64,000 nt of DNA from positions 62,001 to 126,000 of the IMG/VR virus record IMGVR_UViG_3300029319_000002, one strand, 5' to 3'. The stretch comes from a virus. Positions 1-64,000 of the stretch are shown piece after piece. Numbering within the stretch: the first letter of the stretch is position 1; each line of letters starts with the position of its first letter. The position numbers and the translations under genes were made by a program. The notes beneath the pieces are model-generated. The model was given only the letters and a program-made list of their open reading frames with translations, was not told the DNA's origin and did not search any database.

Positions 1-1
1 G

Positions 2-301
2 TGTGATGCACTTGAACTTGATTTCAAGACCAGTCATCCTAACTCTGAACCCTACAAGTTCTACATCGAAAGTGGTCGTAAGTATCACAAAATTATCATG
101 GAAACTGATGGTGGTTCTAGTCGTCTTGGACCTTCCCGCAGTGTTCATGCCTTTGTTGATAAGAAAACGGGTGATGTTTACAAAGCAGCATCATTCAAAG
201 CACCTGCAAAGATTGTTCGTTATAATCTTTGCATCATGAGTGACCGTGAATGGTTGTTTGAAAATGCAGATTGGGCAGGTTCTTATCTTTACATCAAGTG
301 A
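2..301 (+). CDS. Conserved small phage protein, 5'-truncated by the window edge
   Basis: An open frame enters from the left edge, with the first whole codon at base 2, and ends in TGA at 299-301. The visible 99 residues include VDKKTGDVYKAASFKAPAK and a C-terminal segment rich in Trp and Tyr. The pattern resembles a small conserved protein I recall from T4-like cyanophages. No catalytic motif is visible. An internal ATG at 98 exists, but the in-frame codons upstream look equally coding, so I treat the gene as running off the edge. It is the first of a run of short same-strand genes; the next starts 11 bases downstream. Function unknown. Confidence 0.7.
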   Translation, partial: CDALELDFKTSHPNSEPYKFYIESGRKYHKIIMETDGGSSRLGPSRSVHAFVDKKTGDVYKAASFKAPAKIVRYNLCIMSDREWLFENADWAGSYLYIK

Positions 302-311
302 GGATCAAAAA

Positions 312-479
312 ATGATTACTTCAAAAAAACAAATGCTCCGCATTATGAAAGGTTGTGAGGGTGCAGATACTCTCACCCGTGAGCAAAAGTTCCAAGTCTT
401 TGTCAACGTGTGCGACAACATGTTGAAGGAAGGTAGAATGTCCAAAGCAACTCACAAACGGTTCACTCACATTTGGTAA
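312..479 (+). CDS. Hypothetical small protein (55 aa)
   Basis: I chose the ATG at 312 because GAGGATC lies just upstream as a plausible ribosome binding site and because the longer in-frame extension to 240 would overlap the preceding gene by about 60 bases. The product is small, basic and predicted helical (MITSKKQMLRIMKG at its start), with two Cys. Its TAA overlaps the ATG of the next gene by one base (TAATG), which suggests translational coupling. No recognised domain; function unknown. Confidence 0.6.
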   Translation: MITSKKQMLRIMKGCEGADTLTREQKFQVFVNVCDNMLKEGRMSKATHKRFTHIW

Positions 480-763
480 TGGAACTTCCTCATGATTTCC
501 CCCATCAACCCCCAGAAGGTTACTCCTATGAAATACAAAATCACAAAAGGAATGTGGTTGCTATTTGGTTACGGGATCACCGCAAGTATTCTTACACTAA
601 TGATGATGTTAGGACTATTTGGGGATTCTACAATGGAAAAAAAGGAGAATACTATGCCCCAATCAATGCAAAGAAAGCAGGAGATGTAGTGAACATAAAT
701 GATACGCGGAATTACACCGCAATGCAACTTAATTTCAAAGGATTAGAGGGATTTTTTATATGA
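479..763 (+). CDS. Hypothetical protein (94 aa)
   Basis: It starts at the ATG that overlaps the stop of the previous gene (TAATG, 477-481). The N-terminus reads MELPHDFPHQPPEGYSYEI and is followed by an aromatic-rich stretch (WGFYNGKKGEYYAPINAKK). It looks like a single compact globular domain. I recognise no family. An overlapping frame (492-689) could encode another short product, but the codon pattern and the coupled start favour this one. Confidence 0.55.
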   Translation: MELPHDFPHQPPEGYSYEIQNHKRNVVAIWLRDHRKYSYTNDDVRTIWGFYNGKKGEYYAPINAKKAGDVVNINDTRNYTAMQLNFKGLEGFFI

Positions 764-793
764 AATTCCGCGGCACCGGAAACCAGTTGACAA

Positions 794-838
794 GGTGGCA
801 CAGTGGGGGTTGAGATCCCCCCAGATCTGTGCAATGAT
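794..838 (+). promoter_or_regulatory. Promoter-like unit 1 (GTGGCACA box plus sigma70-like core)
   Basis: GGTGGCACAG at 794-803 is the same upstream box seen at 1528 and 2951. Thirty-one bases further on is ATCTGTGCAATGAT (825-838), a diverged copy of ATCGTGTATTCTAT. A sigma70-like reading is TTGAGA (810-815), 17 bases, AATGAT (833-838). It precedes the gene at 845. This is the weakest match among the copies at the -10. Confidence 0.4.
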
Positions 839-844
839 ACCATC

Positions 845-1105
845 ATGAACAAAGCAAACGACATGGCAACCAAAATCTTCTCACTGACACCATCCGAACA
901 ACAGGCAAAGTGGAATGACATTATGGGTCAAATGTGTGCCTATGTTGATGATACAAATGCCGACGTAGATATGGCATATGATTGGGTATGTGAGATGCTC
1001 AACATTTCCTCCTTTGTTGACAATGAAACTGCATGGAATTCTTTCTATGATGTGTGGGAGTCCTGCGATAATCGCAACGACTTGAACACTTTCCAAATCG
1101 TTTGA
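845..1105 (+). CDS. Hypothetical acidic protein (86 aa)
   Basis: I chose the ATG at 845 (MNKANDMATKIF) because it lies just downstream of promoter-like unit 1. The longer frame from 803 would begin inside that promoter region. The product is acidic and probably helical, with four Trp, four Cys and many Asp (YVDDTNADVDMAYDWV). No known motif. The gene downstream begins 11 bases after the stop. Confidence 0.6.
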   Translation: MNKANDMATKIFSLTPSEQQAKWNDIMGQMCAYVDDTNADVDMAYDWVCEMLNISSFVDNETAWNSFYDVWESCDNRNDLNTFQIV

Positions 1106-1116
1106 TAAACTACATC

Positions 1117-1347
1117 ATGACTAAGTTTTATCTTATTCTTTTTATTGCATCATTGTCGGCACTACTAAGCGTTGAAATCATGAATGTAATTGATGCAAAA
1201 AAGATAGAAAAATTAAATGCTGAAATGCGTAAAGAGTTCAATGAAAAGCAAAAGAAAGAAATATCATTGATGAAAAAATTCTGTTTGGAATCAGATCCAT
1301 CAGACTTATATCTAATTGATTTAGAAACTTTGTGTGAAGGATATTGA
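1117..1347 (+). CDS. Small membrane-anchored coiled-coil protein (76 aa)
   Basis: The start at 1117 (MTKFYLILFIASLSALL) gives one hydrophobic segment at about residues 3-17, which could be a signal anchor. A charged Lys/Glu heptad-like stretch follows (about residues 28-52, KKIEKLNAEMRKEFNEKQKK) and looks like a coiled coil. The stop overlaps the next ATG (TGATG). I infer a single-pass membrane protein with a coiled coil; the role is unknown. A minus-strand frame over this region (1128-1535) is rejected as a shadow. Confidence 0.6.
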   Translation: MTKFYLILFIASLSALLSVEIMNVIDAKKIEKLNAEMRKEFNEKQKKEISLMKKFCLESDPSDLYLIDLETLCEGY

Positions 1348-1517
1348 TGAAAATTATGCAAAACAACTATCTCACTGACTACATCGAATCCAAAGGTTAC
1401 ACTGTTCAAGAGTGTTCCAAACCTGCTAAAAAAGAGATTCCCGCTAACATGCGGGACCGTTATTCTTCCTACGAAGAGTATAAAGAAGCACTGCACGATT
1501 TTCTCAACGGAATGTGA
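1347..1517 (+). CDS. Hypothetical protein (56 aa)
   Basis: It starts in the TGATG overlap with the previous gene and ends at TGA 1515-1517. The product is hydrophilic and basic to neutral (DYIESKGYTVQECSKPAKK, then RDRYSSYEEYKEALHDFLNG) and probably forms a small helical fold. No recognised family. Support comes from the coupled start and the uninterrupted frame, followed by a promoter-like unit ten bases after the stop. Confidence 0.55.
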   Translation: MKIMQNNYLTDYIESKGYTVQECSKPAKKEIPANMRDRYSSYEEYKEALHDFLNGM

Positions 1518-1527
1518 CGGTGAACTA

Positions 1528-1570
1528 AGTGGCACAGTATTTTGGCACTGGGGTCAAAATCGTGTATTCT
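1528..1570 (+). promoter_or_regulatory. Promoter-like unit 2
   Basis: AGTGGCACAG (1528-1537) is followed 31 bases later by ATCGTGTATTCTAT (1559-1572). The sigma70-like core is TTGGCA (1542-1547), a 17-base spacer and TATTCT (1565-1570). The sequence after it (AAGAGTCAAAGGAAC) is almost identical to that at unit 3 and includes an AAGGA ribosome binding site. This is the best copy of the element. Confidence 0.6.
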
Positions 1571-1592
1571 ATAAGAGTCAAAGGAACACACT

Positions 1593-1757
1593 ATGAACAC
1601 GAAAGTCGCAAAGCACCTCTCAATCCCTGAGAATCGCATCAACTATTCTTTTCACTTTCTTGGTGAGTTTGGTCCTGATTTTGTAGATTACAAAAAATGT
1701 TATGATGCCATTGCAAAATGGTCTGACAAACTTGACACCTCTGAGGCACACTATTGA
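1593..1757 (+). CDS. Hypothetical protein (54 aa)
   Basis: The ATG at 1593 lies 8 bases after AAGGAAC and about 22 bases after the -10 of unit 2, so it is probably the first gene of that transcript. The product contains an aromatic-rich centre (INYSFHFLGEFGPDFVDYKK) and a short C-terminal helix. It ends in TTGATG, sharing bases with the next start. Function unknown. Confidence 0.55.
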   Translation: MNTKVAKHLSIPENRINYSFHFLGEFGPDFVDYKKCYDAIAKWSDKLDTSEAHY

Positions 1758-1945
1758 TGCAAACAACAACAGCAACTTATCAGATTCAAGTTACAACTGA
1801 CGAAGGACATTTGTCATTCTTAAAAGACATGCCCACACGTCCAAAAACACAAAAGGGGATCAAATCACAGAACAATAAGTTATCAAAATGGGTAGAAAAA
1901 CAATATCCTAATTTTACTTCCTACGACATTTCTCTTCTCAACTGA
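1757..1945 (+). CDS. Hypothetical protein (62 aa)
   Basis: It begins at the ATG inside the TGATG overlap with the previous stop. A TTG three bases upstream is also in frame but is the less likely start. The product is Lys- and Thr-rich, with an N-terminal QTTTATYQIQVTTDEGHLS segment that could be a beta hairpin. It also ends in a TGATG overlap. No family recognised. Confidence 0.5.
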   Translation: MQTTTATYQIQVTTDEGHLSFLKDMPTRPKTQKGIKSQNNKLSKWVEKQYPNFTSYDISLLN

Positions 1946-2118
1946 TGACTTATTCTGAACTTTTAGTGCAGTTGCTTCAACTTAACGCGGAACAGTTGCG
2001 GCAAGACGTTACAATCTACGACATACATAGTGATGAACATTATCCTATGAAAGAGTTTGTGTATACAACTGATGCACAAAATGTTCTAGACACTGATCAC
2101 CCCATTCTTTCTTTCTGA
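1945..2118 (+). CDS. Hypothetical protein (57 aa)
   Basis: It starts in the TGATG overlap at 1944-1948 and ends at TGA 2116-2118. The N-terminus (MTYSELLVQLLQLNAEQLRQ) is a clear amphipathic helix, followed by an acidic beta-like stretch (DVTIYDIHSDEHYPMKEFVY). This layout resembles small phage proteins with a helix plus one sheet. No function can be assigned. Confidence 0.55.
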   Translation: MTYSELLVQLLQLNAEQLRQDVTIYDIHSDEHYPMKEFVYTTDAQNVLDTDHPILSF

Positions 2119-2121
2119 GTT

Positions 2122-2535
2122 ATGGCAACCCGAGCACGAATTGGTATTCAAAATGATGACGGAACTATCCGGTCTGTTTATCACCATTGGGATGGTTATC
2201 CTGACTGGTTAGGTAGAGCTTTACGTCAACATTTTAACACCGTTGATAAAGTGAACACACTAATCGATGGGGGTGATATGTCATCATGTTACACAAATTT
2301 AGGTTTCAATAATGAAACAAGGGAAACAACTGGACCACTTTACTATTCAGAACGTGGTGAAAATGTTCCTGCAAAAGTAAATACAAATTTTGATAATTAT
2401 ATGCAATATAATAATGCAAGTGAGGAATTTTATTACCTTTTCTTGAATGACGAATGGAAGTGTTATTTTCTTAGGGGAGAGATGTCGGGTTACCCAACTT
2501 ACACTGAGCAAGTGATACCGGAGGGAGACTTATGA
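2122..2535 (+). CDS. Conserved phage hypothetical protein (MATRxRIGI family, 137 aa)
   Basis: The N-terminal motif MATRARIGIQNDDGTIRSVY followed by HHWDGYPDWLGRAL is a pattern I recognise from conserved hypothetical proteins in many large phages and some bacteria. The C-terminal half is Tyr/Asn-rich (EEFYYLFLNDEWKCYF). No enzymatic motif is evident. It overlaps the next gene by four bases (ATGA), so the two are probably co-translated. The family is widespread but, as far as I know, functionally uncharacterised. Confidence 0.75.
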   Translation: MATRARIGIQNDDGTIRSVYHHWDGYPDWLGRALRQHFNTVDKVNTLIDGGDMSSCYTNLGFNNETRETTGPLYYSERGENVPAKVNTNFDNYMQYNNASEEFYYLFLNDEWKCYFLRGEMSGYPTYTEQVIPEGDL

Positions 2536-2717
2536 ACCCTGATGATATACAATTAACAGGCATAGCAAAATCTTTTGAATATGAGAAACTATCCCGTGAA
2601 ATTGATACAATCAATGATGCAAAAACTTTGAAGCATATGCTGAAATCTTATATTAAATTATTCCTAAAACAACAGGAAACACTAAATTCTATTTCATACA
2701 TGAAAATAGATGATTAA
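2532..2717 (+). CDS. Conserved small helical cyanophage protein (61 aa)
   Basis: The ATG at 2532 overlaps the previous stop (ATGA), with GAGGGAGAC upstream as ribosome binding site. The product is predicted to be a two-helix hairpin: about residues 12-25 (AKSFEYEKLSREID) and 30-53 (KTLKHMLKSYIKLFLKQQET). The IKLFLKQQET segment looks like that of a small protein I recall in T4-like cyanophages. Its size and helix-loop-helix plan are also those of the phycobilisome-degradation adaptor NblA, but I see no diagnostic match, so I leave it unnamed. Confidence 0.6.
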   Translation: MNPDDIQLTGIAKSFEYEKLSREIDTINDAKTLKHMLKSYIKLFLKQQETLNSISYMKIDD

Positions 2718-2754
2718 AGTATGATAAACTATTATGTAAGTTTAAATTACTTTT

Positions 2755-2946
2755 ATGCTCAAACATCTAGACAAAATGTCAGACGAGATGAGGCAATCTT
2801 TATCTGAAGATTGTGAGGATTATTTACTCCATCGGCACATTCCTTTGCGTTCACATTCTGCTGAGGATATTATCACTCAGGCAGTGCGTGAGGGTTATCA
2901 AATAGAGAAATTTGACCGGTTTATTAACAAACCCCCTGGACAGTGA
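2755..2946 (+). CDS. Hypothetical protein (63 aa)
   Basis: Starts at ATG 2755 (MLKHLDKMSDEMRQSLSEDC); an internal ATG at 2776 is the alternative. The product is small and helical, His- and Glu-rich, with a central LLHRHIPLRSHSAEDIIT and a C-terminal segment that looks like a short helix plus Pro-rich tail. It stands 37 bases after the previous gene and ends just before promoter-like unit 3. Function unknown. Confidence 0.55.
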   Translation: MLKHLDKMSDEMRQSLSEDCEDYLLHRHIPLRSHSAEDIITQAVREGYQIEKFDRFINKPPGQ

Positions 2947-2950
2947 TTAA

Positions 2951-2994
2951 AGTGGCACACAGACCCTTGTAGGTGCTCCAAAATCGTGTATTCT
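2951..2994 (+). promoter_or_regulatory. Promoter-like unit 3
   Basis: AGTGGCACAC (2951-2960) is followed 32 bases later by ATCGTGTATTCTAT (2983-2996). The -10 is TATTCT (2989-2994). The best -35 is TTGTAG (2967-2972), with a 16-base spacer. The following bases GAGAGTCAAAGGAAC closely match unit 2. The gene at 3024 begins about 30 bases after the -10. Confidence 0.55.
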
Positions 2995-3023
2995 ATGAGA
3001 GTCAAAGGAACGGAGTTCAAACG

Positions 3024-3275
3024 ATGCAACTGACTTCAAAGGATGGCAACATGGTTGTTGACTTCTATCCCGTCAAATTTGCAACGGGTGAGATTCACAA
3101 TCGTCTGATGCTCAAAGTTGTTACTTTCATGGGTGCAACTCAATCCAAGCGTTACATCAACAAAAAAGATTTTCAGTATGAGTTTGATTCCCGCACTCAT
3201 GGTTATGGTTATGAAGTAACCGACGAATCTATGATTCCGCAGTTGTTCAACTCTGCAATGTGTCTTGCTTGCTGA
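3024..3275 (+). CDS. Hypothetical protein (83 aa)
   Basis: I chose the ATG at 3024, which follows AGGAACGGAG by 8 bases and lies downstream of the unit 3 -10. The longer frame from 2973 would start inside the promoter. The product looks beta-rich (MQLTSKDGNMVVDFYPVKF, LMLKVVTFMGATQSKRYINK) and ends with a Cys-containing tail. No family recognised. Confidence 0.6.
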   Translation: MQLTSKDGNMVVDFYPVKFATGEIHNRLMLKVVTFMGATQSKRYINKKDFQYEFDSRTHGYGYEVTDESMIPQLFNSAMCLAC

Positions 3276-3321
3276 TGTTGTACCTCCTCTCTATTGTTGT
3301 TATCATCATTTCACTTTTCTC

Positions 3322-3594
3322 ATGACTGACTTCATTTGTGCTTACTTTGGTAAAGGTTCTGATGGTAAAGAATGGACCATCACTGCCCGTGGGTTTGCAT
3401 CACTTAGGCAGGCAGAAAAGCATGGTCTTTACATGATGCCAACTGCTGGAGTTTTAGGGTTTGCTGTTATTTCAGAGAATGAAGAAGCATGGATTCTTTA
3501 CACTGATTACAGTATTCTTCCCCCGAATACTTCTGTGACACAAGATCTAAACGGTTTTAATGTTACAATGGCACCTCAACTTCAGTATATCTGA
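3322..3594 (+). CDS. Hypothetical protein (90 aa)
   Basis: The ATG at 3322 (MTDFICAYFGKGSDGKEWTI) is preferred over the upstream in-frame codon at 3265, which would overlap the preceding gene. The product has a YFGKGSDGKEWTITARGF beta-hairpin-like start, a helix (LRQAEKHGLYMM) and a hydrophobic strand (VLGFAVIS), giving the look of a small alpha/beta domain. The next gene begins 3 bases after its stop. Function unknown. Confidence 0.6.
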   Translation: MTDFICAYFGKGSDGKEWTITARGFASLRQAEKHGLYMMPTAGVLGFAVISENEEAWILYTDYSILPPNTSVTQDLNGFNVTMAPQLQYI

Positions 3595-3597
3595 TTC

Positions 3598-3930
3598 ATG
3601 TTCAATTTTACACCTGAAACCACCGAAACCACTGAAACCATGACTTCTGCATCAAATCAAATTTTCTTTGTTCCTTTATCTGAGTGTAAGAATAAAGTTA
3701 TCACAATTTCTTGGAAATTTCCATATCATAAGATCACAAAAGCAGGTGAAGATTATGGGTTCTTTGTTGCCACCAAATCTCAACCTTCGGCACCTGCAAT
3801 ACTTAAGAATCGTACATGGGGATATAAACGTGCTCAGTACAAAGGTTTGAATGGATGGTATGTTTATGTGAAGCAATTTACAAATGGATTTATTCCTGAA
3901 GACTATGTTTATATTGAAGCATCAAAATGA
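3598..3930 (+). CDS. Hypothetical protein (110 aa)
   Basis: Starts at ATG 3598, with an alternative at 3640 (MTSASNQIFF). The first 14 residues are a short Thr/Glu repeat (TPETTETTETM), probably disordered. The rest is aromatic and beta-rich (VITISWKFPYHKITKAGEDY, GLNGWYVYVKQF) and could be a small beta-barrel or SH3-like fold. That is inference from composition only. It shares an ATGA overlap with the next gene. Confidence 0.55.
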   Translation: MFNFTPETTETTETMTSASNQIFFVPLSECKNKVITISWKFPYHKITKAGEDYGFFVATKSQPSAPAILKNRTWGYKRAQYKGLNGWYVYVKQFTNGFIPEDYVYIEASK

Positions 3931-4214
3931 TTAGTTCTGCATCTTCTACTGATTGGGATGACTTTTGGAGTGGTCCCAATCCCGACAACATTCCCTCTAT
4001 TTTCTCTGACAAAATGACTGCTTCCACTGTGAAAGAAAATGTGATCGATCGTGATGAACTTCAGTCTAATTTGATCAATCAAGTTTTAGATGATATGGAT
4101 CTAAAGACAATGTATGCGTGTTTGTATGATTATATGAGTGAAAGTTATGACAAGTATAGTGTGGATGAACTGATCGAAGAAGTGGAGGAGTATTATCCTG
4201 ATTTGCTTGAATGA
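3927..4214 (+). CDS. Hypothetical acidic protein (95 aa)
   Basis: Starts in an ATGA overlap with the previous gene. The product is strongly acidic. An N-terminal Ser/Asp/Trp stretch (SSTDWDDFWSGPNPDN) is followed by two predicted helices (DRDELQSNLINQVLDDMD and YSVDELIEEVEEYYPDLLE). Small acidic proteins of this type in phage early regions sometimes inhibit host factors, but nothing here shows that. Function unknown. Confidence 0.6.
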   Translation: MISSASSTDWDDFWSGPNPDNIPSIFSDKMTASTVKENVIDRDELQSNLINQVLDDMDLKTMYACLYDYMSESYDKYSVDELIEEVEEYYPDLLE

Positions 4215-4263
4215 GTGTTAAATAGTAAGGTTACAGTTATTATTGTTTTTTTCTAATTAAATT

Positions 4264-4395
4264 ATGACACTTTCTGAATTGCGTTCTCAAATTGACAATG
4301 ATGAAGTCTTTAGTGATTTCATTGAAGTTATTGAAGAGGAAGCAAGCAAATATGAGGTAACGGTTGATTACTATGTCGAAGAATTTATGCTATAA
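4264..4395 (+). CDS. Hypothetical acidic small protein (43 aa)
   Basis: A short frame from ATG 4264 to TAA 4393-4395 encodes a Glu-rich helix-forming peptide (DFIEVIEEEASKYEVTVDYY). Its composition resembles the end of the preceding gene product. A weak sigma70-like pair lies upstream (TTACAG 4231-4236, 17 bases, TAATTA 4254-4259). Support is limited to the frame and the genomic spacing. Confidence 0.4.
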   Translation: MTLSELRSQIDNDEVFSDFIEVIEEEASKYEVTVDYYVEEFML

Positions 4396-4433
4396 TCTTT
4401 AACAGAGCACTATACTTTTTCCCGGAGTTTCTC

Positions 4434-4580
4434 ATGACAATCAACAAAAAGGACAAAGATTTTATGACTGCGAGTGATGTTTATGATCTAATTGTTGAAT
4501 TACGTCGTGAGGAAAGGTTCAATCGTGATGATGATTATGAGTGTGTGAATGTTGAAGAGGAGGAATATATTGCAAACTAA
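4434..4580 (+). CDS. Hypothetical acidic small protein (48 aa)
   Basis: The ATG at 4434 has CCCGGAG 8-10 bases upstream as a plausible ribosome binding site. The product is charged throughout (MTINKKDKDFMTASDVYDL, then LRREERFNRDDDYE and a Glu run) and probably has one helix followed by an acidic tail. It looks like the third of a set of small acidic proteins at 3927-4580. Function unknown. Confidence 0.45.
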   Translation: MTINKKDKDFMTASDVYDLIVELRREERFNRDDDYECVNVEEEEYIAN

Positions 4581-4619
4581 ATATCAACATAATGATGAAT
4601 TGATGGGGAGTCAGACTGG

Positions 4620-5780
4620 ATGATTACATATGAGCAAAGTATCAAGGAAATGAAATTCCTTGCAAGTAATCGTAATTTTTTCCTTGAAGGAAAAGGTGGA
4701 ATTGAATTATTTGGGTATCCATATAGTTCTTATTGGTCAATGCGATCTCAACAAAATTCGATTGAAACATATTGGCCCAATAATGTTTACGGGGTAGCAA
4801 AGAATATAAAGAAGTATATTACGGATGGAACTGGTATCGACGTGAATCAAATGTCTTTACCTGCTGTTACCCGTCATGGAATACATTTTGAGATGTTTAC
4901 ACATAAGGACCTACATCCTTATGAGTTTCCAGAAGGTGATCCAAACGTAGAATTCAACACAGTGTTATCGTGGCCCTCATTTATGGACCCGATTTATGAA
5001 AGAAATGTAGGTAAAGATAAAGTATTACCAACTGCTGCACCTTTTGTGTATTCTTATCATAATTGGAAGAAAGCAAGAGAAGAAGATGGAACACTGGATA
5101 AAGTAAAAAGAAAGGGAACAATCTTCTTCCCTCGTCATTCAACAACGTCTAGGACTGTTGTAACTGATTATAAGAAGATGTGGAGAGATCTAGAGAATCT
5201 CCCTGAAGAAATGAAACCGGTTAAAGTATGTGTATTCCATGCAGATGTTGATCTAGGTGTTGCTGATGATGCTATTGCTAGAGGTTATGAAACCTTCTGT
5301 TGTGGTCTTACAGTAGATCAGAACTTTCACTGGAGAATGATGGATTTATTCGCAGGTGCAAAGTATGCATGTAGTCAGAAGATTACCAGCAATGCAATGT
5401 ATGCAACTCTATGTGGAGTTAATTATTTCTTATTAGATGCAAAGATGAGATATATCAATCAAGATCAATTTACTATCTTAAGAATGAAAGATGGAGAAGA
5501 TCCTGAGAAAGCATTACAACATAAGAGAGAAGTAACTGAACAGTTTAGAGCAATAGATTTAGATGCATTTCCTGAACGATTGAAGACTGCTAGGAGATTA
5601 TTATCAGCAGATCGTAAAGTATCACCAGAGAAGTATCTTACACAGTTGTTAGATCTTTCAGGAAAACATTATTCAGAGAGAACAGCAAAGAGATATGATC
5701 TTATTCATCCTAGTAGAGTACCTTATCCTACTTGTGTGAATCGTATGAAAATGGACGCGGAAAGATTAAAAATGACTTAA
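4620..5780 (+). CDS. Hypothetical protein, possibly glycosyltransferase-like (386 aa)
   Basis: By far the longest gene of the early block. GGGGAG 10-15 bases upstream supports the ATG at 4620. The middle contains TIFFPRHSTTSRTVVTDYKK (about residues 168-187), then VKVCVFHADVDLGVADDAIA and KYACSQKITSNAMYATLCGV. This order (an FFPRHS-type loop, a strand near a Rossmann-like half, then a Gly/Asn-rich turn) is what one sees in GT-B type sugar-transfer enzymes or capsule-synthesis proteins, but I cannot identify a diagnostic motif. No signal peptide or membrane segment. It is followed by a weak terminator-like hairpin. Confidence 0.6.
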   Translation: MITYEQSIKEMKFLASNRNFFLEGKGGIELFGYPYSSYWSMRSQQNSIETYWPNNVYGVAKNIKKYITDGTGIDVNQMSLPAVTRHGIHFEMFTHKDLHPYEFPEGDPNVEFNTVLSWPSFMDPIYERNVGKDKVLPTAAPFVYSYHNWKKAREEDGTLDKVKRKGTIFFPRHSTTSRTVVTDYKKMWRDLENLPEEMKPVKVCVFHADVDLGVADDAIARGYETFCCGLTVDQNFHWRMMDLFAGAKYACSQKITSNAMYATLCGVNYFLLDAKMRYINQDQFTILRMKDGEDPEKALQHKREVTEQFRAIDLDAFPERLKTARRLLSADRKVSPEKYLTQLLDLSGKHYSERTAKRYDLIHPSRVPYPTCVNRMKMDAERLKMT

Positions 5781-5828
5781 AAATACGAGTTTACTTGGAT
5801 CTGAAGGATTGTTGTTCTTTGTTATACT

Positions 5829-5870
5829 AAACCCCTGCTTTTCTTAGTAATAATGGGGGTTTTGATGTTT
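5829..5870 (+). terminator. Weak terminator-like hairpin
   Basis: AAACCCC (5829-5835) pairs with GGGGTTT (5856-5862) across a 20-base loop, and T-rich sequence follows. The loop is long for an intrinsic terminator, so termination is uncertain. It sits 49 bases after the gene ending at 5780. The rest of 5781-6044 holds no gene that I can support. Confidence 0.35.
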
Positions 5871-5938
5871 TTGTTCTATGTGATACTTGTGTTATGAATT
5901 GATTAAAAAAGGTATAAAAAACATACTTTGAAATGTTG

Positions 5939-5946
5939 TATAAATA
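5939..5946 (+). promoter_or_regulatory. T4-type late promoter TATAAATA
   Basis: A perfect match to the T4 late promoter octamer recognised by the gp55 sigma factor, in the gap before the gene at 6045. It is the only such element in the accessory block left of 8 kb. The distance of about 99 bases to the start codon leaves room for an untranslated leader that holds the direct repeat at 5978-6012. Confidence 0.45.
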
Positions 5947-5977
5947 TCGTGTTTTTTTGTCTTTAATGTACTCAGAA

Positions 5978-6012
5978 GGTGCTGTGAAGTTACTGTAAAG
6001 GTGCTCTGAAGT
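5978..6012 (+). repeat. Two-copy direct repeat, 22-base period
   Basis: GGTGCTGTGAAGT (5978-5990) and GGTGCTCTGAAGT (6000-6012) match at 12 of 13 positions and begin 22 bases apart, about two helical turns. They lie between the TATAAATA element and the start of the gene at 6045, so they could be an operator, but nothing else in the sequence proves a role. Confidence 0.4.
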
Positions 6013-6044
6013 GTCTGTTTAATTATTCTCTTAATGTCTTATAA

Positions 6045-6416
6045 ATGTGCGGAGTTCTTGTGAGTTTTGCCTGCGAGCAACCGATTGTCAACCCCCTTGA
6101 CATCAGACCCGAAAAATATTATAATATCAGGGAATCGCATAAAACTCTGATGAACTCCCAGATCATTGATTACACCTATCAACTATCATTCACCCCAGAA
6201 GAATCATCATGTATTTGTGATCTTGCGATGGATTATGATCAGGGGATCTTATCAGTGTCGTTTCACAGTTCTCCCGATAAAGTATATTTTTATGATGTAA
6301 AAGACAGCAGTGTTTTTGAGTGTTTAGAAGAGGCATCTAAGGACCTGGAAAGATTTTCGATTGGTAAGATTTTCAACTATTATATCACTGATGAAAGTAT
6401 TGTGCCAATCGTATAA
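6045..6416 (+). CDS. KTSC-like domain protein (123 aa)
   Basis: About residues 65-121 (LSVSFHSSPDKVYFYDVKDS, then a helix and SIGKIFNYYI) follow the plan of the KTSC domain: a strand, a V-x-x-Y-x-DV turn, a short helix, then an S-x-G-x-x-F-N motif. KTSC domains are small modules often found in phages and fused to RNA- or DNA-processing enzymes; here the domain stands alone. The N-terminal 60 residues are not recognised. I kept ATG 6045, but an internal ATG at 6153 (MNSQII) is possible. Confidence 0.55.
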   Translation: MCGVLVSFACEQPIVNPLDIRPEKYYNIRESHKTLMNSQIIDYTYQLSFTPEESSCICDLAMDYDQGILSVSFHSSPDKVYFYDVKDSSVFECLEEASKDLERFSIGKIFNYYITDESIVPIV

Positions 6417-6458
6417 GTGTCACACAATATAGGCACAGGGTCTCAGATCGTGTATTGT
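6416..6458 (+). promoter_or_regulatory. Promoter-like unit 4
   Basis: AGTGTCACAC (6416-6425) is followed 31 bases later by ATCGTGTATTGTAT (6447-6460). The sigma70-like core is TAGGCA (6430-6435), 17 bases, TATTGT (6453-6458). The box overlaps the stop codon of the previous gene. The short gene at 6483 follows. Confidence 0.55.
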
Positions 6459-6482
6459 ATATGAGTTGAGACAATTAACAAC

Positions 6483-6617
6483 ATGTTTGAAGAACTCTGG
6501 TCTGAGATCAATGATGCACCCGGTGAGATTTTTGACATTCCTGAGATGAAAGAATTCAACCAAGATAAGGAGGAGGAAAGCTTCGATAAGATGCTAGAAT
6601 CTTCTGTGGAATTCTAA
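6483..6617 (+). CDS. Hypothetical acidic small protein (44 aa)
   Basis: The frame runs from ATG 6483 to TAA 6615-6617, about 24 bases after the -10 of unit 4. The product is very acidic (EELWSEINDAPGEIFDIPEM, later NQDKEEESFDKMLES) and probably helical. It is the only gene between two consecutive copies of the promoter-like element, which supports it as a separate short transcript unit. Function unknown. Confidence 0.5.
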   Translation: MFEELWSEINDAPGEIFDIPEMKEFNQDKEEESFDKMLESSVEF

Positions 6618-6639
6618 AGAGAAATCAGACGGTTCTGGA

Positions 6640-6682
6640 AGTGTCCACTAATCCCACACAGACCCCCAGAATCGTGTATCTT
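6640..6682 (+). promoter_or_regulatory. Promoter-like unit 5
   Basis: AGTGTCCAC (6640-6648) is followed 31 bases later by ATCGTGTATCTTAT (6671-6684); the -10 would be TATCTT (6677-6682). No good -35 hexamer is visible at the usual spacing (closest CCCACA, 6653-6658), so this copy relies on the conserved upstream box. It precedes the gene at 6740. Confidence 0.45.
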
Positions 6683-6739
6683 ATAGGAGTGGAGGGGACA
6701 GCACCCCGACACACTACAAACCCTCTCAAATCGTCTCTC

Positions 6740-7060
6740 ATGCGTAAGATCGAACAGCAGATGAACAACGCAGTTTCCAACAACAAAGATTGGCAATCTG
6801 CTAACACTTCTGTTCACTTTGATCCTGAAACTGGTGTCTCTGTGATTCGTCTCCATGGCAATAAGATTGCTGAGGTTGGTGACACTTGGATGCAAATCTG
6901 GGATGGTGGTTGGCAATCTAACACCACAAAGTCCCGTCTGAATGCACTACTTTCTGCCTTCGGAATTGATGGTGAGAAAGTATTTCAAAAGGACTTTCAG
7001 TGGTTCCTGATGCAAGATGGGGGAGCAATTCCTTTCTTCTCCGGTATGCGTCTTGCCTGA
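6740..7060 (+). CDS. Conserved cyanophage hypothetical protein (106 aa)
   Basis: I chose the ATG at 6740 (MRKIEQQMNNAVSNN); the open frame extends to 6641 but that part overlaps promoter-like unit 5. The core VSVIRLHGNKIAEVGDTW followed by a WDGGWQSNTTKSRLNALL stretch is a pattern I recognise from small proteins of T4-like cyanophages. It looks like a compact beta-sheet with one helix. No catalytic motif. Function unknown. Confidence 0.65.
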   Translation: MRKIEQQMNNAVSNNKDWQSANTSVHFDPETGVSVIRLHGNKIAEVGDTWMQIWDGGWQSNTTKSRLNALLSAFGIDGEKVFQKDFQWFLMQDGGAIPFFSGMRLA

Positions 7061-7104
7061 TGTTTGCTGCCTTAAGTAAGAAACGTTCTTTTCTTCTTCA
7101 AACA

Positions 7105-7260
7105 ATGTTCAAGACCATCTGTAAAACTTGCACTCTTATTCTCATTGCCTCTCTTCTCTGGAATAGCAATGATGCCCGAACTTTCACTGCTGACGTTCTC
7201 ACTGATGCAGCAGAGATTGTCCGACCCGAATCTGAAGCATCTCTGAAGATTATCTTCTGA
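7105..7260 (+). CDS. Small secreted or membrane-associated protein (51 aa)
   Basis: From ATG 7105 the product begins MFKTICKTCTLILIASLLW, a positively charged start and a hydrophobic run typical of a signal peptide, then NSNDARTFTADVLTDAAEIV with a possible cleavage after NDA. An earlier in-frame ATG at 7060 overlaps the previous stop (TGATG) and would add 15 residues; I prefer 7105 because it gives the better signal peptide. Probably exported to the host periplasm or thylakoid lumen. Function unknown. Confidence 0.6.
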   Translation: MFKTICKTCTLILIASLLWNSNDARTFTADVLTDAAEIVRPESEASLKIIF

Positions 7261-7303
7261 TTCTTATCACTCACTGTTCACCCCTTAATTAACAACAACT
7301 CTA

Positions 7304-7456
7304 ATGCAACTCACTGACACTGCCAAGCAACAACTTCAACTGCAATTCTTTGTATCTTATCTGAACACCTTCGGTGATACTGGTAATGATATTCTGACTG
7401 CCCTGGATGACATCGCATCTGGTGAGGTTGTATGGTTTGACCCTGAGACTATCTGA
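7304..7456 (+). CDS. Hypothetical small protein (50 aa)
   Basis: The frame runs from ATG 7304 to TGA 7454-7456. The product (MQLTDTAKQQLQLQFFVSYL, then DILTALDDIASGEV) is probably two helices joined by a Gly/Asp/Asn turn. It is the last gene of the left block, with the strong hairpin at 7468-7489 only 11 bases after its stop. Function unknown. Confidence 0.55.
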   Translation: MQLTDTAKQQLQLQFFVSYLNTFGDTGNDILTALDDIASGEVVWFDPETI

Positions 7457-7467
7457 GGTTCACTGAT

Positions 7468-7489
7468 ACTAACCCCTTCGGGGGTTAGT
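7468..7489 (+). terminator. Perfect hairpin terminator with TTCG loop
   Basis: ACTAACCCC (7468-7476) pairs perfectly with GGGGTTAGT (7481-7489) across a TTCG tetraloop. T-rich but broken sequence follows (GTTACTT). The 9-base GC-rich stem ends the + strand block. It can fold equally well on the other strand, so it probably also stops the convergent minus-strand transcript from 7744. Confidence 0.75.
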
Positions 7490-7564
7490 GTTACTTACAG
7501 CAGTTATTATTGTTATATTAAAAACAATGGGTCCCCCTAAGCTATAAACGACCCAAATCGACCT

Positions 7565-7744
7565 TTAAATATCTTTCTCTTTAAAAATTTTTTTATGAGA
7601 AATTTCTCCACAAATAGTTGGTTCACAATAAAGGTTTGCTGTCTCTTGATAGTATAACACAACCTCTTCATATTTGCAAGGGGGCACAGAGATTGCTAGG
7701 TCTCTAGAATTAAATGGTCGTTGATTATTTTCAGAGATACTCAT
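7565..7744 (-). CDS. Minus-strand hypothetical small protein (59 aa)
   Basis: The only gene I support on the minus strand. Starting at the ATG complementary to 7742-7744, it reads MSISENNQRPFNSRDLAISV and continues with PPCKYEEVVLYYQETANL. The pattern looks like the first strand-helix of a glyoxalase/VOC fold (AIxVPxxxYEEVVxYYQ), but the product is far too short for a full VOC domain (about 120 aa) and may be a remnant. A consensus sigma70-type promoter lies immediately upstream on the same strand (7770-7798), the best evidence that it is transcribed. Confidence 0.5.
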   Translation of the reverse strand: MSISENNQRPFNSRDLAISVPPCKYEEVVLYYQETANLYCEPTICGEISHKKIFKEKDI

Positions 7745-7769
7745 AGTTTGTTTTAAACCCAACAGAGTC

Positions 7770-7798
7770 ATTCTACAGGTGAAAACGGAAAGTGTCAA
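7770..7798 (-). promoter_or_regulatory. Consensus sigma70-type promoter for the minus-strand gene
   Basis: Read on the minus strand, TTGACA (complement of 7793-7798), a 17-base spacer and TAGAAT (complement of 7770-7775). It points left into the gene at 7744. It shares the arrangement and flanking sequence (CAGAGTYATTCTA) with a second copy at 57803-57831. Confidence 0.7.
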
Positions 7799-7801
7799 GC
7801 C

Positions 7802-7830
7802 TTGACTTTAAAAAAATTTCCCAGTAAAAT
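7802..7830 (+). promoter_or_regulatory. Consensus sigma70-type promoter, divergent partner
   Basis: TTGACT (7802-7807), 17 bases, TAAAAT (7825-7830). Its -35 starts 3 bases from the -35 of the leftward promoter, so the two form a back-to-back bidirectional promoter. The predicted transcription start is near 7837, just inside the first possible start codon of the next gene. Confidence 0.65.
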
Positions 7831-7833
7831 TTT

Positions 7834-8058
7834 ATGTCAAAAGGTTTAATGTTAAATATGTCGTTCGAGTTACTCTCACAAATGGACAGCAACAACTGGT
7901 TTCATGTATATGACAAAAGAACTAAAGAATGCATTTACCACTGCTTGACAACAGATCAATTAGAGGTTAAAATCGTAGAGAATCTAGTTAGGTTCAGTGA
8001 TCATGAAATTGAAAAAGTAACAAACAATAGTTGTATCAACATTGACACATCCCAATAA
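7834..8058 (+). CDS. Hypothetical protein (up to 74 aa)
   Basis: The frame opens at ATG 7834, but the promoter at 7802-7830 would start transcription at about 7837, so the functional start could be ATG 7849 (AAGG 4 bases upstream, MLNMSFELL) or ATG 7858. The core SFELLSQMDSNNWFHVYDKR is followed by two Cys and a predicted beta/helix pattern. No family recognised. It is followed directly by the late promoter of the glycosyltransferase-like gene. Confidence 0.5.
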   Translation: MSKGLMLNMSFELLSQMDSNNWFHVYDKRTKECIYHCLTTDQLEVKIVENLVRFSDHEIEKVTNNSCINIDTSQ

Positions 8059-8061
8059 ATA
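8055..8061 (+). promoter_or_regulatory. Late promoter ATAAATA before the glycosyltransferase-like gene
   Basis: AATAAATACAC spans the last codon of the previous gene; the ATG at 8084 is 23 bases downstream with CAGGAGTTG as ribosome binding site. It matches the gp55-type late element used before structural genes here. Confidence 0.55.
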
Positions 8062-8083
8062 CACAGGAGTTGAATTTTAAACA

Positions 8084-8848
8084 ATGGCTAAAGGATTTAC
8101 AGTAAAGGCAGCAAAACCTAAAAGTTCTGATAATGGACTTACTGAAGAAGAACTTGTACAGAAAGGTAGAGAAGTTCTTAAAGGAAAGACTGTAGTATTT
8201 TGTCTACCTGGACGAGGAGTTTCTTATGTCTATCTGAAGAACTTTGTACAGTTATGTTTTGATCTTGTACAGAATCAGACACAGATTCAGATTTCACAAG
8301 ACTATAGTTCAATGGTAAACTTTGCAAGATGTAAGTGTCTTGGTGCAAATGTATTACGTGGACCCGATCAAATTCCTTGGGATGGAAAACTAAATTACGA
8401 TTTCCAACTATGGATTGATAGTGACATTGTGTTTAACACAAACAAGTTGTATCGTATCGCAGCACTTGACAAGGACATTGCATGTGGGTGGTATATGACC
8501 GAAGATGGTCGTACTACCAGTGTTGCCCATTGGTTGGAGGAAGACGATTTCCGTAACAATGGTGGTGTGATGAATCATGAGACTGGAGAGTCCATGAGCA
8601 AACGTAAGAAACCTTTTACAGTTGATTACACTGGTTTTGGATGGACACTGATCAAGAAGGGTGTCTTTGAGAATGAGGGAATGAAGTATCCCTGGTTTGC
8701 TCCCAAGATGCAAGTATTTGAATCAGGAGAGGTCCAAGACATGTGTGGAGAGGATGTAAGTTTTTGTCTTGATGCTATTGAGAGTGGTTTTGAGATTTGG
8801 TGTGATCCTCAGTGTCGTGTAGGGCACGAAAAATCTCGGGTTATCTGA
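8084..8848 (+). CDS. GT-A-like glycosyltransferase (254 aa)
   Basis: Likely transfers a sugar from a nucleotide-sugar donor. After a Lys-rich N-terminus, about residues 34-45 form a first strand (KTVVFCLPGRGVSY), and LWIDSDIVFN (about 109-118) supplies the D-x-D metal site of GT-A enzymes. GEDVSFCLDAIESGFEIWCD near residue 225, followed by RVGHEK, matches the C-terminal ED helix and distal His of that fold. Late promoter and AGGAG precede it, so it is probably made with virion proteins. The acceptor is unknown. Confidence 0.7.
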   Translation: MAKGFTVKAAKPKSSDNGLTEEELVQKGREVLKGKTVVFCLPGRGVSYVYLKNFVQLCFDLVQNQTQIQISQDYSSMVNFARCKCLGANVLRGPDQIPWDGKLNYDFQLWIDSDIVFNTNKLYRIAALDKDIACGWYMTEDGRTTSVAHWLEEDDFRNNGGVMNHETGESMSKRKKPFTVDYTGFGWTLIKKGVFENEGMKYPWFAPKMQVFESGEVQDMCGEDVSFCLDAIESGFEIWCDPQCRVGHEKSRVI

Positions 8849-8997
8849 TGAACTATGAAATTCGGATTCGTGGTCGTCAGATTTACTCGGGCGACTCGGA
8901 GAATGATTTTTTAGATGTACTTGAAGAATTAGCAGAAGAGTACTACAATACTGGAGATCCTTCTCCAGAGGACATTGAAACTAACATTACGGAGTAA
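8848..8997 (+). CDS. Hypothetical acidic small protein (49 aa)
   Basis: I chose the ATG at 8848, which overlaps the previous stop (TGATG); the upstream in-frame start at 8812 lies inside the glycosyltransferase-like gene. The product (MNYEIRIRGRQIYSGDSEND then FLDVLEELAEEYYNTGD) looks like a beta hairpin and an acidic helix. Probably co-translated with the preceding gene. Function unknown. Confidence 0.6.
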   Translation: MNYEIRIRGRQIYSGDSENDFLDVLEELAEEYYNTGDPSPEDIETNITE

Positions 8998-9003
8998 CTA
9001 ATT

Positions 9004-9147
9004 ATGGCAATGCGCGCACTTAAGAAGGGTGATATTCAAATTGAATCCCTTCCCAAAAAAACTCGTCAAGGTAGTGGTAAGCACACCAAGTATGCTGCCA
9101 CCAGTCGTAACGGTAAAAAGAAACCATATAGAGGTCAAGGACGATGA
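9004..9147 (+). CDS. Small basic conserved cyanophage protein (47 aa)
   Basis: The frame from ATG 9004 to TGA 9145-9147 overlaps the next ATG (ATGA). The product is very basic (MAMRALKKGDIQIESLPKKT, then SGKHTKYAATSRNGKKKPYR) and ends RGQGR. The KKGDIQxExLPKKTRQG start and KKxYRGQGR end are a pattern I recall from a small protein found widely in T4-like cyanophages. Its charge suggests nucleic-acid binding, but no domain is assigned. Confidence 0.7.
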   Translation: MAMRALKKGDIQIESLPKKTRQGSGKHTKYAATSRNGKKKPYRGQGR

Positions 9148-9626
9148 AGAGTGGAAAGGTATGGGGTATCACCCAATTAGTACACTCCAATAGTTCCTTT
9201 GAGTTTCATCGTATTGAAGCAAAAGCAGGTGGACAATGTTCCAAGCATAAACATAAGCATAAGTGGAATGGTTTCTTTGTAGAGAGTGGGTCACTTAAGG
9301 TTCGTATTTGGAAAGAAACTTCTTCATTACTAGCTGGTGATTCAACACACGTAGATGAGACTGAATTAGGTCCAGGAGACTTTCTAATGGTTAAACCGAC
9401 CGAATACCACCAGTTTGAAGCAATAGAGGATACGGTGGCATTTGAACTGTATTGGGCAGAGTTTAATCATGATGATATTGTTCGTGAAGATCATGGACGA
9501 ATGAAGTCTAATTTTATTTCTTATCAGATTCCTGAATACAGTGGTGATTATGATCTGAGTGCAGGATGTTTAACTCTGAGTGGTATGAGCATCTCCACAT
9601 TTGGTAATAATAATTTTGATGTATAG
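9144..9626 (+). CDS. Cupin-fold protein (160 aa)
   Basis: A single small beta-barrel domain of the cupin superfamily. Cupin motif 1 is visible as GGQCSKHKHKHKWNGFFVES followed by G (about residues 31-51, HxH then Glu), and motif 2 as GPGDFLMVKPTEYHQF (about 77-92, with the distal His). These His and Glu residues would bind a metal. The C-terminal 50 residues (ending FGNNNFDV) are extra. Cupins include dioxygenases, isomerases and sugar-binding proteins, so substrate cannot be told. Coupled to the small basic gene (ATGA). Confidence 0.75.
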   Translation: MKSGKVWGITQLVHSNSSFEFHRIEAKAGGQCSKHKHKHKWNGFFVESGSLKVRIWKETSSLLAGDSTHVDETELGPGDFLMVKPTEYHQFEAIEDTVAFELYWAEFNHDDIVREDHGRMKSNFISYQIPEYSGDYDLSAGCLTLSGMSISTFGNNNFDV

Positions 9627-9648
9627 ATAGTATAACTATCTTAATATT

Positions 9649-10359
9649 ATGAGTTGTCTTATCGCCAATTTGCCTGCCGTTGAGGTTTGGGTTCGCAAAG
9701 AATATTTAACTGACCATCAATCTGGTCATGGAGAGTTTGTAAAGGGCGTCTGGGTATCAGTTAAGTCGATACCTGGACGTGCTTTTTATTTTGAGACATA
9801 CTTACCAGAGTATGCAGCAATGTATGATAAGCTACCTATCAGTGCTTTTGTATCATCACCAGAGACTCCAAGTCCTGATATGCCATTGAATAACCTACAG
9901 TTCTGGAACTGTATGGATTATGGTGTAGTAGCAGTTACAAAGCAGTTTATTGGTTCAATGACCTACGAGTGTCACACTAGAGATTTCGGAGCACAGAGGG
10001 GCACCTACGTGTGTACCATAGATAATTACCATCGTGATCCAGACTCTGTTGACTATGCTACGAGTGAGAATCCTGCAGAGCATAAATCTCATAACCTAGT
10101 TGAACTTGATAATGGACAATTCTGTCTATATCCAAATAATAGAACTAGAATCTTTGATAATAGTTTGACACCCAAGAATCCAAAGACTCCAGATTTCAAG
10201 GTATCCACTCAATATTATCAAGTTGAAGCAGGTTATGATTTTGATGGATTGGGAACAGAAGAGAACTATTTCTGGAAAACTGCGAAAGAAAGAGAAGAAA
10301 CTAGTGATCCACAATTACTAACTGAAGAGTATGCTGATTGGAATATCTCAGATACCTAA
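9649..10359 (+). CDS. Conserved T4-like cyanophage protein, probably virion-associated (236 aa)
   Basis: The sequence MSCLIANLPAVEVWVRKEYL with VSVKSIPGRAFYFETYLPEY is one I recognise from a conserved protein encoded just before the baseplate genes in T4-like cyanophages. It has an aromatic-rich core and a charged C-terminal tail (TAKEREETSDPQLLTEEYAD). No enzymatic motif. Its position immediately upstream of gp25 suggests involvement in baseplate or tail assembly, but that is inference. Confidence 0.65.
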   Translation: MSCLIANLPAVEVWVRKEYLTDHQSGHGEFVKGVWVSVKSIPGRAFYFETYLPEYAAMYDKLPISAFVSSPETPSPDMPLNNLQFWNCMDYGVVAVTKQFIGSMTYECHTRDFGAQRGTYVCTIDNYHRDPDSVDYATSENPAEHKSHNLVELDNGQFCLYPNNRTRIFDNSLTPKNPKTPDFKVSTQYYQVEAGYDFDGLGTEENYFWKTAKEREETSDPQLLTEEYADWNISDT

Positions 10360-10365
10360 TAAATA
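10359..10365 (+). promoter_or_regulatory. Late promoter ATAAATA before gp25
   Basis: CTAATAAATAC overlaps the stop codon of the preceding gene and lies 24 bases before the gp25 start. It is the likely start of the 30-kb baseplate and neck transcript. Confidence 0.6.
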
Positions 10366-10388
10366 CATTAGTAAAACTGTAGATATGA

Positions 10389-10814
10389 ATGCCAGTTCCA
10401 TATCCGACAAAACAATTTAAAGATATTAGTCTCAGTTTTAAAAAACATCCTGTGACTAAAGATATCTTGGTGTTAAAAGATAATGATGCGATAAAAAAAT
10501 CGGTAATGAATATTGTCAGAACTGCCATTGGTGATAGATTTTATGAACCAGCCCTTGGAACACGGATTGGAGGTCTACTATTTTCATTGAGCACCAATTC
10601 ATATGATCAATCTTTATTAAAATCTGAAATATCTACTGCACTTCAGAATTGGGAACCTAGAGTTAGTGTAAACGGAATTGATGTTACTCTACAAACTAGG
10701 TCATCGGAAAATTCTTTTTTCAATGATGAAAACAGTGTTGAGGTGGTTATTGATTATGAGATTATTGGCCAACCAAATATTCCACAACAAATTCAGTTTG
10801 TTTTAGAGAGATAA
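10389..10814 (+). CDS. gp25: gp25-like baseplate wedge protein (141 aa)
   Basis: A lysozyme-like baseplate protein that in T4 and related contractile machines links the wedge to the sheath. The residues NWEPRV (about 98-103) are the conserved EPR core of the gp25 family, and GDRFYEPALGTRIGGLLF (about 47-64) is the conserved earlier segment. Length is close to the T4 protein (132 aa). It stands one base before gp6, as in other T4-like cyanophages. Confidence 0.92.
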   Translation: MPVPYPTKQFKDISLSFKKHPVTKDILVLKDNDAIKKSVMNIVRTAIGDRFYEPALGTRIGGLLFSLSTNSYDQSLLKSEISTALQNWEPRVSVNGIDVTLQTRSSENSFFNDENSVEVVIDYEIIGQPNIPQQIQFVLER

Positions 10815-10815
10815 A

Positions 10816-12705
10816 ATGTCAGCAACTCAGTATTTAAGTTTAGATTTTGATCAAATAAAAGATTCGATCAAGAGTCATCTAAGAGCAAACTCAAATTTTA
10901 CGGATTATGATTTTGAGGGATCAAATCTTTCAATCTTAATTGATATACTTGCATATAATACTTTTATTAACTCATACAACACCAACATGGTGGCAAATGA
11001 GGCATTTTTAGAAACTGCTAGTTTGAGAGAAAATGTTATAACTCATGCCGAAAATATTGGATATGTTCCTAGGTCTTCTAGAGCATCTAGAGCAAAGATA
11101 AGTTTTAGTATAGTTTTTCCAAATGATACAACTGCATCTTTTTTAACTCTTAAAAAAGGTCCAGTTGCAGTTTCAAATATTGTTAATTCTAACTACGTGT
11201 TTTCAGTAGTTGATGATATAACAGCACCGGTTAAAAATTTGGTGGCAGCATTTAATGAAATAGAAATAATTGAAGGTAGTGTAGTTGAGCAATCATTTAC
11301 AGTAGATACTTCATTATCTAATCAAAAGTTTCAGTTAAATAATCCAAAAATTGATACTACAACTATCAGAGTCAAAGTAAAAGAATCTGCAACATCTCAA
11401 ATTTATACTGATTTCAGATTAGTTGAGAATATCATCGGTGAATCTTCTTCAGAACCAATCTTCATTATTAAGGAATCTAAGGATGAAACATATGAACTCA
11501 TCTTTGGTGATGGATTTATCGGTAAAAAACTTGAAAATGGCAATGTTATTGAGGTATCTTACATAGTTTGTAATGAAGATGAAACTAACGGGTTCCAAAA
11601 TTTTATTTTTAACGGAAGACTTGTAGATAGTAACTTGTCATTTATTTCACCCGCAGGCATTAATATAACGGTGAATCAATCATCAATAGGTGGATCTAAG
11701 TTAGAATCAATAAAATCTATTAAAAATTATGCAAGTCGATATCTTGCGACTCAAAATAGAGCAGTGACAACTGCAGATTATGAAACATTAATACCAAAAT
11801 TGTTTTCAAAAGCGGAATCTGCAGTGGCATATGGAGGAGAAACACTAACCCCTCCTCAATACGGAAAAGTTTTTGTATCAATAAAACCAGATAATTCATC
11901 ATTCCTCTCTTTGTTTGATAAAACATTTATTAAAAATGAATTAAAAAAATATTCTCCGGTTGGTATTGATGTAATAATTGAAGATCTAAAATATCTTTAC
12001 ATTGAACTGGATGTAAATGCATATTTTGCGACAAATTTAACATCATCTGCTAGTGATATCAAATCAAAAATATTTACAATGATGTCGGCATTTGCAGATA
12101 GTGAGGATTTGACACGATTTGGGGGAAGATTTAAATATTCAAATTTTGTAAGTGCAGTGGATGATACTGATGTTGCTATTACATCAAACGTAACTAACGT
12201 TATTTTAAGAAGAGATTTAATTCCAGAGATTAATTCTTTCTTCAGTTATGAGTTATGTTATGGAAATACTTTATTTGCACCATTAAATAGTTCATATAAT
12301 ATAAAAAGCACTGGATTTACCATTGATAAGTATACTGATATTGTATACCTAACTGATTTTGCTACTAGTTCTACTACTGGCAGATTATTATTATTCAGAA
12401 TTGATCAAAATGGTGCTCCAGAAGTTCTAGAAAGTAACGTTGGTACAATAAATTATACGACTGGTGAATTGTTTATAGATAGTTTGAATATAACTTCAAC
12501 AACTTTATCAAATGGTGTAATTGAAGTTGAATGTTTACCACAATCATATGATTTAATAGGATTGCGAGATTTATTTTTAAATCTATCTGTATCCAAATCC
12601 ACAGTTACAATGATTAAAGATGATATCTCTTCTGGATCAGACACATCTGGAGTTAATTTTATATCTACTCCTCAGTACAACAAATCAGGATTTTTCAGAA
12701 CATAA
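10816..12705 (+). CDS. gp6: gp6-like baseplate wedge protein (629 aa)
   Basis: Baseplate wedge subunit of the J family, which forms the inner baseplate ring. The N-terminal MSATQYLSLDFDQIKDSIKS with DFEGSNLSILIDILAYNTFI (about residues 35-54) is the conserved start of gp6. The stretch IFGDGFIGKKLENGNVIEVS (about 233-252) is the gp6/J core hairpin. Length resembles T4 gp6 (660 aa). The C-terminal 120 residues look less conserved. It follows gp25 by one base and precedes the giant gene by six. Confidence 0.92.
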   Translation: MSATQYLSLDFDQIKDSIKSHLRANSNFTDYDFEGSNLSILIDILAYNTFINSYNTNMVANEAFLETASLRENVITHAENIGYVPRSSRASRAKISFSIVFPNDTTASFLTLKKGPVAVSNIVNSNYVFSVVDDITAPVKNLVAAFNEIEIIEGSVVEQSFTVDTSLSNQKFQLNNPKIDTTTIRVKVKESATSQIYTDFRLVENIIGESSSEPIFIIKESKDETYELIFGDGFIGKKLENGNVIEVSYIVCNEDETNGFQNFIFNGRLVDSNLSFISPAGINITVNQSSIGGSKLESIKSIKNYASRYLATQNRAVTTADYETLIPKLFSKAESAVAYGGETLTPPQYGKVFVSIKPDNSSFLSLFDKTFIKNELKKYSPVGIDVIIEDLKYLYIELDVNAYFATNLTSSASDIKSKIFTMMSAFADSEDLTRFGGRFKYSNFVSAVDDTDVAITSNVTNVILRRDLIPEINSFFSYELCYGNTLFAPLNSSYNIKSTGFTIDKYTDIVYLTDFATSSTTGRLLLFRIDQNGAPEVLESNVGTINYTTGELFIDSLNITSTTLSNGVIEVECLPQSYDLIGLRDLFLNLSVSKSTVTMIKDDISSGSDTSGVNFISTPQYNKSGFFRT

Positions 12706-12711
12706 AGTAGA

Positions 12712-15700
12712 ATGTATATCAATCTAGAAGATCGCAAAGTATTAATTGAAGATGTAGTTTCCGGGTTTGTTCCAGATTTTATTCTGGAAGAGAATCCACT
12801 ATTTTTAGAATTTTTAAAATCATATTTTAAATCCAGGGAAGCATTTGGATCTGATATTGATATAATAAGAAACATACTACAATATCAAAAATTAGAAAAA
12901 CTTTTTTCTATTAAAGAAACCACTACATTATCTTCTGATGTCACTGAATTTGCCAATACTATCACAGTAGCATCCACAGAAGGATATCCTTCTAGATTTG
13001 GTTTAGTTCAAATAAATGATGAAATTATAGCATATGAGAGTAAGACTGATACTCAATTCAAAAATTGTTTTAGAGGTTTTAGTGGTGCGACGGAATTAGG
13101 AAAGTATACTGATAGGAACACATATACTTTTAAAAATACAAATGCACAAAGACATTCGTCTGGAGATGTTGTAAAAAATATTAGTATTCTATTTTTAAAA
13201 GAATTTTTATTTTATTTAAAATCAAAGTATTTACCAGGATTTGAAAATGTTGATTTCTATCCAGGAGTTAATGAAGAACTAGTAATTGCTAGCATTAAAG
13301 ATTTTTATTCTTCAAAGGGAACTTTTAATTCATTTGAAATTCTTTTTAGGATTTTATATGGAGCAGATCCAATAGTCTTCTTACCAAAAGAAAAGATTTT
13401 AAAACCCTCAGCATCTGAGTATATCAACGCTACTGAATTAATTGTTGAAGTAAAAAGTGGAGATATTAATAATATTAAAGGATCAACAATTTTTCAAGAA
13501 AGTAATACTATCCTTGATGTAGAAGAATCTGAGGGTGTTGTTTTTGATGTCAATTTCTTAGAATCAATTCAAATACCTGAAAGATTTTTTGAGTCTGGAA
13601 CCTCTTCTCAAAGTGGAAATATTATAACTGTTGTTTCAGCAGATCATGGATTGAGAAATGGGAATTCGGTATATATTAAATTTTCAGAAATTGATGGTGG
13701 AGGCACATCTGAAAGTAAAGTATACACCCAGGTTTTAGTTGTTGATAATGACACTTTTCAGGTTTTTAGTTCTACAAGTAAAATAGTATTAAATCAATCA
13801 GCTAATATTAATACTATTATTGAAAACACTAATGACATATACAAAATAAAATTAAGTAGAGTTGATGGAAAATTTTATTTTGCAGGAAAGACTCTTTTAA
13901 GAAAATTAGTTTCTCCAAACGATACTGCAGTTTTTGTAGACTCTACTGTTGGATTTCCTGAAAGTGGATCAATAGAAATCAATGGGGATACTGTTCAATA
14001 CACTTCAAAATCAATTAATGCATTTAAAGGATGCACCGGAATAGATGTTGCTGCCAACATAGGATCTCAGGTTACTTCTAATTTGACAGTAGTATCTTAT
14101 GAAAACGGTGATAAAGCAAAACCAGTTGTGATGAGAATTGTTGACTCTACTACTAATGAATTATCTAATGATAATATTATTGTAAAAAATAATACTAAAC
14201 TAAAAATAAAAAGTATTGGATCTGTAGAAAGTAACTATATTGCTGATAGTTTCATCCAAAATACTCCAGTAGAGTATGAGGTTGCCGATGTAGATTTAAT
14301 TAGCAATAAATTACTTTTCAAATCTCCTCATAATTTTCTTTCTGGTGATAGAGTAGATATAAAAGATTTTTTTGCAGTCAATGAAAATGGAATAAGAAAT
14401 AAACTTTATTTTACTAACGTTCTTATTACAACAAATATTAATACTCCTAATCAGATAGAAATAACTCAACCAATAAATCCAACATTAGATGGTAAAAAGG
14501 TTGTAGTTTCTAAGTCACTTCAGTTTGGACAAGTTTCCCCAGATTTTCAAAACTTAGATAAAGAACCTGCTAACGTTCAAAGAATTTTAAAAGATAATAA
14601 TAAAAATTATTATGCTGCAACAAGCTCTATTCCAGAGTTTTTAATTTCACTAAATCCAAGATCTAATAGTACAGTAAAAACTTTTACAACATCTGATGGA
14701 AGTTTAGTCTTTGGTTCAGATGATTCTTTAATTTTTAATGTTAATCACAATTATAATTCTGGTGATAAAGTAAAATTTATAATAACAGGATCTCAAAAAT
14801 CTATTGATCAAATTGCATATGTCAAAAAAATTGATCAGCAAACACTAAAATTATCACTATCGGCATCATCAGTAGATTCTAATGATTTTATTGACATTGA
14901 TTCATATAAAACCGATGCTGGTGGGAGTAATTTTACGGTAACTTTAATTAGAAATGAGTTTGCAGATAGAACTACAGAAGATCAGCAACTTATAAGACAG
15001 ATCAGAAGTAATAATAACTTTGGTGAAACTTATGATTTTGATATGAAACCATATCAACCATTTGGTGTTTTGGTTGATGGAGTTGATTTATATCCACCAT
15101 TTACTACAGATGAAATTAATTATGGTAAGATAGAATCAATTACAACATTAGATGGTGGATCAGGATTTGATATTATCAATAAACCAGTAGGAATTTTTAC
15201 CGGAACAACAACCGGAATTGGATGTAGTGTAAAAATATTTGTTGAAGGTGAGATTCAGGATATTTTAGTTACAAACAAAGGAAAAAATATCAAAAATATT
15301 CCTAATATAAAAGTTTTAGGTGGAAATAATTCTGATGTAAAATTGACTCCAGTTTTAGTCGAAGAATTTATTAGTAAAAATTTCTCACCCACAAAAGATG
15401 TAAGTCTAATCAATGATACCATTACATTTTCAGATGGGCATGTATTTGAAACGGGAGATAGAGTAAAATATAATTTAGTTGGAATTGGTACTTCCATTGG
15501 AATTAGTGGTGGAGGATCTTTAGTAAATAACTCGGAATATTTTGTTATTGGTATAAACACCACTACAATTAAATTAGCAAATACTAAATTAGAATCTTTT
15601 AATGGTACTGCTATTAATTTTGGAAATACTTTAGGATCTGGATCACAGAAATTAACATCAGTAGATCCAAAAACAATTTTAGATAGGGTTGATATTACTA

Positions 15701-18700
15701 GTCCCGGTACATTCAAAAATCACGAAATAGCATTTAGCACTATTATTGAAGAGTATCCTCCAACTAAAACTTACTCAAAGATTTTAAAAGGAATAAATCA
15801 AGAATCAGATTATTTTTATTATAGAGATCACGGATTCTCTACTGGTGATTTAATTCAGTATACTTCAGCAAGCACCGTTATTGGTGGTTTAGTAAATAAC
15901 AATTATTATTATATTATAAAACTTGATGAAGATGCATTCAGACTAGCACATGCAGGATCTAATATTGAATCTCTTTCAAAAACAAACTTTGATGATAATT
16001 TATTTGTAAAGATAACTTCAATTCCTGTTTCGACGGGGCATGTATTTAAAATACCTCCAATTACCTTTACCATAGAAGATTCTATGGCAACTGTAGTTCC
16101 AACCATAGAACCAATCATTCGTGGAAAAATTAAGTCTGTCACTTTAGATAGTTTTGGACAACAATATGGATCACAGGTTGTGAACTTAATTAGATCTCCT
16201 AAACTTGAAATCAGTAAAGGAACTGGAGCAATTGTCAATTTAATTATATCTAATGGAAGAATTGATAGTGCTTATGTTGCTAATGGTGGATCTGGATATT
16301 TTAATACACCCAATTTAATTGTAAATCCTGGGAATAGTTCTGGAAAATTTGCAAAGTTATTTGCAAGAGTAAGTAATGGCATCATAACTGCTGTGGATGT
16401 TATTTCTGGAGGATCAAACTACGACAATACATCTAGTGTTACGATAGAAACACCCGGATCTGGAGAAAATTTTGATATTCAACTGCAAAAATGGAAAGTA
16501 AATACCATTGCTAAAAATGTCCTGAATGCAAATGGTGATTTTACTAATAATGAATATTATATTATTCCTGGAAGAGACTCTACAAATCAGATAGTCTCTT
16601 CATATGCTCCTAAAACTCTTAGATCTAAGTTTGGTGATACTGAAAATAGATCCGATTCTGATATTGCAGGTAAATCTTTCCCACACTCAAAAATTGTTGG
16701 GTGGGCTTTTGATGGAAATCCAATTTATGCTCAGTTTGGATATAAAAATGCTACATCTACATCAGAGGGTGTCAAAAGAATAAAGAGTTGTTATACTTTA
16801 ATTCCACCAGACACAATCAATGCAGATCCGAATAGACCTAATATAAATGATTATTTTATTGGATATTTTATTAATGATTATTATTACGATAATCAAATTG
16901 GTGATCTTGATGAATTTAATGGTAGATATTGCATCACTCCAGAATTTCCAGATGGAACTTATGCTTATTTCTCAACAATAGGTGCTAATGGTAAACCTGC
17001 TTTTCCATATGCGATTTATGGATTAAAAGATAGATATTCTTCATTTAATTTAGATTATCTAAAATCTAATCAATCATACCTGCAAGATATACAAGATGAA
17101 TTAGTTACTTGTACTTCCACATATTCTTTTAAAAATGAAATCACTAATTATCCATTTTTAAAGAATGAAATCAATAAAGAATTGTTAGTAGTACAGGATC
17201 AAAACAAATCAATTTTAAAAAATCTTAAAGTAGTTGATGCTGGTAATAATTATAGAGTTGATGATACTGTAGTAGTAGAAAATGATGAAATATTTGGAAA
17301 AAATGCTAAGGGATTGATTACTTCAATTAAGGGAGTAGGAATCAACACAATAACTACAGTAAGAACTGGAATATCAACAGTATTTTTTGACATTAGACCC
17401 AATTTTGTTAGAGCAATTGTTGAAAAACCACATAACTTTGTTGATAGGGATAATGTTAGGGTTATTATTGCTGGAATTAATACAAGCAATTTTACCTTCC
17501 TGAACAATACTTACCCTATTAATGTAGATAAACCAACAACAACTCTTATAGAATCTATTCCAAACGCTGGAGTAACCACAGAATTAAAAATATCTGATAG
17601 TGTTGAATCTCTAGGAATATTTGTAGATGATTTTATTAAAATTGATAATGAGAAAATGAAAGTTCTCAGAGTTGACAATGATTCTAATCAAATTAGAGTT
17701 CAAAGAAATGTTGATGGAACAACGATAGCATCTCATACAGCATTTTCAAACGTAAATATTTTACCATCTACGTTTGATTTTACAACTGGAATTCAAACAA
17801 GTATTTTTACTCAAAAATACAATAAAATTTATTTTAATACATCTAACGTTGGTATAGGATCAACCACAACCACTATGATTGATTTTGTAGGAATACAAAC
17901 TCAAATAAAAGTGCCATTTAAGAGATTATATGCTCCATCTCATAAATTTGAAACAAATCAAGAAGTGACTTATAATTTTGATACTGTAAATGGGATAGGA
18001 TTAACTGTATCGGACACGTCAGATCTATCTCAAACTAGAACTTTGAATAATGGTGATAAATTATTTGTCGTGAAATATGATGATGATTATCTAGGGTTAA
18101 GTAGTGAAAGAGTTCTTCTTGGAGCAGGATATACTGCAATCACATATGATCCGGGATTTTATTTCCCGGTTAGCATGGTTGGAGATCCGTATGATCAATC
18201 ATTAACTTTTAATAAATTGCCTGTTGGTGAAGCATCTGAATTACAAACTACAATTGATACTGCAAAGGTTCATGGACTATCTTTGAATGATAAGATCAAA
18301 TTAAATGTAAAACCAAATTTCGTAAAAGAATATCAATTATTTTTTGATACAAATTACAATTCATTTAAACTTCCTAATTTATTTGTTAACTCTGGATTTT
18401 CTTCTGCACAAAATACAATTACATTTAATAATCATGGACTCAAAACAAATGATAGAGTCATTTACACTGAAGAAACGGGAGATTCATTAGGACCAGATTT
18501 TGTTGATGGGGACTTCTATTTTGTTAAAGTATTCTCTGAAAATACTTTCTCTCTAGGTAATACTAAGAATTCTATTTTAAGGGATGATGTTTTAAATATA
18601 ACTGCAAATAGTGGATCCTATTCCCTGTCACCATTAGATCCAAAAATAACTGCGGTTAGAGGATCTAAAGTAAAATTTGTTGGTGTTGCTACTTTACCGG

Positions 18701-21700
18701 CCTCATTGCAATTCTTTGATGTAAATGAACCTAAGTTAGGTAAAGATATTAACACTTCATCCTTTAGTTTTACAAACGATAGTATAGAGATTGACACTAC
18801 AGATTTACCTTCAGAGATCTTCATTTATCCTAAACAAAATGGATTTTCTCTAGGTAAGTCTGGAGCATCTATAGAAGTAATTGAATCTGTATATAATAAT
18901 GAGTATAAAGTAACTGGAATATCTTCTAATACTCAATTTAATATTGAACTTTTTTCTGATCCTTCCATCTTATCATATGGATCAACAAATTCTTCTCTTG
19001 AATATAGTACAACTTCAAATACTGCTTTGGGTCCTATTAATGACATCAAGATAATTAATCGTGGATCACTATTTTTATTCCCTACAGGCATTGCCACAGT
19101 AAAATCCAAAACTGGAAATAATTCTATTATCAATTATGAACTAGAAAAAAGTGATGAGGGAACAAATGTAACTCGTCTAATAAATTCGATTTATGATTTT
19201 ACATCTGATAAAACATATACATTAAATGCAGATGTTCCTTCAATTGTATCTGTAAGATCTAATAACAAAATCGTAGGAATAAGAGTAACTGATTCTGGTC
19301 GTGGATATATTGAACCTCCTAAAGTTAAGATTTTGAATCAACCAGATATCTATTCAATATCTAATTTATCTGGAAATTCTGTGGGGTCTGTTAATCTAAT
19401 TTCAAAGAATAATGGAATTCTATCAGATTCTGTTACTGTCTTTGCAGATTTTCATACCAATGGTGTACAAGTCACTAGGGTAACAGTAGAAGCAGATAAT
19501 ACCAGTATTAATTTATTCATAAAAGAACCAAATAATGGATTTTCTGAATTTCCATTCGCATTAAATGATGAAATCTATGTTGATGGAATTGTAGCAGAAT
19601 CGGATAGCGGAACTGGATTTAATTCAAGTGATTATGATTTTAGATTCTTTAAAGTAATTGGAATAACAACAACTCCAGGATCTGCTAATGTAAGATATTC
19701 AATTGCAGGGACAGCACAGACTGCAGGAACTTTTGATTCTCTTAAATCTTATGGTAGAGTAATTAAAAAAGAAGATCTTGCAAAATTTGAAGCCTTGTTA
19801 GAGTCTTCAAATTACACTCCCGGTGAAATTATTACCAGCAATAGTGGATTTTCTGGAAAAATTGCTAATGATGGATGGAACTCTAAAAATAAAATTTTAT
19901 CCATAATTGAACAAAATGGTGAATTATCTGTCGGAGATGTATTAACGGGAGCAGAATCTGGTGCAAAATCCATAATTAATTCTACAACCGATTACCAGTC
20001 AACTATAGTTAGAAACTCATTATCAAAAAATGAAATTGATGTCGAAGATGGAATAGGTAATTTAAATGAGGAGGATCAAGTTCTTCCCGATAACTTCTAC
20101 CATCAATCTTTTGCATATGATATTATTTCTGATGTATCTCTAGACAAATGGGAAAGTACGGTAAGTAGTATTAATCATATTTCAGGATTTGAAAAATTCG
20201 GAACTTTTGTTGTAAATAATGACGTTGGTATAGGAGTTAGTTTTGGTGAGGGAAGCGCACAATCTAGTATTGTTGTCGTAAATGAATTAGTTAATCTTAA
20301 TACAACATATCAATTTGATTTAGCAAGTGAAAATATTATAGACACAGGACTATTTTCATTATCCAACGAAATTGCATTTAATTCTAGGAGAATAACAGAT
20401 AGTATCGAAGCAAAAACTAATCGTGCTGTACTGATTGATGATATATCACCAAATTTTACAGGTGAGTATGATGCAGATGATGGAGGACAATTTGTTGGTG
20501 TAACTTCATTTAGACTGACTACTAGTGAAACTGGAATTACTACATCGTTATTCGTCAAATATTTTGATTCTGCTGCAACTACTGTTGTTAGTGTTAGTGA
20601 TGATAAGATTACTATTCCATCTCATAACTTTAGTACAGGTGAACTTCTTGAATATAGTGTAGAAGGTGGAACACTTATTTCTATCGGTTCTACTGATAAA
20701 ACTCTAGCAGGAGTTACAACTACTAAATTACCAAGTCAAGTATTTGCTATTAGAATTGATGATGATAATATCAGACTTGCAGGTTTATCATCTGATGCTA
20801 AGAGTCAAAGATATTTTGATATTAGTGCTGTTGGATCTGGATTACAAAAACTTACATCTACAACTCAAAATACTAGATGTATGCTTCTAATTGATGGTAT
20901 TATTCAGAGTCCATTATCAACATCAGACATCAGTGCATCTATAGCAGGTTTTGTTACATCTAGTACAGAAACTTCTATTCCTTTAGTTGGAATTACATCT
21001 ATTAACACTAATAGTTTGATTCAGATTGAGGATGAAATAATCCGAGTAGATGTTGTGGGGTCTAACACTGTACAGAACTTGCTTACGTACAGTGAGCGTC
21101 TTGATGAGTGGACAGCTGGTAATAATACAACGGTGACTCCTAATGCAGTTACTGCACCTGACGGGACCCGTACCGCTGATCGTGTTTACAACCTAAACGC
21201 AGGTTCAACTTTTGTAGGTATTGGAACAATCGATATTGGTACTACTTACACAGCTTCTGTGTATGCAAAAGCAGTGACATCTGGGACCAACAATAAGTTT
21301 ACTTTTAACATAGGTGGGGGTGTAGACAATGCTTCATCTCAGTTCACTACGACTGATGAATGGCAGAGGTTTACTTTTACACATACGCCCACATCAGTGT
21401 CAGCTGCGCCAACTAACAGGCTATATATCAATAACGAAGGTGACGGTTTTGTCTCTGACATCTACGTTTGGGGAGCCCAACTTGAAGAATCTTCAACTGC
21501 AAGTAGATACATTCAGTCCGTAGAATCTTTTGTTTCCCGTGCATCTACTGCAACGTATGTGGATGATACGACTGGGTTGGTCACTACTGCTGCTGTAGAT
21601 ACTGCACGTTACGAGGATGGTAAACTGATTCTAGAAGATGCTAGTACGAACTATGCTCTAAATTCTGACTCTGCCCTAGGGAGCACAATAGGATCAACTC

Positions 21701-24700
21701 TCGTCGCTACTACGGAGAATATTGTTTCTCCACGAGGTATTGTTGAGACAGTAAGGAAGATTACAAAGGGTGGAGGACTTAGTGTTTATAGAATAGGTAA
21801 TGCAAGTGCTAGTGCCCCTGATGCAGTATATGCAATTAGTTTTTGGGTTAAGATGGCTTCCACCGGTACACCTGGTTTTAATATTGACATTAATGATGTA
21901 GCTCCAACATCACATCCCGAATTTTCACCCGACCAAACTACTACTGAGTGGAAACGTATTGTTGCAATTGGTGGGTTTAGGGATGATGGTGGTGCAGCTG
22001 GGCACAGGTTCTTCGACATTAACCTCACCGCATCCAACGATGTACCCCTTTACATATGGGGTACTCAGATTGAACAAGCTGAATTTGCAAGTTCTTACAT
22101 TCCAACCACCAGCAGTGCCGTAACCCGTGCTGCGGATGTATCGACCAGCACAACCGGTTCTGCAAGTATTGTTACTGCTGAGAGGGGTGTATTAGGTTCT
22201 GTTGCTGGAGAACATGCTGTAGGTTCTGCTACGACCGTTAGAGAGGGTCAGTATATCATTAGAGATGATGTTGTTTTCTTTGATAGTCCTCCTCTAAGTG
22301 GAGTGAATACAGTATTTAATTTTGAGCAAACTGGAATTCCCACAAGTTTCTCAAGAATGAGATTTCATGGAAGAGTATTCAGTAGATTAAGTTATGAAAA
22401 TAATAAAATCTTTGACGATATTTCTCAACAGTTTGATGGTACTGAAAGTGTATTTGAATTACTTTCAAATGGAGACTCTACGGAGGATATCTTCTCATCT
22501 GCTGCAGGTATTTTAACTGGTACAGATGTTAGTAGTGGTGTAATTCTACTGAATAATATTTTCCAAGTTCCAAGTATAGATTATGATCTAGTTGAAAATG
22601 TTGGAGTTGGTGCATCCGTTGAATTTACAGGAACTTCTGCCAAAGAAGATCTTCCTAAAGGTGGTAGAATTTCAGAATTTACTATTGAGAGAGGTGGTGG
22701 ATATCAACCCCTCACTAGAGCAAGTGCAATTATTGATACGTCTGCCGGACAATTATCAGGTGGTTCTATTACAGGACTAACATTAGTTGAAAGGGGAAGT
22801 GGATATCGTGAAGATACATTAGTAACGATTCACAATTCAAATCCAGGAACTGGTGCTACAATTCATGCTTTAGTTGGAACTGGAACATACACTGGAAATA
22901 GTGTAGGAGTTCAAACTTTTACCTATGATAATTCAATTGGAATAGCCACAGTAGGAACAAATTCTGCACATGGATTACTGATTGGAGAACTGCCAAACGT
23001 AAATCTGACAGGTATAATTACTAATATATTCCCAGGTGAAAATAGAATTGAAGCATTTGGAGTATTAGATATTATTGATACTCAAACTTTCATTATAAGT
23101 ATTGGGACAAGTTCTACAAGTTATTCATATTCTAGTGGAGGAAACGTTTCTCCAGGATCTAATGTCGGATTTATAACAGGATTTAGAATTGATAGTGGTG
23201 GATCTAATTATACCTCAGGAAATAGTCTTCTTCCCATTATTCCATCACCAAAATCATACTCTCAACTATCTTTACAGGGTGGTTCTGGAAGTGGAGCTGT
23301 TGGTGATTTAGTCATCATTGGTGCAGGAGGAACAACCTTTACATTTGAACTTACTGATAGTGGAATTGGATATAGGGAAAATGACGTATTGACTATTTCT
23401 GGAATTCCAACTTCACCATACTATAGTGGAACTCACACAGATTTTAGTTTAACTGTAGATAGTACACTTAGAGATAAATTCTCCGCATTCACATTTGGTG
23501 AGATGCTTTTATTTGATGATATATCTTCACAGGCAAATGGTGGAAGAGTTTCATTTAGTTTGACAAGAACTGTTGATGGAACTAAGTCCTTAGTAAGTTT
23601 AGATGCCGTAGATGGGGCAACATTTGATATTAGAAATAATTTACTCGTATTTGTCAATGATATTTTACAAATACCTGGAGTTGCTTATAAATTTAATGGC
23701 GGAACGAAGATTACTTTCACTGAGCCACCAAAAAAAGGATCTAAAATTGCTATCCTATACTATAAGGGATCTGATGAGGATATTATCGAAATTGACATCT
23801 TAGAGACTGTTAAAAAGGGTGATTTACTTAGATTAGATAAGTATGACCCACTTAATCTTGATCAACAAAATCAAAGACGTGTATTTGATATTTTATCATC
23901 TGATGTTGCTGAAACAAATAATTACAGCAATGTTGGACTTGGAACTGATCCAGAATTATTGAGACCGATTGATTGGACTAAACAATCTAGAGATTTAATT
24001 ATTAACGCTGAGATAATTTATAAAACAAGACCTGAATTAATTACCAAACCAATACCAAATACTAATATTATTAAATCAATAACAACATCAGATTCGGAGA
24101 TTTTTGTTGATACTGTTAAAAATTTTGAGATAGATTCTTTATCTGAAATTGATAATGATTTATTATTAGTTGATAATAGTTTTGGTCAATATGTTGGTGC
24201 ATCCGCAACAATTACAGTTTCTGAAAAAATTGTTCAAACTATTTCTGTGTCTGCTGGTGGATCTGGATATTATGATGCTCCAAATGTTAGTATATTCAGT
24301 CCTGTACCTCAGGAAAAAATTACTGGAATTGCCTGGGATGGAGATGATAATGTTGGTATTATAACTTACTCTACAGATACCAATATTGGAGTTAATCCTC
24401 TAGCAGTGGAGACCGCTTCTATTGATGCCGGTGTCGTTGTAACTGTTGAAGATGGAAGTTCATTATCAATTAATGGAGTTCAGTTTATTGGCAGAGAGTT
24501 TAATTCTATCCAATACTCAACATCCGATCAACGATATGTCGTTGTGGGTGATAATGGAATTGTTGGATATAGCACCGTTACTGAAAAAATTAATCACTTA
24601 GTTCAACCTGCAGGATCCGAATTATTCAATGAAAAACTCAACGGAAGTGCTGCTGGTGTCAAAGGATATGGTGAAGTGTATTACATTGTTGGTGATGGTG

Positions 24701-26223
24701 TTGTTGGATTTGCATCTGACATTAAAGGAGTTTATAGTAGAGTTGATACTGCGTTCCCACCTGTTGTTGGAGGTATTGTAGGATCTTCAAATCTCGATCC
24801 CAATACTAAAGTATCATTTACGGATATCAATTTACGTGATATTAAGTATTTTAATACTATTGATAAAGCAGTTGCAGTTGGTGGAACAATCATGGTCAAC
24901 TCTTTTGCAGATCCCGGTGAAGATTGGCAAATGGTTAACATTGACAGCACTCTAGGTGGACCTGGAGGACAGTATCTAAATGCAATTGCATATTATAATA
25001 GACAGGATGCCTCTAATCCAGGAGCACCACTTTCTGCGGGATATGTTGCTGTTGGACATACAAATTATATCTTCAAGAGTCATAGTGGAACAAAATGGAA
25101 TGAAGATGGAACTTCACTATCCTTCCAAGTTCCTCAATCATCTTTACCATCTCAAGCATTAAATAAAAATTTCCTTGGAGTTGCTGCAAATAATGATGAA
25201 ATTGTTGTTGTTGGAACTGAAGGTCTAATTATTAGAGCAACTACTTTGAAATCTAATTCAGATTCCTGGACATATGTTGGAGTAAGTACGACTGAAGATT
25301 TTATTGACGTTGTAAGAACTTCTAATGCTTTTGTTGCTATTTCAACAACCGGAAAAACCTTTACCTCTACTCAAGGAATTACTTGGACAGAACAAAGTTC
25401 GGAACTTTATGGAATCGGTAAAACAATTAATGATTTACTATATGTTGAAAGTTTGGACAAAGTTGTTGCTGTTGGTGCATCTAGTGGAACTTCTGCCTTG
25501 ATAGCAGAAAGTGATAATTCCACTGTAGTTGCAACATTTACTGCTGGAGTTGCCAATGGAATTGTTACTAGTATAACTATTAATAATCCTGGATATGGAT
25601 ATAGTGAAACTAATCCCCCAATTATTCAGGTTGCTCCTCCAATTGCTAAATATGAAAATATAGAAAATGTTAAAGTTGAAGGTGATTATGGTATTGTAGT
25701 TTCTATTTCTACAGTAGCAGGAATTAATACTGACATTGGAATTGAATTTCAATTAAAAACTGATCCTTTATTAAATTCTCCTTTGTATGATGCTTTCACT
25801 ATCACTAGCAGTGGTATTGAAACTGGATATTACTTTAGCATTACTGATTCCATTTTTGCATCTTCTGAGGAATTTGCTGGTGTAGATGAATCCAATAATA
25901 ATATTGTTCTTTCTGATGGACTTGAAAAAATCTATAGAGCATCCTCAGTAATAACTGATACTGTGGTAGGTATAACGACTGTTGTCTCTGACATCAATTT
26001 AACTGAGTTTGCAGACTTAGATTCTGTTATTTCTGCCGTTGGATCTGCATATACTGAATATTCTCATGTTGCTAGGTATAGTTGGGGAAGAATATTTGAT
26101 TTTGATAGACCAAATCCAAAATCCTATTCAATTAAGGTTGGTTTTGGTTCAGATCATAATAATACTGGGTTATCTTCTAATCCAATTGTTATCAGAAATA
26201 AGCAAATAAAGGAAAATTACTAA
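12712..26223 (+). CDS. gp7: Giant gp7-like baseplate/tail structural protein (4503 aa)
   Basis: A single uninterrupted frame of 13.5 kb in the gp7 position between gp6 and gp8. Residues 1-60 (MYINLEDRKVLIEDVVSGFV, then LEFLKSYFKSREAF) match the N-terminal pattern of the large cyanophage baseplate wedge protein. The rest is a beta-rich mosaic. It has several IxxExIxY...RGxxG hairpin modules (first near residue 100) and many GGSGY/GGSNY repeats. A two-unit carbohydrate-binding-like insertion occupies about residues 2786-3155. A BNR/Ycf48-like propeller lies at about 3916-4270. T4 gp7 is 1032 aa, so about 3400 residues are added. gp7 is the best guess by position; a wedge-fibre fusion is possible. 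Confidence 0.8.
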   Translation: MYINLEDRKVLIEDVVSGFVPDFILEENPLFLEFLKSYFKSREAFGSDIDIIRNILQYQKLEKLFSIKETTTLSSDVTEFANTITVASTEGYPSRFGLVQINDEIIAYESKTDTQFKNCFRGFSGATELGKYTDRNTYTFKNTNAQRHSSGDVVKNISILFLKEFLFYLKSKYLPGFENVDFYPGVNEELVIASIKDFYSSKGTFNSFEILFRILYGADPIVFLPKEKILKPSASEYINATELIVEVKSGDINNIKGSTIFQESNTILDVEESEGVVFDVNFLESIQIPERFFESGTSSQSGNIITVVSADHGLRNGNSVYIKFSEIDGGGTSESKVYTQVLVVDNDTFQVFSSTSKIVLNQSANINTIIENTNDIYKIKLSRVDGKFYFAGKTLLRKLVSPNDTAVFVDSTVGFPESGSIEINGDTVQYTSKSINAFKGCTGIDVAANIGSQVTSNLTVVSYENGDKAKPVVMRIVDSTTNELSNDNIIVKNNTKLKIKSIGSVESNYIADSFIQNTPVEYEVADVDLISNKLLFKSPHNFLSGDRVDIKDFFAVNENGIRNKLYFTNVLITTNINTPNQIEITQPINPTLDGKKVVVSKSLQFGQVSPDFQNLDKEPANVQRILKDNNKNYYAATSSIPEFLISLNPRSNSTVKTFTTSDGSLVFGSDDSLIFNVNHNYNSGDKVKFIITGSQKSIDQIAYVKKIDQQTLKLSLSASSVDSNDFIDIDSYKTDAGGSNFTVTLIRNEFADRTTEDQQLIRQIRSNNNFGETYDFDMKPYQPFGVLVDGVDLYPPFTTDEINYGKIESITTLDGGSGFDIINKPVGIFTGTTTGIGCSVKIFVEGEIQDILVTNKGKNIKNIPNIKVLGGNNSDVKLTPVLVEEFISKNFSPTKDVSLINDTITFSDGHVFETGDRVKYNLVGIGTSIGISGGGSLVNNSEYFVIGINTTTIKLANTKLESFNGTAINFGNTLGSGSQKLTSVDPKTILDRVDITSPGTFKNHEIAFSTIIEEYPPTKTYSKILKGINQESDYFYYRDHGFSTGDLIQYTSASTVIGGLVNNNYYYIIKLDEDAFRLAHAGSNIESLSKTNFDDNLFVKITSIPVSTGHVFKIPPITFTIEDSMATVVPTIEPIIRGKIKSVTLDSFGQQYGSQVVNLIRSPKLEISKGTGAIVNLIISNGRIDSAYVANGGSGYFNTPNLIVNPGNSSGKFAKLFARVSNGIITAVDVISGGSNYDNTSSVTIETPGSGENFDIQLQKWKVNTIAKNVLNANGDFTNNEYYIIPGRDSTNQIVSSYAPKTLRSKFGDTENRSDSDIAGKSFPHSKIVGWAFDGNPIYAQFGYKNATSTSEGVKRIKSCYTLIPPDTINADPNRPNINDYFIGYFINDYYYDNQIGDLDEFNGRYCITPEFPDGTYAYFSTIGANGKPAFPYAIYGLKDRYSSFNLDYLKSNQSYLQDIQDELVTCTSTYSFKNEITNYPFLKNEINKELLVVQDQNKSILKNLKVVDAGNNYRVDDTVVVENDEIFGKNAKGLITSIKGVGINTITTVRTGISTVFFDIRPNFVRAIVEKPHNFVDRDNVRVIIAGINTSNFTFLNNTYPINVDKPTTTLIESIPNAGVTTELKISDSVESLGIFVDDFIKIDNEKMKVLRVDNDSNQIRVQRNVDGTTIASHTAFSNVNILPSTFDFTTGIQTSIFTQKYNKIYFNTSNVGIGSTTTTMIDFVGIQTQIKVPFKRLYAPSHKFETNQEVTYNFDTVNGIGLTVSDTSDLSQTRTLNNGDKLFVVKYDDDYLGLSSERVLLGAGYTAITYDPGFYFPVSMVGDPYDQSLTFNKLPVGEASELQTTIDTAKVHGLSLNDKIKLNVKPNFVKEYQLFFDTNYNSFKLPNLFVNSGFSSAQNTITFNNHGLKTNDRVIYTEETGDSLGPDFVDGDFYFVKVFSENTFSLGNTKNSILRDDVLNITANSGSYSLSPLDPKITAVRGSKVKFVGVATLPASLQFFDVNEPKLGKDINTSSFSFTNDSIEIDTTDLPSEIFIYPKQNGFSLGKSGASIEVIESVYNNEYKVTGISSNTQFNIELFSDPSILSYGSTNSSLEYSTTSNTALGPINDIKIINRGSLFLFPTGIATVKSKTGNNSIINYELEKSDEGTNVTRLINSIYDFTSDKTYTLNADVPSIVSVRSNNKIVGIRVTDSGRGYIEPPKVKILNQPDIYSISNLSGNSVGSVNLISKNNGILSDSVTVFADFHTNGVQVTRVTVEADNTSINLFIKEPNNGFSEFPFALNDEIYVDGIVAESDSGTGFNSSDYDFRFFKVIGITTTPGSANVRYSIAGTAQTAGTFDSLKSYGRVIKKEDLAKFEALLESSNYTPGEIITSNSGFSGKIANDGWNSKNKILSIIEQNGELSVGDVLTGAESGAKSIINSTTDYQSTIVRNSLSKNEIDVEDGIGNLNEEDQVLPDNFYHQSFAYDIISDVSLDKWESTVSSINHISGFEKFGTFVVNNDVGIGVSFGEGSAQSSIVVVNELVNLNTTYQFDLASENIIDTGLFSLSNEIAFNSRRITDSIEAKTNRAVLIDDISPNFTGEYDADDGGQFVGVTSFRLTTSETGITTSLFVKYFDSAATTVVSVSDDKITIPSHNFSTGELLEYSVEGGTLISIGSTDKTLAGVTTTKLPSQVFAIRIDDDNIRLAGLSSDAKSQRYFDISAVGSGLQKLTSTTQNTRCMLLIDGIIQSPLSTSDISASIAGFVTSSTETSIPLVGITSINTNSLIQIEDEIIRVDVVGSNTVQNLLTYSERLDEWTAGNNTTVTPNAVTAPDGTRTADRVYNLNAGSTFVGIGTIDIGTTYTASVYAKAVTSGTNNKFTFNIGGGVDNASSQFTTTDEWQRFTFTHTPTSVSAAPTNRLYINNEGDGFVSDIYVWGAQLEESSTASRYIQSVESFVSRASTATYVDDTTGLVTTAAVDTARYEDGKLILEDASTNYALNSDSALGSTIGSTLVATTENIVSPRGIVETVRKITKGGGLSVYRIGNASASAPDAVYAISFWVKMASTGTPGFNIDINDVAPTSHPEFSPDQTTTEWKRIVAIGGFRDDGGAAGHRFFDINLTASNDVPLYIWGTQIEQAEFASSYIPTTSSAVTRAADVSTSTTGSASIVTAERGVLGSVAGEHAVGSATTVREGQYIIRDDVVFFDSPPLSGVNTVFNFEQTGIPTSFSRMRFHGRVFSRLSYENNKIFDDISQQFDGTESVFELLSNGDSTEDIFSSAAGILTGTDVSSGVILLNNIFQVPSIDYDLVENVGVGASVEFTGTSAKEDLPKGGRISEFTIERGGGYQPLTRASAIIDTSAGQLSGGSITGLTLVERGSGYREDTLVTIHNSNPGTGATIHALVGTGTYTGNSVGVQTFTYDNSIGIATVGTNSAHGLLIGELPNVNLTGIITNIFPGENRIEAFGVLDIIDTQTFIISIGTSSTSYSYSSGGNVSPGSNVGFITGFRIDSGGSNYTSGNSLLPIIPSPKSYSQLSLQGGSGSGAVGDLVIIGAGGTTFTFELTDSGIGYRENDVLTISGIPTSPYYSGTHTDFSLTVDSTLRDKFSAFTFGEMLLFDDISSQANGGRVSFSLTRTVDGTKSLVSLDAVDGATFDIRNNLLVFVNDILQIPGVAYKFNGGTKITFTEPPKKGSKIAILYYKGSDEDIIEIDILETVKKGDLLRLDKYDPLNLDQQNQRRVFDILSSDVAETNNYSNVGLGTDPELLRPIDWTKQSRDLIINAEIIYKTRPELITKPIPNTNIIKSITTSDSEIFVDTVKNFEIDSLSEIDNDLLLVDNSFGQYVGASATITVSEKIVQTISVSAGGSGYYDAPNVSIFSPVPQEKITGIAWDGDDNVGIITYSTDTNIGVNPLAVETASIDAGVVVTVEDGSSLSINGVQFIGREFNSIQYSTSDQRYVVVGDNGIVGYSTVTEKINHLVQPAGSELFNEKLNGSAAGVKGYGEVYYIVGDGVVGFASDIKGVYSRVDTAFPPVVGGIVGSSNLDPNTKVSFTDINLRDIKYFNTIDKAVAVGGTIMVNSFADPGEDWQMVNIDSTLGGPGGQYLNAIAYYNRQDASNPGAPLSAGYVAVGHTNYIFKSHSGTKWNEDGTSLSFQVPQSSLPSQALNKNFLGVAANNDEIVVVGTEGLIIRATTLKSNSDSWTYVGVSTTEDFIDVVRTSNAFVAISTTGKTFTSTQGITWTEQSSELYGIGKTINDLLYVESLDKVVAVGASSGTSALIAESDNSTVVATFTAGVANGIVTSITINNPGYGYSETNPPIIQVAPPIAKYENIENVKVEGDYGIVVSISTVAGINTDIGIEFQLKTDPLLNSPLYDAFTITSSGIETGYYFSITDSIFASSEEFAGVDESNNNIVLSDGLEKIYRASSVITDTVVGITTVVSDINLTEFADLDSVISAVGSAYTEYSHVARYSWGRIFDFDRPNPKSYSIKVGFGSDHNNTGLSSNPIVIRNKQIKENY
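21064..22179 (+). other. Inserted higher-GC double carbohydrate-binding-like module inside the giant gene
   Basis: In-frame segment of about 370 residues. It holds two similar units, each with a YTASVYAKA- or YAISFWVKM-type strand, an EWQRF or EWKRI strand, and an IYVWGAQLE or LYIWGTQIE strand followed by ASRYIQS or ASSYIPTTSSAVTRAADV. This is the carbohydrate-binding-like module seen in many phage fibres. Base composition shifts: one 60-base line inside (21121-21180) is 30/60 G+C, one outside (20281-20340) is 11/60. The flanks IEDEIIRVDVVGSN and AERGVLGSVAGEHAVG read as the two halves of one hairpin module. Confidence 0.7.
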
Positions 26224-26224
26224 A

Positions 26225-26231
26225 ATAAATA
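26225..26231 (+). promoter_or_regulatory. Late promoter ATAAATA before gp8
   Basis: AAATAAATAATA immediately after the giant gene's stop and 29 bases before the gp8 start. It would let gp8 and later genes be transcribed without reading through the 13.5-kb gene. Confidence 0.55.
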
Positions 26232-26259
26232 ATAAAAAAGTCTTGTCACTTCAGAAATA

Positions 26260-27810
26260 ATGCCAGCCCACATAACTGATCAATTTAAAATTATTAATGC
26301 GAATAATTTTGTGGAGTCTGTTAAAAGGACTACAGAAAATTATTATACCTGGTTAGGTTTACCAGATCCAACCAACACCTTAATAGGTGGTGTTTCAAAT
26401 TGGAATAGTTCCACTCCAAATCCCATTGATAATTTTAAAAATCAAAATGATTATCATGACACAATGCTTTTCTTTAAGAAAATAACTGAAGGTGATGTAA
26501 AAAGAGTTATAAGAAGAATTAATTGGGTTTCTGGACAGAAATATGACATGTATAGACATGATATTTCTGTCAATAATTTGACAAATGTAACTAATAGCAC
26601 AACATTATATTCATCTAATTTTTATGTAATGAATTCTGATTTCAGAGTTTATATTTGTTTAAATAATGGCACTAATCCTGAAAATCCAAATGGAAAACCT
26701 TCTCTAGATGAACCCGTCCATACTGATTTAGAACCAAAATCTGCCGGATCCAGTGGAGATGGATATATTTGGAAATATCTTTACACTATTAGCCCGATTG
26801 ACATCATTAAATTCGTTACAAAGCAGTTCATACCGGTTCCTAATAATTGGGGAACTAAAGATACTCAAGAAGTAAAAAATACTTCTATTCGTGGCAGAAT
26901 TGAAACTGTTTTAGTTAGTAGTTTTGGTAATAACAATTATACTCCTGGAGTATATTCAAATATTCCTATCAAAGGAGATGGAACAGGAGGATTAGTTAGT
27001 ATTGTTGTTGCAAGTAATGGAAAAATTTCTTCAGTTAGTGTAATTAATGGTGGTAATGACTATAGCAGAGGAATAATAAATTTTGATAAAGATAGTGTTC
27101 CTAGTTTGAACTCCGGAACTGCAGCAACATTTGATGTAATTATTCCACCTAAAGATGGTCATGGAAACAATATCTATAGAGAATTGGGATCAAATAGAGT
27201 AATGATTAATACGGTGTTTGATAATAATTCATCTGATAATAGTTTGGATTATATTATTGGAAATAATTTTGCAAGAATTGGAATTATCTACAATCCTACA
27301 GTAACTTCCAGTGTTACTAATACAGGAACTGCTCTTGGAGCAATTAAAGTTAAGAGTACGAATGAAAATATACCAATTTCTGATACAACATACAATGTAA
27401 ATAATGTAATTAAACAGTCAGTTTCTACAGGGACAACTGCTGCTGCATATGTTGCATCTTACGATGCAAACAATGGAATCATAAGGTATTATCAACCAGT
27501 AGGATTAGCAAGAAGTGATACTAATTACGAATTAAATAATTTTAAATTTGTTTCTGGTGATCAAAGTGCAATTACAATCACCGGAAATAGTTCAGGAAAT
27601 TCATTGATTATTGATGATTTTACTGGAAGTTCAGTAACTGATCCAAATACTGGTGTAAATGTTCCTTTTGGAACTGAATTTGTAAATGGAATTGCGAAAC
27701 CTGAAATTCAACCTAAATATAGCGGTGACATAATCTATATTGATAACAGGGCTTCTGTTCCTAGATCCAACAATCAGAAAGAAGATATCAAAATTGTACT
27801 AGAGTTTTAA
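26260..27810 (+). CDS. gp8: gp8-like baseplate wedge protein (516 aa)
   Basis: Baseplate wedge subunit. ITDQFKIINANNFVESVKRT near the start, YTWLGLPDP and RINWVSGQKYDMYRHDIS (about residues 86-103) are the conserved gp8 signature of T4-like cyanophages. Another conserved block is GYIWKYLYTISP (about 168-179). T4 gp8 is 334 aa; the extra residues are in the centre and C-terminus and include one GGNDYSRGI repeat of the GxGY type. It follows gp7 as in T4 and ends six bases before the next gene. Confidence 0.88.
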   Translation: MPAHITDQFKIINANNFVESVKRTTENYYTWLGLPDPTNTLIGGVSNWNSSTPNPIDNFKNQNDYHDTMLFFKKITEGDVKRVIRRINWVSGQKYDMYRHDISVNNLTNVTNSTTLYSSNFYVMNSDFRVYICLNNGTNPENPNGKPSLDEPVHTDLEPKSAGSSGDGYIWKYLYTISPIDIIKFVTKQFIPVPNNWGTKDTQEVKNTSIRGRIETVLVSSFGNNNYTPGVYSNIPIKGDGTGGLVSIVVASNGKISSVSVINGGNDYSRGIINFDKDSVPSLNSGTAATFDVIIPPKDGHGNNIYRELGSNRVMINTVFDNNSSDNSLDYIIGNNFARIGIIYNPTVTSSVTNTGTALGAIKVKSTNENIPISDTTYNVNNVIKQSVSTGTTAAAYVASYDANNGIIRYYQPVGLARSDTNYELNNFKFVSGDQSAITITGNSSGNSLIIDDFTGSSVTDPNTGVNVPFGTEFVNGIAKPEIQPKYSGDIIYIDNRASVPRSNNQKEDIKIVLEF

Positions 27811-27816
27811 TAAACA

Positions 27817-30800
27817 ATGTCCGAGACACTCAATCTTAATTCGTTTCCTTACTTTGATGATTTTGACGAATCAAAAAATTACAAGAAAGTTCTGTTTAAA
27901 CCTGGAGTATCAGTTCAGGCTAGAGAGTTAACTACTCTTCAATCTTCTATTCAGAATCAACTTGAGGCATTTTCGGACACGGCATTTTTTGATGGACAGA
28001 TTGTTGAGGGTGGAAGTTTAAATTATATTCCAAAACTTGATTATGTTTTATTAGAAGACACTTTTAATGGAATTCCAGTATCTTCTTATATTAATAATTT
28101 TAATAATCTTGTCTTAATTGGTGAATTAACTGGCATACAAGCAAGAGTTATTTCAGTAGTCTCTGCAGAAAAATCTGAAAAAGGAAAAACTACACTATAC
28201 GTTAAATATCTCTCATCCAATTCTACCGATTTTACTGAAAAGACCTTTAGAGATTCAGAACAATTAATAACACAAACATCCGTAAACATTGGGACTACAG
28301 TATTCTTTGAGAATACACCTATGGCAAAGTGTGTCTCTACAAATGCCACTGGATTAGGATCTGCGATTAAATTAAATCCTGGAAAAACATATATTAGAGG
28401 ATTTTTTGTAGATTTTGATGAAAAATTACTCATTTTAGATCAGTATGAAACAGAACCCAGCTATAAAGTTGGATTTGAAATAGATGAAAAAATTATAACC
28501 TCATTAGAAGACTCTAGTCTCAACGATAATGCTAGAGGGTTTTCAAATTTTTCTGCACCAGGAGCAGATAGACTCCAAATTTCATGTGAGTTAGGAAAAA
28601 AGACGATAGATGATTTAGATACTGATACTTTTGTAGAAATATTAAGATTTGAAAATGGAATATTAAAATATAAGAGTCCTGAAAGAAGTTATAATTTTAT
28701 AGAAGATGAATTAGCTAGAAGAACATATGATGAGTCTGGAGATTATATTGTAGATGATTTTGATGTACAGATTGATGAAACTCTTAATGATCTAAAAAAT
28801 TCAAATGGACTTTACTTAGATACTGAAAAAACTTATAAGAATAATGAACCTTCAGAAAGTTTAGTATCTGTTTCTATATCACCCGGAAAGGCATATGTAA
28901 GAGGATATGAGATTGAAAAAATTTCAAATACAATATTTGAAGTAGAGAAAGCAAGGGATTCAAAACTAATTGAAGATTCTACAATTCCAGTCAATTTCGG
29001 TAAAAAAGTTATAGTTAACAACATTAATGGATTACCAAACACTGGAATTACAACTTACTATGCAGAACTCAGAAATAGAAGAAAAGATGGAGATCATTTA
29101 AGTGGAAGTGGAGATATTGTTGGATATGGAAGGATTTATGATAACAAATTGAGGGAGTCTTATAGTAATAATTCTAGTGAGCAAGACCTATATCTTTATG
29201 ATTTACAATTTTTATCTGAAATCACTGTTAGTTCAAATATTGTAAGCTATCAGGTAGGATCTTTATTGGAAGGTAAAAATAGTGGTGCCATTGGATATAT
29301 TGCAGGAACAGATGGACTCGAAACTGATCCTACAGGAGTATCCACGTTTACTGTCTATAGAGTAAGTGGAAACTTTGTTCCCAATGAACCTTATCATATT
29401 GATGGTATTTTAGATGCAAGATTAATTAAAACTGTAACTAACTTTAGTTTTGATGACACTAAATCTATTAAAATGGTTGGATCTGGTGTTACATATACCG
29501 CAGACTTGCTGCTAACAAATGAAACCCAATTAGGTGATTTTGGTAATACTTATAATATAACTGCAAGAACTAGTGAAACTGGCATTTCTACCATTACATC
29601 AACTGACAATAGATTTACTAGAGTTAGAGTAAATGATATTATTAAATATACTCTCCCCGGAATCTCAACATCTTTTCCCACACTTAATAGAGTTGTTTCT
29701 GTAAATACTGCAGAAAATAAAATTACAGTTTCTCAAGTTGAGGACGTATCTAATTTCTGCGACGGTGATCTTCCTAGTGCAGCTACAACCGTAAATGATT
29801 TAGTTATTGCTAGACCTGGAATGGAGGTGTCTAGTGATCCTGGACTATTTGCAAGCATTCCTGAAGAATTAGTTTCTGATATTGATATTGATTCCTCCAT
29901 ACTTTCTGTAAGAAAAGAGTATAATGTAAATATTGCAAACTCTTCAGGAACAGTTAATGAGGGTGACCCAAATTTTGCTTTTGTTGGATATGGAATTGAT
30001 AAGTATATTCTTATATACTCCGATGGAACAATAGAACCACTAACTAGCCAAAAGATTGTCCTATCAGGAAGTTCTAGGCAACTAGATTTAAAGTCTTTGA
30101 CAAAGACAACCGACACTGGAGCAACTTTGATTGCTACTTTAGATAAAAGAAACTTAACCACAACAGGAAAAACTATTAGAGGTGAAAGTGCCTTTGTCTC
30201 TAGATCTACTAGCCCAATATCAGGATCTGGTAAAGACACTCTCAATGATGGACTAACACCAGATGTTCAAGGAAAGTATGGAACTAGAGTTCAAGATAGA
30301 GATATTTGTTTAAATCACCCCGATGTGATAAGAGTAAATGCCATATTTGAATCTGAAAATCTTACAGATCCTCTAACACCAACTTTAACTCTTACTAATA
30401 ACACTTCTTCACTAATAGAGTCTATTCCTGGTGAAGAAATTGTTGGTGAAAGTTCTGGTGCTGTAGCAAAAGTAGTTGATAATTTACCTCTTCAAACTAA
30501 TACAACCACAAAAGTTAATTTTGTATATTTAAATAGTAAAAGATTTAATATTGATGAAAAAGTAACTTTTAAATCTACTAATATATCTGGAAATATACAA
30601 TCTTTAACTTTTGGTAGTAGAGATGTAACTTCCAATTTTAGTTTTGATAGTGGACAAAGAGATGATTATTATGATTTTGGAAAAATTGTAAGAAACAAAA
30701 CTGGATATGTTCCAGCAAAGAGACTTTTAGTTATATTTGATAGATATGAATTATCTGCGGGAACAAATAACATTGTAAACTATGATAGCTATGCATTTAC

Positions 30801-33800
30801 TAACTTTGAAAATGATATTGTTTCCCATAAAGGAAAAAGAAATACTGATATATTAGATTTTAGACCTAGAGTCGCAGCTTACAATATTAATACTGCTGCA
30901 TACGGTCCATTTCATTTTCAAACTAGGGACTTCTCTAACAACAGTTCTGATATTACAGTTATTGATGATGAGACTATTACATTAAATTACTCATTCTATT
31001 TACCAAGAATTGATAAAATTTTCTTAGATAAAGAAGGTAATTTTAATTATAAAAAAGGCATTTCTTCCGTATCTCCTCAAGCACCATTCATTGAAAGTAA
31101 TTCAATGGACCTCTTTACATTATACTATCCAGCATACACATTTGATAAGGAGGATATTAATATTGATGAAACTACTCATAAGAGATATACGATGAAAGAT
31201 CTTAGAAAGATTGAGAGTAGAATCGAAAATCTTGAAAGATTTACTACATTATCTTTGTTAGAGTCTGAAATAAACACTTTAAAAGTAGTTGATGATCAAA
31301 CTGGAGTAGATAAATTTAAAACAGGATTCATTGTAGATGGTTTTATTGATGAGAATTCACAGAATACTATCACACCATATAATAATATTTCAATTGATAC
31401 CAGAATAGGTGAATTAAGACCAGCAACATATACTACAGCACTGGACTTAATTTGGGGATCAAAATCTTACATTGGTATTGGAACTGTTTCTGATCAAAAT
31501 ATCGATTTAAATACTGCTGTGGACTTAGAGTCCAACAATTTGAAAAAAACTGGAGATCTAATAACATTAGATTATACAACAACAACTTCTATTGACCAAC
31601 CCTATGCAAATAGCACATTAAAAATTAATGCAACCGGTATTTCTAATTATGTTGGTAATTTGAAACTATATCCATCAACAGATAGTTGGTTTGATCAAAA
31701 TAATTACAAAAAAACTACAAATTATCCTGATGATCCTTTCTATTATAAGAAATTATATGCAAAAGATGTAGAGAATAGTAATTTCTTTGAGAATAGATTC
31801 CATTCTTGGAAAGATTTTTGGACGGGTAGAAGTATTATTGAAGATAATAAAGTATATGATGGAAAAATTGATCCATATTTTTGGAAAAAAACCGAAAATC
31901 AAAGTTATTTACCACAAAAATCACCAATTCAAGCAATTACATTAAATTCTGAGGTTGAAACTCAAAATTCTAAGACGGTGGAGAAAAAATTATTTAATAA
32001 AAATGTTTCTCCTTACATGAGAAGAAGAAACTTTAGTTTTAATTGTGATTCCCTCAAACCATCCACAAAATTCTATGCATTTTTAGATAAAATTTCAGTT
32101 AAAAATTTAATTATACCAAAACTGCTTGAAATTGCCATGATTTCTGGATCATTCTCAGTAGGTGAGGATGTGGTTGGAACAATTTCTTCACAAGACAGTA
32201 AGCAATCCAATGTAAAAATTAAATTTAGACTTGCTACAACTAATCATAGAGATGGTACATATAATAATCCTGCAGGAATTTATGAAAGAAATCCATATAC
32301 TGGTGAAATTTTACAATCTAATTATTCTCAAACTTCTAGTATTCTGAATATAGATTTGAGTAGTTTGTCCTCTATCACACTTCCAGAATATTATGGATAT
32401 GTCGTAGCAAATATGACATTAGTCGGACAGACAAGTGGAGCAAAAGCAACAGTAAAAGAACCTAGATTAGTTAGCAATCAGAATGGATTACTTCAGGCAG
32501 CATTTTACATTTCCAAATATGAAGATGATAATAAAGTTTTCTTGACTGGAAAGAAAACTTTAAAAATAACTAGTGATGAATTTGATCAAGAATACTCTAG
32601 TGATCTTATAAGTTTTGCTGAAGTTGTTTTTTCAACATCGGGTCATATTCCCATTTATAAAAATGATATCTTATCAATTCGTAATTCTAATTTTGATAAA
32701 TTATCAGATAAAACTAATACTGCTTCTGGAGATTTTGTTCTAGATGTTTATAGAAATAATGAGTTTACTAAAAATATTCTATTAAATAATGGATTTGCAA
32801 ATCCATTAGCACAGTTATTTTCTGTCGATGAACCTTCAGGAATATTTGTAACTTCCATTGACATTTATTTTGCTCAAATTGACAGCAATGTGCCTGTAAC
32901 TCTTGATATAAAGACAGTTAAAAATAGAATTCCAACTTCAATCTCTATTCCCTTTTCTAAAAAAACATTATATCCCAATCAAATAACTTCATCTGCAGAT
33001 TCGAGTTTGCCAACTACGTTTGAATTTGATTCTCCAGTATTTTTAGAAGGTGGAAAAATATATTCCATCATGTTAAGTTCTGATTCTGAGTTATATGAAA
33101 TATATGCTTCCAACTTTACTAGTGAGTCACTAGATTTCTTAACTTCCTCTGAGGTTAATAAAATATCTTCTGTTGGTGAACTTTATGTTCCTGGTAATGT
33201 TACTCAAGTGAAAAAAGATACTATGAATCTGAAATTTAAACTCAATAAAGCTAAGTTTACTAATAATTCAGGTGCTCTAACATTATACAATCCTAGATTA
33301 GATTTTGGTAATAATCAAAGACCAACATTAACAACAAATCCTTTAGTATCTAAATCTAATAAACAAATTGTTGGACTCAATACACATATTGCTACAGCAG
33401 GTATTGCTACTTTAGGTTTACAATTAACTCAAAATGATACACAAACAGGATTTATTGTAGATACTTTAGGTATTGTTGGTGTAGGAACAAGTGGACTTAC
33501 AGTATCTAAAGTAGGTACAGGTCTAACTCCGACTTCGGGAATTGCAACATATAGTGGGGTTACTTTCACTTCTTTAAGTGGTAAAGGAACAGGATTAACT
33601 GGAGATGTAACAGTAGATAGTGGTTCTGTAAGTCTAATTAATATTACAAATGGTGGTGAGCAGTTCTCTCTAAATGAAGTTGTTACAGCAACATTAGGAA
33701 ATACGGGCATTGACTTCCAATTCTCTGTTGGAATTAGAACATCTATTTCCTCATTAGTTTTGGATGACATTCAAGGAACATTTAACAGTGTTAATAAATT

Positions 33801-35217
33801 GATCACTAAGAATGTTGCTACTGGAGCAACTACTGAAATGCCCGTAGAAATTATTCCCGATACAATTAGTCAATTTGAAGATGATGAGGATGGATTACAC
33901 TTCCTTGTTAACCATAAAAATCATGGACAATATTCTAGAAACACTAATAAAGTTACAATGTCTAATATTGAAAGTGACTTAGCAGTAACAACATTAGCTT
34001 CTGATATAACTGCTACTTCTACATCATTAACTATTCTTTCAACTGATACTGATTTTGGAAATTTTGAAAATATTGGTATTGGATCAACTAATCTTGGATA
34101 TATTAAAATTGGTGAAGAGATTATTTCTTACGGATCTATTAACGGAAATGATTTGTCAGATTTAGTTAGAGGTGTTGATTCTACAGTTGCCACTTCTCAC
34201 CCATCCGGTGATTATATCTCTAAGTATGAAGTCAATGGAGTCTCATTAAGAAGAATGAATAAGAGTTTTGTTCTTAGTGATGTAACAACAAATAAAGTTA
34301 ATACTGGAAATCAGTATTATTTGAAAGTTGATATGACCTCTAATGGAACAAATAGATCCGGAACTGGTGGATATCCCAAACTATTCTTTGAAAATTCAAA
34401 AGATATTGGTGGATCAAAAGTTGAAACAACTCAAAATATAACATTCAACTCAATGACACCAAATATTCAAACTTTTATCCCAAGTTCTTGTAATATAAAT
34501 GCCAGTGTAAGGACAGTAACCGGAACTTCTGAAGATGGAGCAGAAACTTCCTATATGGATAAAGGATATGAACCTATTTCTCTAAATCAAACTAATGATT
34601 TTAATACCCCAAGATTGATTGCTTCTAGAATTAATGAAAATGAATACTTAACCAATTTACCTGGAAAAAAATCATTTACATTAAGACTTGATATGTCGTC
34701 TGAAGATGAAAATCTGTCTCCTGTTGTTGATTTAGACAGATGTAGTGTAATTTTTGTTAATAATAGTATTAATAATCCTATTGAAAATTATAAAACTGAT
34801 CCCAGAGTTAATTCATTAGATACTGATCCTCATGAAGCAGTTTATATTTCTAAAGTAGTTAATCTCCAAATTCCTTCAAATGGACTTAAAGTAATATTTG
34901 ATGCGTATAAACCTTTAGGTACTGATATTAGAGTTCTTCATAGATTAATTGGAACTGAAGAATCTTCCGAGAGATTTACACTATTCCCCGGATATAATAA
35001 TCTTGACATTATTAATAATGTGATTAATGAAAAAGATAATGATGGATCATCGGATTATTTTGTTAATTTTAGTAATACAAATGAATTTAAGGAGCATGAA
35101 TTTACTATTCAAAACACAGAATCATTTTCTTCCTATGTAATTAAAATTGTCATGACTTCTACAAATTCATCTATTGTTCCTAAAATTAGGAATTTGCGTG
35201 TCATTTCTCTAACATGA
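27817..35217 (+). CDS. Large DUF4815-type baseplate or fibre protein (2466 aa)
   Basis: The N-terminus (NSFPYFDDFDESKNYKKVLF, then PGVSVQARELTTLQSSIQNQ) is the DUF4815 pattern, found in structural proteins of large marine phages in the gp9/gp10 position. Further on lie a short coiled coil (about residues 1125-1150, IESRIENLERFTTLSLLESE), a module with IGEEIISY and LVRGVDSTVATSHPSGD (about 2100-2130), and a C-terminal segment of short strands. No signal peptide. Probably a wedge-attached fibre or tail-pin subunit; exact T4 equivalence cannot be shown. It overlaps the next gene by four bases. Confidence 0.75.
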   Translation: MSETLNLNSFPYFDDFDESKNYKKVLFKPGVSVQARELTTLQSSIQNQLEAFSDTAFFDGQIVEGGSLNYIPKLDYVLLEDTFNGIPVSSYINNFNNLVLIGELTGIQARVISVVSAEKSEKGKTTLYVKYLSSNSTDFTEKTFRDSEQLITQTSVNIGTTVFFENTPMAKCVSTNATGLGSAIKLNPGKTYIRGFFVDFDEKLLILDQYETEPSYKVGFEIDEKIITSLEDSSLNDNARGFSNFSAPGADRLQISCELGKKTIDDLDTDTFVEILRFENGILKYKSPERSYNFIEDELARRTYDESGDYIVDDFDVQIDETLNDLKNSNGLYLDTEKTYKNNEPSESLVSVSISPGKAYVRGYEIEKISNTIFEVEKARDSKLIEDSTIPVNFGKKVIVNNINGLPNTGITTYYAELRNRRKDGDHLSGSGDIVGYGRIYDNKLRESYSNNSSEQDLYLYDLQFLSEITVSSNIVSYQVGSLLEGKNSGAIGYIAGTDGLETDPTGVSTFTVYRVSGNFVPNEPYHIDGILDARLIKTVTNFSFDDTKSIKMVGSGVTYTADLLLTNETQLGDFGNTYNITARTSETGISTITSTDNRFTRVRVNDIIKYTLPGISTSFPTLNRVVSVNTAENKITVSQVEDVSNFCDGDLPSAATTVNDLVIARPGMEVSSDPGLFASIPEELVSDIDIDSSILSVRKEYNVNIANSSGTVNEGDPNFAFVGYGIDKYILIYSDGTIEPLTSQKIVLSGSSRQLDLKSLTKTTDTGATLIATLDKRNLTTTGKTIRGESAFVSRSTSPISGSGKDTLNDGLTPDVQGKYGTRVQDRDICLNHPDVIRVNAIFESENLTDPLTPTLTLTNNTSSLIESIPGEEIVGESSGAVAKVVDNLPLQTNTTTKVNFVYLNSKRFNIDEKVTFKSTNISGNIQSLTFGSRDVTSNFSFDSGQRDDYYDFGKIVRNKTGYVPAKRLLVIFDRYELSAGTNNIVNYDSYAFTNFENDIVSHKGKRNTDILDFRPRVAAYNINTAAYGPFHFQTRDFSNNSSDITVIDDETITLNYSFYLPRIDKIFLDKEGNFNYKKGISSVSPQAPFIESNSMDLFTLYYPAYTFDKEDINIDETTHKRYTMKDLRKIESRIENLERFTTLSLLESEINTLKVVDDQTGVDKFKTGFIVDGFIDENSQNTITPYNNISIDTRIGELRPATYTTALDLIWGSKSYIGIGTVSDQNIDLNTAVDLESNNLKKTGDLITLDYTTTTSIDQPYANSTLKINATGISNYVGNLKLYPSTDSWFDQNNYKKTTNYPDDPFYYKKLYAKDVENSNFFENRFHSWKDFWTGRSIIEDNKVYDGKIDPYFWKKTENQSYLPQKSPIQAITLNSEVETQNSKTVEKKLFNKNVSPYMRRRNFSFNCDSLKPSTKFYAFLDKISVKNLIIPKLLEIAMISGSFSVGEDVVGTISSQDSKQSNVKIKFRLATTNHRDGTYNNPAGIYERNPYTGEILQSNYSQTSSILNIDLSSLSSITLPEYYGYVVANMTLVGQTSGAKATVKEPRLVSNQNGLLQAAFYISKYEDDNKVFLTGKKTLKITSDEFDQEYSSDLISFAEVVFSTSGHIPIYKNDILSIRNSNFDKLSDKTNTASGDFVLDVYRNNEFTKNILLNNGFANPLAQLFSVDEPSGIFVTSIDIYFAQIDSNVPVTLDIKTVKNRIPTSISIPFSKKTLYPNQITSSADSSLPTTFEFDSPVFLEGGKIYSIMLSSDSELYEIYASNFTSESLDFLTSSEVNKISSVGELYVPGNVTQVKKDTMNLKFKLNKAKFTNNSGALTLYNPRLDFGNNQRPTLTTNPLVSKSNKQIVGLNTHIATAGIATLGLQLTQNDTQTGFIVDTLGIVGVGTSGLTVSKVGTGLTPTSGIATYSGVTFTSLSGKGTGLTGDVTVDSGSVSLINITNGGEQFSLNEVVTATLGNTGIDFQFSVGIRTSISSLVLDDIQGTFNSVNKLITKNVATGATTEMPVEIIPDTISQFEDDEDGLHFLVNHKNHGQYSRNTNKVTMSNIESDLAVTTLASDITATSTSLTILSTDTDFGNFENIGIGSTNLGYIKIGEEIISYGSINGNDLSDLVRGVDSTVATSHPSGDYISKYEVNGVSLRRMNKSFVLSDVTTNKVNTGNQYYLKVDMTSNGTNRSGTGGYPKLFFENSKDIGGSKVETTQNITFNSMTPNIQTFIPSSCNINASVRTVTGTSEDGAETSYMDKGYEPISLNQTNDFNTPRLIASRINENEYLTNLPGKKSFTLRLDMSSEDENLSPVVDLDRCSVIFVNNSINNPIENYKTDPRVNSLDTDPHEAVYISKVVNLQIPSNGLKVIFDAYKPLGTDIRVLHRLIGTEESSERFTLFPGYNNLDIINNVINEKDNDGSSDYFVNFSNTNEFKEHEFTIQNTESFSSYVIKIVMTSTNSSIVPKIRNLRVISLT

Positions 35218-35414
35218 TAAAAGTTGAAGGTCATCCAAATTTGAGGAGAGATCCCTCCTCAAATTCTATAGTTAATGTTGATATTGAATCATATAAAAGG
35301 TATAAGGCAGAATTAAAAAGAGTGAAATCTCAAGAAGAAAGAATACAAAAATTAGAAGATAAACTCGATAATATAACTAACTTATTGACAGATCTTCTAA
35401 ATAAAAATAACTAG
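35214..35414 (+). CDS. Small coiled-coil protein (66 aa)
   Basis: The ATG overlaps the preceding stop (ATGATAA). The C-terminal two thirds (YKAELKRVKSQEERIQKLED, then KLDNITNLLTDLLNKNN) show a clear heptad pattern ending in Leu positions, so an oligomeric coiled coil is likely. The N-terminus is polar. Small coiled-coil proteins at this place in cyanophages may be fibre or chaperone parts; this is inference. Between the DUF4815-type gene and gp13. Confidence 0.7.
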   Translation: MIKVEGHPNLRRDPSSNSIVNVDIESYKRYKAELKRVKSQEERIQKLEDKLDNITNLLTDLLNKNN

Positions 35415-35431
35415 GTAATCTGTAAGTTAAA

Positions 35432-36250
35432 ATGGCAAAACCGTCTACTAGGCAAGGATTAATTGATTATTGTTTGCGTAGATTAGGTGCGCCGGTACTT
35501 GAAATTAATGTCGATGATGATCAAATTGATGATTTGGTCGATGATGCGTTACAATATTTTCAAGAACGCCATTTTGATGGGGTTCAAAGAGTTTATCTAA
35601 AACACCAAATAACTTCTACAGAAATTGATCAAGCAAGAAATACTGGAATCACATCAACAGCAACTTCAACTGTTGGTGTAAGTAGTTCATATACTTGGAC
35701 AGAAGCAGCAAATTTCATTCAAGTTCCTGATAGTGTTATTGGAGTTGAAAAAGTATTTAAATTTGGAAAATCCACGGTTTCTAGTGGAATGTTTAATATT
35801 CAATACCAACTTTTTTTGAATGATATTTACTGGTTTGCTTCTACTGAATTACTTTCCTATGCGATGACAAAAAGTAGACTTGAAGACATTGATCATTTAT
35901 TAACACCATCAAATCAAATAAGATTCAATAAGAGACAAAACAGATTATATCTTGACATTGATTGGGCAAATTATAATACAGATGATTTCATTATTTTAGA
36001 GTGTTTTAGGATTCTGAATCCTAATGATTTTACTGCAGTTTACAATGATAGTTTCTTAAAAGAATATTTGACATCATTGATTAAGAAGCAGTGGGGACAA
36101 AACTTGATTAAGTTCCAGGGAGTCAAACTTCCTGGTGGAATTGAACTCAATGGAAGACAAATTTATGATGATGCAATAAGAGAAATTGAAGATATTAAGA
36201 GTAGAATGAGCAGTTATTATGAACTACCACCACTAGATATGATTGGATAA
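35432..36250 (+). CDS. gp13: gp13-like neck protein (272 aa)
   Basis: Head-completion neck protein that joins head and tail. KPSTRQGLIDYCLRRLGAPV, then EINVDDDQIDDLVDDALQYF (about residues 25-44), are the conserved gp13 N-terminal motifs of T4-like cyanophages. Length is near the T4 protein (309 aa). AAAATGG forms the start context at 35432. The gene lies in the standard gp13-gp14-gp15 order, 5 bases before gp14. Confidence 0.9.
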   Translation: MAKPSTRQGLIDYCLRRLGAPVLEINVDDDQIDDLVDDALQYFQERHFDGVQRVYLKHQITSTEIDQARNTGITSTATSTVGVSSSYTWTEAANFIQVPDSVIGVEKVFKFGKSTVSSGMFNIQYQLFLNDIYWFASTELLSYAMTKSRLEDIDHLLTPSNQIRFNKRQNRLYLDIDWANYNTDDFIILECFRILNPNDFTAVYNDSFLKEYLTSLIKKQWGQNLIKFQGVKLPGGIELNGRQIYDDAIREIEDIKSRMSSYYELPPLDMIG

Positions 36251-36255
36251 TTATC

Positions 36256-37656
36256 ATGGCATTAAATCCCTTTTTTCAACAAGGTACGACCGCAGAACAA
36301 AATTTAATTCAGAGCTTAATAAATGAGCAACTGAAAATTTATGGTGTTGAAGTCTACTATATTCCCAGAAAGTATATAACCACTAATAATATAATTAGAG
36401 AAGTTCTACAATCCGATTTTAAAGATGCATATCCCTTAGAGGCATACGTTCAAAACTACGATGGTTTTGATGGAAATCAAGATCTAATGAGTAAATTTGG
36501 TGTAAGAGTCACTGATGAGTTAACTTTAATAATTTCAAAGGAAAGATATGAAAGCTATATTCAACCAGTACTAGAGGGACTTTATAATGCAAATGAGAGT
36601 GAATATAAACTTTATACCAGACCAAAAGAAGGAGATTTAGTATGGTTTCCATTATCAGATACAATTTTTCAAATCAAATACGTTGAACACGAAAAACCTT
36701 TCTACCAACTAAAGGAAAATTACGTTTATGAATTAAGATGTGAAATCTTTGAATATGATAATGAAGTTATTGATACTGGAATTACCGATATTGATGATAA
36801 TGCAGCAGATGATGGATATATCCTATCTTTAAATCTTGCTGGAATAGGATCAACAGCAACTGCTATCACCACATTAGTAACTGGTGCCGTTAACAAATTA
36901 ACTCTTATAGATAGTGGAATTGGATATACGTCAACACCACCCATAGTTGCAATAACTTCTGCACCTTCTGGTGGAATAGATGCTACTGCAGTTGCAATAA
37001 CAACTCAACTCAGTGGTGGTGATTATGCTGTTGATGAACTCAGAATAATTAATCCTGGTGCAGGTTATACTCAAGCACCGGTAGTTAGATTTATTAGCAA
37101 TACTGGTTCTGGTGCGATTGCAACCGCAGGAATAAGCACTCTAAGTTCTATTGGAATTGTAACAGTATCTTCTGGTGGTTCTGAATATACAACTGTCCCA
37201 ACTGTAACCATAAGTGGACCTTCTGTTGGTACGACTGCCACTGGAATTGCTAAGATAGTATCTAATAGTGTAACTCAGATTCAAATAACGAATGCGGGAT
37301 TTGGATATACTGCAACTCCAACAGTTACTATAAGTGATCCAGTATCAATATCTACAGGAGGATATACGTTTAATGAAATTATAACGGGAGCAGACTCCTC
37401 CACCACTGCAAGAGTTAAGAGTTGGGATCCAGATTCCAGAATTCTTAAAGTTGGAATGATTTCTGGTGATTTTACCATTGGGGAAACTATATCTGGTGCT
37501 GGTGCAACATATGCACTTAAATCAACTGGATCTCAAGTTTCCGGTGCAGCACAAGATTTTGATACCTCTGCAAGTTATGATCAAAATGTATCGATTGAGA
37601 GTGAAGCTATAAATATAATTGATTTTACAGAAAAAAATCCCTTTGGATCCTTTTAG
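36256..37656 (+). CDS. gp14: gp14-like neck protein with repeat expansion (466 aa)
   Basis: Neck protein paired with gp13. The N-terminal 200 residues (NPFFQQGTTAEQNLIQSLIN, VYYIPRKYITTNNIIREVLQ, EGDLVWFPLSDTIFQIKYVE) are typical gp14. T4 gp14 is 256 aa. Here about residues 217-365 hold four copies of a G-x-GYTxxPxV-type repeat (GIGYTSTPP, GAGYTQAPV, GSEYTTVPT, GFGYTATPT), an expansion that also occurs in other tail proteins of this phage. The conserved C-terminus (IDFTEKNPFGSF) closes the protein, so the repeats look like an internal insertion. Confidence 0.88.
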   Translation: MALNPFFQQGTTAEQNLIQSLINEQLKIYGVEVYYIPRKYITTNNIIREVLQSDFKDAYPLEAYVQNYDGFDGNQDLMSKFGVRVTDELTLIISKERYESYIQPVLEGLYNANESEYKLYTRPKEGDLVWFPLSDTIFQIKYVEHEKPFYQLKENYVYELRCEIFEYDNEVIDTGITDIDDNAADDGYILSLNLAGIGSTATAITTLVTGAVNKLTLIDSGIGYTSTPPIVAITSAPSGGIDATAVAITTQLSGGDYAVDELRIINPGAGYTQAPVVRFISNTGSGAIATAGISTLSSIGIVTVSSGGSEYTTVPTVTISGPSVGTTATGIAKIVSNSVTQIQITNAGFGYTATPTVTISDPVSISTGGYTFNEIITGADSSTTARVKSWDPDSRILKVGMISGDFTIGETISGAGATYALKSTGSQVSGAAQDFDTSASYDQNVSIESEAINIIDFTEKNPFGSF

Positions 37657-37660
37657 ATAA

Positions 37661-39616
37661 ATGAGTTTTTTAAGAGTCACAAATATACAAGATCTTAATG
37701 GTAACAATACTGTTGCTATTACAAGTGCTTCTAGTGGAAATCTAATAGTAAAAAAAGAACTACTTGGTGAAAGTGGAGCAAACTTCACTGGAGTGGGTAC
37801 AATTAATAACATTCAGATTGGTGCAGGGATTATAACCGCTACATCTGGAGTTGTTACTTTTTTTGGAGATATAACTCCAACAGACATTAATGTTTCTGGA
37901 GCAATGACTGCTGCAGGAGGATTCACAGGAGATTTAGTCGGTGATGTTACTGGTGATTTAACGGGAAATGTAGTTGGTTTTGGTGTAAGTATTGTTGGTG
38001 TTGGTAGTTTTGGAAGTCTAAGAGTTGCTGAAGGTGGTGAAAACGGAGTAACAATTAATGAGTCTGGAATACTTTTAGATCAACTTGCTGGAATTGTAAC
38101 TTCACCAACCTTTGATGGAAATTTAACTGGAAATGTCACGGGAGATGTTGAAGGAAATATCGTAGGTCAAGGGGCAAGTATTGTAGGTGTTGGAACATTT
38201 GGAAGCGTGTTCATCACCGGAATTGGAATTACTTTAAACGAATCTGGAATTAATGTCCCTACGGGTGTTATTACTGCAACATCTTTCGATGGAAATTTTG
38301 TAGGAACTATCGATGGTAATGTTACAGGAACTGCGTCATCAGCAACGACACTAATTGATGCTGGAAATATGCTTGGAGGGACTATCAATAATGATAGATT
38401 ACCTACAACAATTATTGCAAATCTTACTGGAACAGCATCAACAGCAACTAACTTGGCAGATGCTGCTAACATCACTACTGGAACTATCAGTGATGCCAGA
38501 TTACCAGATTTAATTACATCTAATATTAATGTAGATTCTGGAATTTCTACTTTTTCCATAGTTGGTATTAGTACATTATCAGTAACCGAAGTTATTACTG
38601 GAATTGCTGACACTGCTAATAATCTGGCAGATGCTGCCAATATCACTACTGGAACAATTAGTGATGCTAGATTACCTACAGTAATTACTTCAAATATTGA
38701 TATATCAACTGGTGATTCCACATTTAACAATGTAACTGTTGGTGGTAATTTAGTGGCAACTGCAACTACTGCCACCAATCTAGCAAATGGTGCTAATATC
38801 ACTGACGGAACAATTAGTGATGCAAGATTACCTAATACGATCACTTCCAATATCAATGCCACTGATGGATCTTCATCATTTAATGAAATAACTGTTACTA
38901 CTTTAACAGTATCAGGAACCTTAACAGGAACTGCCACAACTGCTACTAATTTAGCAGATGCTGCTAATATCATCACTGGAACAATTAGTGATGCAAGATT
39001 ACCAGCAGTAATTACTTCAAATATTACTGCACCATCTGGAGCATCAACATTTGATAATTTAACTGTTACTGGTACATTTACTGGAACTGCAACTACCGCA
39101 ACTACCGCAACTAATCTAGCAAATGCTGCCAATATCACTACTGGAACAATTGATGATGCAAGATTACCAGCAGTAATTACTTCAAATATTACCGCACCAT
39201 CTGGAGCATCAACATTTGATGATTTAACTGTTACTGGTACATTAACAGGAACAGCATCATCATTAGCAAATGCTGCTAACATCAATGCTGGAACAGTTGA
39301 TAATGCTAGATTACCTAATACAATCACTTCTAATATTACTGCACCAGATGGAACATCAACATTTGATAGTTTAACTGCCACTAATGTAACCGCCACTAAT
39401 TTAACAGTATCAGGAACCTTAACTGGAACAGCAACAACATTAGCTGATGCTGGTAATATTACTACCGGAACACTTAATGTTAACAGACTACCTGCGACAC
39501 TTCCTGTGAATATTGGCATTGGCACTCAAACACTTTCATTTTCAGTAGCCGATAGCACTCTTACACTTACTGTTGATGGAATAGGATCTACATCATTCAC
39601 ACTCACATCTGGATAA
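37661..39616 (+). CDS. Repeat-rich fibre-like virion protein (651 aa)
   Basis: After an N-terminal MSFLRVTNIQDLNGNNTVAI segment, there are GDVTGDLTGNVVG-type repeats (about residues 90-200) and then about seven repeats of roughly 53-57 residues carrying NITTGTISDARLP and TSNI. Such low-complexity beta-strand repeats are typical of trimeric phage fibre shafts. The C-terminus (SFSVADSTLTLTVDGIGSTS) may be a capping domain. It is placed between gp14 and gp15, so it is probably a whisker-like or neck-attached fibre. A 452-codon antisense frame is a by-product of the repeats. Confidence 0.7.
   Translation: MSFLRVTNIQDLNGNNTVAITSASSGNLIVKKELLGESGANFTGVGTINNIQIGAGIITATSGVVTFFGDITPTDINVSGAMTAAGGFTGDLVGDVTGDLTGNVVGFGVSIVGVGSFGSLRVAEGGENGVTINESGILLDQLAGIVTSPTFDGNLTGNVTGDVEGNIVGQGASIVGVGTFGSVFITGIGITLNESGINVPTGVITATSFDGNFVGTIDGNVTGTASSATTLIDAGNMLGGTINNDRLPTTIIANLTGTASTATNLADAANITTGTISDARLPDLITSNINVDSGISTFSIVGISTLSVTEVITGIADTANNLADAANITTGTISDARLPTVITSNIDISTGDSTFNNVTVGGNLVATATTATNLANGANITDGTISDARLPNTITSNINATDGSSSFNEITVTTLTVSGTLTGTATTATNLADAANIITGTISDARLPAVITSNITAPSGASTFDNLTVTGTFTGTATTATTATNLANAANITTGTIDDARLPAVITSNITAPSGASTFDDLTVTGTLTGTASSLANAANINAGTVDNARLPNTITSNITAPDGTSTFDSLTATNVTATNLTVSGTLTGTATTLADAGNITTGTLNVNRLPATLPVNIGIGTQTLSFSVADSTLTLTVDGIGSTSFTLTSG
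38340..39480 (+). repeat. Tandem repeat region of the fibre-like gene
   Basis: Units of about 157-171 bases share ATCACTACTGGAAC, TGATGCnAGATTACC and TCnAATAT blocks. Copies start near 38465, 38635, 38795, 38965, 39125 and 39285, with an earlier diverged one near 38370. Two adjacent copies (about 39000-39075 and 39170-39245) are nearly identical over some 75 bases, which points to recent duplication or homogenisation. Confidence 0.75.
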
Positions 39617-39620
39617 AATT

Positions 39621-40661
39621 ATGTTAGGAACTTATGCATACCACGAAATTATAAGGAAAACCGTTATTGGTTTTGGTACTATTTTCAATAATATTGAAAT
39701 TAGGACTAGAAATAGTGATGGAACTTATGCACAGGTAATGAAAGTACCTTTGGCATATGGTCCAATGGACAAGTTCCTTGCAATGATTGAGCAACAGTCT
39801 CAATATAAGGATAGAATGGCAATCACTCTTCCTAGAATGGCGTTTGAGATGGTTGGATTATCTTATGATCCAACAAGAAAGACTTCAGTAACTCAAACAT
39901 TCAAGTCTGGCAATCAAAGTGGTGCTAAAAAAGTATACATGCCAGTTCCTTATAATGTAGATTTCATCTTATCAATTGCTGCAAAGCAGAATGATGATAT
40001 TCTACAAATCGTTGAGCAGATTATTCCTTATTTCCAACCTTCTTTTAATATCACAGTAAACTTAGTTTCTTCTATTGGAGAAAAGAAGGATATTCCTATT
40101 GTTCTAAACAATATTGGAATGACTACCGACTATGAAGGTAGTTTTAACGATAGATCTACTATTATCTACAATTTATCATTCACTGCAAAGACTTATATCT
40201 TTGGTGCTATTGCAGAAAATACATCCGGACTTATTAAGAAAGTGGATGTGGATTACTATACCAGCACTCAGAAGTCCGCTAAGAGACAAGTCAGATATTC
40301 TGTTACACCTAGAGCAGTAAAAGACTATGATAGTGATGCAATTACTCAACTTGTAGAAAATATTGACTTAACAGAAACTGTATTGTCACTCAATGATGCA
40401 TCTACATTCAGTGCTAAGGATTATATTGCAATCGGAAGTGAAACTATGGAAATTGTCTCCATAACTGGAAATAATATCAAAGTTAAGAGAGGTATTGAGG
40501 GAACTGGACCACAAGAACATTATACTGGAGATGCTGTCAATGCAATCACTGCTGCAGACGATGCATTGATTGCTTTCGGAGATGATTTTGGGTTCAATGA
40601 AACAACTTCATTCTTTGAAGATTTTAAAACCTATAGTCCCGTAACTGGTGAGGATGTTTAA
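39621..40661 (+). CDS. gp15: gp15-like tail sheath terminator (346 aa)
   Basis: Forms the ring at the top of the tail that stabilises the contracted sheath and joins the neck. MLGTYAYHEIIRKTVIGFGT and the following FNNIEIRTRNSDGTYAQ are the gp15 signature in T4-like cyanophages. T4 gp15 is 272 aa; the extra C-terminal 80 residues carry a DYIAIGSETMEIVSI and IKVKRGIEGTGPQEHYTGD hairpin module that also occurs in the gp7-like, DUF4815-type and gp18 proteins. It lies 3 bases before gp16. Confidence 0.9.
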   Translation: MLGTYAYHEIIRKTVIGFGTIFNNIEIRTRNSDGTYAQVMKVPLAYGPMDKFLAMIEQQSQYKDRMAITLPRMAFEMVGLSYDPTRKTSVTQTFKSGNQSGAKKVYMPVPYNVDFILSIAAKQNDDILQIVEQIIPYFQPSFNITVNLVSSIGEKKDIPIVLNNIGMTTDYEGSFNDRSTIIYNLSFTAKTYIFGAIAENTSGLIKKVDVDYYTSTQKSAKRQVRYSVTPRAVKDYDSDAITQLVENIDLTETVLSLNDASTFSAKDYIAIGSETMEIVSITGNNIKVKRGIEGTGPQEHYTGDAVNAITAADDALIAFGDDFGFNETTSFFEDFKTYSPVTGEDV

Positions 40662-40664
40662 CAT

Positions 40665-41099
40665 ATGTCAAAATTTTCTGAAATAGACAATGCTCTTGAT
40701 ATTGATGGTAAGTTTGTAGAATCGACTGTTCAAAAATTTGAAGATACCAAATTATCAATAGAAAAGTTAAAAAAATCGGATTTAGACACTGACTATGAAT
40801 ATGCAAGAGGTCAATTATACTCTCTAATTTCTAAAGGTCAAGAATCTATCAATGTAATCATGGAGATTGCACAGGATGGTGGAAGTCCCAGATCATTTGA
40901 AGTTGTTGGACAGTTAATTAAAATTGTTGCAGATATTACAGATAAGTTGGTTGATATGCAGAAAAAGATGAAAGATATGGAAGAATCTTCTAGTGGACCG
41001 AAGAGTGTAACTAATAATAATGCACTTTTTGTTGGATCAACAGCAGAACTGCAAAAACTTATAAAGGACGGTCTTCTAAATAATAAGGAGAATTCTTAA
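40665..41099 (+). CDS. gp16: gp16-like small terminase subunit (144 aa)
   Basis: Recognises phage DNA and stimulates the large terminase during packaging. The product is almost entirely helical, with the central coiled-coil region LYSLISKGQESINVIMEIAQ and VVGQLIKIVADITDKLVDMQ (about residues 47-102) that forms the oligomer in the T4 family. T4 gp16 is 164 aa. The C-terminal tail (LFVGSTAELQKLIKDGLLN) is also conserved in position. Unusually, a 1.6-kb gene separates it from gp17. Confidence 0.88.
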   Translation: MSKFSEIDNALDIDGKFVESTVQKFEDTKLSIEKLKKSDLDTDYEYARGQLYSLISKGQESINVIMEIAQDGGSPRSFEVVGQLIKIVADITDKLVDMQKKMKDMEESSSGPKSVTNNNALFVGSTAELQKLIKDGLLNNKENS

Positions 41100-41104
41100 T
41101 TCTA

Positions 41105-42691
41105 ATGGGTTGGTCAGACAAATATAAAAAAACAATTGACTGTAATAACCCCAAGGGTTTTTCTCAACGTGCTCATTGCCAAGGGAAAAAGAAAAAAGTG
41201 AATGAAGAAAATGCTAAGAGATGTAAAGTAGGTTACTACTATTGCTTTACTGAAAAAAAGTGTAAAAAGATTCCTATCGGATACCATGTAGGTCGTGGTG
41301 GATATCTTGCAAAAGATAATGAAGATAGTTCCAGTGAAGATAATAAGAACGGTAAGAAAAATGGCAATGGATCTAATGGAAACGGTTCTAACGGTAATGG
41401 ATCTAATGGTGGCAATGGAGGTGGAATGAGTGAAGAGCTCAATGCTGACGATAAACCATTCGTTAAAAAATTAGTTGGAAAACTAAGAAAGGGTTCTAAA
41501 ACACACGCAAAACAAGCAGATGATTTAGAAAAAGCAATGAAAGAGGAGTCAAATCCTCGTATTCCTCGTAAAAAAGGTCAACCATCTAACTCCAAAAAAC
41601 ACTCTGATCTATATACTGATGAGAACCCCAAGGGAACTATCCATGGACTTGGTTTTAAAGATGTAACAACTGCCAAGGCAAGTGTTACAAAAATAAAAAA
41701 TTCAAGTCGATCCCATGCTCATAAAATCCAAGCAGCAGTTGCTATGGAACAAAGAGCAAGAGAAATGGGAAAAACTGCTGAAGCTGCTGTTTATCGAAAG
41801 TTTATAAATTCAATGAAAGAAAAAACTAAGAAAATGAACGAAGGCACTCTCCATAAATGGTTCAAGGGGTCCAAATCAAAAGATGGTAAAGGTGGTTGGG
41901 TTAATGTCGTAACAGGAGGAACCTGTGCGAGTGACAAACCTGGAGAGGGAACTCCAAAGTGTGTTTCTTCTGCAAAAAGAGCAAGTATGACAAAAGCAGA
42001 AAGACTCTCTGCTGCTAGAAGAAAGAAAAAAGCAGATCCTGGACAGCAACAAAAGACTGGTGCTGCAAAACCCACATATGTTTCAACTGACCCTAAAAAG
42101 AAAATGAAAGAAGAAGCAATCCTAGAAACTAAAGACAAGAAAGGAAAAGGTAGTGGCAAGAAAGATGCCTGCTATCATAAAGTAAAGTCTCGTTATTCTG
42201 TTTGGCCAAGTGCATATGCATCTGGTGCGTTGGTCAAGTGCCGTAAGGTTGGTGCTGCAAATTGGGGAAACAAATCTGAAGAAGTCGATATTCAGGAGAA
42301 GAAAAAGGGTGGTGCTAAAAAGTGCTGGCCTGGATATAAAAAAGTTGGCACACAAAAATTATTTGGTAAAACTTATAATCGTTGTGTAAAAGCAAGTTAT
42401 GAAGTTGATGGCATGACTTTTAAAAAATTTAGAGAACTTTCGGAAGGAGCTGCCTGGACAAAAAAGTCCGGTAAGAACCCTTCAGGAGGACTAAATGAGA
42501 AGGGTCGTAAATCTTATGAAAGAGAAAATCCAGGATCAGATCTTAAGGCACCCAGCAAAAAAGTTGGCAATAAGAGAAGAGCATCATTCTGTGCAAGAAT
42601 GAAAGGTATGAAGGCAAAACTAACTTCTGCCAAAACTGCTAGAGATCCTGATAGCAGAATTAATAAATCATTGAGAGCTTGGAACTGTTAA
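41105..42691 (+). CDS. Lys-rich modular protein between the terminase subunits (528 aa)
   Basis: A very basic protein made of short Cys- or Trp-containing modules: a CxxGYYYCFTEKKCKK start (about residues 40-56), an Asn/Gly linker (about 85-106), a helical GTIHGLGFKDVTTAKASVTK block (about 179-230), GTLHKWFKGSKSKDGKGGWV with a Cys pair (about 247-290), KDACYHKVKSRYSVWPSAYA with ALVKCRKVGAANWGNKS, a CWPGYKKV block, and a C-terminal KNPSGGLNEKGRKSYERENP region ending RAWNC. I recognise these as DUF5872-, DUF6321- and related-type modules seen singly in marine phages and algal viruses. A DNA-associated role is inferred from charge. Confidence 0.6.
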   Translation: MGWSDKYKKTIDCNNPKGFSQRAHCQGKKKKVNEENAKRCKVGYYYCFTEKKCKKIPIGYHVGRGGYLAKDNEDSSSEDNKNGKKNGNGSNGNGSNGNGSNGGNGGGMSEELNADDKPFVKKLVGKLRKGSKTHAKQADDLEKAMKEESNPRIPRKKGQPSNSKKHSDLYTDENPKGTIHGLGFKDVTTAKASVTKIKNSSRSHAHKIQAAVAMEQRAREMGKTAEAAVYRKFINSMKEKTKKMNEGTLHKWFKGSKSKDGKGGWVNVVTGGTCASDKPGEGTPKCVSSAKRASMTKAERLSAARRKKKADPGQQQKTGAAKPTYVSTDPKKKMKEEAILETKDKKGKGSGKKDACYHKVKSRYSVWPSAYASGALVKCRKVGAANWGNKSEEVDIQEKKKGGAKKCWPGYKKVGTQKLFGKTYNRCVKASYEVDGMTFKKFRELSEGAAWTKKSGKNPSGGLNEKGRKSYERENPGSDLKAPSKKVGNKRRASFCARMKGMKAKLTSAKTARDPDSRINKSLRAWNC

Positions 42692-42697
42692 TAATGT

Positions 42698-44344
42698 ATG
42701 TCTGATAATGTATATCTTGGTAATCCTAATCTAAAAAAAGCAAATACTACAATTGAGTTTACTCAAGAAGAGATTGCTGAGTTTATTAAGTGTAAACAAG
42801 ATCCTGTTTATTTTGCAAGAAAATATATAAAAATTGTTTCTGTAGATGAAGGACTTGTTCCTTTTAATCTATATAAATTTCAGGAAAAATTAATTAAACG
42901 ATTTCATAAAAATCGTTTTAATATTTGTTTGATGCCACGACAGACTGGTAAATCCACTACCGTAGTTTCATACTTATTACATTATGCAGTCTTTAATGAT
43001 AATGTAAATATTGGTATTCTTGCAAACAAAGCAGCAACTGCAAGGGAATTACTTGGTAGATTGCAGACTGCTTATGAAAATTTGCCAAAATGGATGCAAC
43101 AGGGTATCCTGTCATGGAATAAAGGTTCACTGGAGTTAGAAAATGGATCGAAAATACTTGCGGCTTCTACGTCAGCTTCTGCAGTACGGGGTATGTCCTT
43201 TAATATTATCTTCCTTGACGAATTTGCCTTTATTCCTAACCATATTGCTGACCAGTTCTTTGCCTCTGTTTATCCTACTATTTCGTCTGGTAAGAGCACG
43301 AAAGTCATCATAGTTTCAACCCCACATGGTATGAATCATTTCTACCGTATGTGGCATGATGCAGAAAGAAAGAAAAATGAATATGTTCCCACTGTTGTTC
43401 ACTGGAAAGAGGTTCCAGGTAGAAACGAAGCATGGAAAAAACAAACAATTGCAAACACTTCAGAAGATCAGTTTAGGGTTGAGTTTGAATGCGAGTTTCT
43501 AGGATCTGTTGATACTTTAATCAATCCAAATGTTCTAAGAAATTTAGTATATGAAGATCCAATAAAAAAGAATAAAGGATTAGATGTTTATGAGAATCCT
43601 ATTCCAGAGAGAAATTATATTGTAACTGTTGACGTTGCTAGAGGTGTAAGTCATGACTATTCAGCATTTATTGTCTATGATATTACAGATTTTCCATATA
43701 AGGTAGTAGCAAAGTATAAGAATAATACGATTAAACCAATGCTATTTCCCAATATCATTAAAGACATTGCTGTAGCATACAATCAAGCATATGTTTTGAC
43801 TGAAGTTAATGACCTTGGAGATCAAGTTGCATCTATATTATACTTTGACCTTGAATATGAAAATATTTTAATGTGTGCAATGAGAGGTAGGGCAGGACAA
43901 ATTGTAGGATCAGGATTTAGTGGAAAGAAATCTCAACTTGGTGTTCGCATGACTGCTGCAGTTAAGAAGTTAGGTTGTTCAAACTTGAAGACTTTAGTAG
44001 AAGACCATAAACTAATAACAAAAGATTATGACATCATTTCAGAACTAACTACCTTTATTCAAAGGGGCAGATCTTTTGAAGCAGAAGAAGGATGTAATGA
44101 TGACCTTGCAATGTGTTTAGTTATTTTTGCTTGGTTGGTTGCTCAGGACTATTTTAAAGAAATGACGAACAACGACGTTCGCAAGAGAATATATGAGGAA
44201 CAAAAAAATCAAATTGAACAAGATATGGCACCTTTTGGATTTATTCAAACTGGACTTGATGAAGAAAGTTTTTTAGATAAAAATGGTGATAGATGGTACA
44301 CAGATGAATATGGTGATGTTGCTTCGACATGGGAATTATTTTAA
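42698..44344 (+). CDS. gp17: gp17-like large terminase subunit (548 aa)
   Basis: ATP-driven packaging motor and headful nuclease. Walker A is MPRQTGKST (about residues 79-87) and Walker B is IIFLDEFAF (about 170-178). The RNase H-like nuclease begins with TVDVARGVSHDYSAF (catalytic Asp about 312) and contains a second acidic cluster, CNDDLAMCL (about 465-473). T4 gp17 is 610 aa; this is a usual length for cyanophages. The start is 6 bases after the modular protein, so they are probably co-transcribed. Confidence 0.95.
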   Translation: MSDNVYLGNPNLKKANTTIEFTQEEIAEFIKCKQDPVYFARKYIKIVSVDEGLVPFNLYKFQEKLIKRFHKNRFNICLMPRQTGKSTTVVSYLLHYAVFNDNVNIGILANKAATARELLGRLQTAYENLPKWMQQGILSWNKGSLELENGSKILAASTSASAVRGMSFNIIFLDEFAFIPNHIADQFFASVYPTISSGKSTKVIIVSTPHGMNHFYRMWHDAERKKNEYVPTVVHWKEVPGRNEAWKKQTIANTSEDQFRVEFECEFLGSVDTLINPNVLRNLVYEDPIKKNKGLDVYENPIPERNYIVTVDVARGVSHDYSAFIVYDITDFPYKVVAKYKNNTIKPMLFPNIIKDIAVAYNQAYVLTEVNDLGDQVASILYFDLEYENILMCAMRGRAGQIVGSGFSGKKSQLGVRMTAAVKKLGCSNLKTLVEDHKLITKDYDIISELTTFIQRGRSFEAEEGCNDDLAMCLVIFAWLVAQDYFKEMTNNDVRKRIYEEQKNQIEQDMAPFGFIQTGLDEESFLDKNGDRWYTDEYGDVASTWELF

Positions 44345-44369
44345 GGTTCTTTTTAAAGAAAGGGTTTTG

Positions 44370-44376
44370 ATAAATA
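44370..44376 (+). promoter_or_regulatory. Late promoter ATAAATA before gp18
   Basis: TTTTGATAAATATTTTT, 38 bases before the gp18 start, with AGAGGGAGAC as a strong ribosome binding site. Sheath protein is needed in many copies, so a dedicated late promoter fits. Confidence 0.6.
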
Positions 44377-44413
44377 TTTTTAGACAAAATCTTTTAATAA
44401 AAAAGAGGGAGAC

Positions 44414-47050
44414 ATGGCTCTAAATTTAGGATCACCAGGAGTTTCTGTAAAGGAAATTGATTTAACTCAAGGTGCAATTCAGGGTGTAGTAGATATTACC
44501 GGTGCTATTGCTGGTCCTTTTGAAAGAGGACCAGTAAGTGAGCCCACACCAATTGCATCTGAGAAGGATCTACTCGACATTTTCGGAAATCCATCATCAA
44601 CCGACAATCAGTATGAGTACTTCCTGACTGCATCTCAGTATCTTTCCTATGGTGGAAATTTACAAGTAGTTAGAGTTGGTGGTGGAGAGTTAAGTAATGC
44701 TAATGCAGCAGTAGGAGCTGCAGTTACCACTCTATCAATTCAAAATTATGATGACTTTAATGATAATCATGGTGGAGATACTTCTTACTATTATGCAGCC
44801 AGAACTCCTGGATCTTATGCAAATGGTCTAAAGGTCTGTACGATTGATGCCTATGCTGACCAGGTTCTAACTGGAGTTACTACGGCCGGTATTGCTGTTG
44901 GTGCGGGTGTTACGCAAGCAACAACTGCAGAATATGCTGGTACTGATGGAACTCTAAAAAACCTCGATGGATACCACAAAGGTATCGTCATGGGCATCGG
45001 AAGCAGTGAAATTACAGTCAAGTATGTCTCACACGTATCTGCTGGTGGAACTGAAACTAAAGTCGAATATGGTGAAGGAACTGCTTATGAGTTTGTAACT
45101 ACTTCTGCTCTAACTGTTTCTGGTGCTACTGGATCTGCTACAACCACTGTTACCGTATCTCAAAGAGCATTTGCAGGTACAACTGATGCTGCACATGGTT
45201 CTGGTGTAAATGTTAACCTCTTTAACTCTGTTGCCACAACAACAATCGATAATGCGGGTGGAACATCTCTTGCTGCCTCTGGTGCCGGTGCAACTTCATT
45301 CTTTGTTGCCAGTGCAACTGGAATCACAACATTAACCAAACTATTGATTGATAATGAAATTATTGATATCATCAGTGTAAATTCTACTACTAACTTCATC
45401 GGAATTGGTACTGATGAAGCAGCTGCTCTTGCAAATAGAGGTCAAGTAGGAACAACAACTGCTGCTCACGTTGATGGTTCAACTGTAAGAGTGGTTGATG
45501 CCTCTTTCGTTGCCGGAACCACTGATGGTGCTGTTGCTGCTGGTGATCTATCATTCGGAGTTGTCGGTTCTGCTAGTAGTTTCACCAGTGGAGATATTGC
45601 TCAGATTGATAGTGAGTTCCTCCTAGTTTCTGGAACTTCCGAAAGCAGCACACTAACTCCTACCGGTAAAAAGAACTGGTATGATGAGCAAAAGTTAGGA
45701 CTTGCAAACGGTGATATTTTCTGGAAGTCTATTGCACCCAAACCTAAAACTTCTGAGTATGCCTCTAGCAGAGGTTCCCGTAATGACCAGATGCATATAG
45801 TTGTTGTTGATGATGAAGGTGGAGTTTCTGGAAATGCCGGAACCATTCTAGAGAAGCATATCAATCTATCCAAGGCATTTGATGCTACAAGTTCTGCTAG
45901 CCTATCTGTATATTATAAGGATTATGTCAAGAATAATTCTGGACAAATATATCCAGGTGTCGCAGAAACTGGTTCTGCCACCGGATTTACTGCTGGAGCA
46001 GCAAGTCTAACTGCCTTAGGTTCTGGTGCCGGTGCCGCAGGACAGAAAGCACAAGACGTTCTTGCATTCCATGCATGTGGTACTAAAACATATGCATTAG
46101 AAAATGGATATAATTATTCCGGGACTCTAACTGCTCCTGGATATTCTTGCACACTCGCAAGTATTGTTAGTGGTTATTCTGAGTTTTCTTCGGAAGATAT
46201 TCCCATTGACTTCTTAATCATGGGACCTTCAATGTCTGCAAGTAGAGCAGAGTCACAAGCCAAGGCAAACAAACTCATTACAATTGCTAATGAGAGAAAG
46301 GATTGTATGGCATGTATTTCTCCTCATCGTGGTGATGTTGTTGGTAATGCTAATGGATCTACCGACATCACTAACAAAATTATTCAGTATTATGATGGAA
46401 TTACTCATAGTTCTTATGCAGTATTTGATACTGGATATAAGTATACATTCGATAGATTTACAAATTCTTTCGTATATGTACCCACTAGTGGTGATATTGC
46501 TGGCATCATGGCAAGAACTAATAGCATTAACTTCCCCTGGTACTCACCCGCAGGTGCTGCTAGAGGTGCTCTGAACAATGTTATTAAACTTGCATATAAT
46601 CCCACTCAATTAGAAAGAGATAGATTATATGGTGCTGCAATTAATCCAATCATCACAACTAGAGGACAGGGAACAGTTCTTTTTGGAGATAAAACATCCT
46701 TAGGAAAAGAAGGTTCTGCTTTCAGTAGAATTAACGTTCGTCGTTTATTCCTCACAATCGAAGAATCTATCTCTAGATTCTCCAGATCTACATTATTTGA
46801 ATTCAACGATACTATTACAAGAGCAAACTTTGTAAACATTGTTGAACCATATCTTCGTGATATTCAGGCTAAGAGAGGTATTACCGACTTTAGACTTATT
46901 TGTGATGAGAGCAATAACACACCTGATGTTATTGATAGAAATGAATTTAGAGCAGATATCTTTATTCAACCTGCTAGATCAATCAACTTCATCTCCTTGA
47001 CATTCGTTGCCACTGCAACTGGTGCTAGCTTCACTGAGGCTGCTGGTTAA
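44414..47050 (+). CDS. gp18: gp18-like contractile tail sheath protein (878 aa)
   Basis: Forms the outer sheath that contracts on infection. The N-terminus MALNLGSPGVSVKEIDLTQG and GPFERGPVSEPTPIASEKDL (about residues 36-55) are typical, as is the C-terminal GQGTVLFGDKT followed by NVRRLFLTIEESISRFSRST. T4 gp18 is 659 aa. The additional length is mostly an inserted Gly/Ala/Thr-rich region (about residues 150-390) with an LLIDNEIIDII and NRGQVGTTTAAHVDGS hairpin module that probably decorates the sheath exterior. Confidence 0.93.
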   Translation: MALNLGSPGVSVKEIDLTQGAIQGVVDITGAIAGPFERGPVSEPTPIASEKDLLDIFGNPSSTDNQYEYFLTASQYLSYGGNLQVVRVGGGELSNANAAVGAAVTTLSIQNYDDFNDNHGGDTSYYYAARTPGSYANGLKVCTIDAYADQVLTGVTTAGIAVGAGVTQATTAEYAGTDGTLKNLDGYHKGIVMGIGSSEITVKYVSHVSAGGTETKVEYGEGTAYEFVTTSALTVSGATGSATTTVTVSQRAFAGTTDAAHGSGVNVNLFNSVATTTIDNAGGTSLAASGAGATSFFVASATGITTLTKLLIDNEIIDIISVNSTTNFIGIGTDEAAALANRGQVGTTTAAHVDGSTVRVVDASFVAGTTDGAVAAGDLSFGVVGSASSFTSGDIAQIDSEFLLVSGTSESSTLTPTGKKNWYDEQKLGLANGDIFWKSIAPKPKTSEYASSRGSRNDQMHIVVVDDEGGVSGNAGTILEKHINLSKAFDATSSASLSVYYKDYVKNNSGQIYPGVAETGSATGFTAGAASLTALGSGAGAAGQKAQDVLAFHACGTKTYALENGYNYSGTLTAPGYSCTLASIVSGYSEFSSEDIPIDFLIMGPSMSASRAESQAKANKLITIANERKDCMACISPHRGDVVGNANGSTDITNKIIQYYDGITHSSYAVFDTGYKYTFDRFTNSFVYVPTSGDIAGIMARTNSINFPWYSPAGAARGALNNVIKLAYNPTQLERDRLYGAAINPIITTRGQGTVLFGDKTSLGKEGSAFSRINVRRLFLTIEESISRFSRSTLFEFNDTITRANFVNIVEPYLRDIQAKRGITDFRLICDESNNTPDVIDRNEFRADIFIQPARSINFISLTFVATATGASFTEAAG

Positions 47051-47062
47051 TATCGTTAATGA

Positions 47063-47084
47063 TGCCCAGTCATGAGACTGGGCA
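47063..47084 (+). terminator. Hairpin terminator after gp18
   Basis: TGCCCAGT (47063-47070) pairs perfectly with ACTGGGCA (47077-47084) across a 6-base loop, then CTTGATTTTGTT. This stem with T-rich tail sits 12 bases after the gp18 stop and would limit readthrough into gp19, allowing different levels of sheath and tube. Confidence 0.6.
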
Positions 47085-47121
47085 CTTGATTTTGTTAAAA
47101 TCAATTAATTAGGACAGAACA

Positions 47122-47835
47122 ATGGCATTCAATAAAATTCAAACAAAAGAAAGAACTCTTGATGATTTCAAAGCAAGATTGAAGGGTGGAGGTGTACGCC
47201 CCAATCTGTTTGAGGTTGAATTATATTTCCCAACCCTATCAGATTTTACAGATTTCAACACTGCTAATTCTGAAGCCGAAGAAAATGAAAATAATGATAA
47301 TGATGAAAATGCAGCAGGACAAAACCGTTTAACTGAGGATGTAAGATTCCTTGTTAAGGGTGCTAACCTACCTGCTTCTAACATCTCACCAATCGAAGTT
47401 CCATTCCGTGGTCGTACATTAAAGATTGCTGGAGACAGAACTTTCGATACATGGACAGTTACTGTTATCAATGACACAAACTTCAACATCCGTGATGCTT
47501 TTGAAAGATGGATGAGTTTCATCTCCAAGCACGATTCCACTGCTGGTACTATTAAACCATCTTCTTACCAAAGAGATGCTTATGTTCACCAGTTAGGAAC
47601 TCCTGGTGTAACTCAACCTAGAACAACATATGATGAATCTTCTAGAGCTGATTTAGACTATCAGTCTGATATCCCTAGACTTCGTTCTTACAGATTCTAT
47701 GGTGTATTCCCCACCAATATTTCTCCTATTGATCTATCATACGATACAACTGATACTATTGAGGAGTTTACTGTTGAACTACAGGTTCAGTATTGGAAGG
47801 CATACTCTGGTAAGGGCAACCTAAGAGTTGACTGA
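47122..47835 (+). CDS. gp19: gp19-like tail tube protein (237 aa)
   Basis: Forms the inner tail tube by stacking hexamers. TLDDFKARLKGGGVRPNLFE near the start, NLPASNISPIEVPFRGRTLK and TFDTWTVTVINDTNFNIRDA are the conserved tube-fold segments of gp19. T4 gp19 is 163 aa. The difference is mostly an acidic, Asn-rich loop at about residues 40-70 (SEAEENENNDNDENAAGQN) and a longer C-terminus. It follows gp18 behind the terminator hairpin. Confidence 0.93.
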   Translation: MAFNKIQTKERTLDDFKARLKGGGVRPNLFEVELYFPTLSDFTDFNTANSEAEENENNDNDENAAGQNRLTEDVRFLVKGANLPASNISPIEVPFRGRTLKIAGDRTFDTWTVTVINDTNFNIRDAFERWMSFISKHDSTAGTIKPSSYQRDAYVHQLGTPGVTQPRTTYDESSRADLDYQSDIPRLRSYRFYGVFPTNISPIDLSYDTTDTIEEFTVELQVQYWKAYSGKGNLRVD

Positions 47836-47841
47836 TAAATA
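47835..47841 (+). promoter_or_regulatory. Late promoter ATAAATA before gp20
   Basis: CTGATAAATAGAG overlaps the gp19 stop and lies 32 bases before gp20. A small hairpin, GAGTAT/ATACTC (47842-47858), follows directly and could lie at the 5' end of the transcript. Confidence 0.55.
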
Positions 47842-47872
47842 GAGTATAACGCATACTCAGTCAAGATATACG

Positions 47873-49510
47873 ATGGCGAATCTTTTTGGTTTTTCTTTTG
47901 ATGATGAAAAAAAGAAGGGGAGTGGGAAGTTAGTATCTCCCGTTCCCCCTTCTGACGCTGATGAATCAGACTTTTATGTGCAGAGTGGATTTTATGGTCA
48001 GTATCTTGACACTGATGGAGTTTATAAAACTGAGTTTGATTTAATTAAAAGATACCGAGAGATGTCACACTATCCTGAGTGTGATTCTGCGGTCGAAGAT
48101 ATTGTGAATGAAGCAATCGTTTCCGACACTGATGATTCACCTATTGAAATTGAATTATCAAATCTAAATGCCAGTGATAAATTAAAAGATTTGATTTATG
48201 CAGAATTTAAGAATGTTAAAGAACTTCTAAACTTTGATAGATCGAGTCACGAAATTTTTAGGAATTGGTATATTGATGGAAGAATTCTCTATCATAAAGT
48301 CATAGATTTTAAAAATCCTGAGCAGGGCATTCAAGAGTTGAGACCCATTGATCCTCTTGATATTAGATATGTAAGAAAGAAAAAACAATTAGATCCAAAA
48401 ACTCAAGTCATTCAAAAAACTCTTGCTGGTGCTGGAAGTTTGGATGAACTTGAATCCGAAATTGAAGAATACTATGAGTATACTATTGATAAAGGAAAGC
48501 ATGGAACTGGTGTCAAGAAAGTAAAAATTTCAAAGGAAGCAATTACATATTGCACCTCTGGTTTAGTAGATAGAAACAAGAAAACCACTCTATCTTATTT
48601 ACAAAAAGCAATCAAAGCATTTAATCAACTTTATATGATTGAAGATAGTCTTGTAATTTATAGACTATCAAGAGCACCAGAACGTAGAATTTTTTACATT
48701 GATGTTGGTAATCTACCTAAAGTAAAGGCAGAACAATATCTACGTGATGTTATGTCACGTTACCGTAATAAGTTGGTATATAATGCCAACACTGGTGAGA
48801 TTCGTGATGATAAAAAATTCATGAGTATGCTAGAAGATTTCTGGCTTCCCCGTCGTGAAGGTGGTCGTGGAACAGAAATCACAACCCTCCCCGGTGGTCA
48901 AAACCTTGGAGAAATTACTGATATTGAATATTTCCAAAAGAAATTATACAGAGCACTAAGTGTTCCCGAATCTAGAATTGCAAATGATGGTGGTTTTAAT
49001 CTAGGAAGATCATCTGAGATCCTTCGTGATGAATTAAAATTCAGCAAATTTGTTTCTAGACTTAGAAAAAGATTCTCTAGATTATTCAATGATCTTCTCA
49101 GGACTCAATTAATTCTGAAGAATATTGTCACTCCAGAAGACTGGGATAAGATGGTTGAACACATTCAGTATGATTATTTGTATGATAATCATTTCGCAGA
49201 ATTAAAAAATTCTGAACTTTTAAATGAAAGATTAGGGTTACTTACCACTATTGAACCTTATATTGGCAAATATTACTCTAATGATTACGTTAAGAGAAAA
49301 GTTCTTCGTCAAACTGAAGAGGAAATGAAAGAGATACAAGATCAAATTAAAAAAGAAATTGCTGATGGAGAAATTCCTGATCCTAATGCACCTGTTGATG
49401 AAATGGGAAATCCTATTCCGGAGGGTGAAATGGGTATGATTGGAAAAGTTCCTATGGAACCTGAGATTGATGGTTCCGCAACTGAAGCACCTGAAGGTGG
49501 TGAGATATAA
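47873..49510 (+). CDS. gp20: gp20-like portal protein (545 aa)
   Basis: Dodecameric portal vertex protein that starts prohead assembly and is the DNA channel for gp17. SGFYGQYLDTDGVYKTEFDL, YREMSHYPECDSAVEDIVNE (about residues 61-80) and LRPIDPLDIRYVRK (about 162-175) are the conserved blocks used as a marker gene for T4-like cyanophages. The length is close to T4 gp20 (524 aa). The C-terminus is acidic (EGEMGMIGKVPMEPEIDGSA). Confidence 0.95.
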   Translation: MANLFGFSFDDEKKKGSGKLVSPVPPSDADESDFYVQSGFYGQYLDTDGVYKTEFDLIKRYREMSHYPECDSAVEDIVNEAIVSDTDDSPIEIELSNLNASDKLKDLIYAEFKNVKELLNFDRSSHEIFRNWYIDGRILYHKVIDFKNPEQGIQELRPIDPLDIRYVRKKKQLDPKTQVIQKTLAGAGSLDELESEIEEYYEYTIDKGKHGTGVKKVKISKEAITYCTSGLVDRNKKTTLSYLQKAIKAFNQLYMIEDSLVIYRLSRAPERRIFYIDVGNLPKVKAEQYLRDVMSRYRNKLVYNANTGEIRDDKKFMSMLEDFWLPRREGGRGTEITTLPGGQNLGEITDIEYFQKKLYRALSVPESRIANDGGFNLGRSSEILRDELKFSKFVSRLRKRFSRLFNDLLRTQLILKNIVTPEDWDKMVEHIQYDYLYDNHFAELKNSELLNERLGLLTTIEPYIGKYYSNDYVKRKVLRQTEEEMKEIQDQIKKEIADGEIPDPNAPVDEMGNPIPEGEMGMIGKVPMEPEIDGSATEAPEGGEI

Positions 49511-49540
49511 ATAACTTTAGTAATTTATTATTAATAAATA
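49506..49540 (+). promoter_or_regulatory. Tandem late promoters before the prohead core gene
   Basis: A perfect TATAAATA (49506-49513) overlaps the gp20 stop, and a second ATAAATA (49534-49540) touches the ATG at 49541. The first is well placed; the second is too close to produce a leader and may be chance or an alternative start. Confidence 0.55.
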
Positions 49541-49747
49541 ATGGACCCTAATCTAGTCGATAAGATTATTGCAGGTGACTCTGCAGCAGAAATTTCCGAT
49601 TACATCAAAGATGCTCTATTCGGAAAAGCTACAGACAAAATTGATGCATTAAGACCCGAGGTTGCTTCTTCCATTTTCAATTCATCTTTTGATGAAAAAG
49701 AAGTTGAACCTAATGTAGAACCAGAACAATTAGAGGATCAAGAATAA
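49541..49747 (+). CDS. gp67: Small prohead core-like protein (68 aa)
   Basis: MDPNLVDKIIAGDSAAEISDYI, a helix (ALFGKATDKIDALRPEVASS) and an acidic tail (DEKEVEPNVEPEQLEDQE). Small acidic core proteins of this sort (gp67/gp68 in T4) lie between portal and protease genes in T4-like phages and fill the prohead scaffold. I infer this from position and composition, not from a diagnostic motif. Its TAA overlaps the next ATG. Confidence 0.6.
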   Translation: MDPNLVDKIIAGDSAAEISDYIKDALFGKATDKIDALRPEVASSIFNSSFDEKEVEPNVEPEQLEDQE

Positions 49748-50025
49748 TGGCACTGGCATCAACAGATTTAACACCAAGTAACTATGTTCTTATTGGAAAT
49801 AATGTTACCACAATAACTTTCCAATGTCAGAGTGCTACTCCTGCTGTAATTAGTATTGCAACTACCAGTGCTGGAATAGCTACATCAACGGACGGTTTTG
49901 TTTATAATAGATTTGAAGGAGAAATGAAAAAGACGGTTACTGAATTGTCACATGATTCTGGTGCCGCATATGTTTATGCAAAAGCACTCACAGGAACTTC
50001 TAAGATTGTATATGAAGGTGCTTGA
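49747..50025 (+). CDS. Hypothetical virion-associated protein (92 aa)
   Basis: Starts in a TAATG overlap with the core gene. The product is beta-rich (YVLIGNNVTTITFQCQSATP, VISIATTSAGIATSTDGFVY) and ends in AYVYAKALTGTSKIVYEGA. This resembles short surface or decoration proteins of phage heads, such as small beta-sandwich domains, but no family is certain. It is coupled to the core gene and followed by the FG-GAP propeller gene. Confidence 0.6.
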   Translation: MALASTDLTPSNYVLIGNNVTTITFQCQSATPAVISIATTSAGIATSTDGFVYNRFEGEMKKTVTELSHDSGAAYVYAKALTGTSKIVYEGA

Positions 50026-50028
50026 TTT

Positions 50029-51216
50029 ATGTCACAATATCCATTTTTAGGATTAGGATTTAATTCTTGGACTCAAAAATTTGGTAGAGATGCAGAAGCT
50101 GCTGCTCTCACATTAGTTGTAGGTGCTAAGTTTCAAGATAATGTAAATGGTACTGATAGAGGAGCAGTATTTATCTTTGATGTGAATGATTTAACTACTT
50201 CAACTAAAGTTATTTGTGAAACAGATACATCAATTTATGATTTCTTTTCTGACTCAGTTGCTATAGGAGATAGCAAAATTCTTGTTGGAATGCCCCAGGC
50301 AGATATTAATGGATCTGGTTCTGGTGCCGCATATATCTACAACCTAGACGGAACTGGTGAAACTCAATTTCTTGCTTCTGATGGTGCTTCTGGTGATGGT
50401 TTTGGGATTTCAGTTGCTATAGGAAATAGTAAGATAGCTATTGGTGCCAGAGATGAGGATGAGGGTGCCAACAACGGTGGTGCAGTATATGTTTACAACC
50501 TAGATGGAACTGGTGAGATTAAAATTACTGCTTCTGATGCTGCTAATAGTGATAGTTTCGGATCTGCAGTTGCTATAGGAAATAACAAACTTTATGTTGG
50601 TTCACCCCAGGATGATGACAACGGATCTACTTCTGGTTCAGTATATATCTACAACCTAGACGGAACTGGTGAAGTTAAACTTACTCCTTCTGATGGTCGT
50701 TCCTTTGCACGTTTTGGTAACGCACTTGCCTTTGGACATGATAAACTTGTAGTTGGAGCATATGCGGATGATCCTGCTGGAAGTCCTCCAGCTGGTGGAT
50801 CTGTTTATGTTTATGATGCTGATGGAACAAATGAAGTTAAGATAAGATCATCTGATATTGCTAGCAATGATGATTTTGGACATGCGGTTGCTATCGGAAA
50901 CAATAAAATTGTTGTTGGTGCTCCATCTAATGATGATGATGGATCTGGTTCTGGTTCAGCATATGTTTTCAACCTAGACGGAACTGGTCAGGTTAAGATT
51001 ACTGCTTCTGATGCAGCTGCAGATGACAATTTTGGTTCTTCTGTTGCTATCGGTGGTGATAAAATTTATGTTGGTGCAAGATATGAAGATAATGCAAATG
51101 GAACTAATTCTGGTGCATTTTACGTTTATAATCTAGACGGAACTGGTGAAGTTAAAGTTATAAATCCAGAAAACGATAATTATGCTGTATTTGGATGGTC
51201 AATGGCATTAGGATAA
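50029..51216 (+). CDS. Seven-bladed FG-GAP (integrin-alpha-like) beta-propeller (395 aa)
   Basis: Seven repeats of about 50 residues. Each has an FGxxVAIGxxKIxVGxP strand pair, an Asp/Gly-rich loop (DDDNGSTSG, DEDEGANNGG) and a YVYNLDGTGEVKI strand; a closing half-blade (YAVFGWSMALG) completes the ring. The Asp/Asn-rich loops of FG-GAP blades usually bind calcium. No signal peptide or membrane segment, so the protein is probably assembled into the virion. It lies between the prohead core genes and gp21, an unusual position, and may be a head-surface adhesin or decoration (inference). Confidence 0.75.
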   Translation: MSQYPFLGLGFNSWTQKFGRDAEAAALTLVVGAKFQDNVNGTDRGAVFIFDVNDLTTSTKVICETDTSIYDFFSDSVAIGDSKILVGMPQADINGSGSGAAYIYNLDGTGETQFLASDGASGDGFGISVAIGNSKIAIGARDEDEGANNGGAVYVYNLDGTGEIKITASDAANSDSFGSAVAIGNNKLYVGSPQDDDNGSTSGSVYIYNLDGTGEVKLTPSDGRSFARFGNALAFGHDKLVVGAYADDPAGSPPAGGSVYVYDADGTNEVKIRSSDIASNDDFGHAVAIGNNKIVVGAPSNDDDGSGSGSAYVFNLDGTGQVKITASDAAADDNFGSSVAIGGDKIYVGARYEDNANGTNSGAFYVYNLDGTGEVKVINPENDNYAVFGWSMALG

Positions 51217-51234
51217 ATACACAATTTATAAATA
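51213..51234 (+). promoter_or_regulatory. Two late promoters ahead of the gp21 fragment
   Basis: ATAAATA (51213-51219) overlaps the propeller stop, and a perfect TATAAATA (51227-51234) follows. AAAGGACC (51242-51249) would be the ribosome binding site for the ATG at 51260. This arrangement looks like the original gp21 promoter, now separated from gp21 by 386 bases. Confidence 0.6.
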
Positions 51235-51259
51235 ACAAATAAAGGACCAAGTTTTTAAC

Positions 51260-51295
51260 ATGAAACTTATCACAGAAGAAATCGAATCAGTTTAA
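51260..51295 (+). pseudogene. 5' fragment of gp21 (11 codons and a stop)
   Basis: The first 32 bases (51260-51291) are identical to the first 32 bases of gp21 at 51646-51677. The frame then reads MKLITEEIESV followed by TAA. The fragment keeps a good ribosome binding site and late promoter. It probably marks the original gp21 start, cut off by insertion of the gene at 51309. The short peptide may still be translated and could couple to the next gene, whose ATG is 13 bases after the stop. Confidence 0.8.
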
Positions 51296-51308
51296 GAAAA
51301 ATATAATT

Positions 51309-51617
51309 ATGCCAGGACCATTTTTTAGATTTACAGATGAAGCAGAATGGTTAAATGCTGCTCGTGCTGCTGGTTTTATGATTACTGTTACCGATGGAGA
51401 AGGTAACGAAACTGAACAACTACAAGCATATACAGCAAATTATGCTATTGATGTTATTGGAATAATCTGTGAAGGTGGTGAATGGGATGATGAAGGTAAC
51501 GTAACTGTAGAACCAACAACATTGAGTGGATGGCATGTTAATTATCTTGGAGACCTTCCAACAGGATGGGAATCTTATGAAGTTACACCAGCAACTCCTC
51601 ATAGAGTGTTCGCATAA
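51309..51617 (+). CDS. Inserted small accessory protein (102 aa)
   Basis: Lies between the duplicated gp21 fragment and gp21. The product starts MPGPFFRFTDEAEWLNAARA, contains a possible beta-rich middle (GFMITVTDGEGNETEQLQAY) and ends with SYEVTPATPHRVFA. Several Trp and acidic residues. The FTDEAEWLNAA opening is seen in small phage structural or accessory proteins, but I cannot name a function. It is flanked by a direct repeat, which argues that it arrived as a cassette. Confidence 0.6.
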   Translation: MPGPFFRFTDEAEWLNAARAAGFMITVTDGEGNETEQLQAYTANYAIDVIGIICEGGEWDDEGNVTVEPTTLSGWHVNYLGDLPTGWESYEVTPATPHRVFA

Positions 51618-51645
51618 CTAAATACTTATTAAAAGTGTAGATAAA

Positions 51646-52296
51646 ATGAAACTTATCACAGAAGAAATCGAATCAGTAGAATTTATCGTTGAAGAACGCA
51701 ACGGTAAGAAGTCAATGTTTATTGAGGGTATTTTCCTTCAAGGTGATATTGCAAACCGCAACAGAAGAATGTATCCTATGGATACTCTTCGCAAGGAAGT
51801 TGCGAGATATGATGAAAATTTCGTTCAAAAAGGTCGTGCTTTAGGTGAACTCGGACATCCCGAAGGTCCTACAGTAAACCTAGATCGTGTTTCTCATAAA
51901 ATTGTTTCCCTTAAAGAAAGTGGAAGCAACTTTGTCGGAAAGGCAAAACTTCTTGATACACCTATGGGCAATATTGCTAAATCACTAATCGGTGAAGGTG
52001 TAAAATTAGGAGTTTCTTCCAGAGGAATGGGATCACTAAGAGCAACAAAAGAAGGTATCAATGTGGTTGAAAGTGACTTCATGCTTGCAACTGCTGCTGA
52101 TATTGTTGCCGATCCTTCCGCTCCAGATGCTTTCGTCGATGGTATTATGGAAGGTAAGGATTGGGTGATGGAAGGTGGTATTATTCGTGAAAAATTAGTC
52201 GAAAAGACTTATAAAGAGATTAATACCTTAGTTGATGAGAGAAGTTTACAAGAAAATAAGTTAAAACTATTTCAAAACTTCCTCTCAAATCTATAA
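51646..52296 (+). CDS. gp21: gp21-like prohead protease (216 aa)
   Basis: Serine protease that cleaves scaffold and capsid proteins during head maturation. The catalytic His is in GELGHPEGP (His71) and the Ser in GVSSRGMGS (Ser124 or Ser125), the herpesvirus-assemblin-like pattern of the T4 family. T4 gp21 is 212 aa. CTAAATA (51618-51624) upstream is a weak late-promoter-like element and no clear ribosome binding site precedes the ATG, in contrast to the duplicated copy at 51260. Confidence 0.93.
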   Translation: MKLITEEIESVEFIVEERNGKKSMFIEGIFLQGDIANRNRRMYPMDTLRKEVARYDENFVQKGRALGELGHPEGPTVNLDRVSHKIVSLKESGSNFVGKAKLLDTPMGNIAKSLIGEGVKLGVSSRGMGSLRATKEGINVVESDFMLATAADIVADPSAPDAFVDGIMEGKDWVMEGGIIREKLVEKTYKEINTLVDERSLQENKLKLFQNFLSNL

Positions 52297-52299
52297 TAA

Positions 52300-52307
52300 T
52301 ATAAATA
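52300..52307 (+). promoter_or_regulatory. Late promoter TATAAATA before gp22
   Basis: TATAAATAAATTT lies right after the gp21 stop, 41 bases before the gp22 start with AGCAAGAA. A perfect late octamer. Confidence 0.6.
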
Positions 52308-52348
52308 AATTTAGAAAAACTTAGTCGAGAACACACTCGGAGCAAGAA

Positions 52349-53404
52349 ATGTCTATTGGAAACTCTTTACAAGAAATGGAAAACGCAGTTACTAAAAATG
52401 CTGCCGCAGCTGACCCAATGCAAAGTGTACCTACTTCTGTAGTTGCAGGTCAGTCAATTGAAGATCTTGGTGGTCCTACTCCCGAGAACTATAAAACTGA
52501 TGATGATTCCGCAAAACTAAAAGATCCAGGTTCCACACTTGCAAAAGTTCGTGATGCCGTTAACAAAGGTGCAAAAGCACCCGATCCTATGAAGACTGTT
52601 AACAAAGGTGTTGCCAAAGAAGAGGTTGAAGAAACTTCTGAAGAGGTGGTTGCCGAATCTGAAGTTGAGGAAGAAGTTGTTTCAGTTGATGAGGATATAA
52701 CTGCTTTACTTTCCGGTGAAGAGTTATCTGAAGAATTCCAAGAGAAAGCTAAGTTAATCTTTGAAGCAGCAATTGCTTCTAAAGTTGCTGAATCCGTAAA
52801 ACAAATCGAAGAAAAATATGAGGAGAAACTCGTAGAGGAACTCTCCACATATAAAGAAGAACTCGTAGAAAGAGTTGACTCTTATCTAGAGTACGTCTCC
52901 GAGGAGTGGATTCAGGAAAACAGAATTGAGATCGAAAAAGGTCTCAAGTCTGAAATGACCGAATCATTCCTTGCTGGAATGAGAGGACTTTTTGAAGAAC
53001 ATTATGTATCAATCCCTGAAGATAAGTATGATGTTGTAGAAAATATGGTAGAAAAACTTGATGAAATGGAGTCCAGACTCAATGAGCAGATTGAGAAGAA
53101 CATTACTCTAAATCAGAGACTTGGTGAGTCCGTCGCAGATAACATCCTTGCTGATGTTTGCGAAGGTCTTGCTGTTTCTCAGAAAGAGAAAATGGCTTCC
53201 CTAGCTGAAGGTGTTGAGTTTGAAAGTGAAGAAAAGTACCGTGAAAGTTTAAAGACTCTCAAGGAATCATATTTCCCTGCTAAGTCTACTACTGAGGAAA
53301 CTGAAACTCCTCAAATGGTTTCTGAGGAAGCATCCTCTGAAGCTCCTGCTGGATCTTCAATGAATGCATATCTCAAAGCACTTCAATTCACCACTAAAAA
53401 TTAA
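52349..53404 (+). CDS. gp22: gp22-like prohead scaffold protein (351 aa)
   Basis: Main scaffold of the T4-type prohead core, digested by gp21. The protein is rich in Glu and Ala and nearly all helical after residue 95. Long coiled coils (about residues 150-180 and 220-265: EEKYEEKLVEELSTYKEELV, NMVEKLDEMESRLNEQIEKN) would assemble the core. T4 gp22 is 269 aa. The N-terminus is an extended, probably disordered region. Encoded directly before gp23. Confidence 0.88.
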   Translation: MSIGNSLQEMENAVTKNAAAADPMQSVPTSVVAGQSIEDLGGPTPENYKTDDDSAKLKDPGSTLAKVRDAVNKGAKAPDPMKTVNKGVAKEEVEETSEEVVAESEVEEEVVSVDEDITALLSGEELSEEFQEKAKLIFEAAIASKVAESVKQIEEKYEEKLVEELSTYKEELVERVDSYLEYVSEEWIQENRIEIEKGLKSEMTESFLAGMRGLFEEHYVSIPEDKYDVVENMVEKLDEMESRLNEQIEKNITLNQRLGESVADNILADVCEGLAVSQKEKMASLAEGVEFESEEKYRESLKTLKESYFPAKSTTEETETPQMVSEEASSEAPAGSSMNAYLKALQFTTKN

Positions 53405-53416
53405 TTTCCTAAGCAA

Positions 53417-54796
53417 ATGCAAGATTCACACATGCTAACGGAAAAGTGGGCTCCCCTTCTTGATTATCAAGGTGCGGAAGCTATCACCGATCCCCACAGA
53501 CGTGCAGTTACTGCACAACTACTAGAGAACCAAGAAAAGTTCCAACAAGAAAGCCGTGCTTTCCAGGAAGGTGGTTCAATGCTTTCTGAAGCACCCACCA
53601 ATGTAACTGGTTCTTCAATCGATAATTTCGATCCCGTCTTGATCTCCTTGATCAGACGTTCTATGCCCAACCTCATTGCATATGATGTTGCCGGTGTCCA
53701 ACCTATGAATGGACCTACTGGACTCATCTTTGCGATGCGTGCTCGTTTCAACAGCCAGACTGGTTCTGAAGCACTATTCAACGAAGCAGATTCCGCATTC
53801 TCTGCTCAGGACTCCGGATTTGATGTTACTTCTGGTGACTATACCGGTGGTACTGATGGTGATGCTTCTGTTGGTTTCGGTACAACTGCTCAAACTGGTT
53901 CAAACCCCTCCGTTCTAGGTGCTGCTGGTGGATCTGGCACTTCCTACAACGTTGGTCAGGGTATGAGCACAGCAGATGCTGAAGCTCTAGGAGATACTGG
54001 AGACCTCTTCAACGAGATGGCCTTCAGCATCGAGAAGGTTACTGTAACTGCTAAGTCCAGAGCCCTCAAAGCTGAGTACTCCTTAGAACTAGCACAAGAC
54101 CTCAAGGCAATCCACGGTCTAAGTGCTGAGTCTGAGCTCTCCAACATCCTCTCCTCTGAGATTCTTTCTGAAATCAACAGAGAAGTCGTTCGTACAATCT
54201 ACAAGGTTGCACGTCCTGGTGCTCAGGCAAATGTCTCCACTGCTGGTCAGTTTGACCTAGACATCGACAGCAACGGTCGTTGGAGTGTTGAGAAGTTTAA
54301 GGGTCTACTCTTCCAAATCGAAAGAGATGCAAACGCAATCGCACAAGAGACTCGTAGAGGAAAGGGCAATATCATCATCACTTCTGCTGATGTTGCTTCT
54401 GCTCTAACCATGGCTGGTGTTCTCGACTACACCCCTGCCCTCAATGCTAACCTACAGGTTGATGCTACTGGCAACCTATTTGCTGGTACAATCAACGGTA
54501 AGTACAAGGTATACATCGATCCCTTCGGTTCTGCCGCAGGTGATGCTAACCAGTACTACGTTGTTGGTTACAAGGGTACTAGCCCCTATGATGCTGGTCT
54601 CTTCTATTGCCCCTACGTTCCCCTCCAGATGGTTCGTGCCGTTGGAGAGAACTCCTTCCAGCCCAAGATTGGCTTCAAGACTCGTTACGGTATGGTTGCT
54701 AACCCCTTCGCAGAAGGAACAACAGCTGCCCTCGGTGCTATCAAGGCTAACACCAACCGTTACTACAGACGTGCAATCGTCAAGAACCTCATGTGA
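53417..54796 (+). CDS. gp23: gp23-like major capsid protein (459 aa)
   Basis: HK97-fold major head protein. MLTEKWAPLLDYQGAEAITD and RRAVTAQLLENQEKFQQ (about residues 28-44) are the conserved start. MPNLIAYDVAGVQPMNGPTG (about 79-98) and the C-terminal FVPLQMVRAVGENSFQPKIG-type block (here YVPLQMVRAVGENSFQPKIG) are gp23 signatures. T4 gp23 is 521 aa. The codon choice is richer in C-ending codons than the neighbours, as expected for the most abundant virion protein. A strong terminator follows 44 bases after the stop. Confidence 0.96.
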   Translation: MQDSHMLTEKWAPLLDYQGAEAITDPHRRAVTAQLLENQEKFQQESRAFQEGGSMLSEAPTNVTGSSIDNFDPVLISLIRRSMPNLIAYDVAGVQPMNGPTGLIFAMRARFNSQTGSEALFNEADSAFSAQDSGFDVTSGDYTGGTDGDASVGFGTTAQTGSNPSVLGAAGGSGTSYNVGQGMSTADAEALGDTGDLFNEMAFSIEKVTVTAKSRALKAEYSLELAQDLKAIHGLSAESELSNILSSEILSEINREVVRTIYKVARPGAQANVSTAGQFDLDIDSNGRWSVEKFKGLLFQIERDANAIAQETRRGKGNIIITSADVASALTMAGVLDYTPALNANLQVDATGNLFAGTINGKYKVYIDPFGSAAGDANQYYVVGYKGTSPYDAGLFYCPYVPLQMVRAVGENSFQPKIGFKTRYGMVANPFAEGTTAALGAIKANTNRYYRRAIVKNLM

Positions 54797-54840
54797 TTTA
54801 AGTGGTTGCTGCGGAAGCGGTTGCCCCACATGTCCTTACA

Positions 54841-54867
54841 GACCTCCCTCACGGGGGGTCTTTTTTT
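54841..54867 (+). terminator. Rho-independent terminator after gp23
   Basis: GACCTCCC (54841-54848) pairs with GGGGGGTC (54853-54860; one T-G wobble) across a 4-base loop, followed by an unbroken T tract (54861-54867). The textbook form and location after the capsid gene make it one of the most certain regulatory sites in the window. Confidence 0.85.
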
Positions 54868-54873
54868 ATGCAA

Positions 54874-54880
54874 ATAAATA
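54874..54880 (+). promoter_or_regulatory. Late promoter ATAAATA before gp3
   Basis: CAAATAAATAATAC lies between the gp23 terminator and the gp3 start (28 bases downstream), so gp3 is transcribed separately from gp23. Confidence 0.55.
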
Positions 54881-54901
54881 ATACGATGAATACTGTCTGA
54901 A

Positions 54902-55408
54902 ATGCCCACAATAACCGACAATAAAAATTTATTATCACCTATTGGGTTTAAGTTTATCTTGGCACATTCACCAAATGTTGACTTTTTCTCAAACTCTGTT
55001 AATATACCAACAATAGATCTAGGAACTGCAATTCAACCAACATATCTAAAAGATATTGAAGTTCCTGGTGACAAGTTGCAATATAGTGATTTGGTAATTC
55101 AATTTTTGGTAGATGAAGATATGAAAAATTATCTTGAAATCTACAAGTGGTTAATGGCATTAGGATACCCTGGTACTATCAATCAAACATACGACAAATA
55201 TAATAGAACTTATGGAGATGCAACTCTTCAAATTTTAAGTAGTAATTTCCAAGTTAACGGTCAAATAAATTTTGAAGATTTGTTTCCAGTTTCTTTATCC
55301 GGATTACAATTTGATGCAACTTCAGGTGATGTTCAATACTTGACAGCAGAGGCAGTTTTCAAGTATAAGATATTTACAGTAACTGACAACAAGAAAGAAA
55401 CTTATTGA
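54902..55408 (+). CDS. gp3: gp3-like tail completion protein (168 aa)
   Basis: Caps the tail tube at the head-proximal end. SPIGFKFILAHSPNVDFFSN and VNIPTIDLGTAIQPTYLKDI give the tube-like fold shared by gp3, gp19 and gp54. The order after gp23 and before uvsY matches gp3 in T4-like cyanophages. T4 gp3 is 176 aa. gp54 would be a rival assignment on fold alone, but position favours gp3. It overlaps uvsY by four bases (TGATGA). Confidence 0.8.
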   Translation: MPTITDNKNLLSPIGFKFILAHSPNVDFFSNSVNIPTIDLGTAIQPTYLKDIEVPGDKLQYSDLVIQFLVDEDMKNYLEIYKWLMALGYPGTINQTYDKYNRTYGDATLQILSSNFQVNGQINFEDLFPVSLSGLQFDATSGDVQYLTAEAVFKYKIFTVTDNKKETY

Positions 55409-55839
55409 TGATTAATCTTGATGAAATTCAGGATATGTGGAGAAGAGATTCTAAACTAGATCCTGATAACTTACATTTAGAATCTTTAAAGATTCCTGGA
55501 CTACATTCAAAATATTATGATCTTTACAATCAACTCAAACTTTTAAGAGTTAAAGCAGAGGCAGAATTTGCCGAAGTAAAACTAGAAAGACATCGTTACT
55601 ATACTGGCAAGGCACCACAAGAAACTTATGTTGCTGAACCATTTCCATATAAAGTAAGAGACAAAGAATCTCTAAAACAATATCTTGATGCAGATCCAAA
55701 AATGCAAGAAAAGCATCTTAAGATAAAGTATTATGAGATTATGCTTTCTTTTCTTGAAGAGATTATCAAAACAATTTCTAATAGAACTTACCAAATTAAA
55801 AATGCAATTGAATGGCAAAGATTCATTGCAGGACAGTAA
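55405..55839 (+). CDS. uvsY: UvsY recombination mediator (144 aa)
   Basis: Loads UvsX recombinase onto single-stranded DNA coated with gp32. MINLDEIQDMWRRDSKLDPD and the following helical region (LHSKYYDLYNQLKLLRVKAE, residues about 33-52) match the UvsY family; T4 UvsY is 137 aa. The protein is helical throughout with a C-terminal KNAIEWQRFIAGQ. The start is in the TGATGA overlap with gp3, and uvsW follows after a late promoter and hairpin. Confidence 0.88.
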   Translation: MMINLDEIQDMWRRDSKLDPDNLHLESLKIPGLHSKYYDLYNQLKLLRVKAEAEFAEVKLERHRYYTGKAPQETYVAEPFPYKVRDKESLKQYLDADPKMQEKHLKIKYYEIMLSFLEEIIKTISNRTYQIKNAIEWQRFIAGQ

Positions 55840-55866
55840 ATAAATACCTGTAGGTGAGATACAGGT
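55840..55866 (+). promoter_or_regulatory. Late promoter and ribosome-binding-site hairpin before uvsW
   Basis: ATAAATA (55840-55846) is followed by ACCTGTA (55846-55852) pairing perfectly with TACAGGT (55860-55866) across the loop GGTGAGA. The loop carries a Shine-Dalgarno-like GGTGAG 9 bases before the uvsW ATG (55868). The other possible site, ACAGG, is locked in the stem. Whether the hairpin belongs to a late transcript depends on where transcription starts. Confidence 0.5.
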
Positions 55867-55867
55867 T

Positions 55868-57325
55868 ATGACAAATTTGGTAATATCGAAGAAAAACGAA
55901 GTATTCCTACAGGTTGAAGCTGAACCTCACGTTTACTACGAACTTCAAGATCAATTTACTTTTGATGTACCGGGGGCAAAGTTTATGCCTCAATATAGAA
56001 GTAAATATTGGGACGGTAAGATAAGATTATTCAATGTACAGAAGAAAGAAATATATGTGGGATTACTTGACAGAGTAGTCTCATTTTGTCGTAATCATGG
56101 ATATGATTATGAATTTTTAGATAACAAATTCTATGGTCTTCCTTTTGAGCAGAATGAGAATATATCAAGGGAAGGAGTCAAAGATTATATGAACTCAATA
56201 TGCTCTCATACACCAAGAGAGTATCAAATTGATGGTGTTTATGAAGCATTAAAAAATAATAGAAAATTAGTCATATCACCCACAGCATCTGGTAAGTCAT
56301 TGATGATTTATAGTGTTGTTAGATATTTTGTAGAACGACAGAAAGATGTATTAATTGTAGTTCCAACCACGTCTCTTGTGGAGCAGATGTATAAAGACTT
56401 TGAAGATTATGGTTGGGATATTGGATCTTATTGTCATAAAATTTATGGTGGAAAAGAAAAGCAATCAGAATCTCAAGTAATTATCACAACCTGGCAATCA
56501 ATTTATAAGTTACCTAAAAAATACTTTGAGAGATTTGATGTAGTTGTTGGTGACGAAGCACATCAATTTAAATCAAAGTCTCTCGTCAACATCATGACCA
56601 AGTTACACAACGCAAAGTATAGATATGGTTTCACAGGTACTTTAGACGGCACACAGACGCATAAATGGGTGTTAGAGGGGTTGTTTGGACCATCATATAA
56701 GATTATTGCTACTAAGGAACTTATTGAAAAGGGATACCTAGCTCAACTAGATATTAAGGTTCTTCTTCTAAAGCATAATCCAAAGAAATTTGAAACTTAT
56801 GAAGAAGAAGTGCAGGAGATTATTTCAAATACCAAAAGAAACAACTTCATAAAAAATCTAGCATTAGATCTAAAAGGTAATACTCTTATCTTATATACAA
56901 GAGTGGAATCACATGGAATGATTATTCATGATTTGATAAATAATAATTGTGATGATAGTAGAAAAATTTTCTTCATCTATGGTGGTGTAGAAACTGAAGA
57001 AAGAGAAAGGGTTCGTCAAATCATCGAATCTGAAAAGGATGCAATCATTATTGCCTCTTATGGAACCTTCAGTACAGGAATTAATATAAAAAATCTACAT
57101 AACGTTATTTTTGCGAGTCCAAGTAAGTCTAGAGTAAGAAATCTCCAATCTATTGGACGTGTTCTAAGAAAATCAAATAAAAAATCTTCAGCAACTCTTT
57201 ATGATATAGCTGATGATTTTACTCATAATTCTAGAAAAAACTATACATTAAACCATTTGATAGAAAGAGTTAAAACATATATTGAAGAAAACTTCAACTA
57301 CGAAATTGTCCAAATCAAAATTTAA
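55868..57325 (+). CDS. uvsW: UvsW recombination helicase (485 aa)
   Basis: Superfamily 2 helicase that unwinds branched DNA and R-loops, and so shifts replication from origin- to recombination-dependent. Motif I is SPTASGKS (about residues 137-144), motif II is VVGDEAH (about 225-231), and motif VI is SIGRVLRKS (about 427-435). The N-terminal domain includes DVPGAKFMPQYRSKYWDGKI, typical for UvsW. T4 UvsW is about 500 aa. A late promoter and a hairpin precede it. Confidence 0.94.
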   Translation: MTNLVISKKNEVFLQVEAEPHVYYELQDQFTFDVPGAKFMPQYRSKYWDGKIRLFNVQKKEIYVGLLDRVVSFCRNHGYDYEFLDNKFYGLPFEQNENISREGVKDYMNSICSHTPREYQIDGVYEALKNNRKLVISPTASGKSLMIYSVVRYFVERQKDVLIVVPTTSLVEQMYKDFEDYGWDIGSYCHKIYGGKEKQSESQVIITTWQSIYKLPKKYFERFDVVVGDEAHQFKSKSLVNIMTKLHNAKYRYGFTGTLDGTQTHKWVLEGLFGPSYKIIATKELIEKGYLAQLDIKVLLLKHNPKKFETYEEEVQEIISNTKRNNFIKNLALDLKGNTLILYTRVESHGMIIHDLINNNCDDSRKIFFIYGGVETEERERVRQIIESEKDAIIIASYGTFSTGINIKNLHNVIFASPSKSRVRNLQSIGRVLRKSNKKSSATLYDIADDFTHNSRKNYTLNHLIERVKTYIEENFNYEIVQIKI

Positions 57326-57336
57326 GGAGGAGGATC

Positions 57337-57780
57337 ATGTTAGAAGATACAGAAGAAAATCTTTGTTTTATAAAATTAGTTTCAGGTGAAGAACTAATAG
57401 CAATGACAAGTAAAATAGAGGAAGATGATCTTACGTTAGTAATACTAAATCATCCTTTAGAAATATCAGTTGTTCAACAAAAAGGAAGTAATGTTCCAAA
57501 AGGAATTAAATTTGATCACTGGTTAAAATTTAGTGATGAATTTGTATTTACTTTAAACTTTGATAAAATTATTACTATCAGTAAAGTAAAAAATACAAAT
57601 TTGGCATATATGTATAAGAAATTTGTATCCAAATTTGGATGTAAAGATTTAATTCATGGAACACCAGAATCTTCTAATGAAAGAAAAATGAATAAAAATA
57701 TTGGAATGATAGGGACAGTTGAAGAAACTAGAAAAAAATTAGAAAATATATTTAAATCTAAATCAGTATCTTCTATATAA
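57337..57780 (+). CDS. Sm/LSM-like domain protein (147 aa)
   Basis: FIKLVSGEELIAMTSKIEED, followed by LTLVILNHPLEISVV (about residues 10-45), follows the strand-turn-strand plan of phage-encoded Sm/LSM-like proteins, which in cyanophages lie next to uvsW. These form rings that bind RNA. The C-terminal half is Lys- and Asn-rich and likely flexible. AAGGAGGAGGATC before the ATG is the strongest ribosome binding site seen here. An antisense promoter at 57803-57831 points into its end. Confidence 0.6.
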   Translation: MLEDTEENLCFIKLVSGEELIAMTSKIEEDDLTLVILNHPLEISVVQQKGSNVPKGIKFDHWLKFSDEFVFTLNFDKIITISKVKNTNLAYMYKKFVSKFGCKDLIHGTPESSNERKMNKNIGMIGTVEETRKKLENIFKSKSVSSI

Positions 57781-57802
57781 CTTTCTTAACCCTAGCAGAG
57801 TT

Positions 57803-57862
57803 ATTCTATTGACTATCTTGACATTTGTCAAGCTTGACATATCTAAAATAATTGTTTAAAAT
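57803..57862 (+). promoter_or_regulatory. Back-to-back bidirectional promoter before gp55
   Basis: Rightward: TTGACA (57834-57839), 17 bases, TAAAAT (57857-57862), leading to gp55. Leftward: TTGACA (complement of 57826-57831), 17 bases, TAGAAT (complement of 57803-57808). The two -35 boxes form the 14-base perfect palindrome TGTCAAGCTTGACA. It repeats the layout of the divergent promoter at 7770-7830, including CAGAGTYATTCTA. Confidence 0.7.
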
Positions 57863-57884
57863 AAACATAAGGATAAAAAATAAA

Positions 57885-58409
57885 ATGAGTAAAAATAGTA
57901 ATAAAGAGCATTATGTAAATAATAAAGATTTTTTGCAGGCACTTGTTGAGTATAAGCAAGAAGTTGAAAATTCTTATGTCCGTAAGTTTGGTTCTCTTCC
58001 AGATAAAAAAGAAAGATCTAGATACTGGGAAGGAAAACCAAAAATTCCAAACTATCTTGGGGATTGTTTTTTAAAGATTGCTACTCACTTGTCATATAAA
58101 CCAAATTTTATCAATTACATGTTCCGTGAAGAAATGATTTCTGATGGAATTGAGAACTGTATTCAGTATGTTGATAATTTTGATCCGAAGAAATCTACTA
58201 ATGCTTTCTCATATTTTACTCAGATCATTTACTTTGCATTCTTGAGAAGAATTCAGAAAGAAAAGAGACAATTGGATATTAAGAATAAGATTATGGAAAA
58301 ATCTGGTTACGATGTTGCTTTTGATGTTGACAAAGGCGTCCTTACAGGTTATGATTCAGACTATAACTACATCAAAGAGTCTTTGTACACCAAGGTTAAA
58401 AATAAATGA
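57885..58409 (+). CDS. gp55: gp55-like late sigma factor (174 aa)
   Basis: Replaces host sigma to direct RNA polymerase to late promoters. I chose ATG 57885 (MSKNSNKEHYVNNKDFL) because the promoter at 57834-57862 starts transcription near 57869, excluding the in-frame ATG at 57852. AAGG lies 12 bases upstream. YLGDCFLKIATHLSYKPNFI and NYMFREEMISDGIENCIQYV, then FSYFTQIIYFAFLRRIQKEK, are the sigma-region 2-like segments of gp55 (about residues 55-130). T4 gp55 is 185 aa. Confidence 0.9.
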   Translation: MSKNSNKEHYVNNKDFLQALVEYKQEVENSYVRKFGSLPDKKERSRYWEGKPKIPNYLGDCFLKIATHLSYKPNFINYMFREEMISDGIENCIQYVDNFDPKKSTNAFSYFTQIIYFAFLRRIQKEKRQLDIKNKIMEKSGYDVAFDVDKGVLTGYDSDYNYIKESLYTKVKNK

Positions 58410-59455
58410 AATGTGGATTTATTACAGATACTCATTACGGTGCTCGAAAAGGATCTCAGATCTTTCATGATTATTTTGAAAAGTTCTACTCTGAAGTATT
58501 TTTTCCAACTCTAGATGAGCAGGGTATTGATACGGTTGTTCATATGGGAGATGTCTTTGACAACCGTAAAAATATTGACTTCTGGTCACTAAACTGGGCA
58601 AAACGTGTAGTATTTGATCCACTTCAAGAAAGAAATATAAAGACGTATCTCATCGTTGGTAATCATGATGCGTACTATAAGAATACTAATGATATCAATT
58701 CCCTACAATCTCTTTTAAGAGAGTATGATAATTTGCATTTGATTTCTAAATGTGAGGAAAAAACACTTGGTGACTTAAAAATTCTTTTTATTCCTTGGAT
58801 TTGCTCTGATAATAAAGAAAATACTTTAAATATGATTCGTTCTACAGATGCAGAGATTGGAGTAGGTCATTTAGAATTGAATGGATTCTTAGCGTATCGT
58901 GGACATACTCAGCAGGGAGCACATATGGAAGCAGATATATTTTCTAAATTCAATAAAGTTTTCAGTGGACATTATCATACCCGTAGTGATGATGGTAAAG
59001 TTTATTATCTTGGAAATCCTTATCAAATTTATTGGAATGATGTAGATGATCCTAGAGGATTTCATATTTTTGATACAGAAACTCTTGAGATGAAACCTGT
59101 GAATAATCCTTTCAAGATGTATCATAAAATATACTATGATGATACGGATATCAACTCTTTTAATTTTGATATCTATGAGAATAAAATTGTGAAGATCATA
59201 GTTAATAAGAGGACTAATCTAAAACAATTTGAAATGTTTATTGATAAACTATATCAGTCAGGTATTCATGAATTGAAAGTCGTTGATATGTTTGATGTTT
59301 CTGATCTTGCCTCTGATGATGAGAACGTAGAAAAATCTGAAGATACTCTTACAATCTTGAATGAATATGTTGATCTTTCCGGTGAGGAATATGATAAATC
59401 AAAAATTAAAAATATGATTCAAGAAATTTATAAAAGTGCCTTTGAAGTAGCATGA
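58406..59455 (+). CDS. gp47: gp47-like Mre11-type nuclease subunit (349 aa)
   Basis: With gp46, forms the recombination exonuclease that resects DNA ends. The phosphoesterase motifs are all visible: DTHYGARKG (about residues 7-15), HMGDVFDNRKN (about 46-56), GNHDAYY (about 85-91), GHLELNGF (about 152-159) and SGHYHTRSDD (about 190-199). T4 gp47 is 339 aa. It shares ATGA with gp55, and the small DUF3110-type gene sits between it and gp46. Confidence 0.95.
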   Translation: MKCGFITDTHYGARKGSQIFHDYFEKFYSEVFFPTLDEQGIDTVVHMGDVFDNRKNIDFWSLNWAKRVVFDPLQERNIKTYLIVGNHDAYYKNTNDINSLQSLLREYDNLHLISKCEEKTLGDLKILFIPWICSDNKENTLNMIRSTDAEIGVGHLELNGFLAYRGHTQQGAHMEADIFSKFNKVFSGHYHTRSDDGKVYYLGNPYQIYWNDVDDPRGFHIFDTETLEMKPVNNPFKMYHKIYYDDTDINSFNFDIYENKIVKIIVNKRTNLKQFEMFIDKLYQSGIHELKVVDMFDVSDLASDDENVEKSEDTLTILNEYVDLSGEEYDKSKIKNMIQEIYKSAFEVA

Positions 59456-59715
59456 CTTATATCTTATGTCCAGAAGAATATGTAGAAGATGGAGCAGTTT
59501 ACACTGTAACAGGTGAAGATGATTCCGAAATTCTTCTTATATTTGATGAAAAATCTGATGCAGAGAGATATTCTTTATATTTGGAACATTATAATGAACC
59601 TCCATATAAGATAGTTGAAGTTGATAGAGATCTTATAATAGAATTATGTGAGGTTCAAGGATACACGTACTCGATTATTACAAGCAACCACCTAGTTTTA
59701 CCTGTTGATTCATGA
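59452..59715 (+). CDS. DUF3110-type protein (87 aa)
   Basis: SEILLIFDEKSDAERYSLYLE and KIVEVDRDLIIELCEVQGYT (about residues 24-70) follow the pattern of DUF3110, a family of cyanobacterial proteins (fxxxxDAxRYxxxLe and vexidxdxIxxxcexxGY). The function of the family is not known. It starts in an ATGA overlap with gp47 and ends in an ATGA overlap with gp46, so all three are translated together. It is one of the cyanobacterial marks of this phage. Confidence 0.7.
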   Translation: MTYILCPEEYVEDGAVYTVTGEDDSEILLIFDEKSDAERYSLYLEHYNEPPYKIVEVDRDLIIELCEVQGYTYSIITSNHLVLPVDS

Positions 59716-61424
59716 TTATTTTTGAAAAAATTCGTTGGAAAAATTTCCTATCTACTGGAAATACATTTACTGAAGTTGAGTTGAACAAGGATACTACCAC
59801 TCTAATTGTTGGTACAAACGGTGCTGGTAAGTCAACCATTCTTGACGCACTTTGCTTTTCACTTTTCAACAAGTCTTTTCGTAAGATTAATAAGAATCAA
59901 CTCATTAACACTACAAATGAGAAGGGATGTATTGTTGAAGTTGAGTTTTCTATAGGTAGAAATAAGTATAAGATTATTCGTGGAATGAAACCTAATATTT
60001 TTGAAATTATCAAAGATGGAGAATCTCTGGATCAATCTTCAAACTCCATTGATCAACAAAAGTATCTTGAACAAACCATTCTAAAACTAAATTATAAATC
60101 TTTTACCCAGATTGTAATTCTAGGATCTTCTAACTTTGTACCATTTATGCAATTAAATCCTCAAAGTCGTAGAGAGGTCATTGAGGATTTACTTGATATT
60201 CGTATCTTCTCACATATGAATATGATTACAAAAGAAAGAATTCGTCAGTGTAAAGAAGATATCAAAGTATGTTCACTCAAGAGAAGTAATCTTGAAGATA
60301 AAGTGGAAATGCAAAAAAACTTTATCCAAGAAATAGAATCTAAGGGTAAACAAAATATTAGAGATAAGAAAGATAAACTCTCTGTTTTATCTAAGGAGGC
60401 ATTAGATCTTATTTCAAAAAATGAAGAAACTTCTAAGAAAGTTGATCATGTAAATTCTGAAATGAAAGAATATTCTAAAGCTACTAAGACCCTTAGGAAA
60501 ATGGGTGGTATCAAAGGAAAATTAGAAACTAAAAAAGAATCAGAATATAGTCAAGTTAATTTTTTCAATAAAAATTCGGTTTGCCCTACATGCACTCAAA
60601 ATATTGAAGAGTCATTTCGTGTAAATAAGATTGAAGAGTTAAATGCTTCCATCAAAAAATATGAAGATGGTCTTCAAGATCTGAGTGAAAAAATAAAAGA
60701 TGAGGAAGAGAGAGAGCAAAAGTTTCTAAATTTTTCAAAGGAGTTAAACAAACTAACGCATGATATTTCTAAAAACACTGCTAGAATTTGCGGAATCCAA
60801 AAGCAATCAAAAGATTTGGAGCAAGAAATTCAAAGCATTGCCAATTCAATACAGGACAGAAATACTCAGAATGAAATCTTAGATTCGTTAGAAGACTCTC
60901 TAGAGAATATCACATCTGAAATTTACGACAAGAAAGCAGATTTTGATAACTACGAACTAATTCACAATCTTCTCCGTGATGATGGAGTGAAGACTAAGAT
61001 TGTGAAGAAGTATCTTCCTGTTATCAATAAGCAAATTAATCGTTATCTTCAGTTGATGGATTTTTATGTCAACTTTAATCTGGATGAAGAGTTTAAAGAA
61101 ACCGTCCAGAGTCCCATTCATGAAGATTTTTCTTACACTTCATTCAGTGAAGGTGAGAAGATGAGAATTGACCTTGCACTTCTGTTTACTTGGAGAGAGA
61201 TTGCAAAATTAAAGAACTCTTCTAGCACCAATCTTTTGATTATGGATGAAGTATTTGATTCCTCCCTAGATACATATGGTACTGATGAATTTATGAAAAT
61301 TATTAGATATGTTGTAAAAGATTCTAATGTTTTTGTAATTTCTCATAAGAGTGAAGTTTTTGATAAATTTGACTCTGTAATCAAGTTTGATAAAGTTAAA
61401 GGATTTAGTTCTATAGTAGAGTGA
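59712..61424 (+). CDS. gp46: gp46-like Rad50-type ATPase subunit (570 aa)
   Basis: ATPase partner of gp47. Walker A is VGTNGAGKST (about residues 32-41). A long coiled coil (about 190-440) contains the zinc hook CPTC (Cys291-Cys294). The ABC signature FSEGEKMR (about 478-485), Walker B LLIMDEVFD (about 508-516) and the H-loop VISHKSE follow. T4 gp46 is 560 aa. Starts in an ATGA overlap with the DUF3110-type gene and overlaps the following oxygenase gene (TGAATATG). Confidence 0.96.
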   Translation: MIIFEKIRWKNFLSTGNTFTEVELNKDTTTLIVGTNGAGKSTILDALCFSLFNKSFRKINKNQLINTTNEKGCIVEVEFSIGRNKYKIIRGMKPNIFEIIKDGESLDQSSNSIDQQKYLEQTILKLNYKSFTQIVILGSSNFVPFMQLNPQSRREVIEDLLDIRIFSHMNMITKERIRQCKEDIKVCSLKRSNLEDKVEMQKNFIQEIESKGKQNIRDKKDKLSVLSKEALDLISKNEETSKKVDHVNSEMKEYSKATKTLRKMGGIKGKLETKKESEYSQVNFFNKNSVCPTCTQNIEESFRVNKIEELNASIKKYEDGLQDLSEKIKDEEEREQKFLNFSKELNKLTHDISKNTARICGIQKQSKDLEQEIQSIANSIQDRNTQNEILDSLEDSLENITSEIYDKKADFDNYELIHNLLRDDGVKTKIVKKYLPVINKQINRYLQLMDFYVNFNLDEEFKETVQSPIHEDFSYTSFSEGEKMRIDLALLFTWREIAKLKNSSSTNLLIMDEVFDSSLDTYGTDEFMKIIRYVVKDSNVFVISHKSEVFDKFDSVIKFDKVKGFSSIVE

Positions 61425-62128
61425 ATATGTTTAATCCAGATTTTGAGGTAATTAAAGTTTTTTCTAAAAAGACCGCAAGAAAAATAGTAGATCATATAAA
61501 GAAAGAGGGTGAGTGGCAAGATGGATTAAAGTCCACTCATGGAATGACAAATGAAACTAAGAATAATTTAGAATTAAAAAATTGTACTGAGTATGCAGAA
61601 TATATCAGACAAAAATTAAAGGGAGTTGACAAATATGAAATGTTTGCCTTGAGAAGTTCTACTACAACTCCAATTATTAGTAAAACTGGTGTTGGTCAAT
61701 ACTATAACCTACACACTGATGACCCCATAGTTGGTGACATTAGTACCACAACTTTTCTATCAAATCCTTCTGACTATGAAGGTGGAGAATTGTGTATATT
61801 CATTGGTGGTGAAGTTAAAAAATTTAAACTGGATGCTGGTTGGGCAGTAGTTTATAATCGAGGAGTTCCTCATCAAGTTCAAACAGTTACTTCTGGAGAG
61901 AGAATTGTTGCTGTCAATTGGTGTAGAAGTATGATTGGAGACTACTCTAAAAGAGTTAAAGTTAGAAAACTTTTTCATCTCAGAGAGAGATTAAAGCAGG
62001 AATTTCCAGAATTTAAAAAAGATAAATCTCTTTCTATTGAAGAAGGTCTTGATGATCCATGGTGGTTACTACATGATTTGTGTAGTGAGACTATGAATGA
62101 ATATCGACAGGACATACGGACCAATTAG
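61421..62128 (+). CDS. PKHD-type 2OG-Fe(II) oxygenase (235 aa)
   Basis: 2-oxoglutarate- and iron-dependent dioxygenase. The iron triad is HxD (His98, Asp100 in NLHTDDP) and the distal His151 (VPHQVQ), and Arg161 (SGERIVAVNW) binds 2-oxoglutarate. STTTFLSNPSDYEGGELCIF is the usual strand before the triad. Cyanophages often carry such genes; substrates are unknown, with protein or nucleic-acid repair-like hydroxylation suggested for other family members. The start is ambiguous between the overlapping GTG or GTGAAT codon at 61421 and the ATG at 61427 (MFNPDFEVIK), which I find more natural. The stop is followed by the promoter-like unit of the next gene. Confidence 0.85.
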   Translation: MNMFNPDFEVIKVFSKKTARKIVDHIKKEGEWQDGLKSTHGMTNETKNNLELKNCTEYAEYIRQKLKGVDKYEMFALRSSTTTPIISKTGVGQYYNLHTDDPIVGDISTTTFLSNPSDYEGGELCIFIGGEVKKFKLDAGWAVVYNRGVPHQVQTVTSGERIVAVNWCRSMIGDYSKRVKVRKLFHLRERLKQEFPEFKKDKSLSIEEGLDDPWWLLHDLCSETMNEYRQDIRTN

Positions 62129-62131
62129 TAA

Positions 62132-62175
62132 ACTGTCCACTCCACCCCTGACTCTGCCCTATTCTGCTCTATACT
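62132..62175 (+). promoter_or_regulatory. Promoter-like unit 6 before the CobT-like gene
   Basis: ACTGTCCAC (62132-62140) resembles the upstream box at 6640. The sigma70-like core is CTGACT (62148-62153), 16 bases, TATACT (62170-62175). The -10 region is diverged from the ATCGTGTATTCTAT form. A clear AGAGGAG lies 6-12 bases before the ATG at 62199. Confidence 0.45.
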
Positions 62176-62198
62176 AAGTGCATACAAGAGGAGTTACC

Positions 62199-64000
62199 AT
62201 GTCAGTCAACTACGAAATCAAGTCTCAACTTGCTAAACTGCTTGCTACTGAGGATCTTCTGGTAGAGCACAAGAAAGTCGAGACGGCATCTTTCAATGTT
62301 GATACTAGGGTTCTGACACTTCCAATGTGGGATAAGGCATCTAATGGTGTGTATGATCTTCTGGTAGCACATGAAGTTGGTCATGCATTGTTCACTCCAA
62401 ACATTGATTGGACAGAAAAGGTGAATATTCCTCCGATGTTTGTGAACATTGTTGAGGATGCTCGTATTGAAAAACTGATGAAACGCAAATACGCTGGTCT
62501 TCCTAAAACATTCTATCGTGGTTATAAAGAACTTAATGATGAAGATTTCTTCTCCATCGAAGAGCATGGTGTTGATAAGTATGGTCTTGCAGACAAAGTA
62601 AATCTCTACTTTAAGATTGGCAATTTTGTTGATATTTCTTTTGATAGTATTGAAGAAACTCATATTGTTAGTTTAATTAGTAATGCAGAAACTTTTGATG
62701 AAGTTCTAGAAGCATCCGAGATTCTTTACAAGTATTGTAAAAATGAAAAAGAAGAACAATCCAAAGTAAAAAATCTTGATGATCATGAGAAAGAACATGG
62801 TTCTTCTTCGGGAGAAACTGAAAACACCGATGACTCAGAATCTGAGCAAGACTCCGATCAAAGTTTCGATCAGGATACTGAAGAGATGGATGAGGATACT
62901 ACTGATAAAGAAATGACTGATGCTGAGCAAGAATCAACAACTTCTGATGAACCTGAAGTTGAAACAATGAACTCTCTTGATCAGAAGTTGAAGGATCTCA
63001 GTACTCTTGAGGGTTATGAAACTCAATACCTTGAACTTCCTGAGATTGATCTTGACAACTTCATCATCTCCAACAGTAAAATTCATGGAGAACTTGATGA
63101 TTTCTTCAAAACTGGGGAAACTGATTTTGATGATGTTGACGGCAAATATAATGAGTTCAAAAAGTCTGCACAGAAAGAAGTGAACTATCTTGTAAAAGAA
63201 TTTGAATGCAAGAAGTCAGCAGATGCCTACGCACGATCTTTTACATCACGCACCGGAGTTCTTGATACATCCAAACTTCATACTTACAAATATAATGAAG
63301 ACCTTTTCAAGAAAGTAAATATTGTTCCTGATGGTAAGAATCATGGACTAATCTTCATTATTGATTGGTCTGGATCTATGGGTCATTACATGATGGATAC
63401 TATCAAACAACTTTTTAATCTTGTTTGGTTCTGTCAAAAGGTCAAAATTCCTTTTGATGTTTATGCATTCTCCAATTCATATAAGTGTGTTGAGTATGAT
63501 GAAGATGGTAACAGTGTATATCCCAAACAACATCATGATCGTGAGGTAGGTAAGTTTTATGTTCCTGATGATGTTTGTTTGATCAATCTTCTCACTGGTG
63601 GATTGAACAACAAAAACTTTGAGAAACAGATGCTGAATGTTTGGAGGAATGTATACGCAATGCGTTTTTATGCAGGATTCCAACCTTATCACCGTCTCAG
63701 TCTTGGTGGAACTCCTCTGAATGAGGCATTGGTTTCTTTACATCAGATTATTCCACAATTCAAGAATAGTAATGGAGTACAGAAAGTTCAGTGTATTGTT
63801 CTTACTGATGGTGAAGGTGGTCACCTGAGGACTTTCAAGAAAGTGAAGTCATACTATGATGGATCTGACGATATTCGTCCTTGGACTATTTCCTATAATT
63901 CATATCTACGCAATCGTAAAACTGGTTATGTATATAAAGTCCCTGAACGGTTTAACGAGTTCACTGATATGCTATTGACAGATCTTCGACAATCATTCAA
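62199..64000 (+). CDS. CobT-like metallopeptidase/VWA protein, 3'-truncated by the window edge
   Basis: The frame from ATG 62199 (ribosome binding site AGAGGAG) runs without a stop to the window end, giving 600 residues. HEVGHALF (His58-Glu59-x-x-His62) is a zinc metallopeptidase site, with a likely third ligand in NIVEDARIE (Glu86). About residues 185-265 are a very acidic Ser/Glu/Asp-rich linker. A von Willebrand A domain begins with the MIDAS motif DWSGSMG (Asp389, Ser391, Ser393), followed by LSLGGTPLNEAL and VLTDGEGG. This layout (acidic linker then VWA) is that of CobT and other partners of MoxR/CobS AAA ATPases. Confidence 0.88.
   Translation, partial: MSVNYEIKSQLAKLLATEDLLVEHKKVETASFNVDTRVLTLPMWDKASNGVYDLLVAHEVGHALFTPNIDWTEKVNIPPMFVNIVEDARIEKLMKRKYAGLPKTFYRGYKELNDEDFFSIEEHGVDKYGLADKVNLYFKIGNFVDISFDSIEETHIVSLISNAETFDEVLEASEILYKYCKNEKEEQSKVKNLDDHEKEHGSSSGETENTDDSESEQDSDQSFDQDTEEMDEDTTDKEMTDAEQESTTSDEPEVETMNSLDQKLKDLSTLEGYETQYLELPEIDLDNFIISNSKIHGELDDFFKTGETDFDDVDGKYNEFKKSAQKEVNYLVKEFECKKSADAYARSFTSRTGVLDTSKLHTYKYNEDLFKKVNIVPDGKNHGLIFIIDWSGSMGHYMMDTIKQLFNLVWFCQKVKIPFDVYAFSNSYKCVEYDEDGNSVYPKQHHDREVGKFYVPDDVCLINLLTGGLNNKNFEKQMLNVWRNVYAMRFYAGFQPYHRLSLGGTPLNEALVSLHQIIPQFKNSNGVQKVQCIVLTDGEGGHLRTFKKVKSYYDGSDDIRPWTISYNSYLRNRKTGYVYKVPERFNEFTDMLLTDLRQSF

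Follow-up and report, generated by a model that had tools for sequence, protein, structure and literature searches.

Phage tail proteins undergo ongoing domain gain and exchange, both in receptor-interacting and in baseplate proteins (PMC10684548). In the Bacillus myophage Vp4, the wedge protein Gp119 carries carbohydrate-binding module (CBM) folds, the first of them of the CBM16 type (2ZEY), and decorates host cells, whereas its Deep-Blue homologue Gp177 lacks CBM folds and does not decorate them (PMC11406892). The RcGTA head spike fibre, in turn, binds capsular polysaccharide (PMC10218006). Here, we describe two CBM-like units within the T4-like gp7 baseplate wedge protein of an uncultivated virus, in a segment that was very probably gained by insertion.

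The window, the whole stretch of 64,000 nucleotides that was analysed, corresponds to bases 62001-126000 of a 196,048-base IMG/VR record (IMGVR_UViG_3300029319_000002). The record contains photosystem reaction-centre genes of the psbA/psbD type (PF00124) and a capsid protein 73-76% identical to those of Synechococcus phages, two features which, on gene content and similarity, identify the virus as a cyanomyovirus. Each end of the record has a photosystem reaction-centre match (bases 14-181, partial and at the very start, and 193032-195608), and in the actual genome the two ends may adjoin one another. All features of the window described below lie on the plus strand and are numbered within it. 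The giant gp7-like protein that bears the insert (12712-26223; 4503 residues) matches the phrog_2885 baseplate wedge subunit profile with E = 0 and 1983 bits. It occupies the position of a T4-like gp7 in the wedge cluster, flanked by the genes for the wedge proteins gp6 (10816-12705; phrog_219) and gp8 (26260-27810; phrog_438), with a VrlC-like giant structural protein beyond (27817-35217; phrog_358, 1727 bits). The gene order gp25-gp6-gp7-gp8-VrlC is also present in named cyanophages such as S-SM2, where VrlC is annotated at the matching place; gp7 of named cyanophages is annotated as 'baseplate wedge initiator'. Elsewhere in gp7 there is a YHYH domain (16684-16983; PF14240, E = 2.8e-24), which has been counted among the host-recognition domain types of related phages (PMC7029224).

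A foreign segment of 1,095 bp (21061-22155; 365 codons), in frame at both borders, interrupts a hairpin module of gp7. The left half of this module (TSIPLVGITSINTNSLIQIEDEIIRVDVVG; 20971-21060) aligns without gaps to the IMG/VR relatives L014-L018 and to L023-L025, and its right half (GSASIVTAERGVLGSVAGEHAVGSATTVR; 22156-22242) aligns to relatives in register. The alignment to L014-L018, whose flanks are 55-64% identical to the window gp7, stops on the left at gp7 residue 2783 and restarts on the right at residue 3149 (3154 for L018), with almost nothing between the two aligned parts in the DNA of these relatives. Their uninterrupted VVGFGSTNVLTVDRG corresponds to VVG-[insert]-GSASIVTAERG in the window, which bears out the proposal of the initial annotation that a single module is interrupted and that its halves join once the insert is removed. 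That annotation had placed the start of the insert correctly at 21061, but its end, at 22182, was too far by nine host codons, the stretch beyond the true end at 22155 being the GSASIVTAE of the host hairpin.

The insert is composed of a first CBM-like unit (21076-21528; NLLTYSERLDEW...YVWGAQLEESSTASRYIQSVES), a linker (21529-21648), a second CBM-like unit (21649-22116; NYALNSDS...YIWGTQIEQAEFASSYIPTTSS) and a short C-terminal tail (22117-22155; AVTRAADVSTSTT). The linker contains a FVSRASxATYVDDTTGL motif, of a type characteristic of the tail and head fibres of phages, that is conserved in a tail protein at locus L060 and occurs in a shorter form in L002 and L005; the motif of the C-terminal tail, the usual ending of such units, also closes the units of L060, L002 and L010. 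Unit 1 matches Pfam CBM_4_9 (E = 5.3e-8; 33.8 bits against a cut-off of 25.9). Unit 2 alone has no match in Pfam and is grouped by a unit HMM only, on which it scores as well as unit 1 (161 at gp7 residues 2980-3135, and 156 at residues 2789-2939 for unit 1), in agreement with the initial description of two related carbohydrate-binding-like units. For unit 2, a Foldseek search with a model of low confidence (pLDDT 49) returned CBM16, CBM4 and CBM22 structures as the best PDB matches, with a probability of 1.00 to CBM16/CBM4 entries and 2zey (CBM16) as the best, a tentative hint of a beta-jelly-roll fold; an AlphaFold model of the whole nested region had a mean pLDDT of 37, and no structure of this gp7 was found. 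Each of the two units also has a match among the phrog_5939 tail proteins, and the terminal part of unit 2 is similar to Rcc01080, the head spike fibre of RcGTA (E = 1.5e-10). On these similarities, each half of the insert is classed as a CBM_4_9/CBM16-like tail unit. The insert is present as a single copy within the 196-kb record. Searches against Pfam and PHROGs yielded only CBM and tail matches in it, and no endonuclease or intein domain, which led us to reject a self-mobile insertion through a homing endonuclease or intein. A transposon-like insertion was likewise rejected, as no 8-of-10 match indicative of a target-site duplication was found between the insert borders.

The state of the turn was determined in 103 other gp7s, comprising the eight loci L014-L021, 15 named cyanophage loci (L023-L037) and 80 further IMG/VR relatives, by aligning the joined window flanks to the full gp7s and by searching with the unit HMM. 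The turn is uninterrupted, and the insert missing, in 102 of them, a count of loci rather than of independent lineages given the near-duplicates among the 80 contigs. L014-L021 and 14 of the 15 named cyanophage loci align across the site without space for an insert, and their gp7s gave no unit HMM match. All 80 further relatives, which were fetched by the right flank only so that the state of the turn was not a factor in their selection, cross the turn with no unit and no more than 12 additional residues. Both near relatives (64%) and distant ones (about 30%) are among the gp7s with an empty site. The single exception is S-SSM7 (L027, GU071098.1), in which gp7 is encoded as two genes broken at the matching hairpin turn. 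Its left gp7 gene is alignable until just past IIKMDDELVKINQIG, and the right gene, which begins with about 85 extra residues, restarts at SQVVVERGAFGT; between the halves, in a split region at 12000-13450, lies a 340-residue protein assigned to phrog_677, 'baseplate wedge tail fiber protein connector'. Other gp7 splits were seen in B23 and DSL-LC02, at different places.

The composition of the insert is distinct from that of gp7. GC amounts to 0.445 in the insert and 0.315 in the remainder of gp7, and third-position GC (GC3) to 0.321 and 0.143, respectively. Drawing the amino acids of the insert with gp7 codon usage gave an expected GC3 of 0.151 +/- 0.018 (5,000 draws; z = 9.6), whereas gp7 control segments in the identical codon test reached a z of at most 1.8; the raised G+C and the composition break first noticed by eye in the letters of the sequence therefore withstand control for amino acid content. 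The CpG content, also remarked upon at the outset, is indeed raised (observed/expected 0.68 versus 0.40), but this is not unique, as values of up to 0.71 occur in segments elsewhere in gp7. A GC3 of about 0.3 is also attained by other genes of the window, and one of 0.435 by the capsid gene. The insert is therefore foreign to gp7 and the wedge genes but not necessarily to the genome, and the distance of its source is not given by composition.

The nearest relative of the insert that was found is the tail protein of L060, a protein of 1094 residues with several CBM-like units, which shares 75% amino acid identity over the 181 residues of unit 1 and the linker (76% at the DNA level) and was the only relative found in a prokaryote-genome collection. 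Its contig (JAAXIF010000024.1; L060/L066/L067) is binned in a Sphingobacteriales MAG, probably wrongly, because its lambda-J-type tail, tape-measure and phage DNA polymerase genes characterize it as siphophage-like. The closest homologue accordingly lies outside gp7 proteins, in an unrelated type of phage, which agrees with the foreign affinity suggested initially. The module order in L060 is permuted, the counterpart of unit 2 (38-43% identical) being upstream of that of unit 1; units of L002 and L060 together show 39-43% identity to unit 2. GC3 in the matching stretch of L060 is 0.47, and the value of the insert (0.32) falls between this and that of gp7 (0.14), which fits a donor pool of the L060 kind followed by partial adaptation. 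L060 itself is ruled out as the direct donor, since the DNA identity is only 76%. When searched against all phage records, the insert found a match in S-TIM54 alone, where the matching sequence belongs to a tail gene distinct from gp7. Named phages yielded no near DNA matches to it, the left-junction DNA pattern had no match across IMG/VR, and no second genome with the insert in gp7 was found in searches of phage records and IMG/VR.

The interrupted gp7 hairpin resembles a short module of many phage proteins (INVGSENISYTG..LTGVTRGVNGTTAATHSSGDAV) with the pattern TxIxVxxxxxFxxxGxIxIxxExIxxx...RGxxGTxAxxH. In a profile comparison, the gp7 hairpin matched empty hairpins of this kind with P = 1.2e-5 and a probability of 81%, agreement at RGxxG being partly by construction, as the hairpin sets were gathered with the RGxxG motif. 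Furthermore, a marine tail-protein family (L008/L041-L053/L068-L083) carries a related CBM-like unit, once or twice per protein, in the matching turn; with the unit removed, this family matches the empty hairpin with P = 1.4e-15. Directly compared, the gp7 hairpin and the nested family match weakly (probability 3%, 21 columns), and it is by way of the empty hairpins that the two are connected. Two tandem hairpin modules with a CBM-like unit in each turn were observed in L008 (352-2262), L046, L076 and L082. The presence of a filled turn both in gp7 and in the unrelated L008 family is suggestive of the nesting of units in this turn having arisen at least twice. It is conceivable, though on balance doubtful, that the hairpin turn is a general acceptor socket for ready-made binding cassettes on conserved phage scaffold proteins; equally tentatively, such a socket would be filled in the cyanophage gp7 and in the L008-family tail protein, and would have served in S-SSM7 as the point at which gp7 is split around the fibre-connector gene.

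We propose that a two-unit CBM segment of DNA from a tail-fibre or spike protein of another phage lineage entered the gp7 hairpin turn in frame. Because its points of entry and exit would be adjacent within a tight turn of the beta-hairpin, the insert could leave the folding of both hairpin and wedge scaffold unhindered, with the units hanging off. Each T4 wedge contains a single gp7. Every gp7 subunit would display a pair of units around the baseplate, and weak multivalent binding to host-surface polysaccharide would be gained in early adsorption. We infer that the fold stays intact, that the units are exposed, and how many copies a virion has (based on T4), as well as sugar binding and the role in adsorption. 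Receptor recognition by the insert is plausible by analogy with the RcGTA head spikes (PMC10218006) and with Vp4 Gp119 (PMC11406892), and an altered host range is a plausible, predicted effect. The initial annotation had envisaged a recent horizontal acquisition of a receptor-recognition cassette. The horizontal insertion is upheld by the empty sites, the GC3 deviation (z = 9.6) and the L060 homologue, but a recent date for it is at most faintly indicated, since no closely related genome, empty or filled, was found and the nearest relatives with an empty turn are 55-64% identical in the flanks.

Other histories of the segment have to be weighed against insertion. The CBM pair might be ancestral to gp7 and have been lost in relatives, domain loss at a turn being in principle as clean as gain; the plain turn in 102 of the 103 other gp7s would then demand very many independent precise losses, and the synonymous sites of the insert are foreign to gp7, which makes such a history highly improbable. 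Scarcely more credible is a metagenome assembly chimera, a suspicion that attaches to an uncultivated IMG/VR contig whose left junction recurs in no second record. A chimera would need two junctions within one gene, both in frame and enclosing a whole number of codons, precisely at the turn that holds a related unit in another protein family and at which the S-SSM7 gp7 is also split, and the GC3 of the insert, intermediate between gp7 and the donor-like L060, is expected under partial adaptation. That the segment is native to gp7, its GC raised by a Thr/Ala/Gly-rich sequence or by high expression, would accord with GC-rich first and second codon positions and with the GC3 of 0.3-0.43 of other window genes. 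This explanation is the least tenable, as the amino-acid-controlled simulation still gives z = 9.6 at third positions, and it is refuted by the empty sites of relatives, from which the segment is missing.

A weightier rival, although an unlikely one, concerns function: the units may be structural decorations that pack on baseplate neighbours or anchor a fibre without binding sugar. A related unit in the triplex wedge of E217 and Pa193 is treated as structural in the cryo-EM papers, and the site in S-SSM7 gp7 adjoins the fibre-connector gene. Against this, close relatives of the units occur in dedicated tail and head spike proteins, among them a capsule-binding one (PMC10218006), the units are similar to CBM_4_9 and CBM16, and Vp4 Gp119 provides a precedent (PMC11406892). 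By these analogies, it is somewhat probable that the insert is a glycan-binding adhesion module, and we consider likely the reading as a whole, in which an adhesion cassette was horizontally acquired into the gp7 turn. A core baseplate assembly protein, rather than a fibre, would thereby have acquired a receptor-type cassette, inserted cleanly and in frame at a specific permissive turn that is now identified. Should the turn be an acceptor site that is shared, domains for host contact may be hidden in giant structural proteins annotated merely as wedge subunits, and such inserts could improve the reading of the adsorption range of uncultivated cyanophages.

Among known systems, Vp4 Gp119 offers a close parallel: in both cases CBMs are borne by a wedge protein and missing from its homologues, and the CBM16 type of Gp119, represented by 2zey, is also the best Foldseek match of unit 2. 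Vp4 differs in belonging to another phage group, with another wedge protein and a Gram-positive host, and in that host-cell binding was demonstrated, whereas for the gp7 insert it is predicted; in the available text, nothing is said of a repeated hairpin turn as the insertion site (PMC11406892). The Pbunavirus triplex wedge (E217 gp45, Pa193 gp46; PDB 8env, 9b45) likewise places one unit of the family in a contractile-tail wedge, at residues 225-390 (unit HMM score 78; homologue locus L147, 1766-3280). However, that protein is of the DUF2612 type rather than a T4-like gp7, and its single unit is genus-wide rather than lineage-specific; the text of the Pa193 cryo-EM paper does not mention a carbohydrate role for it. 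RcGTA Rcc01080 shares a C-terminal unit motif similar to the insert but is a stand-alone capsid spike and not a baseplate protein. The marine multi-unit tail proteins (phrog_5939; S-TIM54, L060, RcapMu), the presumed donor family, have both the units and the linker motif, but are encoded by independent tail genes outside gp7, with up to four or five serial units. The L008-type proteins have a CBM-like unit in the equivalent turn of a homologous-looking hairpin, but are small marine phage tail proteins of fixed architecture, with one unit per hairpin and at times two tandem hairpins. The survey of domain exchange in tail proteins (PMC10684548) deals with the general phenomenon, and no mention of cyanophages was found in it. 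Thus, domain gain in phage tail proteins (PMC10684548) and CBMs in myophage wedge proteins were already known; the novelty lies in the place, a T4-like gp7, and in a single hairpin turn that has apparently been used more than once.

Follow-up and report, generated by a model that had tools for sequence, protein, structure and literature searches.

The window analyzed here, 64,000 nucleotides long, comprises bases 62001-126000 of the 196,048-b ocean-virus record IMGVR_UViG_3300029319_000002 (G000). An open reading frame that begins with an ATG at 62199 on the + strand runs past the window end, and reading into the source record gives a full gene of 704 aa ending at the equivalent of window position 64313 (stop ending at G000:C1:126313), so that the final 313 bases and the 104 C-terminal residues that they add lie outside the window. 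The protein consists of an N-terminal HExxH domain, an acidic linker, a helical segment, and a VWA domain with a complete metal ion-dependent adhesion site (MIDAS; D389-S391-S393-T505-D537). It matches phrog_459 ('peptidase') with an E value of 3.8e-258 over residues 3-704, its full length, and its gene is a typical representative of an already known phage family. The initial annotation had placed the rest of the gene, and any ATPase, beyond the window, and the AAA+ partner that it proposed to look for was found there, with a CobS-like gene starting 450 bases downstream. The features of the locus are as follows.

62199..64000, continuing beyond the window, + strand: VWA/metallopeptidase gene, phrog_459 'peptidase', T4-GC 146 family (sequence, profile search)
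62199..62774, + strand: N-terminal zincin-like domain, residues 1-192 (AlphaFold2 pLDDT 88, pTM 0.84; nearest solved structures are zinc metallopeptidases)
62370..62384, + strand: HEVGH, predicted zinc-binding/catalytic motif, residues 58-62 (invariance)
62445..62471, + strand: NIVEDARIE, residues 83-91, with Glu86 the likely third zinc ligand on a second helix (N83, E86, and D87 invariant)
62766..62963, + strand: acidic low-complexity linker, residues about 190-255 (sequence; pLDDT below 50 at 190-250)
63339..64000, past the window end, + strand: VWA domain from residue about 381 (structure model; matches to NorD and MDN1-MIDAS, below)
63363..63377, + strand: MIDAS motif DWSGS, with D389, S391, and S393 (invariant)
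63711..63713, + strand: MIDAS Thr505 (invariant; the corresponding VWA part of cellular CobT is NIDGE)
63807..63809, + strand: MIDAS Asp537 (invariant)
G000:C1:126764-127855 (= L003:2765-3856), + strand: CobS-like AAA+ ATPase, 363 aa, with Walker A GLSGNGKT and Walker B LLLDEID

Two further matches within the protein were rejected: a second HExxH (HEKEH at residue 196), which is a chance match sitting in the acidic linker, and a Pfam 'Ribosomal_L23' match at residues 662-685, which is far below cut-off.

The genes upstream resemble gp47, gp46, and a 2OG-oxygenase, and those downstream resemble gp45 and gp44, as named from translations of the open reading frames (ORFs) and synteny with P-SSM2. 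The same gene order is found in the T4-like cyanophages P-SSM2 and P-HM2, where the T4-GC 146 'peptidase' accompanies T4-GC 150 cobS; the window protein is about 33-52% identical to those of the named cyanophages listed, and otherwise nothing essential differs. Two small ORFs of 53 and 57 aa lie between the VWA gene and the AAA+ gene. The 57-aa ORF, which had no family match, and a terminator-like hairpin ahead of the AAA+ gene (L003:2700-2722) together separate the two genes at L003:2518-2722. Farther downstream, an ORF judged by eye to be SpeD-like (S-adenosylmethionine decarboxylase; L003:5915-6340) lies between the gp45- and gp44-like genes. A promoter candidate, CTGACT-16-TATACT around 62148-62175, was set aside; promoter-like sites numbered 7 versus 10.5 in shuffles, and since they are no commoner than in shuffles, we make no claim on expression timing. 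The late-promoter motif CTATAAATA matched once within the window, which is chance level, and no PADLOC defence family was matched.

Metal sites and predicted folds

The initial annotation had described an HExxH zinc site with Glu86 as a likely third ligand, an acidic linker, and a VWA domain with an intact MIDAS (DWSGS). Each of these elements held up, and the key residues proved invariant. H58, E59, and H62 are unchanged in all 73 unique T4-like sequences that contain the region, as are N83, E86, and D87 in 74 of 74 T4-like sequences and D389, S391, S393, T505, and D537 in 75 of 75 unique ones; the LxGTPL motif at residues 502-507 is likewise invariant across the cyanophage family. A set of 51 N-domains, whose identity to the window protein goes as low as 18% and which takes in PhiR41_1-type relatives at about 20%, leaves just 11 of 192 positions without variation (L15, P42, H58, E59, H62, L64, N83, E86, D87, E91, and G100). 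The probability that H58, E59, H62, and E86 would all fall among them by chance is 6e-6, and conservation of the putative HExxH-plus-Glu site therefore exceeds chance.

AlphaFold2 predicts for the N-domain alone three short strands, an HExxH helix at residues 49-65, a Glu helix at 79-97, and further helices, an arrangement with HExxH and a conserved Glu on the next helix that is of the gluzincin type. When residues 1-192 were compared to solved structures with VIA-align, ArdC ranked at the top (Z 7.5, 122 residues, 4.2 A), followed by selecase, jannalysin, and abylysin (Z 6.4-6.7), and later rows were mostly zinc peptidases by title; Z values of 6-7.5 are by themselves possible from a common arrangement. 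Foldseek matched the N-domain to minigluzincins with a probability of 0.96-1.00 for the best chains and weak E values of about 0.1-0.3 (best, 0.09), and the best E value for the full model was also weak at 0.0048. A sequence search against solved structures gave no match. In its predicted structure, the N-domain thus resembles a zincin fold of minigluzincin-like type, with the E values being weak.

The VWA half, taken from a 600-aa model with a pLDDT of 71, ranked NorD first (9qh6_G, Z 10.1, 186 residues, 3.6 A) and midasin second (MDN1-MIDAS, 8ql1_G, Z 9.7). All six best rows (Z 9.2-10.1) are VWA partners of MoxR-like AAA+ ATPases, with the next row, Ku, at 7.9. The suggestion that the protein has the architecture of a MoxR/CobS partner is therefore supported by the modeled folds of both halves. 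The adjoining gene fits the same class: its product matches AAA_5 (63.7 bits), with a weak CbbQ_C match, falls in phrog_249 ('porphyrin biosynthesis') by profile search, and retains invariant Walker A (G115-K121), Walker B (D181/E182), Asn224, and Arg248/Arg308 residues at sensor and Arg positions. An AAA_5/MoxR-type ATPase thus adjoins a VWA protein whose DxSxS-T-D MIDAS is complete. Sequence and prediction together establish the architecture, the invariance of both metal sites, the adjacency of the ATPase, and the fold matches.

Pairing across phages and relatives in cells

The VWA protein was detected in 463 of 50,697 phage records and CobS, counted where the hit spans 80% or more of the query, in 459; the two lists were compared by count, and the counts for the main organism groups are the same. 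Among 80 IMG/VR loci, the ATPase lies downstream of the VWA gene in 70; in the remaining ten, the contig breaks off within 1.4 kb. Of the 54 loci that extend at least 1.5 kb downstream, every one carries the pair. The VWA and CobS-like pair is the rule in T4-like cyanophages. Both outcomes by which the initial annotation would have been refuted, a genome lacking any AAA partner or partner genes that never co-occur, are contradicted by the data. The pair stays intact despite differing surroundings in S-CREM2, Pelagibacter phage HTVC008M, and Stenotrophomonas phage DLP6, and at one further locus (L100) the two genes are together in reversed order. For two matches to the AAA query, Staphylococcus phage K and Sinorhizobium phage phiM5, no VWA/HExxH protein was present in the neighboring ORFs checked.

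In Pseudoalteromonas phage vB_Psh_XG4 (L174:3851-6108), the VWA and zinc-peptidase parts are separate adjacent ORFs, VWA first, followed by an ATPase that appears frameshifted and then a gp45-like gene; this record is flagged UNVERIFIED. The separate ORFs in swapped order suggest that the three parts function jointly even without being fused.

The cluster C cyanophage S-CREM2 has been said to lack cobS (PMC10665884). Contrary to that statement, its gp55 and gp56 ('ribosome assembly protein' and 'MoxR-like ATPase'; L085:4998-8252) are the VWA/CobS-like pair. The S-CREM2 virion proteome lists 52 proteins (PMC10665884 Table 3), and because the pair (genes at 31017-34271) is absent from that list, it is probably not a structural part, although an assembly helper would leave the particle anyway.

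Among 194 cyanobacterial genomes, the VWA gene was found in only one, on a phage-like contig in a single-cell genome (G001). Relatives of the AAA partner in cellular genome contigs are mostly on phage contigs in MAGs and single-cell genomes, together with PhiR41_1-type elements. CobS-like genes of the PhiR41_1 type occur in Kluyvera, Buttiauxella, and Photobacterium genomes (L106, L107, and L108); in L107 and L108 the partner with an intact zinc site is also present, probably in prophages or phage-plasmids. The T4-like pair is also present on contigs of 189 and 188 kb (L094 and L095) from a Prochlorococcus single-cell genome and a Nonlabens xiamenensis assembly, which are probably phage genomes left in the assemblies.

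Relation to cellular CobT and CobS

Cellular CobT/CobS (TIGR01651, TIGR01650) shares with the window pair the combination of AAA+ and VWA proteins, an acidic linker, and the third-Glu helix, but it lacks the zinc site, carries NIDGE, and works with CobN. Alignment of 45 cellular CobTs from Pseudomonadota showed no HExxH at the corresponding position in any of them, whereas the third Glu is retained in all 45 (METARCEA, VEQARVEA) and the VWA domain always carries NIDGE, where the cyanophage family has LxGTPL instead. The sole HExxH match among them (L146) was discarded, as it lies in upstream sequence outside the domain.

Other viral 'CobT/CobS' pairs (Liu et al. 2021, PMC8651126; PhiR41_1, SSU5, RHEph10, ICP2-like, Gordonia, and Haloarcula) likewise combine AAA+ and VWA proteins, usually with an intact HExxH. 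The motif reads HEVAH..NALED in every aligned PhiR41_1-type member, HEVAH or HEVGH..NIVED in Rhizobium phages, HEGCH..NILED in Bacteroides phage BS162P1, HEIGH or HEISH with ED downstream in Gordonia phages, and HECGH..NAAED in the Haloarcula viruses HVTV-2 and HCTV-1; an ICP2-like Vibrio phage has the variant HECYH with a less clear third ligand. Judged by these motifs, a putative zinc site is kept in most sampled viral 'CobT's, in viruses of hosts as different as rhizobia and haloarchaea. In two Nickieviruses, the His ligands are gone while the helix Glu remains (SEISK..NPLES). Their CobT-like proteins (L088:2454-4538 and L182:1474-3558) represent a naturally inactivated form next to a CobS-like gene.

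The initial annotation had called the protein CobT-like, which holds as distant kinship; the protein itself fails the CobT models, with no match to TIGR01651 or PF06213 (a Caulobacter control was positive). Direct profile comparison of the window family to CobT is weak (probability 5.9; N-domains, E 0.0088), and a CobT N-domain profile finds none of the phage proteins. The window family does connect to the PhiR41_1 type through the N-domain (profile E 2.6e-6; N-domains alone, 1.9e-8), and tblastn from one PhiR41_1-type protein reaches the Syn19 'peptidase' (E 2e-5). The PhiR41_1 type in turn connects to cellular CobT through the VWA domain (E 1.5e-20); PhiR41_1-type and rhizobial proteins have a CobT-like VWA with NVDGE versus the GGTPL MIDAS Thr of the window family. 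The Pfam CobT model matches 6 of the 51 N-domains (best, 1e-21), most likely the six PhiR41_1-type ones by number and kind. Sequence comparison thus points to kinship that is distant and stepwise via PhiR41_1-type intermediates. In a VWA-domain tree with long deep branches, many open forks, and an arbitrary root, cellular CobT forms one clade amid viral ones, and two changes of the zinc label are needed, separately for CobT and the Nickieviruses. We infer that the direction of change was loss.

Chelatase, chaperone, or protease

Published readings of the pair contradict each other. Liu et al. 2021 (PMC8651126) described the protein of tailed viruses as 'CobT, mistakenly annotated as a peptidase', serving B12, whereas Iyer et al. 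2021 (PMC7824862), writing on group 2.2 jumbo phages, described a pair of MoxR and a vWA protein that carries a metallopeptidase at its N terminus, and proposed a role in virion assembly with proteolysis. The protease/remodelling idea is therefore already in print, and the jumbo phage pair, for which that paper cites ASV44728.2, is described with the three-part architecture and the reading given here, although PMC7824862 covers jumbo phages and the window record is 196 kb. Experiments on the pair were not found in the full text of open-licence papers. Our tests favor the MoxR-vWA plus metallopeptidase reading.

If the pair were a viral CobST cobaltochelatase, it would stand in for the CobS/CobT that the host lacks and, together with the host's CobN, increase cobalamin production, of use for instance to ribonucleotide reductase. 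This reading is in print for tailed viruses generally, the distant CobT homology through intermediates is real, and picocyanobacteria lack CobT (0 of 101) and have two CobN/ChlH-family genes in each of the two genomes checked. With a CobN-type gene present in the hosts, a chelatase role keeps some probability. We nevertheless consider it unlikely, since the window protein fails the CobT models, the AAA partner scores 69.4 bits against a cut-off of 558.55 for TIGR01650 (CobS), no CobN was found in the phage record, and the zinc site that is invariant here is missing from every cellular CobT sampled. Taken together, these observations argue against the often-repeated B12 role and for protease/remodelling activity. 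A MoxR/VWA chaperone for metal insertion or assembly, in which the HExxH-plus-Glu site stores, senses, or delivers metal or is structural, is favored by the nearest VWA structures, which belong to NorD of the NorQD iron-insertion complex (PMC13036017), and by cellular CobT, which retains the Glu helix but not the His ligands. The pair also persists in Nickieviruses although its site is broken there, which indicates that catalysis is dispensable to the machine in some lineages, and even an invariant HExxH could bind metal without cleavage. However, Glu59, the general base, shows the same invariance as the ligands, and a site that only stores metal would have no need of it; in addition, the modeled N-domain fold matches true peptidases, making a purely chaperone role quite improbable.

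We therefore favor, with a probability of roughly 70%, the reading that the pair is an ATP-gated machine that remodels some complex of phage or host proteins and carries out limited proteolysis on it, rather than one that inserts cobalt into B12. The initial annotation's proposal of a MoxR-type machine with a protease site instead of cobalamin synthesis is supported in this form, while complex formation, catalysis, and a protein as the substrate are what we infer. The CobS-like protein would be a presumably hexameric AAA+ ATPase of the MoxR class, with the window protein as the VWA co-factor of this ring; NorQ/NorD, CbbQ/CbbO, and midasin likewise join a MoxR-class AAA+ ATPase with a VWA partner. 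In NorQD, the VWA domain inserts a finger into the ATPase pore and is rotated by ATP hydrolysis, which also stretches the linker to the N-domain (PMC13036017). As in NorQ/NorD, the MIDAS could capture the target or couple to the ring, and ATP hydrolysis would twist or stretch the window protein via its acidic linker. By analogy with NorQD, this flexible linker may bring the zinc peptidase to the bound target or expose it there. The predicted N-domain would be an intact minigluzincin-type domain with HExxH and Glu, unlike the corresponding parts of RavA's partner ViaA and of cellular CobT. NorD likewise is not known to have a zinc peptidase domain. Proteolysis or remodelling would take place during infection, on a phage or host protein complex, and the location between gp46/47 and gp45/44 suggests a target in replication, recombination, late transcription, or a virion-assembly intermediate.

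Extended to the whole group, the hypothesis would be that all viral 'CobT/CobS' pairs are ATP-driven zinc-protease machines, that cellular CobST is a branch of this VWA/AAA family that lost the protease site, and that cyanophage cobS, among the viral 'vitamin B12' auxiliary genes reported most frequently, is unrelated to B12, a claim for which we see the odds as even. The function of the family, rather than the single gene, is the part that deserves attention. The cobS gene is regarded as one of the core metabolic genes of T4-like cyanophages, and ecologists use it as a marker for viral vitamin B12 metabolism. That B12 reading is probably wrong if the invariant partner of cobS is a zinc protease, unlike cellular CobT. 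Because the site is kept in most viral pairs and absent from cellular CobT, the question can be tested by a single point mutation, E59Q. If the protease/remodelling reading is true, the pair would be a virus-specific protein-processing machine shared by haloarchaeal viruses and phages of a wide range of bacteria.
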